Source: an uncultured Bacteroidota bacterium (GTDB lineage: Bacteria; Bacteroidota; Bacteroidia; B-17B0; Aurantibacillaceae). Taken from it: a stretch of 35,836 nucleotides of DNA. Location: contig CALMMX010000196.1 of NCBI GenBank assembly GCA_937868545.1, forward strand, positions 1-35,836, written 5' to 3'. A program made the position numbers and the translations under genes. Shown piece after piece: positions 1-35,836 of the stretch. Below the pieces are notes generated by a model. The model did not search any database. It was not told the origin of the DNA and saw only the letters and a list, made by a program, of their open reading frames with translations. Positions within the stretch are counted from its first letter, which is position 1. Each line of letters opens with the position of its first letter.

Positions 1-3000
1 ACAAAAACAAGTGCATCAAATATTGGTTCTACAGGTAATAATGTTTTTAATGGTACAACGTCTATTACAAATTCAGGTACTGGTTATTTAATTTTGACTA
101 ATGGTGGTGTAGGTAGAAATGAAACATTTAATGGTGTTACAACTTTAAATACTACAAATACTGGCGGTTTATATATTGGCTATGGACAAAATGTTGCAGT
201 AAATGCAAATATGATAATTAATAATACTGCAAGTACAGGATTAATTCAACTTGGCAGAGTTGGTACATTTGTTTTAAATTCTGGTGTTACATTAACATGT
301 GGAGCCTTTTCTGGAGCGAGTTTAAATCTTTATAAAATTTCGCAAATAGGAAGTACAGCACAAACCATTTCGCCAGGTGCAAATGGTGGTGTAAATATTT
401 ATGGTTCAAATTTAAGTGGTGCGCTAACTGTAAATGCAGGTATAATCACAGCACAAACATCTACTTTTGCAACAACGGTTACTTATAACATGTCTGGTAC
501 AACAGGTAATTGTTGGGCTAGTGGTGGTAATACCTATAATGGAGTTTTAAATGTAAATAATTCTAGTTCTGGTTATATTGGTTTTGCTAATGGTACCGCA
601 GATACTTATAATGGTGTTGTAAATTTAACTAACACATCTGCAACAGGTGGTAGAATTATTTTTGGGAATAATTGCACCAGTCAATTTAATGAAGATATTA
701 ATGTAAGTCAATATGGAACTACATCTGCCTCTGGTATTGCTTTAGGCTGGAGTGGAACATTTCCAGTTATTAATCTGGCATCAGGAAAAAACATTTTTGT
801 AAGTGGAGCCTTTAGTTCTGGATATTTGCAATTGTTGAAAATGCAGGCTGCTGTTACTACTGCAATTAATTTATCTACTACAGGAACAAGTAATGTTCAA
901 TTAAATAATAATGTTTTTAATGGAACTGTGGATGTAACAGCACCAGATATTTACCCTAATGGTGGAACTTATAATGCGGCGGTAAGTTTTATTAAAACTG
1001 GAGGAGCAGGTGGTAATCATAATTCTGGTAATGTAAATATTTTCAATTCAACGCTTAATATCGAAAATCAAAGTACTGGTTATATTATGTTAGGTTATCA
1101 GTCGGCTGACCAATTTAATGATAATATTACTGTTACTAGTTCTAATACTGGTGGTATATATTTTGGTTGGTTTGGTGATACAGGTACACCAACTTTAGCA
1201 TCAGGTAAAACAATTACTATTGGTTCAGGAGGATTTAGTGCTGGTTCATTGCATTTTGGTAGCTTTACTCAATTAGGAACTGCAACTCCAATAAACCTTA
1301 CATTAACTGGAACAGCAATGTTTGAAGTTTATAAAAACACAATTCCTACAACTTTTAATTCTGATTTAACTGTTACAGCGCCAAATATCGAATTGCGTGG
1401 AGGTACATTTAATGGAACAGCTGAGTTTACTAAAACTGCTGGTACATCAAATCACAATAATGCCATTCAAAATATTTTTAATAAATCTTTTACCATTAAT
1501 CAGCAAAGTACAACTGGTTATTTTATGGTGGGATATAATTCTAATGATTTATTTAATGGTGATATAATTGTTACAAACATTGGAACTCAACCTATTTATT
1601 TTGGTTGGGGATCTGGAACTGGCACTCCAACTCAAGCTGCAGGTTATTCAATTACTGTTGGTCCGGCTGGATTTAGCGGTGGAGCATTGGTATTTAATAC
1701 ATTTACTCAATTAGGTACTACGCCAGTTAATTTAAATTTTACTGGTACAGATGCTTATTTACGCTTTGCTCGTAATTCTATATTTAATGGAGATATTACT
1801 TCTGTAACGCCTCGTATTTTTTTTGATGGATGTACATTTAATGGTTTCGTTAATTCTACTAAAACAGGCGCTTTAAGTGATGCGAGTAATGGAGGGAATT
1901 TTTTTAACGGACTTTCTACTTTTGTTAATAATGGTAGTGGTTATTTTATGTTAGGAAATGGAAGTCCGGATACTTGGAATAATGATGTTACTTTTACTAA
2001 TACTGGTTCAAATTGGTTTTACACCTGTTATAATTCTGTAGGTAATTTGTTTAATGGAAATATTACAGTGAATTCAACTGGAACTTCTGCAGGTATAAGG
2101 TTTTGTGACTATGGCACTTCAACTGCAACATTATCTGCAACCAAAACAATCCTTACTGGTACCTTTGATAAAGGAACTTTATTATTGCCACGATTTACTC
2201 AATTAGGTAGTGCGCCAATTAATCTTACATTATCTGTTGGTTCTAGTAATTTAATTTTTGGCCCCTCTTCAGCCTTAGGTGGAGATGTTACTTCTACAAG
2301 TCCTGGTTTATATTTTAATGGCTGTGTTTTTAACGGGCTAACAAATTGCACAAAAACAGGAACTGGTGGCGATTATAGCCAAGGTGGCAATGTGTTTAAT
2401 GCACCATCAACTATTATAAACAGTGGTAGTAGTTATTTATTATTAGGAGGTACGTACCCAGATACTTGGAATGATGATGTGACTTTTACAAATAATGGTT
2501 CTGAAAGGCTCTTGCCATGTTGGACTTCAACTGGAAATTTATTTAATGGTAATATTTATGTTAATACTGCCGGTAGTGCACAAGGTATTTATTTTTGTGG
2601 TGGTAATGCAACAGCAACTGCTACGTTGGCTGCTACAAAAACAATTGCTTCTGGTACTTTAGGACTAAGTGCGGGTTATTTAATACTTAAGCAGTTTACA
2701 CAATTAGGAAGTGCTCCAATAAACTTAACGCTAAATCCTACGGCTACTTATTTACAATATGGTCCTTTATCTAGTTTAGGGGGAAATGTTACATCAGTTA
2801 GTCCTGGGTTATTTTTTCATGGATGTACATTTAATGGAACAACAGATTGCACGAAAAATGGTTCTTCGGGAGATTATAGTCAAGGTGGTAATGTGTTTAA
2901 TGGTGTTTCTAATATTACAAACAGTGGAAGTAGTTATTTATTATTAGGAAATTCAAATCCAGATATTTGGAATGATGATGTTACTTTTACTAATAATGGT

Positions 3001-6000
3001 TCCGAAAGATTATTACCATGTTGGGCAACTGTTGGGAATATGTTTAATGGAAATATTTATGTAAACACATCTGGTAGTGCACAAGGTATTACTTTTTGTG
3101 GTGGTAATTCTATAGCAACAGCTACATTGGTAGCTACTAAAACAATTGCCTCAGGAACTATTGGATTAAACGCTGGTTATTTAATACTTAAACAATTTAC
3201 ACAATTAGGAAGTGTGCCTATTAATTTAACACTTAATCCAACAGCAACTTATTTGCAGTATGGACCATTATCTAATTTAGGTGGTAATGTAACTTCTGTT
3301 AGTCCTGGATTATATTTCCATGGCTGTACATTCAATGGTTTTGCTACCTGTACTAAAAATGGGACAACTAATGATGCTAGTAATGGAAGTAATATTTTTA
3401 ATGGAGTAGCAACTATGAATAATACTGGTAGTGGTTACTTATTATTTGGAAATGGAAATCATGATGAATTTAATACTACAGCAACATTTAATAATTTAGG
3501 TTCAAGTCATATTTATGTTTCATATAATAGCATAAATAATATTTTTGGAGGTGTTACTACATTTAATAATTCTCCTACTTCCACAAATTCATGGATTTAT
3601 GTGGCTAACTATCAAATTAATAATTCAATATTTAATGATAACATAATTGTAAATTGTTTAAACGGAGCTGGAGTTTATTTTGGAAGTTCAACTGGAACTT
3701 CAACGCTTAGTGCTGGTAAAACAATTAGTGTTGGAGCTGGTGGATTTAATTCTGGACAACTTATTTTACGTCAATTTACACAAGTTTCTGCAACCCCACA
3801 AAGTTTAACAACTACTGGAACTAGTTTTATTCAGTATGGTCCAACATCTTCATTTGATGGAAATGTAACTTCTGTGAGCCCAGGCTTATGGTTTCATGGC
3901 TGTACGTTTAATGGTTCAGCTACTTGTACTAAAAATGGTACTAGTAACGATCAAAGTACTGGAAACAATGTTTTTAATGGTACTACTATAATTAATGATA
4001 TTGGTTCTGGATATTTATTATTAGGAAATGGTAATAGAGACCAGTTTAATACAACTACTACATTTAATAATTTAGGTTCAAGTAATATTTATGTTGCCTA
4101 TAATAGTGTAAATAATATTTTTGGTGGTGTTACAACGTTTAATAATGCACCTACATCTACTGGGTCATGGATTTACGTTGCTTTGTTTGCAGCAAATAAT
4201 TCTACGTTTAAAGATAATATAATAGTAAATTGTGTTAATGGAGCAGGTGTTTATTTTGGTAATTCTACTGGAACATCAACTTTAAGTGCAGGTAAAACAA
4301 TAAGTGTTGGATCTGGTGGGTTTAATTCTGGTCAACTTGTTTTAAAACAATTTTCTCAAGTATCTGCTACTCCACAAAGTTTAACAACTACAGGAACTAG
4401 TTTAATTCAATTTGGTCCAACTTCTTCATTTGATGGTGACATCACTTCTATTAGTCCTGGATTATTATTTAACACGAGTGTTTTTAATGGGTCAGTTACT
4501 AGTACAAAAAATGGTACTACAAACGATGTTTCTCCTGGTGGAAATATTTTTAATAGCACAGCAAGTATTACAAATGCTGGAACTGGAGCATTATATATGG
4601 CTAATTCTTTCAGTGATGCTTACAAAGGTAATGTAGTATTTACTCAAAATAATACGGGAATATTTTATCCTAATCATAATACTAATTGCACATATGAAGG
4701 TAATATTGCTGTAAACTCAACTGGAACGTATTCAATAACTTTTGGACAAGCAGGCGGTGGAATTGCAACTATTACAGGTTTAAATCCACAAGTTATTTCA
4801 AAACTAGGGACAGCTGGCAATCCACGTTTTTCAAGATTAATAATTAATAAAAGTGCCGATTCGGTTTATTTACAAACTAAAGTTAATGTATTAAATTATT
4901 TAACCTTAACTCAAGGTATAGTTAATACCACTTCTACTAACATTTTATATATGAATAATGCTTCAACTACATCTGTTGGCAATAGTTTGAGTTTTATAAA
5001 TGGTCCTATGGATTACGAAATGAGTTTAACTGGTATTCGCGCCTTGAATTTACCAATAGGGAAAGCACCAGATTGGAGACCTGCAATTTTAACTGTAAAT
5101 CATAGCAGTGGCACATCATACACTTACAATAGTGAAGTTTTTAATGCAAGTGCTAATGCTTTAGGTTGGACCTTGCCTACAACTATTGCAAATGTATCTA
5201 GGATTCACTATTGGGATATCGTTAGAAGAAATACTACTACGTCTGTTGTAACACCAACTTTACATGTTTCAGGAACTCAAACCATTACTCTTTTTTATGA
5301 TGTAAATGATGGTGTTACTGATCCAACAAATTTAGCTGTTTGTAAAAATACATTTACTGCAACCACAGCTTGGAAAGATATTGGTGGAACAGGCGCAACT
5401 ATTACAACAGGTAGTGTAACTTCAACTTCTGCACCAACTGTTTTTAATTCGTTTAGTAGATTTACATTAGGAAATAAAGATAAAGGAGTTAATCCATTGC
5501 CAGTTGAATTACTATATTTTACAGCAACTCCAAATGATAATCAAGTAAATTTGGATTGGGCAACAGCAACTGAAGTAAATAATGATTATTATGAAATTGA
5601 AAAAAGTAGCGATGGTGTAAACTTCGAATATATTACAACAGTGAAAGCTCATGGTGACGGTAATAGTACTTCATTGCAGAAATACAGTTCAGTTGATAAA
5701 AATCCATTAAAAGGCATTTCATATTACCGATTAAAGCAAGTTGATAAATCAGGAGAGTTTAAATATGCACCAATTGTTGATGTTGAATTTAAATCTAATT
5801 CATTTGTAAATATTTTTCCAAATCCTGCATCCACTGTTTTATATGTAAATTATAGTCAGGATTTTGAAAATGCTACAATTAAAGTAATTAATGCTACAGG
5901 TTCTTTAGTAAAAGAAAATGTATTGATTAAATCTTTTAATGGACAAATTAATGTTTCAGATTTAGCTAATGGTATTTACTATTTCATTGTTGAAACCCCT

Positions 6001-6039
6001 AAATCAATTGAAAACATTAAGATTAGTATTCAGAAATAA
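1..6039 (+). CDS. Giant repetitive T9SS-secreted surface protein, 5'-truncated
   Basis: The frame is open from base 1 and already reads repeat sequence there, so the first possible start (TTG at 94) is an artefact and the gene begins outside the window. About 2010 residues are visible. Up to about base 4800 they form long repeats rich in Asn, Gly, Thr and Ser with recurring FNG, NNVFNG and FTQLG motifs, which suggests a parallel beta-helix or beta-strand-repeat adhesin. A non-repetitive region follows. The last ~180 residues start at LPVELLYFTA, with an alternating module seen in many Bacteroidota secreted proteins. They end in a T9SS type A sorting domain (FPNPAS, then NGIYYF and a basic tail). 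The product is probably exported by T9SS and attached to or released from the cell surface. The binding target is unknown. The stop TAA is at 6037-6039. Confidence 0.9.
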   Translation, partial: TKTSASNIGSTGNNVFNGTTSITNSGTGYLILTNGGVGRNETFNGVTTLNTTNTGGLYIGYGQNVAVNANMIINNTASTGLIQLGRVGTFVLNSGVTLTCGAFSGASLNLYKISQIGSTAQTISPGANGGVNIYGSNLSGALTVNAGIITAQTSTFATTVTYNMSGTTGNCWASGGNTYNGVLNVNNSSSGYIGFANGTADTYNGVVNLTNTSATGGRIIFGNNCTSQFNEDINVSQYGTTSASGIALGWSGTFPVINLASGKNIFVSGAFSSGYLQLLKMQAAVTTAINLSTTGTSNVQLNNNVFNGTVDVTAPDIYPNGGTYNAAVSFIKTGGAGGNHNSGNVNIFNSTLNIENQSTGYIMLGYQSADQFNDNITVTSSNTGGIYFGWFGDTGTPTLASGKTITIGSGGFSAGSLHFGSFTQLGTATPINLTLTGTAMFEVYKNTIPTTFNSDLTVTAPNIELRGGTFNGTAEFTKTAGTSNHNNAIQNIFNKSFTINQQSTTGYFMVGYNSNDLFNGDIIVTNIGTQPIYFGWGSGTGTPTQAAGYSITVGPAGFSGGALVFNTFTQLGTTPVNLNFTGTDAYLRFARNSIFNGDITSVTPRIFFDGCTFNGFVNSTKTGALSDASNGGNFFNGLSTFVNNGSGYFMLGNGSPDTWNNDVTFTNTGSNWFYTCYNSVGNLFNGNITVNSTGTSAGIRFCDYGTSTATLSATKTILTGTFDKGTLLLPRFTQLGSAPINLTLSVGSSNLIFGPSSALGGDVTSTSPGLYFNGCVFNGLTNCTKTGTGGDYSQGGNVFNAPSTIINSGSSYLLLGGTYPDTWNDDVTFTNNGSERLLPCWTSTGNLFNGNIYVNTAGSAQGIYFCGGNATATATLAATKTIASGTLGLSAGYLILKQFTQLGSAPINLTLNPTATYLQYGPLSSLGGNVTSVSPGLFFHGCTFNGTTDCTKNGSSGDYSQGGNVFNGVSNITNSGSSYLLLGNSNPDIWNDDVTFTNNGSERLLPCWATVGNMFNGNIYVNTSGSAQGITFCGGNSIATATLVATKTIASGTIGLNAGYLILKQFTQLGSVPINLTLNPTATYLQYGPLSNLGGNVTSVSPGLYFHGCTFNGFATCTKNGTTNDASNGSNIFNGVATMNNTGSGYLLFGNGNHDEFNTTATFNNLGSSHIYVSYNSINNIFGGVTTFNNSPTSTNSWIYVANYQINNSIFNDNIIVNCLNGAGVYFGSSTGTSTLSAGKTISVGAGGFNSGQLILRQFTQVSATPQSLTTTGTSFIQYGPTSSFDGNVTSVSPGLWFHGCTFNGSATCTKNGTSNDQSTGNNVFNGTTIINDIGSGYLLLGNGNRDQFNTTTTFNNLGSSNIYVAYNSVNNIFGGVTTFNNAPTSTGSWIYVALFAANNSTFKDNIIVNCVNGAGVYFGNSTGTSTLSAGKTISVGSGGFNSGQLVLKQFSQVSATPQSLTTTGTSLIQFGPTSSFDGDITSISPGLLFNTSVFNGSVTSTKNGTTNDVSPGGNIFNSTASITNAGTGALYMANSFSDAYKGNVVFTQNNTGIFYPNHNTNCTYEGNIAVNSTGTYSITFGQAGGGIATITGLNPQVISKLGTAGNPRFSRLIINKSADSVYLQTKVNVLNYLTLTQGIVNTTSTNILYMNNASTTSVGNSLSFINGPMDYEMSLTGIRALNLPIGKAPDWRPAILTVNHSSGTSYTYNSEVFNASANALGWTLPTTIANVSRIHYWDIVRRNTTTSVVTPTLHVSGTQTITLFYDVNDGVTDPTNLAVCKNTFTATTAWKDIGGTGATITTGSVTSTSAPTVFNSFSRFTLGNKDKGVNPLPVELLYFTATPNDNQVNLDWATATEVNNDYYEIEKSSDGVNFEYITTVKAHGDGNSTSLQKYSSVDKNPLKGISYYRLKQVDKSGEFKYAPIVDVEFKSNSFVNIFPNPASTVLYVNYSQDFENATIKVINATGSLVKENVLIKSFNGQINVSDLANGIYYFIVETPKSIENIKISIQK
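334..4700 (+). repeat. Long tandem repeats inside the giant surface protein gene
   Basis: Nine copies of an FTQLG-type strand can be aligned, with codon starts near 334, 841, 1261, 1699, 2191, 2692, 3193, 3772 and 4348. The unit length is about 420-580 bp: exactly 501 bp for 2191>2692>3193 and 576 bp for the last step. A second anchor, the G[GC]TFNG strand, gives matching spacings (491-501 and 576 bp) in the later units. Similarity rises from the N-terminal to the C-terminal copies. Copies are similar in protein but differ at many third codon positions. The repeat continues leftwards past base 1. Confidence 0.9.
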
Positions 6040-6098
6040 GAAAGTTATTCGTTAACTTATACCACCATTTCTTAAAAATTATAAGTAAAATAATAGAT

Positions 6099-6917
6099 AT
6101 GAAATTCACTTTTTACAATTTATTTATTTTGTTACTTGCAATTGCAAGTTGTTCAAACTCATCAAGTTCAAATGATCGATTTCCGGAACATGAAACTTTT
6201 AAAATTCAATCTCAACAAGTAGGTGAAGAAAGAGTAATTAATGTTTGGACTCCGTTAAACTATAAAACATCCACAGACTCTTTACCAGTAATGTATATGG
6301 CAGATGGTGGAATTAATGAAGATTTTCCTCATATTGCAAATACATTGGCTAAATTAATAAAAGAGAATAAAATAAAGCCACTGATCTTAGTTGGTATAGA
6401 AAACACTCAACGAAGAAGGGATTTAACTGGATATACTGAAATAGCTAAGGACAAAGAGATTGCACCTATTGTTGGTGGTTCTGAAAAATTCAGAGCATTT
6501 ATTAAAGAAGAACTTTTTTTGGAAATAAATAAGCGATACAGAGTAACAACTGAAAAAGGTATCATTGGTGAATCAGCATCAGGACTTTTTGTTATGGAAA
6601 CTTTTTTTTTGACGCCAGAAATGTTTGACAATTATATAGCATTTGATCCTTCACTTTGGTGGAACAATCATTATTTAGTTAGAACAGCCAAAGAACATTT
6701 ATCTAAATTTCCAAAAACAGAAAAACGAGTTTGGTTTGCTGGTTCAAACGCAGAAGATGTTTCACCTTTCACTAAGGAATTAGCTGAAATTTTGAAAGTG
6801 GAAAATCTAACAAATTTGAAATGGAAATTTTCTGATGAACCAAAAGAGAAACATACTACAATTTTTAGAGCAACAAAAGAAAAAGCAATAATTTGGTCAC
6901 TAAGTAAAACAGAGTAA
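6099..6917 (+). CDS. Lipoprotein esterase, alpha/beta hydrolase (PF00756 / Fes-like)
   Basis: This is a 272-residue protein with a lipoprotein signal (hydrophobic stretch 7-17, lipobox IASC with Cys18), so it should be a periplasmic or outer-membrane-anchored lipoprotein. The body matches the putative-esterase family that includes esterase D-like and ferri-siderophore esterases. It has a strand-rich start (NVWTPLNY), an oxyanion region (MADGGINEDF), and the nucleophile elbow GESASG at 157-162 with Ser159. His252 (KEKHTTIF) is the likely catalytic His; the acid residue is not clear to me. The substrate cannot be read from sequence. It starts 60 bp after the giant surface protein on the same strand and may be read with it. 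No siderophore genes are nearby, so a siderophore role is not supported. Confidence 0.8.
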   Translation: MKFTFYNLFILLLAIASCSNSSSSNDRFPEHETFKIQSQQVGEERVINVWTPLNYKTSTDSLPVMYMADGGINEDFPHIANTLAKLIKENKIKPLILVGIENTQRRRDLTGYTEIAKDKEIAPIVGGSEKFRAFIKEELFLEINKRYRVTTEKGIIGESASGLFVMETFFLTPEMFDNYIAFDPSLWWNNHYLVRTAKEHLSKFPKTEKRVWFAGSNAEDVSPFTKELAEILKVENLTNLKWKFSDEPKEKHTTIFRATKEKAIIWSLSKTE

Positions 6918-7075
6918 AAGCGGAGTGCGTAATTTCGGTTTTGCAAAAGAAGTTGCAGTATTATTAAATTTAAATGTTGGAATTCTAGTCAAAATATGTG
7001 ATGAATTTCATATTTTATTTTGAAATCCCCACTTGTTTAAGGCCTATTAAAACTAGTTGCTAGTTAAAAAACAAA

Positions 7076-7390
7076 ATGCCAAAACTCCCTGATACTACAA
7101 ATAATCTTCCTGAGCCATGGTATTGGAGTGACCAAGATTTATCTCGCCAACTAGAAACAGAAATAAGTGTAGATCATATTTTAAATAACAAGCAAGTAAA
7201 AACGATTGCACGAAGACAAGATAATGATGATGTCATATTTCAATTAAATGAAGGAGTATACGCTGTTGTTCATTTAACTTGGCAAAAATATCCACACTCT
7301 GACAATAAATGGCCTCTTACTAAATTATATACAAACTGGAATGAGGTTTATGAAAATGTAATTTTAGAAGATAGTAAAGATTTTATGTAA
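7076..7390 (+). CDS. Small conserved protein of unknown function
   Basis: This is a 104-residue soluble protein with no signal peptide or membrane segment. It starts with a Pro/Asn-rich stretch and PEPWYWSD. The middle reads VKTIARRQDNDDVIFQL, followed by a hydrophobic strand (YAVVHLTW) and KWPLTKLYTNW. I recognise this WYWSD...ARRQD.DDV.F.L...AVVHLTW...WP.T.LY pattern as a widespread uncharacterised bacterial family, often stand-alone, but I know of no proven function. The conserved Trp, Arg and Asp residues suggest a compact alpha/beta domain. The ATG at 7076 follows an A-rich stretch, and no Shine-Dalgarno sequence is evident, as is usual in Bacteroidota. It lies 158 bp after the esterase gene and 227 bp before rluF. 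Confidence 0.65.
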   Translation: MPKLPDTTNNLPEPWYWSDQDLSRQLETEISVDHILNNKQVKTIARRQDNDDVIFQLNEGVYAVVHLTWQKYPHSDNKWPLTKLYTNWNEVYENVILEDSKDFM

Positions 7391-7617
7391 AATAGTTTGT
7401 TATTATTTTTCTAACTAAATCTGAAAATACAATTAAGTGAAAATAATTCAGCATTAAATTAGTAATGGTTTAAATATTATTAGATTTTTTTTTGAAACTA
7501 AAAATGACGTTATTGTAGAATAAAACATATGAAATAGCCATGTTTGTAGCAAGCATAAACACAAATGATTAAACTGACTATACCATATGACAACTAAAAA
7601 AACAATAATTGAAACAT

Positions 7618-8313
7618 ATGAAAGTAGATAAATATATAGGATTAAATGGTTTTACATCACGTAGGAAAGCCTACGATATGATTGAAAACAAACGTATTTT
7701 AGTAAATGGAAAATTAGCAAACTTTAGCACTAAAATAAAAGAAGGAGATGTTATTTTAATAGATGGTGTGCCACTTGAACAAAAAGAATTTGTTCCTACA
7801 TATATAGTTTATAATAAACCAAAAGGAATAGAATGCACCAGTGAAAAAATTGAAAACAATATAATTGATGCTATTGGTCACACTCAAAGTATTTATCCAA
7901 TTGGCAGATTAGATAAGGATTCGGAAGGCTTAATATTATTAACTAATCATGCCGAAATAATTAATAAAATTGGGAATTCAAAGTATGAACACGAAAAGGA
8001 ATATATTGTAACTCTTAATTTGCCTGTGAGAACCGCTTTTTTGAAAGAAATTTCAGAAGGAATAAATATACAAGGTGATATTACAAAACCTTGTAAAGTG
8101 AGTAAAGAGCCAGACTCAAAGCGTATATTCAGAATAACATTAACTCAAGGTTTAAACAGACAAATACGTAGAATGTGTAATGCGTATGATTATCAAGTAA
8201 TAAAATTACAACGTGTTAGGGTTATGAATATTAAATTAGATAAATTAAAAATTGGTGAGTGGAGAGATTTAACACCATTTGAATTAGAGGGTTTAATGGC
8301 ACAGTTAGTTTAA
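7618..8313 (+). CDS. rluF: 23S rRNA pseudouridine synthase RluF (RsuA/RluB/E/F family)
   Basis: This 231-residue cytoplasmic enzyme converts a uridine of 23S rRNA to pseudouridine; E. coli RluF acts at U2604. The N-terminal ~60 residues form an S4 RNA-binding domain (GFTSRRKAYDMI, ILVNGK). The catalytic domain carries GRLDKDSEGL, whose Asp is the nucleophile, then EKEYIVTL and GLNRQIRRMC. The C-terminal half, including RVRVMNI and GEWRDLTPFEL, resembles E. coli RluF more than RluB or RluE. I prefer ATG 7618 over the in-frame TTG at 7609 because it puts the S4 domain at the normal distance from the N-terminus. It converges with the PAP2 gene across a hairpin-rich gap. Confidence 0.88.
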   Translation: MKVDKYIGLNGFTSRRKAYDMIENKRILVNGKLANFSTKIKEGDVILIDGVPLEQKEFVPTYIVYNKPKGIECTSEKIENNIIDAIGHTQSIYPIGRLDKDSEGLILLTNHAEIINKIGNSKYEHEKEYIVTLNLPVRTAFLKEISEGINIQGDITKPCKVSKEPDSKRIFRITLTQGLNRQIRRMCNAYDYQVIKLQRVRVMNIKLDKLKIGEWRDLTPFELEGLMAQLV

Positions 8314-8515
8314 CTAAGTAACCTCAAGTAATTTAAAAGTGTTGATATAAATGGATTGTTTGAGAAATCATATTGATGAAAAATAATCTAAAGGTTAATA
8401 AATCAGTTGTATAATTTTAGTGAGGTGCGGTAGGTTTCGGCAAAACAGTGCGAAATCCTAGTTTTTCAGGTGGAGATGAAGCGGAGGAAGTGCGATGAAC
8501 TGCGAAGCCAATCAT

Positions 8516-8566
8516 AAACACCAAAATAAAAATAAAAAAAAGTTTATAAAAACGGATTTGGTGTTT
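8516..8566. other. 10-bp inverted repeat (stem-loop)
   Basis: AAACACCAAA at 8516-8525 is perfectly complementary to TTTGGTGTTT at 8557-8566, with a 31-nt A-rich loop. It lies in the convergent gap and could slow or stop transcription from either side. The long loop makes a classical terminator unlikely. Confidence 0.4.
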
Positions 8567-8582
8567 TGCCTAGACTTTTTTG

Positions 8583-8610
8583 TTTCTTTTTTCGTCATGG
8601 AAAAAAGAAA
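8583..8610. terminator. Possible bidirectional terminator between convergent genes
   Basis: TTTCTTTTTT at 8583-8592 and AAAAAAGAAA at 8601-8610 form a perfect 10-bp stem around the 8-nt loop CGTCATGG. The arms themselves give a U-rich tract on either strand. The site lies between rluF (plus) and the PAP2 gene (minus), where a two-way terminator is expected. The stem has almost no G-C pairs, so its strength is uncertain. Confidence 0.4.
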
Positions 8611-8643
8611 AATGGAGCTAAATTACTTTTGAGGGACGAATAA

Positions 8644-9228
8644 CTAGTTTTGTATCCATTTGTCAATTTGCCAAACAAGCAAAGAAGACCCAATACCAAC
8701 CACCATTCCTCCTAATACATCACTTGGAAAGTGAACACCTAAGCGCATGCGCGAATAACCAACGCCGCATGCATATAAATAACTTGGCACTGCAACATAC
8801 CATTTTTTGGTTGAAAGTGTTGCAGCAGTGGCCATAGCAAATGCAGTAGAGGTGTGTCCCGATGGAAATGAAAATTTACCAACTTCGTCTCTTTTAATAA
8901 TATCATTAGGATATTGCGCAAATGGTCTAGCTCGGTTAATACTTACTTTTAAACCTGTAGTTAATGCAATGTTTAATCCTATAGCTGCAGCTGTTTTTAC
9001 ACCATTTCGCATCATGGGTTTATCGTTTTGAAAATAGCCAGTAAGGAATATTGAACTTGGAGCAATAACCATCGCCGGATAAATAGATTTAGAAGTGAGT
9101 TTCATCGTTTTGTCCCAACAAGGCATTTCGTTTTTATTGATTGATTTTAATATTGATAAATCAACCGATTGAGCAGTCATAAAATAACTGCTTAATATAA
9201 AACTAACTATTATTGAAACGTATTTCAT
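8644..9228 (-). CDS. PAP2-family phosphatase, secreted or membrane-associated
   Basis: This is a 194-residue phosphatase of the PAP2 (type 2 phosphatidic acid phosphatase) superfamily. All three signature blocks are intact: KX6RP at 94-102, PSGH at 122-125, and SRX5HX3D with Ser159-Arg160, His166 and Asp170. A signal peptide with a likely cut after FMTA leaves Gln20 as the new N-terminus, so the active site should face the periplasm. Possible substrates are undecaprenyl pyrophosphate, phosphatidic acid or lipid A phosphate; the sequence does not decide. The start ATG shares one base with the stop of the upstream M50 gene (TAATG), so it is the last gene of a coupled four-gene operon. It is shorter and less hydrophobic than membrane-embedded PgpB-type enzymes. 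Confidence 0.88.
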   Translation of the reverse strand: MKYVSIIVSFILSSYFMTAQSVDLSILKSINKNEMPCWDKTMKLTSKSIYPAMVIAPSSIFLTGYFQNDKPMMRNGVKTAAAIGLNIALTTGLKVSINRARPFAQYPNDIIKRDEVGKFSFPSGHTSTAFAMATAATLSTKKWYVAVPSYLYACGVGYSRMRLGVHFPSDVLGGMVVGIGSSLLVWQIDKWIQN

Positions 9229-10190
9229 TATTTAAAAGGATTGTAATGCATAAAGAAAAGTGCAGGTAACCCAATTAAGAAAAATAAATAGATAAGTAAC
9301 ATGATTATCTTTCCTAAAATTTTTATATCAATTATAAATGGCGTTTTTAAAATACTAATAACGTGTTTTACTATACCACCTTCAATAATACTGTATTTAT
9401 AAACACCAGCAGGCACACCAGCGTAGCGCTTACTAAATGATAATAAAATTGCATCTCTAATTGTCCAATAATCGGTATCAGGAAGATCTGAATAATTAAT
9501 GGTATAATTTATATTTTCTGTTTTTAAAAATTCTCTAATTTTTTGATTTTTAATTTCCATAATTAATTCAAAAATCATAGAGGCAGGAATAATTAAGAAG
9601 AATATGTTTTGACTTAATACGCTTAATCCTAAAATAGCAATTATGGAAATGATGGTGAATACTAAACGTATAATGTAATTATTTTTTAAGAACAATATTT
9701 CAAGTAAACGACCTCCATCTAGCGGCACAAAGGGGAAAAGATTAAGTAAGTTTAATAAGAAAAAAGTATTTGAGAGCATTAATAATTGTGGATTTGGATA
9801 AGAAGAATGAACAATTGCTAATACGAATCCAATAATTAAACCTGGCACTGGCCCAGCTAAAATAACCACACTCATTTGTCGTTGAGAAATGGTGTTTTTA
9901 GTTCCTGTTACATATGCACCAAGTAATGGTATAAAAAATAACTTAATGTTAGAATAGTTAAAGGCTTTCATGGCAAAAAAATGCCCTAATTCATGAATTA
10001 ATAATACTACAAGTAATGCTGCTATATAGGCCAAATCTCTATCAAAAATTACATAAAATAATAAGGCATAAATAGCTAAACTAATCATAGACCTGCGCAT
10101 CCAATTTTGTTTGTCTTCTTCAAGAATTGGTTTAGGCAAAATACTTGGAGCAGTATATTCTTGTTCTGAAAAATTATCTTCGGTTTCCAT
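9228..10190 (-). CDS. M50 (site-2 protease-like) membrane metallopeptidase
   Basis: This is a 320-residue multi-pass membrane protein. The zinc motif HELGH is at 66-70 in a hydrophobic helix. The second conserved motif, NLFPFVPLDGGR, is near 150-161, with Asp158 as the likely third zinc ligand. Together these define the M50/site-2 protease fold. About six hydrophobic segments are visible, including one C-terminal helix near 290-315. A polar N-terminal ~30 residues and a soluble part (about 210-270) lie outside the membrane. No PDZ domain is visible, so it is not RseP. The substrate is unknown. One-base overlaps at both ends (with nhaD upstream and the PAP2 gene downstream) indicate translational coupling. 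Confidence 0.85.
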   Translation of the reverse strand: METEDNFSEQEYTAPSILPKPILEEDKQNWMRRSMISLAIYALLFYVIFDRDLAYIAALLVVLLIHELGHFFAMKAFNYSNIKLFFIPLLGAYVTGTKNTISQRQMSVVILAGPVPGLIIGFVLAIVHSSYPNPQLLMLSNTFFLLNLLNLFPFVPLDGGRLLEILFLKNNYIIRLVFTIISIIAILGLSVLSQNIFFLIIPASMIFELIMEIKNQKIREFLKTENINYTINYSDLPDTDYWTIRDAILLSFSKRYAGVPAGVYKYSIIEGGIVKHVISILKTPFIIDIKILGKIIMLLIYLFFLIGLPALFFMHYNPFK

Positions 10191-11452
10191 TAATTAATGA
10201 GGCTATTTTGAATTAAAAATACTATAAATCCTGATATATATCCAATAAGGGCAAGTAAACTTATGTTTTTTAAATACCAACTAAAGCTAATATTTTCTAA
10301 TCCCATAACTGCAACACCAGCAGCGCTACCAATAATTAAACAACTACCACCTGTTCCAGTGCAATAACAAATCATTAACCAAAATGTATCATCTAATGGC
10401 ATGTTATACATGCCTAAAGTAGCTGCTAGTAAGGGCACATTATCTACTATGGCAGAAAGTAAGCCTATGCTTGCAGAAATTAATTTTAAATCACCTATAG
10501 TATTATTTAAATAGGTTGCCATATCACTTAATACATGCACCTCTTGCAAACAAGCAACAGCTAACAGTATTCCTAAAAAAAATAAAACACTTGGTACATC
10601 AGTTCTCGATATAGCATTTGATACCGAAAAACGATCTTTTTCCTCTGTTCCTTTTTTCTTATGAATTAGTTCTGTTACAATCCACATAATTCCTAATCCA
10701 AATAAAATTCCCATATATGGAGGAAGATGAGTAATGGTTTTAAACACCGGTACAAACAATAATGTAAATAATCCTAAACTAAAAATAATTGTTTTTTCAG
10801 TTTTAGAAATAGGATTGAAATCTGATGTTGCTTCAATGTTTTCTACGTTTCCTTTTACCTTTAATAATCCAATACTTAAGGGCACCATTAAACACACCAA
10901 ACTAGGAATTATTAAATGACTTATCATATAAGTTGCACTTAATTTATTTCCTACCCAAAGCATTGTGGATGTTACATCTCCAATGGGGCTAAAACAACCA
11001 CCTGCATTACATGCAATAATTATAAGTCCAATAAAAAAGTAACGATCTTGTTTTTCGGGAATTATTTTTTTTACAATTGTTGCCATTACAATGGCTGTTG
11101 TTAAATTATCTAGTACTGCTGATAAAATAAATGCAACAATACATATGATTAATAATAAATAACGTTTGTTTTTTGTTTTAATGGAATCAGTTATAATATC
11201 AAAACCATTATGTGCATCAATTAATTCAACTATTGCCATGGCTCCTAATAAGAAAAATATAATTTCTGATATTTCTCCTAAATGATGACTTAATGAAGAA
11301 CCAATGGAATCATTATGTGAAAATAGAGCGTAAATACTCCAACACAAAACACCAAGCATTAAGGCACTTCCAGATTTATTAATAGCTACACTATGCTCAA
11401 AAGCAATAAATAGATAGCCTATAATAAAAATTAAGATTATTGCACTTATCAT
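10190..11452 (-). CDS. nhaD: NhaD-type sodium/proton antiporter
   Basis: This is a 420-residue integral membrane protein with about eleven hydrophobic segments. It matches the NhaD family of the ion transporter superfamily, which exports Na+ (and Li+) in exchange for H+. Family hallmarks are visible: SAVLDNLTTAIVM in one helix, NAGGCFSPIGDVTSTMLW in the next, and a second inverted-half block with SAIVDNVPLLAA and GTGGSCLIIGSAAGVA near the C-terminus. The paired DN motifs and the GxxxSPxGD motif are the likely ion-binding region. The start ATG overlaps the uvrA stop by 4 bp (ATGA) and its stop overlaps the M50 start by one base. Placement behind uvrA suggests shared transcription rather than a shared function. 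Confidence 0.9.
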   Translation of the reverse strand: MISAIILIFIIGYLFIAFEHSVAINKSGSALMLGVLCWSIYALFSHNDSIGSSLSHHLGEISEIIFFLLGAMAIVELIDAHNGFDIITDSIKTKNKRYLLLIICIVAFILSAVLDNLTTAIVMATIVKKIIPEKQDRYFFIGLIIIACNAGGCFSPIGDVTSTMLWVGNKLSATYMISHLIIPSLVCLMVPLSIGLLKVKGNVENIEATSDFNPISKTEKTIIFSLGLFTLLFVPVFKTITHLPPYMGILFGLGIMWIVTELIHKKKGTEEKDRFSVSNAISRTDVPSVLFFLGILLAVACLQEVHVLSDMATYLNNTIGDLKLISASIGLLSAIVDNVPLLAATLGMYNMPLDDTFWLMICYCTGTGGSCLIIGSAAGVAVMGLENISFSWYLKNISLLALIGYISGFIVFLIQNSLIN

Positions 11453-14271
11453 TTTAGTTTTTCTTTTAAATATTTAGCGGTATAGCTAGCTTTTACTTTT
11501 ACAATATCTTCTGGTGTTCCTTCAGCAACAATATTCCCGCCTTCTTCTCCGCCTTCTGGTCCAATGTCAATAATCCAATCAGCACATTTAATAACATCTA
11601 AATTATGCTCTATAACAACAATTGAATGTCCTCTATCTATTAATGCATTAAATGATTTTAATAACTTGGCTACATCATGAAAATGTAAGCCTGTAGTTGG
11701 TTCATCAAAAATAAAAAGAGTTTGTGTAGTTGAACTGCCACCAATTAAAAATGTAGCAAGCTTAATACGCTGAGCTTCTCCACCACTTAATGTGCTTGAT
11801 GACTGACCAAGTTGCACATAACCCAAACCTACTTCTTGTAATGGTTTTAAACGTTCAATAATTTTTCTACAAATTTTATCTGTTTCATCTTTACTAAAAA
11901 AGTCAACCGCATCATCAATGGTCATTTCTAACACATCCGAAATTGATTTTCCTTTATAAAGTATTTCTAATGTTTCTGATTTAAAACGCTTACTGTTACA
12001 AGCTTCACAAGGCAACTCAATGTTTGCCATAAATTGCATTTCAACTGTAATAGTTCCTTCTCCTTCACACACTTCGCATCTACCGCCATCTACATTAAAC
12101 GAAAAGTGAGACGGTTTGTAATTTCTTATTTTTGATAAATTTTGTTCCGAAAATAAATTACGTATTTCATCGTAAGCTTTTGTATAAGTTACAGGATTAC
12201 TACGAGATGATTTACCAATCGGATTTTGGTCTATGTACTCAATATGTTTTATTTGATTTAAACTTCCTGAAATCTTATCGCTTTTAACGCTTGCAAAATA
12301 GCCTTCTAAATACTTTCGAACATTAGGGTACAAGGCTTTTTTTACTAAAGTTGATTTACCCGAACCACTTACTCCTGTTACACAACACAGTGTGTTTAAG
12401 GGGAATTTTACAGTAATGTTTTTTAAATTATTATCATTGGCATTACTAACTAAAATAAATTCTTTCCAGTTTCTGCGTTTTTTAGGAACATCAATATTTA
12501 ATTTATGTGTTAAGTATTGTGCCGTTAAACTATGTTTACTTTTTAATAATTCGTTGTGGTTACCTTGAAAAACAAGTGTTCCACCGTTAGTACCAGCTTC
12601 GGGTCCAATATCAATTAATTGGTCAGCAGCTAACATCACATCTTCATCATGTTCAACTACAATTACTGTATTACCTTGAGCTTGCAATGATTTTAAAACA
12701 CCAATTAATCGTTCGGTGTCTCTAGAATGTAAGCCAATACTTGGTTCATCTAATATATACAAACTCCCAACTAAACTACTACCAAGCGAAGTAGCTAAAT
12801 TAATACGTTGACTTTCACCACCACTTAAAGTATTAGCAACTCGGTTTAAAGTTAAATAACCTAAACCTACATCTAATAAAAATTGAAGTCGAGTTTTAAT
12901 TTCAATTAGTAATCTCTTACCAATATTTAATTCATGGCCTGTTAATTTTAAGGAATTGAAAAACGTACTCATTTCAGTTATTGGTAATATCACCAATTCA
13001 GAAATTCCAAGTCCACCAACTTTAACGTAATTGGCATCTTTGCGTAAACGTGTGCCATTACAATCTGGGCAATTAGTTTTACCTCTGTAGCGAGCCAACA
13101 TTACTCTGTATTGTATTTTATAACTTTCTTTTTCAAGCATTTTAAAAAAAGCATCAATACCTTCAAAATGACTGTTGCCAGACCAAAGTAGAGCGTAATC
13201 TTTTTTGCTTAATTCTGCAATTGGTTTATGTACTGGGAAATCAAATTTATGAGCCGCTTTTATTAATTGATTTTTAAACTGACTCATAACTTCGCCATTC
13301 CAACATACAATAGCATTTTCGTAAACCGATAAACTCTTATTAGGTATAACTAAATCGGGGTCAATACCAATTACACTTCCAAATCCTTCACAATGTTTAC
13401 ATGCTCCAATTGGGTTATTAAAACTAAAAAAGTTTAAATCGGGTTCTTCAAAGCTCATTCCATCTGCTTCAAATAAATTTGAGAAATGATGCTCTTTATA
13501 ATTTTTGTTTTGGCCCTCTATAAAAATATCACACTCGCTTTTACCTTCATTAAAGGCAGTTTGAACACTGTCCGAAATTCTATTGTCAAAATCTTCGTCC
13601 TTATCATCAACACTTATCCTATCAATTAATAAATAAATTACATCCGTTTTTTTAATTGAATTGGGTTTTATTTCATTTATTTTAAAAATTTCTTTATTTA
13701 TTAAAACCCTCGAAAAGCCTTGTTGATTAAGTAATTCTAATTGTTTTTCTAACGTTTTATCTTTAGGAATTGCTAGTTTTGACAGTATTAAACATTTTGT
13801 TTCGTTTGGCAAAGTTTTAATAAAATCAACTACATCACTAATAGTATCTCGTTTTACTTGTTTACCAGAAATGGGGCTATATGTTTTCCCAACACGTGCA
13901 TAAAGCAGTTTTAAATAATCATAAATTTCGGTAATAGTGCCAACTGTACTGCGTGGGTTACGCGAAATAACTTTTTGTTCAATAGCAATTGCTGGCGAAA
14001 TACCATTTATGTAATCTACTTTTGGTTTTTCTAAACGCCCTAAAAACTGGCGTGCGTATGCAGATAAACTTTCTACATACCTACGCTGTCCTTCAGCATA
14101 AAGGGTGTCAAATGCTAGTGATGATTTTCCTGAACCCGATAACCCAGTAATAACAATAAATTTATTACGAGGCAAGGCTACATCAATTCCTTTTAAATTG
14201 TGCATACGTGCACCTTTAATAATAATGTAGTTTTTCGGGCTGAGTGTTGTAATATCTTTTTCTGTTGCCAA
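11449..14271 (-). CDS. uvrA: Excinuclease ABC subunit A (UvrA)
   Basis: This is the 940-residue damage-recognition ATPase of nucleotide excision repair, full length for the family. It has two ABC modules: Walker A GLSGSGKSS at 43-51 with signature LSGGESQRI at 482-490, and GVSGSGKST at 633-641 with LSGGEAQRI near 830. Zinc-type Cys pairs are visible at CKHC (291-294), CPDC (401-404), CEVC and CEAC. The first CxxC expected before CKHC is missing, as I recall for other Bacteroidota UvrA. The only possible canonical start is TTG 14271: an in-frame stop lies seven codons upstream, no ATG or GTG intervenes, and the next ATG (residue 23) falls inside the conserved GARMHNLKG. It heads the overlapping operon uvrA > nhaD > M50 > PAP2. 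Confidence 0.97.
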   Translation of the reverse strand: MATEKDITTLSPKNYIIIKGARMHNLKGIDVALPRNKFIVITGLSGSGKSSLAFDTLYAEGQRRYVESLSAYARQFLGRLEKPKVDYINGISPAIAIEQKVISRNPRSTVGTITEIYDYLKLLYARVGKTYSPISGKQVKRDTISDVVDFIKTLPNETKCLILSKLAIPKDKTLEKQLELLNQQGFSRVLINKEIFKINEIKPNSIKKTDVIYLLIDRISVDDKDEDFDNRISDSVQTAFNEGKSECDIFIEGQNKNYKEHHFSNLFEADGMSFEEPDLNFFSFNNPIGACKHCEGFGSVIGIDPDLVIPNKSLSVYENAIVCWNGEVMSQFKNQLIKAAHKFDFPVHKPIAELSKKDYALLWSGNSHFEGIDAFFKMLEKESYKIQYRVMLARYRGKTNCPDCNGTRLRKDANYVKVGGLGISELVILPITEMSTFFNSLKLTGHELNIGKRLLIEIKTRLQFLLDVGLGYLTLNRVANTLSGGESQRINLATSLGSSLVGSLYILDEPSIGLHSRDTERLIGVLKSLQAQGNTVIVVEHDEDVMLAADQLIDIGPEAGTNGGTLVFQGNHNELLKSKHSLTAQYLTHKLNIDVPKKRRNWKEFILVSNANDNNLKNITVKFPLNTLCCVTGVSGSGKSTLVKKALYPNVRKYLEGYFASVKSDKISGSLNQIKHIEYIDQNPIGKSSRSNPVTYTKAYDEIRNLFSEQNLSKIRNYKPSHFSFNVDGGRCEVCEGEGTITVEMQFMANIELPCEACNSKRFKSETLEILYKGKSISDVLEMTIDDAVDFFSKDETDKICRKIIERLKPLQEVGLGYVQLGQSSSTLSGGEAQRIKLATFLIGGSSTTQTLFIFDEPTTGLHFHDVAKLLKSFNALIDRGHSIVVIEHNLDVIKCADWIIDIGPEGGEEGGNIVAEGTPEDIVKVKASYTAKYLKEKLK

Positions 14272-14365
14272 TTTATTAATATCTAAAGCTTAAAAATAAG
14301 AGAATATTTGATGGTAATAGCCATCTGTTTATTAACATATAGAGTAGGAACTAGTTTAAAAAAAA

Positions 14366-15238
14366 TTATTTGCGTTTATGTTTCCAACGTCTGTGGCTCC
14401 ATAACCAAATTTCGGGTTGAGCCAAAATGTCTTTTTCTAATTTACGAGTATGTAATTCAGATATTTCTCCTTCTTTAGTGTTTTTTGGTTCATTTACTAG
14501 TATTTCGGAATTCACAGTATAAAACCCTCTTTTCACTTTGCTTATTGTTACATATACAATGGGATAGTTTAATTTTTGTGCAATTTTTTCTGTTCCCCAA
14601 AAAACGGGTGTGTCTTGGTTTAAAAAGGTGGTCCAGTAAGCACTTTCGGGAGCAGGAGTTTGGTCGGCAATAAAAGCAGTAGCGTTTACTTCATTTCTGT
14701 TTCTAATCATTTCGCGCATGGTATCTTTCATGGCATATAGTTTAGTGCCAAAACGCGAGCGCATATCATACATTAATTTATCTACATTTTTATTTGATAA
14801 TGGGTGGTAAATTACATACAATTGTTGTTTCCCCTGTAAACTAAAGCTGTTACCTGCCCATTCCCAGTTTCCAAAATGCCCCATTACAATAATGCAAGAT
14901 TGTTTTTTTTCGGCAAGGTCATCAAATATGGCTTTTGTTTGGGGAGAGTATTTACAACGTTTTATAGCCTCTTCTTTTGATATTGTTAATGTTTTTAATG
15001 TTTCTAAAAACAAATCGCATAAATAATGGTAAAATGCTTTTTCAATTTGTTTTAATTCCTCATGGCTTTTAGTTGGGAAAGAGTTTTTTAAATTTCCGTA
15101 AACAACTTTTTTACGATACCCAATAACTCGGTAAAGCAAAAGATACACAAAATCTGAAAAAAGGTAAAATACCGGGAATGGTAATATAGAAATGAGGTAG
15201 AGTAGCGGTAAAACGCAATAGTATAAAATTGTGCTCAT
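14366..15238 (-). CDS. LpxL/HtrB-like lipid A acyltransferase
   Basis: This 290-residue inner-membrane protein belongs to the lauroyl/myristoyl acyltransferase (LpxL/LpxM, HtrB) family, which adds secondary acyl chains to lipid A on the cytoplasmic face. A hydrophobic N-terminal anchor spans about 5-38. The catalytic HX4E motif is present as GHFGNWEW, with His121 and Glu126. Conserved downstream features are YHPLSN, the Arg-rich segment after MYDMRSRFG, IADQTP, and the C-terminal WLWSHRRWK. Bacteroidota normally carry one such gene acting in lipid A assembly. It lies 94 bp upstream of uvrA on the same strand and diverges from the TPR/PD40 gene across 103 bp. Chain-length specificity cannot be read. 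Confidence 0.88.
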   Translation of the reverse strand: MSTILYYCVLPLLYLISILPFPVFYLFSDFVYLLLYRVIGYRKKVVYGNLKNSFPTKSHEELKQIEKAFYHYLCDLFLETLKTLTISKEEAIKRCKYSPQTKAIFDDLAEKKQSCIIVMGHFGNWEWAGNSFSLQGKQQLYVIYHPLSNKNVDKLMYDMRSRFGTKLYAMKDTMREMIRNRNEVNATAFIADQTPAPESAYWTTFLNQDTPVFWGTEKIAQKLNYPIVYVTISKVKRGFYTVNSEILVNEPKNTKEGEISELHTRKLEKDILAQPEIWLWSHRRWKHKRK

Positions 15239-15341
15239 GGGCTAAAATTAGTTATTTATTACACTTTTAACGCTTTTTTTGAACAAAATTACCCCATAAC
15301 AAAGTAATTTTTTATATTTAGTGTTTACAAATTTAAAAATT

Positions 15342-16961
15342 ATGATTAAATCTTTTACTTTAATTACGCTTTGTGTTTTTGCCTTAAACTTTAGTTTAAA
15401 AGCAATTGATGGTCCCGACCAAGTTAAAATGGTTATGGCTAAACAAAAACTGTATGCTGGACAGTTTATTGGCGCTTTAAATTTATATAAAGAAGTGCTT
15501 GCCAAAAATCAAGATGATGCATCGGTGTTATATTATGTAGGGTATTGCAACTACGAATTAAAAAAATACGACTTAGCAGCAGAGCATCTTCAAAAAGCCA
15601 TTGCTACTAATAAAGATGTAAAACCAGAAACGCATTTAGTTTTAGGTAAAATTTATTTAACTCAAGAAAAAGTAAACGAAGCACTTACAGAGTTTAATGC
15701 GTTTAAATCATCTGCTAAATCAAAAGATGCGCAATTAGAAGATGTAGATGTTTATATAGAGCACTGTAACAATGCTAAAAAATATTTACCAAGTCCTAAC
15801 AATGATATTAAAATTGCAAATTTAGGTACAGCAGTTAATTCTAAGTTCGATGATCAAACGCCTTGTATAAGTGCAGATGGAATGAAATTAGTATTTACAA
15901 CTCGCCGTCCTCAAACTACAGATTCTCCAACAGATATTGAAGGAGATGGTAAATATTTCCAAGATATTTATATTTCTAACTGGGATACAATTAACAAAAA
16001 GTGGATGGAGAGTGATGAGGTTTCAGGGAATGTAAATACAGATGCTCATGATGCTTGTACAAGTATTTCGCCAGATGGTAAACAAATATTTTTATATAAA
16101 AACGATTTAAAAGATAACGAATCAAGAGGTGGAGATATTTTTGTATCTAAAGTAATTAGTAATAAATGGAAAACTCCAGAGCCATTGGGTAAGCCTGTAA
16201 ATACTACGTTTTGGGAAGGTGGAGCTTGTATTTCTCCTGATGGAAAAACATTATTTTTTATAAGCGAAAGAAAAGGCGGTTACGGACATGCAGATATTTG
16301 GATGGTGAAACGTATAAATAAAAAAGAGTGGGGTAAGCCAGTGAATTTAGGTCCAGAAATTAATTCGGAGTATGATGAAGTAGGAGCATTTTTAGCACCA
16401 GATGGTAAAACATTATTTTTCTCTTCAAATGGAAAAGGTTCTATGGGATCGTATGATATTTTTAAATCAACCTTAGAAGGCGATAAATGGTCGAAGCCAG
16501 TAAACTTAGGATTTCCAATTAATACAGTTTACAAAGATGGTCCTTTAGTAGTAAGTGCAGATGCTAAGTTAGCTTATTTTGCTAGTGAAAGACCAGGTGG
16601 TTTGGGTGAAAGTGATATTTACAGTGCTGATATTAGCAAGTATGGTATTTTTGAAAAAGATGGTAAAAAGAAAGATCACAGCGATTTAAGTATTTTAAAA
16701 GGTACAGTACGCGATGGTTTTGAAGGAGTTGGTATTGCAGGTGTAGAAATAAGCATTTTAGATGCAGCAGGAAATGCCATAGCATCAACCGTTACAAATG
16801 ACTTAGGCGAATATTTTTTAACATTAAAAGGTGATGTATCATACACAGTAAAAGTTGTGAAAAAAGGGTACAAAGCCGCTGAAGAAAAAATTGATTTAAA
16901 GGTTGGTAAAACTGAAACCTTCTCTTTAGAAAAACAATTTATGCTTAGTAAGGAAAAATAG
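15342..16961 (+). CDS. TPR and PD40 beta-propeller protein, PorE-like but without OmpA domain
   Basis: This is a 539-residue exported protein. The ATG at 15342 is chosen over the upstream GTG (15321) because it directly starts a good signal peptide (hydrophobic core, then LKA before IDGP). TPR-like helices span about 25-125. Five PD40/WD40-like blades follow, each with an S/A-[PA]-D-G-K-x-L-x-F core and often ending DIW, DIF or DIY. A carboxypeptidase-regulatory-like beta domain (GVGIAGVEISILD, LGEYFLTL) closes the protein. The order resembles the T9SS-linked periplasmic protein PorE, but the C-terminal OmpA peptidoglycan-binding domain is absent. A role in the envelope or in gliding/T9SS is therefore only possible. 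It ends before a strong terminator. Confidence 0.82.
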   Translation: MIKSFTLITLCVFALNFSLKAIDGPDQVKMVMAKQKLYAGQFIGALNLYKEVLAKNQDDASVLYYVGYCNYELKKYDLAAEHLQKAIATNKDVKPETHLVLGKIYLTQEKVNEALTEFNAFKSSAKSKDAQLEDVDVYIEHCNNAKKYLPSPNNDIKIANLGTAVNSKFDDQTPCISADGMKLVFTTRRPQTTDSPTDIEGDGKYFQDIYISNWDTINKKWMESDEVSGNVNTDAHDACTSISPDGKQIFLYKNDLKDNESRGGDIFVSKVISNKWKTPEPLGKPVNTTFWEGGACISPDGKTLFFISERKGGYGHADIWMVKRINKKEWGKPVNLGPEINSEYDEVGAFLAPDGKTLFFSSNGKGSMGSYDIFKSTLEGDKWSKPVNLGFPINTVYKDGPLVVSADAKLAYFASERPGGLGESDIYSADISKYGIFEKDGKKKDHSDLSILKGTVRDGFEGVGIAGVEISILDAAGNAIASTVTNDLGEYFLTLKGDVSYTVKVVKKGYKAAEEKIDLKVGKTETFSLEKQFMLSKEK

Positions 16962-17002
16962 TTAGTTAAACTTACAAGTTTTGTATTTTAAAAATAAGCA
17001 AT

Positions 17003-17034
17003 AAAAAGCTGCCTCAATTGAGACAGTTTTTTTA
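17003..17034 (+). terminator. Rho-independent terminator after the TPR/PD40 gene
   Basis: The stem CTGcCTC/GAGaCAG surrounds a self-complementary AATT (17009-17026), with one C.A mismatch. It is preceded by AAAAA and followed by seven T residues. It sits 42 bp after the stop and isolates the following cassette array from read-through. Confidence 0.8.
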
Positions 17035-17040
17035 TTATCT

Positions 17041-17125
17041 GATAATTTATGATAAAAAGTGTAAATTTAAATTATCGAGATAGAACTATAAAAAACATCC
17101 TTATCTTTTGAAAAAGTCAAGATAA
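17041..17125. other. Two inverted repeats left of the cassette array
   Basis: GATAATTTA at 17041-17049 pairs with TAAATTATC at 17068-17076 (9 bp). TTATCTT at 17101-17107 pairs with AAGATAA at 17119-17125 (7 bp). Both lie between the terminator and the first cassette boundary. They may be operator or attachment-site structure, or chance in AT-rich DNA. Confidence 0.3.
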
Positions 17126-17152
17126 ATATGAGAAAAGTAGTCCTATATGGAC

Positions 17153-17159
17153 GTTAGGC
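17153..17159 (+). other. Cassette 1 left boundary, G/TTAGGC core (attC R'-type)
   Basis: GTTAGGC fits the integron recombination core GTTRRRY, cut between G and T. Nine bases (GTTAGGCGT) are complementary to the element just after the cassette 1 gene (ACGCCTAAC, 18064-18072), as expected for the two halves of one cassette's attC. The ORF starts 22 bp further on. Confidence 0.65.
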
Positions 17160-17181
17160 GTCATTATAGAAAATACAATAA

Positions 17182-18060
17182 ATGGAAATATTTAGACAAA
17201 TTACTGCAAACAATCTGACCTTAAAGGAATATCCTTTTTGGAAAGAATTAGCAATGGAAGCCTATCTTTTAGAAAACGAAGAGATTTTAAAATTAGACAA
17301 GGAAAACTTTAATGACATAACTATACTTGATGCTGAAATCGCACTAAAGCAAGGCAGGACAAATGGAGACGGTAGAATAGATATTTTAGTAAAATATTCC
17401 GGTGAATATTTAGGAATTGTAGAAATAAAATTAAAGGAGATTAATGAAATAAGTCTTAAACAATTAGAAGATTATATAAATCAAAAGGATCAAATTTTAC
17501 AGCACAGTAATGAATACTGGACTGAAAATGCAAGTCCAAAGTGGGTTGGTGTTTTAGTCGGGACAGAAATATCCAGCGGTTTAAGAGACAAATTAAATAG
17601 TGGTTATGAATATAACGGAGTACCAATTGCAGCTTTGACAATAAAGCGTTTTAGAAGTGCAGAAAATGAAATTTTTGTAATTTCTGACACATACTTCAAA
17701 TTCAAGTATTTGAGTAAAGATTACTCAAAATTTATTTTTAACGGACAAGAATATAACAAAGGTAGACTTGTAAACGCAGTAATTCGACATTATATAGAAA
17801 ATAATCCAACGACATCATTTGCGGAACTAAAGCAAAAGTTTCCAAATTCCATTCAGGGTAGTTTTGGCGTGTTTGACACAAAAGCGAAAGCCGAGGATAT
17901 ATTTCAACGTTGGGGGCATAAAAGACACTATATAAATCCCGATGAAGAAATAAAATTAAAAGACGAGACAATTTGCACTTGTACACAATGGAATCCAGAA
18001 AACATAAAAGCTTTTCTTAATCAATCAAATACCCTTGGACTTACTATTGAAGTAAAATAA
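17182..18060 (+). CDS. PD-(D/E)XK nuclease-like protein (gene cassette 1)
   Basis: This is a 292-residue soluble protein. Residues about 50-100 contain a PD-(D/E)XK-type core: GDGRIDILV with Asp67, a strand into VEIKLKE with Glu81-x-Lys83, and QLEDY (QxxxY) at 94-98. Glu52 may also take part. This resembles DUF91/NucS-like and RecB-type nuclease cores. The C-terminal ~100 residues carry a separate module (GRLVNAVIRHY, FPNSIQGSFGVF, RHYINPDEEIKL, TQWNPENIKAFL) that I recall from the ends of other bacterial nuclease- or restriction-type proteins. A DNA-cutting or DNA-binding role is inferred. The gene fills its cassette tightly: a 22-bp leader, then only 5 bp from the stop to the attC core. No partner methylase is present. 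Phage defence is plausible but unproven. Confidence 0.75.
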   Translation: MEIFRQITANNLTLKEYPFWKELAMEAYLLENEEILKLDKENFNDITILDAEIALKQGRTNGDGRIDILVKYSGEYLGIVEIKLKEINEISLKQLEDYINQKDQILQHSNEYWTENASPKWVGVLVGTEISSGLRDKLNSGYEYNGVPIAALTIKRFRSAENEIFVISDTYFKFKYLSKDYSKFIFNGQEYNKGRLVNAVIRHYIENNPTTSFAELKQKFPNSIQGSFGVFDTKAKAEDIFQRWGHKRHYINPDEEIKLKDETICTCTQWNPENIKAFLNQSNTLGLTIEVK

Positions 18061-18065
18061 CGAAC

Positions 18066-18250
18066 GCCTAACACACGCTAAGGCAACGTTTGGCAGGCAA
18101 CAAAGCTTTTGCAAAAGCGGTCCGCCAGCTGGCGGAAAGACGTTTATTTTTGCTTTGCAAATGTCTAATAAAATTATAGCTTTGTTAGTAATATTTCGGT
18201 AGAAACGGTTTCAAATCCCCAAACAGAAATAAACCGCGAAAACGTTATGG
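18066..18250 (+). other. attC-like site 1 (cassette 1 3' end to cassette 2 start)
   Basis: The element runs from core GCCTAAC (18066-18072, RYYYAAC type) to GTTATGG (18244-18250), about 185 bp, longer than typical attC sites. Internal complementary arms are AACAAAGCT (18099-18107) with AGCTTTGTT (18178-18186). The perfect 14-bp palindrome CCGCCAGCTGGCGG is at 18122-18135. Its right half (AGCTTTGTTAGTAATATTTC onward, with ATTTTTGCTTTGCAAATG before it) is closely repeated in site 2. GTTATGG departs from GTTRRRY at one base. Confidence 0.65.
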
Positions 18251-18276
18251 GTAATTAGTGAGAATACAATCTAAAT

Positions 18277-19257
18277 ATGTTCGATAAAATAGAAAGAATT
18301 ATTAAACTCCTCAAGCCAAAATATTATGACGGCTTGACATATTTAGTTGTTACTATTGGGGCATCATTGCTATCTAAACCTATTTTGGCAAATATCTTAA
18401 ATTCGATTCTAGTAGCATTCAATCCAAGGTACATTCCTGTTGAACTAAATCTTGTAGGACCTGTATGGGACACAATAATTGCATTGATTTTAATTGCGGG
18501 TGCATTGAGTTGGAATACGAAAAATCGACTAATAGATCTCAAACATCATCCCGAAACACAGCCAGCATACTTATCAATTAATAATTTAAATGTAGAATCA
18601 TTTGAAGAATTATGTCAAAACATATATCCACTCCTTAATGACAATGAATACATTTTTAAAACCGTAGGTCCAAATTCAGGTTTCATGACAACCGAAGCAC
18701 TTAGAACAGACTTTACAATGTGGAACAGATACAAACTCGAAACTATAGTTCCAAATAATTCCAAAATAAAAGCACTATTAGTAGCAAATCCAACTTTAAT
18801 TCCTTCGAAAATATTGGACTTAACAAGGAAATTAGTTATTCATATTGATGCTTTTGAGGAACATTGTCAAAATCCTGATTTTGACTATTCTCAACATCGG
18901 TTTCCCGTTGAATTTAAAAATATTGTCGAAAAGACCTGTTACAATTCAGCAATTTCTTCAAAAATTTTTGTAAAAAGAAAAAAATGGTTGAATAAGAAAT
19001 TAAAAAAAGTTAGAATAACCGAATGGCAAATAATTGGATCGTGTTTATTCACCCCTATCACATCAGGTGATATGGACATAGTGCTTTTGCTACCAACTGA
19101 AAAAAATAGTCTAAGAGAATCTATACAAGACATAAAATTTGATTTCAAATTGAAATTTAAAATTAGTCTCCATGAAACTGCTTTTGCTCAAAATGAAATC
19201 GAAGGCTTTGAATTTTTTCTATCAAAAAATAACTTTAAATTAATTGGAAATGGGTAA
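18277..19257 (+). CDS. Membrane-anchored nucleotidyltransferase-like protein (gene cassette 2)
   Basis: This is a 326-residue protein. Two hydrophobic segments (about 20-48 and 61-79) predict an N-terminal membrane hairpin. The middle (about 100-225) is soluble and unknown, with a striking HIDAFEEHCQNPDFDYSQHRFPVEF stretch (189-213) that suggests a conserved helical domain. The C-terminal ~80 residues read as a pol-beta-type nucleotidyltransferase: Gly254-Ser255, then Asp265-x-Asp267 in GDMDIVLLLP, and a tail with SLHE and EGFEFFLSKNNFKLI typical of minimal nucleotidyltransferases. A conserved third acidic residue is not certain (Glu300 is a candidate). It overlaps the next gene by 8 bp. Nucleotidyltransferases occur in toxin-antitoxin and signalling-based defence systems; that role here is inference. 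Confidence 0.65.
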   Translation: MFDKIERIIKLLKPKYYDGLTYLVVTIGASLLSKPILANILNSILVAFNPRYIPVELNLVGPVWDTIIALILIAGALSWNTKNRLIDLKHHPETQPAYLSINNLNVESFEELCQNIYPLLNDNEYIFKTVGPNSGFMTTEALRTDFTMWNRYKLETIVPNNSKIKALLVANPTLIPSKILDLTRKLVIHIDAFEEHCQNPDFDYSQHRFPVEFKNIVEKTCYNSAISSKIFVKRKKWLNKKLKKVRITEWQIIGSCLFTPITSGDMDIVLLLPTEKNSLRESIQDIKFDFKLKFKISLHETAFAQNEIEGFEFFLSKNNFKLIGNG

Positions 19258-19621
19258 AGACTTGCATTATTCAATCAGACCATTTATCAAAAATGCGTTA
19301 ATAGGACATAAAGCAGTTAAGTCAATTGAAGAAATTGACACAGACGAATATTATGTTTATAAAATAACAAGGAATTTTGGTTATTCAGATGTCCTTGTAG
19401 TGCTTAGTGACGCGTATACATTTAATCATTATAGTTATTTGAATAAACCAGATATACTTAAAAATGGTGGTTTTTTTTTAGTTGCAAGACCTGAGGCAAG
19501 TGTTAACGAAATGAATGACATTCCTAATAAAACAGTTGTTGGTAGACTTTCAAGATTACTTGGTGCGCTTAATAAAAGTGAATTTTGGACATATGAGCCA
19601 CCTCAAAAAGACAAAAACTAA
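19250..19621 (+). CDS. Small protein of unknown function, partner gene in cassette 2
   Basis: This is a 123-residue soluble protein that I do not recognise. It looks alpha/beta, with strands YYVYKITRNFG, DVLVVLSD and GGFFLVARPEA separated by helices, and a charged C-terminus (PPQKDKN). No signal peptide or membrane segment is present. I use ATG 19250; a TTG lies two codons upstream (19244). The ATG sits inside the last codons of the nucleotidyltransferase-like gene (8-bp overlap), so the two are translationally coupled and probably work together. The stop lies only 4 bp before the attC core CCATAAC, which supports it as a real, complete cassette gene. Confidence 0.6.
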   Translation: MGKDLHYSIRPFIKNALIGHKAVKSIEEIDTDEYYVYKITRNFGYSDVLVVLSDAYTFNHYSYLNKPDILKNGGFFLVARPEASVNEMNDIPNKTVVGRLSRLLGALNKSEFWTYEPPQKDKN

Positions 19622-19625
19622 CTGA

Positions 19626-19802
19626 CCATAACCGCACCTAAAAAAAATGCGGGCATTCAGCGTTGGCATTTGCAAAAGCGGTCGCAAGCAAAAGACATTT
19701 ATTTTTGCTTTGCAAATGGCTAAAAAACATTTAGCTTCGTCAGTAATATTTCGGTAAGAAAATGTTTCAAACCGCACTAGGCAAAGCTCCAAAACGTTAC
19801 CT
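19626..19802 (+). other. attC-like site 2 (3' end of cassette 2)
   Basis: The element runs from CCATAAC (19626-19632), exactly complementary to the cassette 2 start GTTATGG (18244-18250), to GTTACCT (19796-19802), about 177 bp. Inner arms are CATTTGCAAA (19667-19676) with TTTGCAAATG (19709-19718). Nested inside are AGCAAAA (19687-19693) with TTTTGCT (19703-19709, sharing one base). The block AGTAATATTTCGGTA followed by TTTCAAA is shared with site 1. No further cassette is seen to the right, so GTTACCT is probably the original target flank. Confidence 0.65.
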
Positions 19803-19872
19803 GCTATTTTAAACAGCCACTATGTAAATGCAGTAAGCTCCTCAATAAAAAGTACGATTTAAAAGAATGGGG

Positions 19873-22680
19873 CTACTTTACTTCAAAATATTTTTTAAAG
19901 TTGTAAGTAAATAATAATAGTAAGTAACGGTTCAAAGCATTTGTTCTAATATCTTGTATATAGCTATCAGTGTTGGTTCGCTGTATAGAATTGTTTTGAT
20001 TTAAAATATCATACGCCATTAATTTTAGTTCTGCTTGTTTGTTTTTTAAAAACTTATAGCCTATGGCTGCATTCCATAAAGAAATAGTTTGGTTGTAACT
20101 ACTACTTAATCCATTGTAATAGGAGTTTATGTATTCTGTTTGCAAAATAAGGCCTTTCCAAGGGTTTAAATTAATTTTTAGTTTGGAGTTTTGAGAAAAG
20201 TATGTGGTGTTGGCACTGCTTTGCAACGTATTATTAATATTACTGTAAGATGAATTTGATGAAATGCTGTAATCAAATTTTTGGCTGATATTACTACTCA
20301 ATACTAATCCTAAACCAGCAGTGGCAGTTTTTGCATAGTTTAAATTTTGATTTATTAAACCTGGTATATTATTGTAATTACCCGAGGCATTAACGCTCAA
20401 ATTTGATTTAATAATGGAAATAGGAAATGTATAATTTATAAATGAACGAATGGTGTAGTAGTTATTTACATTCACAGGGCGTGTTATTTGCGAGCCTTTA
20501 GCTAAGTAAATAGAATTGTAAACTGTTGTATCATTATTAGCAATTAAGGTACTATTACTAATGTAATTGGATGAGTAATTGCCATTTACCAATGCAAAAA
20601 AGGATGTAGCTTTTTCGGTATTTACTGCCGAATACCTAATGTTTAAGGCTTGTTGAAAATCTTGCTTTAAATCAGAATTACCAGTACTAAGTTGTAATGA
20701 GTTGGTATTATTTACTACATCTTGCAATTGCTCAATACTAGGCGCATTATTAGAAGTTTTGTAAGTGAGTCGTAAATTTTTCTTTGGTGTTATTTTGTAT
20801 TGCAGTTGTGCAGTTGGCAAAATAGATTGAAATATTCTGCTATTAATTAAACTACTTGGGTACTCTTGGTTTTTACTTAGTTGTGCCCATTGGTAAGCAG
20901 CATTTAAAGTAATATTTAATTTTGGTTTTTGGTATTTGTAACCTATACCTCCCGATTGAGATTGATAACTATTCCCAAAAACGTTAGATAAAGAAGTGTC
21001 TAACAATGTGTAGTTGTTTGAGGTATAATTATAATCATAATTTTTTTTAGAAGAATAGTTAGAATTATAAGTTGTATTGTAGCTTACTAATAAAAAGCTA
21101 GTGAGGCTTAGTGGTTCTGTATATGTAATGTTTCCGCTAATTGTTTTCCCGTTTTTACCCGTAATGGTCGTTTGATTTATGGTGTCGGAAAGTGTAGTGG
21201 TATTGTAATAATTATTTAAAATATATAAATTTCCATCACCATTATTTTTGGTAATTGTTGGAGTAATATTAATTGATAGTGTTCTTCCTTTTTTAGGAAA
21301 TGAGTGCCTATATAAAATTGGTAATGAAATATTATAGCTAAAATTAGTTGATGATGTTTTGTTTTCGGTATTACTAATAGTTGTATCTAATTTAATATTA
21401 TCACCAAATAATTTTTTTGAATTTGTATTGTTTTGGAAGGAGGCTTTAGGTTGAATTGTAATTTGATTGTTACTGTCTAGTTTAGTATCAAACTTAAAAT
21501 TGATTCGGTTATTGTAATTATCAGATATTACGGTGTTATTTTCATTATAAATAAGTCCATTAGTATTGCCAATAATGTATTGCTGGTAAAGATTTGATAG
21601 GGCATTGTTATTAGTGAAATTAAAAAAATAACTTCCTGTAATGTCTGTTTTCTTCCCCCATTTATCAAGGTAGTTTATTCCAATTGCCGATGTTGTATTA
21701 ATCCCATTGGTAGTATTTACCAAAAAATTATCACTTGGGTTTTGTCCGCCATTTCCTTGTCCTCCAACGCCTCTTTGTCCTCTACCAGAACCTTTTCCTC
21801 CATTACTTCCAGAACTCATTACACCTGCAAGGTCATCACTCGAAAAATTTTGTTCGTTAATGTTATTCATTTGAGCCAAAACAGTAAGTCGTCTTTTATC
21901 TTTAAAATAATTAATTACACCACCCACTTTATATTTATTATCATAACCATAGCCAGCATAAGCCTTTCCAAATAGGCCATTTCTAAATTGTGGCTTGGTA
22001 ACTATATTTATAGTTTTTTGTGCCGAACCATCATCAAATCCTGTAAACAGCGATTGATCACTTCGTTTATCAAACACCTGAACTTTGTCAATAATTTCTG
22101 CTGGTAAATTTTTTAAAACGGCATTGGCATCATCACCAAAAAATTGTTTGCCATCTACTGTAACTTGTTTTACTTCTTCGCCTTGTGCATTTACTTTACC
22201 ATCAACAACTGTTACACCAGGCATCTTATTCACTAAATCTTCTGCAGTAGCATCTTTATTTACTTTAAAAGCATTGGCGTTATAGCTTGTTGTATCGCCT
22301 TGTTGCGTTGCTAATGTTTGCTTAGCTTCAACTGTAACTTCTTTAAATAATTTAGATTCTTGCACTAGATTAAAAGTGCCAAGTTGTATTGGTTCTGTGT
22401 AGGTAAATATATTTTTAAAAATTGTTTTATAACCCATCGACATCAACTTTACAACGTACGGAGTATTAGTTTTAGCATCATTAATTATAAAGTTTCCATT
22501 TACATCTGTTACCGCACCTTGTACTAAAGATGAGTCTTTAGGATGCAGTAATATAACAGAAACACCAACTGCTCCTTCTTTACGTTCATCTATTACATTT
22601 CCACTAAGGCTTATAAATTGAGCTTTAGCTGCCGAAACAAACAATAGGAAATAAATTATTATAAAGCACCTTTGCACCAT
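19873..22680 (-). CDS. Outer-membrane beta-barrel protein with CarboxypepD-reg and TonB-plug domains
   Basis: This is a 935-residue outer-membrane protein. ATG 22680 is chosen over TTG 22695 because it begins a clean signal peptide whose cut after AKA leaves Gln as the mature N-terminus. A carboxypeptidase-regulatory-like domain follows (LSGNVIDERKEGAVGVSV). Next comes a plug domain (DLVNKMPGVTV, QVTVDGKQFFGDDA, IDKVQVFDKRSDQS), then a long barrel rich in Asn, Thr, Ser and Tyr. This is the outer membrane beta-barrel/TonB-receptor-like family common in Bacteroidota (PF14905 type). A Gly-rich loop (about 280-315) interrupts the early barrel. I see no clear TonB box or SusD partner, so the substrate is unknown. 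It ends 70 bp from the cassette array. Confidence 0.85.
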   Translation of the reverse strand: MVQRCFIIIYFLLFVSAAKAQFISLSGNVIDERKEGAVGVSVILLHPKDSSLVQGAVTDVNGNFIINDAKTNTPYVVKLMSMGYKTIFKNIFTYTEPIQLGTFNLVQESKLFKEVTVEAKQTLATQQGDTTSYNANAFKVNKDATAEDLVNKMPGVTVVDGKVNAQGEEVKQVTVDGKQFFGDDANAVLKNLPAEIIDKVQVFDKRSDQSLFTGFDDGSAQKTINIVTKPQFRNGLFGKAYAGYGYDNKYKVGGVINYFKDKRRLTVLAQMNNINEQNFSSDDLAGVMSSGSNGGKGSGRGQRGVGGQGNGGQNPSDNFLVNTTNGINTTSAIGINYLDKWGKKTDITGSYFFNFTNNNALSNLYQQYIIGNTNGLIYNENNTVISDNYNNRINFKFDTKLDSNNQITIQPKASFQNNTNSKKLFGDNIKLDTTISNTENKTSSTNFSYNISLPILYRHSFPKKGRTLSINITPTITKNNGDGNLYILNNYYNTTTLSDTINQTTITGKNGKTISGNITYTEPLSLTSFLLVSYNTTYNSNYSSKKNYDYNYTSNNYTLLDTSLSNVFGNSYQSQSGGIGYKYQKPKLNITLNAAYQWAQLSKNQEYPSSLINSRIFQSILPTAQLQYKITPKKNLRLTYKTSNNAPSIEQLQDVVNNTNSLQLSTGNSDLKQDFQQALNIRYSAVNTEKATSFFALVNGNYSSNYISNSTLIANNDTTVYNSIYLAKGSQITRPVNVNNYYTIRSFINYTFPISIIKSNLSVNASGNYNNIPGLINQNLNYAKTATAGLGLVLSSNISQKFDYSISSNSSYSNINNTLQSSANTTYFSQNSKLKINLNPWKGLILQTEYINSYYNGLSSSYNQTISLWNAAIGYKFLKNKQAELKLMAYDILNQNNSIQRTNTDSYIQDIRTNALNRYLLLLFTYNFKKYFEVK

Positions 22681-22733
22681 TCTACTAATATACAATTTCT
22701 ATTTATAGCGTATCTAATTTGAAAAGCACTTAT

Positions 22734-22741
22734 TATTTTTG
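22734..22741 (+). promoter_or_regulatory. Possible Bacteroidota -7 box upstream of the YdeI/CDGSH gene
   Basis: TATTTTTG matches the Bacteroidota -7 consensus TAnnTTTG, 41 bp before the ATG. No TTTG lies at the ideal ~19-bp spacing upstream (one lies 12 bp away), so support is weak. Confidence 0.3.
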
Positions 22742-22782
22742 TATTTTTAATTTGAATTTAAGCTTGATAATAATAGAATACT

Positions 22783-23427
22783 ATGAACCAAAAGATTAAA
22801 GATTTTTTAAATAATGCAAAAACATGGAAAGAAGAATATGAATTATTACATTCTATTATTTCTGATTGTGGATTAGTTGAAGATTTTAAATGGATGCACC
22901 CATGTTATACTTATAATAAGGCTAATGTTGTTTTAATTCATGGGTTTAAAGAGTATTGTGCAATTGCCTTTTTTAAAGGAGCGTTGTTAAGTGATTCAAA
23001 AGGTGTATTAATTCAGCAGACAGAAAATGTTCAATCTGGTAGGCAAATACGATTTAAATCTTTGAAGGAAATTGAAAAGAATGAATCTATTATTAAGGCT
23101 TATATTTTTGAAGCTATTGAAATTGAGAAGGCAGGTTTAAAAGTTGAATTAAAGAAAAGAGATGATATTGTTGCCTGTGAGGAATTACTCAATAAATTCA
23201 AAGAAGATGAAAAATTTAAAAAGGCATTTCACACTTTAACACCTGGGCGTCAAAAAGCCTATCATTTGTTTTTTAATGATGCGGCTCAATCAAAAACAAG
23301 GGTTACGCGCATCGAAAAATATTTACAAAGAATTATGAATGGCAAAGGGTTAACTGATTGTACTTGTGGCTTATCTAAGAGAATGCCCAATTGCGATGGT
23401 TCTCATAAACAATTGTTGAATAAATAA
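22783..23427 (+). CDS. YdeI/DUF1801-like protein with C-terminal CDGSH iron-sulfur motif
   Basis: This is a 214-residue cytoplasmic protein. The N-terminal ~110 residues match the DUF1801/YdhG-like fold (DFKWMHPCYTY, VVLIHGFKEYCAIAFFKG, GRQIRFKS). Residues about 140-190 match the YdeI/OmpD-associated module (FHTLTPGRQKAYHLFF, KTRVTRIEKYLQRI). The last ~20 residues contain CTCGLSKRMPNCDGSH. This fits the CDGSH consensus C-x-C-x2-[ST]-x3-P-x-C-D-G-[STA]-H exactly, so three Cys and one His could hold a 2Fe-2S cluster. I recall similar tails in other Bacteroidota YdeI-type proteins. The biochemical role is unknown; 'bacteriocin protection' names for this family rest on weak evidence. It diverges from the beta-barrel gene. 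Confidence 0.8.
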   Translation: MNQKIKDFLNNAKTWKEEYELLHSIISDCGLVEDFKWMHPCYTYNKANVVLIHGFKEYCAIAFFKGALLSDSKGVLIQQTENVQSGRQIRFKSLKEIEKNESIIKAYIFEAIEIEKAGLKVELKKRDDIVACEELLNKFKEDEKFKKAFHTLTPGRQKAYHLFFNDAAQSKTRVTRIEKYLQRIMNGKGLTDCTCGLSKRMPNCDGSHKQLLNK

Positions 23428-23474
23428 TTGCTTATATAATTAAATCATTGAGATTGAATCAAAAGTCCAAAATC

Positions 23475-23552
23475 GTCATGCCAAACTTGATTCGTCATCT
23501 CTATTGTGTTGATTTTACTCATCTCTAGATTCTGAATCAAGTTCAGAATGAC
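23475..23552. repeat. Palindromic repeat element A (GTCAT...AACTTGATTC type)
   Basis: GTCAT and AACTTGATTC (23475-23479, 23484-23493) are mirrored by GAATCAAGTT and ATGAC (23534-23543, 23548-23552), with four unpaired bases between the two arms on each side. I recognise this as a type of dispersed intergenic repeat seen in many Bacteroidota genomes. Confidence 0.65.
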
Positions 23553-23695
23553 TGTAAAATAGATATTTGATACAGCCTCGTTTTTTTTCTTAAAAAAAGT
23601 AAATTAAAAAATTTTTGGCCTTAAAGTTATTGTATTTATAATTTAGACCAAATTAAAGGATTTGTCAGGCGAAGGGTTGAAATGTCGAAGTTTTT

Positions 23696-23775
23696 CGTCA
23701 TCGCGAGGAAGAATGACGAAGCGATCTCAAACTAAAACAGATTGCTTCTCCGTTAGATAACGGATCACAATGACG
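23696..23775. repeat. Palindromic repeat element B (CGTCAT...GAAGCGATCTC type)
   Basis: The outer arms CGTCAT and ATGACG and the inner arms GAAGCGATCT (23718 onward) and AGATTGCTTC (23740 onward, with one G-U pair) form an imperfect long hairpin. It matches the common bacterial intergenic repeat with 'cgaggaagaatgacgaagc' and 'attgcttc' words. Confidence 0.65.
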
Positions 23776-23781
23776 GAACAA

Positions 23782-23838
23782 TGTCACATCGAGCGAAGTC
23801 GAGATGTCAATTAGTTCTCGACTTCGCTCGAACTGACA
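23782..23838. repeat. Palindromic repeat element C (TCGAGCGAAGTCGAGA type)
   Basis: A perfect 16-bp stem, TCGAGCGAAGTCGAGA (23789-23804) with TCTCGACTTCGCTCGA (23816-23831), encloses an 11-nt loop. It is flanked by TGTCA and TGACA. This is a very common dispersed palindrome in Bacteroidota intergenic DNA. Confidence 0.8.
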
Positions 23839-23872
23839 CATTTGACTAAAAGTGATATGTAATTGTGGGTAA

Positions 23873-23928
23873 TCAAAAAATAAAATCCCAGATTACATGA
23901 TAGAAGTTCTAACATATAAACTGGGATT
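23873..23928 (-). terminator. Terminator after hppD
   Basis: On the minus strand AATCCCAG (revcomp of 23921-23928) pairs with CTGGGATT (revcomp of 23884-23891) and is followed by TTTATTTTTT. It lies just downstream of the hppD stop. The 29-nt loop is long. T-runs on the plus side also allow two-way action. Confidence 0.6.
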
Positions 23929-23946
23929 AATTGTTTTTTTGTTTTT

Positions 23947-25107
23947 TTACAATGTACCTCTTAAAGCTTGTTCTCTTTCAATACTTTCAAATAATGCTTT
24001 AAAGTTACCAGCACCAAATCCTTTAGCTCCCATACGTTGAATTATTTCGTAAAAAAGAGTAGGGCGGTCTTCAACTGGTTTGGTAAATATTTGTAATAAA
24101 TATCCTTCTTCATCAGCATCTACTAGTATTGATAATTTTTGAAGTTCTTTAATGTCTTCTTTCATCATTTCCATGTGTACACCTAATCTTCTTGGAATAT
24201 CATCATAGTAGGCTTGTGGTGGAGGTGGTAAAAATTCTACACCACGAGCTTTTAAATCGGCAACCGTTTTAATAATATCATCTGTGGCTAATGCTAAATG
24301 CTGAACTCCGGCACCTTCATAAAAATCGATGTATTCTTCAATCTGAGATTTTTTCTTTCCTTCTGCTGGTTCGTTAATTGGGAATTTAATACGACCATTT
24401 CCATTACTCATTACTTTACTCATTAGTGCAGAGTATTCAGTAGTAATTTGTTTATCATCAAAACTTAAAAAGTTTACAAAGCCCATAACATCTTCATACC
24501 ACTTTACTGTTTCATTCATTTGGTTCCATCCAACATTACCTACCATGTGGTCAATAAATTTTAAACCCACAGGAGCTGGATTGTAATCACTTTTCCAAGC
24601 TTTAAAGCCAGGTAAAAATTCTCCTTTGTAATTTTTACGTTCAACAAACATATGAATTGTTTCACCATAAGTATAAATGCCGGCACGCACCACTTCACCA
24701 TGCTCATCACTTTCTACAGTTGGTTCCATGTATGATTTTGCACCACGTTTAATAGTTTCTTCATAAGATTTACGAGCATCTTCAACCCATAATGCAATTA
24801 CTTTTACGCCGTCACCATGTTTTTTAACATGTTCTCCAATTTCTGAATTACTATTTAGTGCTGTAGTTAAAACAATACGTATTTTATCTTGTTTTAAAAC
24901 ATATGATACTCTGTCTTTCAAACCTGTTTCTAAACCAGCATAAGCATAAGATTGATACCCAAATGCTGTTTTATAATAGTGTGCTGATTGCTTAGCATTT
25001 CCAACATAAAATTCTACATAGTCAGTTCCTAATAATGGAAGGAAATCTTGTGCTCCTTCAAATATTTTTTCTAATCCGTACTCTACATTTTTTATTTCTT
25101 TTGCCAT
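23947..25107 (-). CDS. hppD: 4-hydroxyphenylpyruvate dioxygenase
   Basis: This 386-residue Fe(II) dioxygenase converts 4-hydroxyphenylpyruvate to homogentisate in tyrosine breakdown. Two vicinal-oxygen-chelate domains are visible: an N-terminal one (about 25-160, DYVEFYVGNAKQSAHYY) and a catalytic one (about 180-375). The iron ligands are His187 (FIDHMVGNV), His270 (GVQHLALATDD) and Glu354 (LFYEIIQRMG). The C-terminal helix segment GFGAGNFKALFESIE, which closes the active site, is intact. The length is normal. It follows hmgA, the gene for the next pathway enzyme, on the same strand after 242 bp, and ends at a terminator. Confidence 0.97.
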   Translation of the reverse strand: MAKEIKNVEYGLEKIFEGAQDFLPLLGTDYVEFYVGNAKQSAHYYKTAFGYQSYAYAGLETGLKDRVSYVLKQDKIRIVLTTALNSNSEIGEHVKKHGDGVKVIALWVEDARKSYEETIKRGAKSYMEPTVESDEHGEVVRAGIYTYGETIHMFVERKNYKGEFLPGFKAWKSDYNPAPVGLKFIDHMVGNVGWNQMNETVKWYEDVMGFVNFLSFDDKQITTEYSALMSKVMSNGNGRIKFPINEPAEGKKKSQIEEYIDFYEGAGVQHLALATDDIIKTVADLKARGVEFLPPPPQAYYDDIPRRLGVHMEMMKEDIKELQKLSILVDADEEGYLLQIFTKPVEDRPTLFYEIIQRMGAKGFGAGNFKALFESIEREQALRGTL

Positions 25108-25188
25108 TTTTTATTTTTTATTTAATGAATAATTTATTTGTTGAATAAATGAACTTGTTAATTTAGTAATTCCAAAAATTTCTATTTA

Positions 25189-25254
25189 CTAATCCCACAT
25201 TGCCATGTAAAGCGAACGAAGCTCTAATTTATTTTTTAATAATTTTGATTCCAT
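25189..25254 (-). CDS. Possible 21-residue micro-ORF between hmgA and hppD
   Basis: An ATG-to-TAG frame encodes a 21-residue peptide starting MESKLLKNK and ending LYMAMWD. It lies on the same strand as the operon, 95 bp downstream of hmgA and 81 bp upstream of hppD, in otherwise AT-rich DNA. It could be a leader peptide or a decayed gene end, or chance. I do not recognise the peptide. Confidence 0.2.
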   Translation of the reverse strand: MESKLLKNKLELRSLYMAMWD

Positions 25255-25349
25255 TTTTTAATTTCAGATTATTTTTCTATTGGTTAAACTTTCCTGAACT
25301 CTTACTTATTCCAGATCACCTATCTCATATCTAAACTCTCACATCTCCC

Positions 25350-26507
25350 TTATTCTACCCAGCTTTTATAATATTTTCCATCATCAATGCCCATTGCCTC
25401 TTCTGTAACTTTTAATGGTCTAAATGTATCAACCATTACAGCTAATTCTTTTGTTATGGTTTGTCCAATACTTCTTTCCATAGCTCCAGGAGCAGGCCCA
25501 TGTGGTATACCTTTAGGGTGTAGTGTAATATGACCTTGTTCAATGTTATTTCTACTCATAAAATCTCCATCTACATAATACAAAACTTCATCACTATCAA
25601 TATTACTGTGGTTGTAAGGAGCAGGAATAGCTTCAGGATGATAATCGTATAAACGTGGTACAAAAGAGCATACAACAAAAGTTGAAGTCTCAAATGTTTG
25701 ATGCACTGGAGGTGGTTGATGTACACGACCAGTTATTGGTTCAAAATTGTGAATGCTAAATGCATAAGGGAAGTTATACCCGTCCCAACCAACAACATCA
25801 AAAGGATGAGTTGCATAAACAAATTCATGCATCATTCCTTCTTTTTTTATTTTGATTATAAAATCACCTTTTTCATCATGGGTTTCAAGCTCAGTTGGTA
25901 ATTTAAAATCACGTTCGCAAAATGGTGAATGTTCAAGTAATTGACCAGATGAGCTTTTATAACGTTTAGGTGTGTAAAATGGTGCAAAAGATTCCACGTA
26001 AAACAATCTGTTTTCTGTAGTTTCAAATTCCATTTGATAAATCATACCACGCGGAATAATTAAGTAATCACCGTATTCAAAATCTATGTTACCCATAAAA
26101 GTTTTTAGTTTCCCTTTTCCTTTATGTATAAAAATCATTTCATCAGCATCAGCATTTTTATAAAAGTAGTTTTTCATACTTTCTTTAGGCGCAGCTAATC
26201 CAATATGGCAATCGCTATTAAATAAAACTGTTTTTCTGCTTTCTAAAAAATCGTTGGTAGGTTTAATTTCGAAACCTTTTAATAGTAATGATTTAATATT
26301 TTTATCAATAGCAACTTTCGGTTCAACAGAATAGCTTTTTAAAATTTCTTTTACTTGAGTTGGTCTATGAGTATGGTAAAGGAGTGATGAATGGCTATTA
26401 AAACCTTCTGTGCCAAATAACTGCTCGTAATAATAATTACCTTGAGGCGATTTAAATATTGTATGGCGCTTTTGAGGAATATTCCCTAAGTGATGATATA
26501 TTGGCAT
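25350..26507 (-). CDS. hmgA: Homogentisate 1,2-dioxygenase
   Basis: This 385-residue cytoplasmic Fe(II) enzyme opens the ring of homogentisate to maleylacetoacetate, one step after HppD. It has a cupin-type fold: an N-terminal domain (about 105-190, HIGLAAPKE, GDYLIIPRGMIYQMEF) and a C-terminal metal site with VHQTFETSTF, the Asp/Tyr-rich DYHPEAIPAPYNHSN, and GIPHGPAPGAMERS. His and Glu residues in these motifs are the likely iron ligands. It starts 5 bp after the trhO stop, so the two are co-transcribed. No maleylacetoacetate isomerase or fumarylacetoacetase gene lies in the window. Confidence 0.93.
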   Translation of the reverse strand: MPIYHHLGNIPQKRHTIFKSPQGNYYYEQLFGTEGFNSHSSLLYHTHRPTQVKEILKSYSVEPKVAIDKNIKSLLLKGFEIKPTNDFLESRKTVLFNSDCHIGLAAPKESMKNYFYKNADADEMIFIHKGKGKLKTFMGNIDFEYGDYLIIPRGMIYQMEFETTENRLFYVESFAPFYTPKRYKSSSGQLLEHSPFCERDFKLPTELETHDEKGDFIIKIKKEGMMHEFVYATHPFDVVGWDGYNFPYAFSIHNFEPITGRVHQPPPVHQTFETSTFVVCSFVPRLYDYHPEAIPAPYNHSNIDSDEVLYYVDGDFMSRNNIEQGHITLHPKGIPHGPAPGAMERSIGQTITKELAVMVDTFRPLKVTEEAMGIDDGKYYKSWVE

Positions 26508-26512
26508 AGTAG

Positions 26513-27589
26513 TTATTTTTGATTTAAAGATAAATCATTTTTTATAATCTCAGCTAAATTTGGTCTTAATCTACTTTTATAAACTGATAGACATTCTGGT
26601 CCATTCTTAACCCTTCCTTTTCTTAGTTCTCTTTGCATTTCAATAGGTAGAGCTGCAATGTTTTTACATTTAGGAGTACAACAACCTTCCATTTTTGTTG
26701 CGCATTCATCACATTGTATAAATAATAAATGACAATCATCGTTTTTGCAATTTACGTGTGTATCGCATGGTTTGCCACATTGATGGCATTTACTTAAAAT
26801 GTCATTAGTTATTCTCTCTCCTATGCGTTCATCAAATACAAAGTTAATGCCTCTAAATTTACTTTCTAAGCCTTTTTCTTTTACTTCTTCGGCATATTTA
26901 ATTATGCCTCCATGTAAATGATTTACATCTTTAAATCCTTTGTGTTTTAAGTAAGCACTTGCTTTTTCGCAACGTATACCTCCAGTGCAATACATTATTA
27001 CTTTTTTATCTTCTTGTCCTTTTAAGTGTTCTACAACTAATGGAAGTTCTTCTCTAAATGTATCCGCATCTGGGCAAAATGCATTGTCAAATCTTCCTAC
27101 TTCACTTTCGTAATGGTTGCGCATATCTACTACAATTGTATTTGGATCTTCAATAGCTTTATTAAATCCTTCAGCATTTAAGTAGGCGCCAGTATTTGAA
27201 GCGTTAAAATCTGGATCATTAATGCCATCAGCCACCACTTTTTCTTTAACTTTAATAATTAGTTTGTAAAACGATTTTCCGTTTCCATCTACTGCAATTT
27301 TAAAAGGAATATTATTGAAGCGTTCGTCTTTATATAATAAGGCAACAAAATTATCCCAGTTTTCTTTAGGAATACTCATTTGAGCATTTATACCTTCATG
27401 GGCAACGTAAATTCTTCCAAAACAATTAAAGCTGGTCCAATCAATAAATAATTGGTCTCTTAATTCTTTTGGATTTTCAATTTTAACATATCTGTAAAAT
27501 GAAAAGGTAACTCTTTCAATATTTTCTTGGGCTAATCGAGCTTTGAGCTCATCTTTGTTTATTCGGTTTCTTAATTCTGGCATTTTCAT
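26513..27589 (-). CDS. trhO: tRNA uridine(34) hydroxylase TrhO (rhodanese-like, YceA family)
   Basis: This ~358-residue enzyme makes 5-hydroxyuridine at tRNA wobble position 34 using O2. An N-terminal UPF0176 domain (about 25-120, WTSFNCFGRIYVAHEGINAQ) precedes a rhodanese domain with catalytic loop CTGGIRCEKAS (Cys near 201). A Cys-rich C-terminal region follows (CHQCGKPC, CHLLFIQCDEC, CCTPKC) and may bind metal. Possible starts are TTG 27595, ATG 27589 and ATG 27583; I take 27589. It is the first gene of the trhO > hmgA > hppD unit. A wobble-uridine enzyme next to tyrosine catabolism has no obvious functional reason. Confidence 0.9.
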   Translation of the reverse strand: MKMPELRNRINKDELKARLAQENIERVTFSFYRYVKIENPKELRDQLFIDWTSFNCFGRIYVAHEGINAQMSIPKENWDNFVALLYKDERFNNIPFKIAVDGNGKSFYKLIIKVKEKVVADGINDPDFNASNTGAYLNAEGFNKAIEDPNTIVVDMRNHYESEVGRFDNAFCPDADTFREELPLVVEHLKGQEDKKVIMYCTGGIRCEKASAYLKHKGFKDVNHLHGGIIKYAEEVKEKGLESKFRGINFVFDERIGERITNDILSKCHQCGKPCDTHVNCKNDDCHLLFIQCDECATKMEGCCTPKCKNIAALPIEMQRELRKGRVKNGPECLSVYKSRLRPNLAEIIKNDLSLNQK

Positions 27590-27757
27590 AAGCAAAAAAA
27601 TCAGCTTTTATAGCCACATGTGCAACATTCGCTCCTTTTAATAAGAGTTAAAAGAAGATTATTTGTTGTACATAATAGATATAATTGCAGGTTATACTAT
27701 TTTTTTATAAGTTAATAATAACAAAACGTTTGATTTTTAAATCAGCACATTTTTAAT

Positions 27758-27765
27758 TACGTTTG
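27758..27765 (+). promoter_or_regulatory. Candidate promoter -7 element for the threonine dehydrogenase gene
   Basis: TACGTTTG fits the Bacteroidota -7 consensus TAnnTTTG, 40 bp before the ATG at 27806. A TTTG lies upstream at 27729-27732, but the 25-bp gap is longer than usual. The overlapping minus-strand word TACCTTTG (27773-27766) also fits and could serve trhO, so the intergenic region may hold divergent promoters. Confidence 0.35.
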
Positions 27766-27805
27766 CAAAGGTAGTTAAAAACTCAAAAAATTACTTATTT
27801 TAATT

Positions 27806-28747
27806 ATGTATAATAAAGAAGATAAAATATTAATTATTGGTGCTGGCGGTCAAATTGGGATTGAATTAGCTCAAGAGCTTAGTTTGCTATATAGTAATAA
27901 TAATGTAATTGTGGCAGATTTAAAGCCAATTGTTGCCTTACCAAATAATCCATTTGAAGTGTTAGATGTATTAAACAAGGAGGCATTGTTTTCAATTGTT
28001 AAAAAACATAGTATTAAGCAAGTGTATTTATTAGCGGCCTTGTTATCTGCAACTGGTGAGCAAAATCCTATGTTTGCCTGGAAGCTAAACATGGAGGGCT
28101 TATTTAATGTGTTAGATTTAGCCAAAGAAAAACATATAAATAAAGTATATTGGCCAAGTTCTATTGCTGTATTTGGACCAACTACTCCTAGAATTGATAC
28201 CCCACAATATACGGTAATGGAACCATCAACTATTTACGGAATCAGTAAACAAGCTGGTGAACGTTGGTGTGAATGGTATTTTAAGAAATTTGGAGTAGAT
28301 GTAAGAAGTCTTCGTTATCCTGGGTTAATTGGCTGGAAATCTGCACCAGGCGGTGGAACTACCGATTATGCTGTACATATTTTTCATGAGGCACTTAAAC
28401 ACAAATCTTATGAGTGTTTTTTGTCGGAAAACACTGCTTTACCTATGATGCACATGGAGGATGCAATAAGAGCAACTATAGAAATTATGCACGCACCTTC
28501 AGAAAATATAAAAATAAGAGGAAGTTATAATTTAGCTGGTATAAGTTTTACACCTGCTCAAATCGCTTCAGAAATCCAAAAATTTATCCCAGAATTTAAA
28601 ATTTCGTATAAACCAGATTTTAGACAGGATATTGCAAATAGTTGGCCTCAAAGCATTTCTGAAATTAATGCCAATAATGATTGGGGTTGGTCAGCTAAAT
28701 ACAACCTTTCGTCGTTGGTTGAAAACATGTTGAAAAACTTGGCATAA
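27806..28747 (+). CDS. L-threonine 3-dehydrogenase, SDR/epimerase-like type
   Basis: This is a 313-residue NAD-dependent enzyme of the extended SDR (NAD-epimerase) family. GAGGQIG at 12-18 binds NAD, and Tyr144-x3-Lys148 (YGISK) with the SS pair at 118-119 forms the catalytic set. It is assigned to the SDR-type L-threonine 3-dehydrogenase, not a sugar epimerase, because of YWPSSIAVFG, the PGGGTTDYAV block (181-190) and LPMMHMEDAIRAT. I recall these from the Flavobacterium-type enzyme. It oxidises L-threonine to 2-amino-3-ketobutyrate; the usual partner, 2-amino-3-ketobutyrate CoA ligase, is not in the window. It diverges from trhO with a 216-bp gap. Confidence 0.88.
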   Translation: MYNKEDKILIIGAGGQIGIELAQELSLLYSNNNVIVADLKPIVALPNNPFEVLDVLNKEALFSIVKKHSIKQVYLLAALLSATGEQNPMFAWKLNMEGLFNVLDLAKEKHINKVYWPSSIAVFGPTTPRIDTPQYTVMEPSTIYGISKQAGERWCEWYFKKFGVDVRSLRYPGLIGWKSAPGGGTTDYAVHIFHEALKHKSYECFLSENTALPMMHMEDAIRATIEIMHAPSENIKIRGSYNLAGISFTPAQIASEIQKFIPEFKISYKPDFRQDIANSWPQSISEINANNDWGWSAKYNLSSLVENMLKNLA

Positions 28748-28936
28748 AAAATGTCTATTTTCTGTAACTTTTTAAAACTGATGTAAGTTTAATTGTCAAA
28801 AGAAATTTAAAAAATTACTATTTTATTTTTTTTGAAACTTTATCGATGAAATTAATCTTTTAGTCTAAAAAATATTGTTAAATTCAATAAATAAAATTAA
28901 TTTAGTAAATAAGTATTTTGTTAAAATTGTACTCAT

Positions 28937-29830
28937 ATGAGAAAAATATATTTAATAGTCATTTTTTTAGTTTACCAAATTAGCCAAGGCCAATCTCAAT
29001 CCTATGAATTAGGCGGTGCTTCAGGTAAAGATACCGTTAATTTAATTGATGCCTTAGGTAAAAAACAAGGTAAATGGATTTTAAAAGGTAAACACAAACC
29101 TGGTTCTTGCTATGCTCCAGAGCAAAAAGCTGAGGAAGGAAAGTATGCTGATAATCGTAAAATTGGTAAGTGGTTAGAGTATTACTGTAATGGTAATATG
29201 AAAAATCAATTAACTTTCCAAAATGGTCGTCCTGATGGTTATGCTATTATGTATCATGAAAATGGTAAAATTTCAGAAGAAGGAAATTGGAAAAATAATC
29301 GTTGGACAGGTCCTTATAAGTTATATTATGAAAATGGTCAACCGCAACATGAATTTAATTTTAATGCTAGTGGAAAAAGAGAAGGGCCTGTTAAATATTT
29401 CTATGAAAACGGTCAATTAGCTATAGAAGGAAATTTTGTTAATGGAAAAGAGGCTGGTGTTATTAAAGAATATCATGAAAATGGAGATATAAAAGCTGAA
29501 AAAACATTTAATGATGGTAATGTTGATGTAGCTACTATTAAAGAATATGCTCCTAAAAAACCAATTGTTAAAACTGTAGAAAAAATTGAAGGTCCTAAAG
29601 TTGTATTAAAACCAGATGAAAAAGTTAATGGCGCTTCAAAAGGTCCGTTAGTATTAAATGGTCAAAATATTACTTATAACAAAAACAAGCAAATTACTAA
29701 AGATGGTGTTTTTAAAGATAATCGTTTAATGGATGGTAAAGCATACATTTATGATGTAAATGGTATTTTGCAAAGAATTTCAGTTTACAAAAACGGAAAT
29801 TATGTTGGAGATGCCCCTATAGAAAATTAA
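28937..29830 (+). CDS. Secreted YwqK/MORN-repeat protein
   Basis: This is a 297-residue exported protein with a signal peptide whose likely cut after ISQG leaves Gln at the mature N-terminus. Residues about 40-190 hold six or so MORN/YwqK-type repeats (G-K-W-x-x-Y-Y-x-N-G, then E-G-x-[WF]-x-N-x-[RK] patterns such as YHENGKISEEGNW, YYENGQPQ and FYENGQLAIEGNF). After a Lys/Pro-rich linker, another repeat pair lies at the C-terminus (DGVFKDNRLMDGKAYIYD). Database names such as 'YwqK family antitoxin' are misleading for exported Bacteroidota members. No toxin gene is adjacent. The function is unknown; a periplasmic or surface structural role is likely. It ends before a strong terminator. Confidence 0.8.
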   Translation: MRKIYLIVIFLVYQISQGQSQSYELGGASGKDTVNLIDALGKKQGKWILKGKHKPGSCYAPEQKAEEGKYADNRKIGKWLEYYCNGNMKNQLTFQNGRPDGYAIMYHENGKISEEGNWKNNRWTGPYKLYYENGQPQHEFNFNASGKREGPVKYFYENGQLAIEGNFVNGKEAGVIKEYHENGDIKAEKTFNDGNVDVATIKEYAPKKPIVKTVEKIEGPKVVLKPDEKVNGASKGPLVLNGQNITYNKNKQITKDGVFKDNRLMDGKAYIYDVNGILQRISVYKNGNYVGDAPIEN

Positions 29831-29858
29831 AAGTATTTAAAGATATTTAAGATAAGAG

Positions 29859-29885
29859 AGACGGTTAATTACCGTCTTTTTTTAT
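29859..29885 (+). terminator. Rho-independent terminator after the MORN-repeat gene
   Basis: AGACGGT (29859-29865) pairs with ACCGTCT (29871-29877) around loop TAATT and runs into seven T residues. It separates this gene from cysS. Confidence 0.85.
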
Positions 29886-29909
29886 TACATTTAAAATCTT
29901 AAAATTAGT

Positions 29910-31373
29910 ATGGAAAAGTTATTTATATACAATACGCTTAGTAGAAAAAAAGAAGAGTTTAAGGCTATAAATCCACCATTTGTTGGAATGTATGTTTGTG
30001 GACCTACAGTTTATAGTGATGTGCATTTAGGTAATTGTAGAACATTTATGTCTTTTGATATAATTTATAGATATTTATTGCATTTAGGCTATAAAGTACG
30101 TTATGTAAGAAATATTACAGATGCTGGACATTTAGAAAGTGATGGGGATGTTGGCGAAGATAAAATTTCCAAAAAAGCAAAATTGGCTCAATTAGAACCA
30201 ATGGAAATTGTTCAGAAATATACTGTTGGCTTTAGAGATATAATGGCACTATTTAATGCTTTGCCACCTAGTATTGAACCTACTGCAACAGGACATATTA
30301 TAGAACAACAAGAGATTGCCAAAAAAATTATTGAAAAAGGCTTAGCCTACGAACACAATGGTAGCGTTTATTTTGATGTTGAAAAATACGCTAAGGATAA
30401 TAATTATACTGCACTTACAGGAAGAAAACTTGACGAATTACTTGAAAATACAAGGGATTTAGATGGTCAACAAGATAAAAAAGGACGTTTGGATTTTGCA
30501 TTATGGATTAAAGCAAAGCCTGAGCATTTAATGAAATGGCCTAGTCCTTGGGGTGTTGGTTTTCCTGGTTGGCATATCGAATGTTCTGCTATGAGCACAA
30601 AATATTTAGGTGAGCAATTCGATTTACATGGTGGGGGAATGGATTTACAAGCAACACATCATACAAATGAAATTGCACAAAATGTAGCTTATTGTGGAAA
30701 AACACCTGCAAATTATTGGATGCATACAAATATGCTTACTGTAAACGGGCAAAAAATGAGTAAATCTTTAGGCAATAGTTTTTTACCTATGGAATTATTT
30801 ACTGGTAACCATCCTTTATTAACTAAAGGTTTCAGTCCAATGGCAGTTAGATTTTTTATGATGCAAACGCATTATAGAAGTACTTTAGATTTTAGTAATG
30901 AGGCATTAACAGCATCTGAAAAAGGCTATCAAAAATTAATGGAAGCATATAAAACATTGCAAACATTAACTCCATCGGCAAATGCAAACGAAGATCTTAA
31001 AGCATTAGAAAGAAATTGTTATGAGGCCATGAATGATGATTTTAATACACCAGTATTAATTGCTCATTTATTTGATGCTATTAGAATAATTAATTCTGCA
31101 AATGATAAAAAACTATTTGTAACAAAAGAGGATATACAACTATTGAATAATATTTATCAGTATTTTGTATTTGATGTTATGGGATTAAAGAAAGAGGAAG
31201 AATCTGGTAAATCTAATGTGGCACTCGAAAATGTTATGAAATTAGTGTTGGATTTAAGAGCTAAAGCTAAGAATAATAAAGATTTTGCAACTTCTGATGA
31301 AATAAGAAATAGATTAACAGAAGCTAATATTCAAGTAAAAGATGGTAAAGATGGTTCGTCTTGGAGTATTTAA
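29910..31373 (+). CDS. cysS: Cysteine-tRNA ligase
   Basis: This 487-residue class I aminoacyl-tRNA synthetase joins cysteine to tRNA-Cys. The zinc and HIGH region is CGPTVYSDVHLGN (Cys30, HLGN 39-42). The other zinc ligands are in GWHIECSAMS and ATHHTNEIAQ. The KMSKS loop is GQKMSKSLGN near residue 280. The C-terminal DALR-type helical domain and the final KDGxxxxWSI are complete, so the gene is full length. The start ATG lies just after the upstream terminator, and the promoter must be in the short gap or be supplied by read-through. The next gene (glutaminyl cyclase) begins 13 bp after the stop. Confidence 0.97.
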   Translation: MEKLFIYNTLSRKKEEFKAINPPFVGMYVCGPTVYSDVHLGNCRTFMSFDIIYRYLLHLGYKVRYVRNITDAGHLESDGDVGEDKISKKAKLAQLEPMEIVQKYTVGFRDIMALFNALPPSIEPTATGHIIEQQEIAKKIIEKGLAYEHNGSVYFDVEKYAKDNNYTALTGRKLDELLENTRDLDGQQDKKGRLDFALWIKAKPEHLMKWPSPWGVGFPGWHIECSAMSTKYLGEQFDLHGGGMDLQATHHTNEIAQNVAYCGKTPANYWMHTNMLTVNGQKMSKSLGNSFLPMELFTGNHPLLTKGFSPMAVRFFMMQTHYRSTLDFSNEALTASEKGYQKLMEAYKTLQTLTPSANANEDLKALERNCYEAMNDDFNTPVLIAHLFDAIRIINSANDKKLFVTKEDIQLLNNIYQYFVFDVMGLKKEEESGKSNVALENVMKLVLDLRAKAKNNKDFATSDEIRNRLTEANIQVKDGKDGSSWSI

Positions 31374-31386
31374 TAAAGTTTATACG

Positions 31387-32220
31387 ATGAGAAATAAAGG
31401 TATTATATGCTCGGTTTTATTTGCCACTTTTTTAATTTCATGTGGGCCAGATAAACCAAAGGAAGTAAAAAATGTAGAAGTTCCACCAGTAGTGGAAACT
31501 CCTAAAACTCCTGTAATTACTTATAGTTTAGTCAATACCTTTCCACATAATATAAATTCATTTACTGAAGGCTTTTTGGTTAATGATGGAAAGTTATTTG
31601 AAAGTACAGGTGCCCCCGAAAATTTACCTCAAACAAAATCGTTGTTTGGTATAGTGGATTTAAAAACAGGGAACATTGATACAAAAGTAGAAATTGATAA
31701 ATCTCTTTATTTTGGAGAAGGCATTTGTATACTTAAAAACAAAATATATCAGTTAACCTATAAAAACCAAACTGCTTTTGTTTATGATGCTAAAACATTT
31801 AAAAACATTGGTAAATATTCTTATCAAAATAGAGAAGGTTGGGGTTTAACAACTGATGGAAAGAATTTAATTATGAGTGATGGCACCAATTTTCTAACTT
31901 TTTTTGATGAAAATTTTAATGTTACCAAAACGCTTGATGTTGCAGAAAATGGCTATGCTGTTGATTATTTAAATGAACTTGAGTACATCAATGGATTTAT
32001 TTATGCAAATATTTACACTACGCACGATGTTGTGAAGATTGACCCTGCAACAGGTGATGTAGTTGGTAAAATGGATTTAAGTAATTTGTTTCAAGCTAGT
32101 AGGGAAAAGAATATGTATGCTTTAGAAACAAATGGAATTGCTTATGATTCAATAAGTAATAAAATTTATGTTACTGGAAAAATGTGGCCAAGTATTTATG
32201 AAATAAATTTTGCTCACTAA
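31387..32220 (+). CDS. Glutaminyl-peptide cyclotransferase, plant/bacterial type, lipoprotein
   Basis: This is a 277-residue protein of the glutamine cyclotransferase family (PF05096), a five-bladed beta-propeller enzyme that turns N-terminal Gln into pyroglutamate. ATG 31387 is chosen over the frame-open ATG at 31342 because it avoids overlap with cysS. It directly begins a lipoprotein signal with lipobox LISC, so the enzyme is probably a periplasm-facing lipoprotein. A Lys/Pro/Val linker follows, then family motifs HNINSFTEGFLV, LFESTGAPEN, YFGEGICI, LTYKNQ, REGWGLTTDG, LNELEYINGFIYAN and LETNGIAYD. It sits between cysS and a T9SS cargo gene whose mature protein should begin with Gln, a likely substrate. 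Confidence 0.9.
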   Translation: MRNKGIICSVLFATFLISCGPDKPKEVKNVEVPPVVETPKTPVITYSLVNTFPHNINSFTEGFLVNDGKLFESTGAPENLPQTKSLFGIVDLKTGNIDTKVEIDKSLYFGEGICILKNKIYQLTYKNQTAFVYDAKTFKNIGKYSYQNREGWGLTTDGKNLIMSDGTNFLTFFDENFNVTKTLDVAENGYAVDYLNELEYINGFIYANIYTTHDVVKIDPATGDVVGKMDLSNLFQASREKNMYALETNGIAYDSISNKIYVTGKMWPSIYEINFAH

Positions 32221-32234
32221 ATTATAATATAGAA

Positions 32235-34001
32235 ATGACTACTTTAAAAATGAGATTAAGTTTTATTTCTATCATTGGTTTAGTTTTTTTATCATTTCAC
32301 ACTTCCTTTTCTCAAGTAAATTCTTGCATTGAATCTGAAATAAATTCAGTATCCTACAGAACAAATTATTTAAACTCTTTAAATGTTCTTAGTAAGGACA
32401 CTAATTATTTATATAATGTTATACCTACTAGTGGTTTTCAAAATTCTAAAATTTTGAGTTTACCACATTTCCCTTACCCAATATTATTTATACATGGAAT
32501 TTATAGTAGTGCTGATACATGGCTGCCATTTTTTAATTATGCTATTAGTAAAGGTTGGAGTTATGGAGGACAAACTAATTTTTGTTTGAATTCTGATAAT
32601 GATTTGGTGTATTCAAATATAACTAATGCAGGCACAACTGATATAAAGGATTATACGGCAAGCTTAACAAATGCAGATTTTTATTTATTGAATTTTAATG
32701 TTGATGCTGACGGAACTGTATATGGAGGAAGTTATAACACCGCTACCCAAAGTAACCAAGCTGCTATTAAAAAACAAGGTGTTGCTGTAAAGGCGGCTAT
32801 TAAACATATATTAGAAACAACTGGTAAAAATAAAGTAGTTATAGTTTCTCATTCTATGGGAGGATTAGCCTCAAGAGAATATTTACAAAATCCGGTTAAT
32901 TGGCAAGATGATGGAGAACATCATATTGCAAAATTGGTTACACTTGGCACTCCACATGGTGGTAGTAATATTAGTGGCACGAGTTTATCTACCTTTTTTA
33001 CTGGCATAGATGAAAAATCTGATGCAATGAGGGATTTGAGAAAATCATATTTTTATTCGGGAGACCCAGGAGTTTATTTATTTGGTGGGGTAGAAATAAA
33101 ATCTGTAATGCGCGATAATATTTTTGGTTTTTATAATTATGATGTGAGTTGTAATGCTGTAGATAGTGAATTGGTAATTGGTTTAAATCACAAATCAATT
33201 CCTTCTAATTTAGATTATTGCGCTGTTATTGGCGATTGGTCCTTGGATCCTGCTGGTCCTGGAGATGGAGCAGTGGATGTAAACCAAGCTCAACCAAAAA
33301 ATTATTTACCAATTGTTTCCGAAACTTTTGTGGTGCCTGTAAATCATACTGCAATACAATCTCAAACAAATACAGTTTTTCAAGCATTTGATGAGCCTGA
33401 TGATTCTAATCTTGCATATGAAGTTAAACTTTCAGAATCATATAATGGTTTTTTATCTTTACAAGCACCTGATGGAAAATATTTAAATGATATTGATAAT
33501 TATGTTTTTTCTATCGCTGCATCTGCCAGTATTATAGCCAGCTTTAGCAATTTTGTACTCCCAAAAACACATATTAAAATTATTAATGCACAATCTCAAG
33601 AATTAATGTATCATGACTCTGTCAGTAATTTTTCGTTTGTAACTCCTAAAATTTGGTTGCCAAGAGGGAATTATATTTTAGAAATGTCTGGTAATCCAAC
33701 TGCCGATAGTTGGCAATATCCGTATAATTTTAAAATTGATTTAACAGGTAAAAAAAGCAGCTTGAATTTATATCCTAATCCTACTGCGGGTTCTTTGCAA
33801 TTTTCATATTGTAATTTAAGTGAATCATTAGCAAATATTGCTATTTACAACCAGTTTGGTGAAAAAATAAAGGAAGAAAATAATGTGAAATTAAATATGC
33901 CTATTTTAGTTGAAGATTTAAGTAGCGGAATTTATTTTTTATCGGTTACTCAAAATGGAACGAGCATTGGCAATTTTAAATTCGTTAAAGTGAAAGAATA
34001 A
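32235..34001 (+). CDS. T9SS-secreted lipase-like alpha/beta hydrolase
   Basis: This is a 588-residue secreted hydrolase. The signal peptide (about 1-26) ends in TSFS before Gln27. The catalytic domain has the oxyanion segment LFIHGIYSSADTW (84-96), nucleophile elbow SHSMGG with Ser207, and GTPHGG (238-243), typical of PGAP1/lipase-type enzymes. Asp344 or Asp348 and His371 (VPVNHTAI) are probable triad members. After an unassigned beta region, the C-terminus is a T9SS type A sorting domain (LYPNPTAG, SSGIYFLSV, final FKFVKVKE). It probably acts on lipids or esters outside the cell. It lies 14 bp after the glutaminyl cyclase gene, so the two are likely co-transcribed. ATG 32250 (MRLSF) is an alternative start. 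Confidence 0.85.
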   Translation: MTTLKMRLSFISIIGLVFLSFHTSFSQVNSCIESEINSVSYRTNYLNSLNVLSKDTNYLYNVIPTSGFQNSKILSLPHFPYPILFIHGIYSSADTWLPFFNYAISKGWSYGGQTNFCLNSDNDLVYSNITNAGTTDIKDYTASLTNADFYLLNFNVDADGTVYGGSYNTATQSNQAAIKKQGVAVKAAIKHILETTGKNKVVIVSHSMGGLASREYLQNPVNWQDDGEHHIAKLVTLGTPHGGSNISGTSLSTFFTGIDEKSDAMRDLRKSYFYSGDPGVYLFGGVEIKSVMRDNIFGFYNYDVSCNAVDSELVIGLNHKSIPSNLDYCAVIGDWSLDPAGPGDGAVDVNQAQPKNYLPIVSETFVVPVNHTAIQSQTNTVFQAFDEPDDSNLAYEVKLSESYNGFLSLQAPDGKYLNDIDNYVFSIAASASIIASFSNFVLPKTHIKIINAQSQELMYHDSVSNFSFVTPKIWLPRGNYILEMSGNPTADSWQYPYNFKIDLTGKKSSLNLYPNPTAGSLQFSYCNLSESLANIAIYNQFGEKIKEENNVKLNMPILVEDLSSGIYFLSVTQNGTSIGNFKFVKVKE

Positions 34002-34047
34002 ATTAATGAAATTGCTATATTATATATAATTACAATTATTCAAACTT

Positions 34048-35836
34048 ATGATAACAAAAGATACTACCAAAAAATTATTTTTACTAGATGCCTTTGCTTT
34101 AATATACAGAGCTCATTTTGCCTTTGCTAAAAATCCCCGTGTAAGCTCAAAAGGATTAAATACCTCTGCAATTTTTGGTTTTACAAATACTTTACTCGAA
34201 ATTTTAAATAAAGAAAAACCAACTCATATTGCTGTTGTATTCGATACTCCTGAACAAACAGCTCGACATATTGAATTTGAAGCCTACAAAGCACATCGTG
34301 AAGAAATGCCCGATGATTTGCGTGCTAGTTTACCATACATAAATCAATTAATTGAGGGCTTTAATATTCCCATTATTAAAACTCCTGGTTTTGAGGCAGA
34401 TGATGCAATTGGCACCTTGGCTAAGGTTGCCGAACAACAAGGCTTTACAACTTACATGATGACTCCCGATAAGGATTATGGACAGTTAGTGGATGAAAAT
34501 ACATTTATTTATAAACCAGCTCGTTTTGGTAATGCTCCCGAAATATTAGGTAAAGAAGAGATTTGTAAAAAATGGGAAATTCAAAATGTATCTCAACTCA
34601 TTGATATTTTAGGATTAATGGGAGATACAGCCGATAATATCCCAGGCATCCCAGGTGTAGGAGAAAAAACAGCTATTCAATTAGTGAAAGATTATGGCAG
34701 TGTAGAAAATTTATATTTAAATACTGACAAGTTAAAAGGTAAGTTAAAAGAAAAAGTTGAAAATAATAAAGAGATGGCTATTCAATCAAAACGATTAGCT
34801 ACAATTATTTTAGATGTGCCTGTAGAATTTAATGAACAGGAATTGGCATTACAACCAGTAAATAAAGAGGCACTCCGTGAGTTGTTTACCGAATTAGAAT
34901 TTAGAGGATTGGCTCAAAAAATTTTGGGAGAAGATATTGGATCAGTTTCTTCTGCACCAATTGCTGATGTATCGAAATCTAAAACACCAAGTAAACCTGC
35001 AGTTAATGATTTATTTAGCTCGGCAGAAGAACAGGCTAGTAATGATGAATTATTAGAAGAGACAGAAGCAAAAGTTTTTAAAACTATAAAAGATATTTTG
35101 GTTGATTATGTATTGTGTAATACACCAGAAACAATTTCAACTTTAATTGAATTATTAAATTCACATGATGAGTTTTGTTTTGATTCTGAAACAACTGATT
35201 TAAATACCATTAATGCTGAATTGGTAGGTTTGTCATTTTCTGTGAAAGAAAACCAAGCGTTTTATGTGCCAGTTTCATCAAATCAAGAGGAAGCGCAGCA
35301 ATTAATGAATTTATTTAAACCTTTGTTCTTAAATGAATCTAAAACATTGGTTGGTCAAAATATTAAATACGATTTACAAGTTTTAAAAAATTATGGTATA
35401 GAAATAAAAAATAAATTGTGGGATACCATGGTTGCGCATTTTTTATTTATGCCCGAAATGCGTCATAATATGAATGTTTTGGCTGAAACATATTTAGATT
35501 ATTCGCCTATTAGTATCGATGATTTAATTGGAAAAAAAGGTAAAGATCAATTAAGTATGCGTGATGTAGCAATAGATGTAATTAAAGATTATGCTGCTGA
35601 AGATGCTGATGTTACCCTAAAATTGAAAACTATTTTTGAACCAAAATTAAAAGAAGCGGGTGTAGATAAATTGTTTCATGAGGTGGAATTGCCATTAATA
35701 GAGGCATTAGCAGGCATGGAACGTGAAGGGATTAATTTAGATGTAAATGCATTACAAGAGTTTTCGGCACAATTGCAAGATGATATTACTAAGGTTGATG
35801 CTGAAATACAAGAGTTAGCAGGAACAAAATTTAATA
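34048..35836 (+). CDS. polA: DNA polymerase I, 3'-truncated by the window edge
   Basis: The first 596 codons are present; the gene runs off the right edge. The N-terminal 5'-3' exonuclease domain (about 10-295) has LLDAFALIYRAHF, VVFDTPEQTARH, FEADDAIGTLA, TPDKDYGQLV and GDTADNIPGIPGVGEKTA. The 3'-5' exonuclease domain keeps all proofreading residues: Asp379-x-Glu381 (FDSETT), Asp442 (NIKYDL) and Tyr515-x3-Asp519 (YAAEDAD). This contrasts with bacteria whose Pol I has lost proofreading. The polymerase domain begins near residue 550 (VELPLIEALAGMEREGI) and its catalytic motifs lie outside the window. The start is the ATG at 34048, 46 bp after the lipase stop. Confidence 0.96.
   Translation, partial: MITKDTTKKLFLLDAFALIYRAHFAFAKNPRVSSKGLNTSAIFGFTNTLLEILNKEKPTHIAVVFDTPEQTARHIEFEAYKAHREEMPDDLRASLPYINQLIEGFNIPIIKTPGFEADDAIGTLAKVAEQQGFTTYMMTPDKDYGQLVDENTFIYKPARFGNAPEILGKEEICKKWEIQNVSQLIDILGLMGDTADNIPGIPGVGEKTAIQLVKDYGSVENLYLNTDKLKGKLKEKVENNKEMAIQSKRLATIILDVPVEFNEQELALQPVNKEALRELFTELEFRGLAQKILGEDIGSVSSAPIADVSKSKTPSKPAVNDLFSSAEEQASNDELLEETEAKVFKTIKDILVDYVLCNTPETISTLIELLNSHDEFCFDSETTDLNTINAELVGLSFSVKENQAFYVPVSSNQEEAQQLMNLFKPLFLNESKTLVGQNIKYDLQVLKNYGIEIKNKLWDTMVAHFLFMPEMRHNMNVLAETYLDYSPISIDDLIGKKGKDQLSMRDVAIDVIKDYAAEDADVTLKLKTIFEPKLKEAGVDKLFHEVELPLIEALAGMEREGINLDVNALQEFSAQLQDDITKVDAEIQELAGTKFN

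Follow-up and report, generated by a model that had tools for sequence, protein, structure and literature searches.

In-situ displacement within operons, whereby a new gene takes over the position of an old one and the neighbouring genes stay the same, is a known mode of evolution. In Bacteroidetes, a high frequency of glutamine at the +1 position of signal peptidase I (SPI) substrates has been published as the Q-rule, and plant-type cyclase lipoproteins have already been described together with it for the group generally (Bochtler et al., 2018; PMC5837995). The Q-rule system of that source comprises two unrelated cyclase lineages, each mostly of predicted lipoproteins, which rarely occur in one species (574 species with the animal type, 507 with the plant type and 63 with both), and the existence of both in Bacteroidetes is called surprising there. 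PgQC of Porphyromonas gingivalis (PG_2157) is a membrane-anchored Q-rule cyclase (PMC7948796; PMC10653852) whose gene is described as leading an operon of three, the others being PG_2158 and hemG, and it is reported to be essential by virtue of its activity (PMC10653852). A literature search, outside which subscription papers mostly fell, returned no account of a cysS-cyclase locus or of an in-situ swap, and a word search of the main text of PMC5837995 found no mention of neighbours, operon, PF05096 or M28. What is new at the locus reported here is that two unrelated cyclase types occupy a single place in the chromosome, and that even sister species differ in which type they have there.

The window, a stretch of 35,836 nucleotides from an uncultured Bacteroidota bacterium, encodes on its forward strand (31387..32220) a plant-type (type I) glutaminyl cyclase of 277 amino acids. 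A profile search matched it to PF05096 with 268 bits (9.8e-80; curated cut-off 22.3), and its PDB relatives are 3nol, 2faw, 3mbr and 3nok, the last three of which we take to be the type I cyclases of papaya, Xanthomonas and Myxococcus, respectively. The predicted lipoprotein signal peptide (31387..31443) ends in the lipobox LIS↓C (arrows mark cleavage sites), with the lipid-attachment residue Cys19 encoded at 31441-31443. By alignment, the papaya catalytic residues E69, N155 and K225 correspond to Glu111 (31717..31719), Asn196 (31972..31974) and Lys265 (32179..32181); the three are likewise conserved in the plant-type lineage of PMC5837995, where papaya Glu69 is given as the proton shuttle. 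The counterpart of papaya Gln24 is Glu61 (31567..31569), a substitution common to 3mbr and the window enzyme and seen in those Bacteroidetes members (19%) that lack Gln at this position (PMC5837995). Each of four catalytic motif patterns was found in at least 52 of the 53 plant-type sequences scanned, the window cyclase among them. The window enzyme thus has its family and catalytic residues in common with 2faw, 3mbr and 3nok, but differs from them in its lipoprotein leader and its position behind cysS. From homology to solved structures we infer a five-bladed propeller fold; the protein is presumably an active glutaminyl cyclase and is predicted to reside at the inner membrane.

Three forward-strand genes upstream of the cyclase are conserved by synteny: an NAD-dependent epimerase (27806..28747; PF01370), a MORN-repeat protein (28937..29830; PF07661) and a cysteinyl-tRNA synthetase (29910..31373), which we take from its sequence to be cysS. 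Downstream on the same strand, after a spacing of 14 bp (32221-32234), lies a PGAP1-like alpha/beta hydrolase (32235..34001; PF07819) with a type IX secretion (T9SS) C-terminal domain at residues 512-578 (PF18962, Por_Secre_tail). It is followed by a DNA polymerase I gene (34048..35836, forward strand), presumably polA from its sequence, which forms the downstream flank of the slot and runs off the contig. With a Sec signal peptide and a PF18962 sorting domain (44 bits), the hydrolase is a predicted type IX cargo, and its putative SPI site, SFS↓Q27 (Gln codon at 32313-32315), has a low score (5.3) in our crude home-made predictor. Other likely cyclase substrates in the window are the MORN protein (SQG↓Q), a PAP2 protein (8644..9228, reverse strand; PF01569; MTA↓Q) and an outer-membrane beta-barrel protein (19873..22695, reverse strand; PF14905; AKA↓Q), the exception to +1 Gln being a TPR/PD40 protein (15321..16961, forward strand; LKA↓I).

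The earlier note on this DNA had identified these five sites, read the four with +1 Gln as an instance of the Q-rule, and described the cyclase as a plant-type enzyme, predicted to be a lipoprotein, with the hydrolase as a likely substrate. All five motifs are present in the sequence, the coordinates, start codons and 14-bp spacing of the cyclase-hydrolase pair proved correct on re-examination, the PF05096 match and lipobox agree with a plant-type enzyme that is predicted to be a lipoprotein and not cytoplasmic, and SFS↓Q with the T9SS domain is consistent with the hydrolase being a substrate. Gln at four of five sites corresponds to p = 2e-5 at an assumed background of 4.5%, with the PAP2 and PD40 cuts read by eye, as the predictor sited the former two residues on and the latter upstream. 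Enrichment holds beyond the window. In 20 contigs of the window's genome, 13 of 22 predicted SPI proteins had Gln at the best-scoring site at the stricter cut-off, above a Gln background of 4.5% at positions +2 to +15. At a looser cut-off, and with the window included, Gln was at +1 in 17/34 proteins of a 226-kb sample vs 2/29 in 150 kb of Escherichia coli K-12 (Fisher p = 2e-4), the sample amounting to ~6% of the genome and being scored with the home-made predictor rather than with SignalP over the proteome. Because this predictor takes no account of which residue stands at +1 and places the cut wrongly in some proteins, the +1 Gln counts are probably underestimates.

The earlier note had also pointed to the T9SS cargo next to the cyclase and suggested a survey of such pairs elsewhere; comparison with congeners does not support any particular tie between the two. 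That the window cyclase serves the adjoining hydrolase in particular, or has co-evolved with it, would fit their common strand and close spacing as well as the SFS↓Q site and sorting domain of the cargo, and a few cyclases elsewhere (L156, L169, L175 and G253) have in their vicinity proteins that match the hydrolase, chiefly over its C-terminal portion. However, the pairing is conserved in 0/15 congener loci that keep cysS-cyclase: among open reading frames of at least 60 amino acids between the cyclase and polA, none is the hydrolase. Many unrelated proteins carry +1 Gln, and PMC5837995 speaks against pyroglutamate having a part in targeting to the T9SS. We rejected cargo linkage and regard it as very improbable; the hydrolase would be one client among many, and it is cysS that is conserved beside the cyclase slot.

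The plant-type gene lies directly behind cysS in 15 of 17 congener loci, the other two (G001 and G014) having no cyclase there and a plant-type gene elsewhere. In the congener G012 the same place is taken by an animal-type cyclase, and the gene order epimerase-MORN-cysS-[cyclase]-polA is common to G012 and the plant-type loci. G012 is the sister of the plant-type genome G006 (UFBoot 100; 96 in the cysS tree and 100 in the polA tree), to which it is 88% identical in the epimerase, 92% in the MORN protein, 90% in cysS and 88% in polA. The catalytic domains of the two cyclases are without similarity, and only leader and linker align. The G012 enzyme matches PF04389 (3e-31) and the P. gingivalis and Tannerella forsythia cyclase structures 6qro (3.6e-96) and 6qql (2.7e-77) (PMC7948796). 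It is a homologue of the PgQC group, the fold of which is unrelated to that of the window enzyme and the P. gingivalis gene of which, unlike the window's, lies in the hemG operon. The animal-type Asp, Glu-Asp and His columns, putative catalytic positions, are invariant among 11 members.

Across the window's family, represented like the other groups by draft genomes, 84 genomes have cysS, and 68 of these carry a cyclase in the slot, of the plant type in 41 and of the animal type in 27; besides G001 and G014, another 14 have cysS with no cyclase right behind it, some of them at contig ends. Counting cyclases anywhere in 87 family genomes gives 49 with the plant type only, 26 with the animal type only, 7 with both and 5 with neither, a near mutual exclusion (Fisher p 4e-11, kinship uncorrected). 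The two genes are on different contigs in the 7 genomes with both, and no tandem occurs among the 68 filled slots. In other families the animal type was found behind cysS in 10 of 11 loci fetched, with both genes at contig ends in the eleventh (G026). For the class as a whole, restricted to genomes with listed coordinates (121 and 28 of 198 for the animal and plant type, respectively), an animal-type (M28) cyclase is behind cysS in 96/121 genomes and 40/51 families among the matches listed, and the plant type adjoins cysS in 3/28 among the matches listed, two of the three from the window's family. A single genome, G114 of another family, holds both cyclases at the site, in the tandem cysS-plant-animal with gaps of 6 and 11 bp and the animal gene cut by the contig end. 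Its plant-type enzyme groups in one clade with four enzymes whose genes are not next to cysS (UFBoot 99), separate from the other slot enzymes, and so looks like a second insertion.

Non-orthologous displacement is indicated by unrelated enzymes that share their flanking genes both upstream and downstream, and by a both-gene stage at the site in another family, that of G114. It is highly probable, in our judgement, that the cysS slot holds a general cyclase and that the two types have repeatedly displaced each other there in situ, with enzymatic activity and the route and direction of single swaps entering as predictions. Compared with in-situ displacement in operons, the replacer at the cysS slot is non-homologous, the change recurs in several lineages and one tandem genome is a possible intermediate. 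Slot-state changes number 4, 3 and 4 on the cysS, polA and concatenated trees, respectively, against a mean of 12.5 and a minimum of 7 when slot states are shuffled on the concatenated tree. How many swaps there were, and in which direction, depends on the trees of the flanks, which may themselves recombine: those of cysS and polA conflict on G227, G228 and G244, and trees vary in where they put the G006-G012 pair within the genus (44% in the concatenated one). A tree of 53 plant-type sequences places G006 beside G015 (support 64) and the slot enzymes in a single clade, the support being 99 when this comprises the genus and four further loci but only 55 once G099 and L182 are added.

Chance sharing of the slot, the two types having landed behind cysS independently with no replacement, draws on the observation that outside the window's family the plant type is usually not beside cysS, but it is hardly credible given that both enzymes have the same two-sided flanks in one genus and, once more, in another, and that the types are nearly mutually exclusive, with one tandem genome. 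More serious, though with less than even odds, is that G012 kept an ancestral animal type while its congeners, G006 among them, gained the plant type, some from one another, or that an old tandem was resolved by differential loss. The plant-type tree, with G006 beside G015 (support 64) rather than near the base, would allow this; a tandem does exist in G114, of another family, and the G012 animal-type gene has a base composition fitting its genome and branches among family members with no close donor in the sample. An old tandem is disfavoured by the lack of tandems among the family's filled slots, and most trees nest G006-G012 inside a genus otherwise plant-type only, so that retention needs several separate plant-type gains. 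Either form of retention would be a variant of in-situ displacement rather than its negation.

Repeated in-situ displacement would have the following biology. The window gene would encode the cell's general glutaminyl cyclase: SPI would cut most exported proteins just before Gln, and the membrane-anchored propeller enzyme, facing the periplasm, would convert the N-terminal Gln to pyroglutamate, which may protect the proteins against aminopeptidases. The slot directly behind cysS is probably old, its class-wide resident usually having the M28 fold of the animal type, and in the window's family the two types would have been swapped in place several times; the likeliest route would be entry of the new gene next to the resident one, or else recombination across the conserved flanks. 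A swap would pass through a stage with both cyclases, as would be demanded by the reported essentiality of the cyclase for its activity in P. gingivalis. One slot with different enzymes in sisters amounts to a natural complementation experiment. It suggests that what matters to the cell is the reaction rather than the protein that performs it, and that the choice of enzyme is set neither by the T9SS nor by a fixed partner protein. The G006/G012 pair and the G114 tandem offer systems for studying how a gene reported as essential in P. gingivalis comes to be replaced.

The alignable leader and linker raise a tentative idea, to which we give rather less than even credence, that a swap replaces the catalytic domain only, grafted behind the resident lipoprotein leader so that two folds inherit one anchoring linker. 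With its sequence CEENKPKEQVV, the linker of the G012 animal-type enzyme is closer to the linkers of the plant type in its genus (CEPDKPKQNVV and similar) than to the mean of its own animal-type homologues in the family, and leader end plus linker align with those of G006 at 12/31 identities. Its 10-residue linker scores 15.3 against 14 plant-type linkers of the genus, 2.0 against 14 other family animal-type linkers and -3.1 against 38 other lipoproteins (74 lipoprotein-like open reading frames less 36 removed as cyclases), with permutation fractions of 0.0007 and, with offsets, 0.005; as the sequences are related, such p-values overstate the significance. Leaders were taken only with a recognised lipobox and domain start (25 slot, 19 non-slot plant-type), the slot loci L147, L148 and L150 duplicating G247, G230 and G220, and G269 being entered twice. 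Signal-peptide DNA likeness was no higher than background (0.39 vs 0.40, the background of 57 including some cyclases), and the G006/G012 DNA match of 32 lay within the null (mean 22.6, maximum 41). For the G114 pair the protein comparison gave p 0.046 and that of DNA was not significant. The animal-type linker of G021, from another family, scores higher still (16.1), as would be expected if the leader were shared from early on or had arisen by convergence.

Some genomes without either type, defined by PF05096 and an animal-type A1 profile at E <= 1e-40, keep +1 Gln (23/54 in G022 and 16/51 in the f39 lineage). The Q-rule thus does not strictly follow gene content, and a third enzyme may exist in such lineages. 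In G022 a weak hit to PF05096, of 19 bits and thus below the cut-off, spanning ~100 residues, was rejected. Among the ~340-aa M28 proteins of f39, considered as hidden cyclases, the four examined have SPI-type leaders (A↓Q) and no lipobox and are, judging by motif, presumably M28 aminopeptidases. The proportion in G022 is not clearly different from that in cyclase-bearing samples (p 0.07), and the data suggest that +1 Gln is lower in the f39 lineage (16/51 vs a pooled 73/127, p 0.003, on the crude predictor and sample).

The plant-type glutaminyl cyclase at 31387-32220 (+ strand, 277 aa) matches PF05096 over profile positions 19-249 of 249 and aligns with four solved cyclase structures (2faw, 3mbr, 3nok and 3nol). 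The papaya cyclase has the catalytic residues E69, N155 and K225, as listed in PMC5837995; their counterparts in the alignment are E111, N196 and K265, and E61 occupies the position of papaya Q24. The leader ends LIS|C19, and the enzyme is therefore predicted to be a lipoprotein. PF05096 was present in 17 of 18 congeners, and no full-length match was found in 12 genomes from 12 other families. An M28 search of G012, the sole congener without PF05096, identified an animal-type cyclase, of unrelated fold, apparently in the same place. The gene order in G012 (epimerase-MORN-cysS-animal-type cyclase-polA) is that of the congeners carrying the plant type, and its flanking proteins are highly similar to those of the plant-type congener G006 (epimerase 88%, MORN 92%, cysS 90% and polA 88% identity), whereas the alignment between the two cyclases is confined to leader and linker. 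The G012 enzyme is homologous to 6qro and 6qql, the pair of structures solved for the cyclases of P. gingivalis and T. forsythia (in either order), and has the lipobox LFA|C.

Across the 20 genomes of the genus, the slot directly behind cysS holds the plant type in 16 and the animal type in one; in two the plant type lies elsewhere, and one contig ends in cysS. The two off-slot cases, G014 (locus L033) and G001 (L034), have no cyclase behind cysS, and each carries a 55-56% identical plant-type cyclase near genes that we take to be lnt and lpdA, together with tgt in G014. In the second large genus of the family the slot is plant-type in 25 and animal-type in seven genomes, and comparison of G229, G230 and G220 with G228 and G244 indicates the same flanks for either enzyme: genes of ~870, 176 and 196 aa followed by cysS upstream, and a ~180 aa gene and polA downstream. 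Family-wide, cysS was found in 84 of 87 genomes, and in 68 of these the gene right behind it is a cyclase (41 plant-type, 27 animal-type). The two types are nearly mutually exclusive (animal only 26, plant only 49, both 7, neither 5; Fisher p 4e-11, uncorrected for kinship), and in all seven genomes that possess both, it is the animal type that occupies the slot, the plant type lying on a separate contig. The cysS match falls into two pieces, with the C-terminal part less alike, in several family genomes (G224, G234, G235, G259, G260, G263, G271, G273, G275 and G277 among others), a possible sign that their cysS carries an insertion or is mosaic.

In a class-wide sample of 198 genomes, the animal type (E <= 1e-40) was found in 167, a full-length plant type in 32 and cysS in 196, leaving by subtraction eight with neither cyclase, some of them incomplete or reduced. 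Among the matches listed, 121 genomes have coordinates for both cysS and the animal type, and the two are adjacent on one strand in 96 of these (40 of 51 families; median gap 29 nt), so the placing of a cyclase behind cysS is probably old, its occupant being the animal type. The plant type is adjacent to cysS in three of 28 genomes among the matches listed: the window's genome, G099 of the same family and G114 of family f16.

Flank-gene trees place G006 and G012 as sisters (UFBoot 100; cysS tree 96, polA tree 100), the position of the pair within the genus being weak (44%, concatenated tree). Slot state changes 3-4 times on the flank trees; shuffling the labels on the concatenated tree yields 12.5 changes on average and never fewer than 7. 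The slot plant-type enzymes of the genus form a clade with those of four other loci (UFBoot 99), which drops to 55 once G099 and locus L182 join. G012 may have regained the animal type, or may have kept it while its congeners acquired the plant type; no close donor of its gene occurs in the genome sample, and the base composition of the gene fits the G012 genome. The plant-type enzyme of G006 groups with that of G015 (support 64), as would be expected if G006 had received it by transfer. Alternatively, the G012 gene may be inherited from a tandem such as that of G114, where cysS, plant type and animal type follow one another with gaps of 6 and 11 bp, the last gene being broken by the contig end. 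Such a tandem is a plausible intermediate in the exchange; the G114 plant-type enzyme itself groups separately with four enzymes not beside cysS (99), and so seems to have been inserted independently. Trees of cysS and of polA disagree on G227, G228 and G244, and by identity the cysS of G228 and of G244 is slightly closer to other lineages, together a modest indication of recombination around the slot. The functional reading of the exchange is clear, and literature searches found no printed account of unrelated cyclases exchanged in situ behind cysS; known enzymes and a known evolutionary mode are here newly combined.

The one notable match between the two enzymes covers the leader end and the linker past the lipid-bearing Cys. 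Mean likeness to slot animal-type linkers is 3.59 for slot plant-type linkers, 0.05 for non-slot plant-type linkers and -4.52 for a cleaned set of 38 other lipoproteins. The G012 linker scores 15.3 to plant-type linkers of its genus versus a mean of 2.0 to its family homologues (permutation fraction 0.0007 to 0.005, the compared sequences not being independent). A graft is thus possible, although comparison at the DNA level gave it weak or no support; the likeness may reflect a shared leader, a chance match, or convergent evolution of a motif for membrane retention.

The gene 14 bp past the cyclase encodes an alpha/beta hydrolase that has the site SFS|Q and a T9SS sorting domain, and the earlier note proposed it as a substrate. 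A special relation is unsupported, as the pairing is local: the cyclase is directly behind cysS in 15 of 17 congener loci, and in none of these 15 does the hydrolase lie between cyclase and polA. That interval has no ORF of at least 60 aa in seven and a ~190-aa gene in eight (for example L023:8757-9332), one scanned copy of which matched no Pfam family above cut-off. Similar-sized genes occupy this place in other genera and families as well. A second T9SS cargo (94-6039, at least 1981 aa) is listed without a signal peptide; its ORF is at the contig start, so its N-terminus is probably off the contig.

The suggested bias towards Gln at +1 is real, and the other signal peptidase I (SPI) sites predicted in the window are all present on reading the sequence. 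Using a purpose-written predictor blind to the +1 residue, we found Gln at the best site in 13 of 22 predicted SPI proteins on 20 sampled contigs of the window's genome, against a background of 4.5% at +2 to +15. A looser cut-off with the window added gave 17 of 34, whereas 150 kb of E. coli K-12 gave 2 of 29. These rates are probably underestimates, since the predictor puts the cut of several proteins in the wrong place. The values agree in kind with the Bacteroidetes mean of 71% stated in PMC5837995, and the Q-rule, by which +1 Gln of SPI substrates becomes N-terminal pyroglutamate, already accounts for the bias; enzyme, rule and lipoprotein status are known biology.

Two cases argue against a simple coupling of cyclase genes to +1 Gln. 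G022 (99% complete) has no PF05096 or M28-type cyclase above cut-off, and its +1 Gln is elevated (23 of 54 predicted SPI proteins; loci L102-L106 and L121-L131). The f39 lineage (G056, G130, G162 and G192; loci L195-L208, L244, L245, L251 and L253) has neither type by PF05096 and the animal-type profile A1, and its +1 Gln (16 of 51 in G056, G162 and G130) is elevated, yet on the lower side. A related genome, G096, retains the animal type beside cysS. It is possible that a third, unrecognised cyclase exists or that cyclisation is spontaneous, and +1 Gln may also persist without cyclisation. Four f39 M28 proteins, read as candidate hidden cyclases, look aminopeptidase-like. Elsewhere in the window, a single ORF at 22783-23427 matches DUF1801, OmdA and a CDGSH zinc-finger segment in series, the last below its cut-off.
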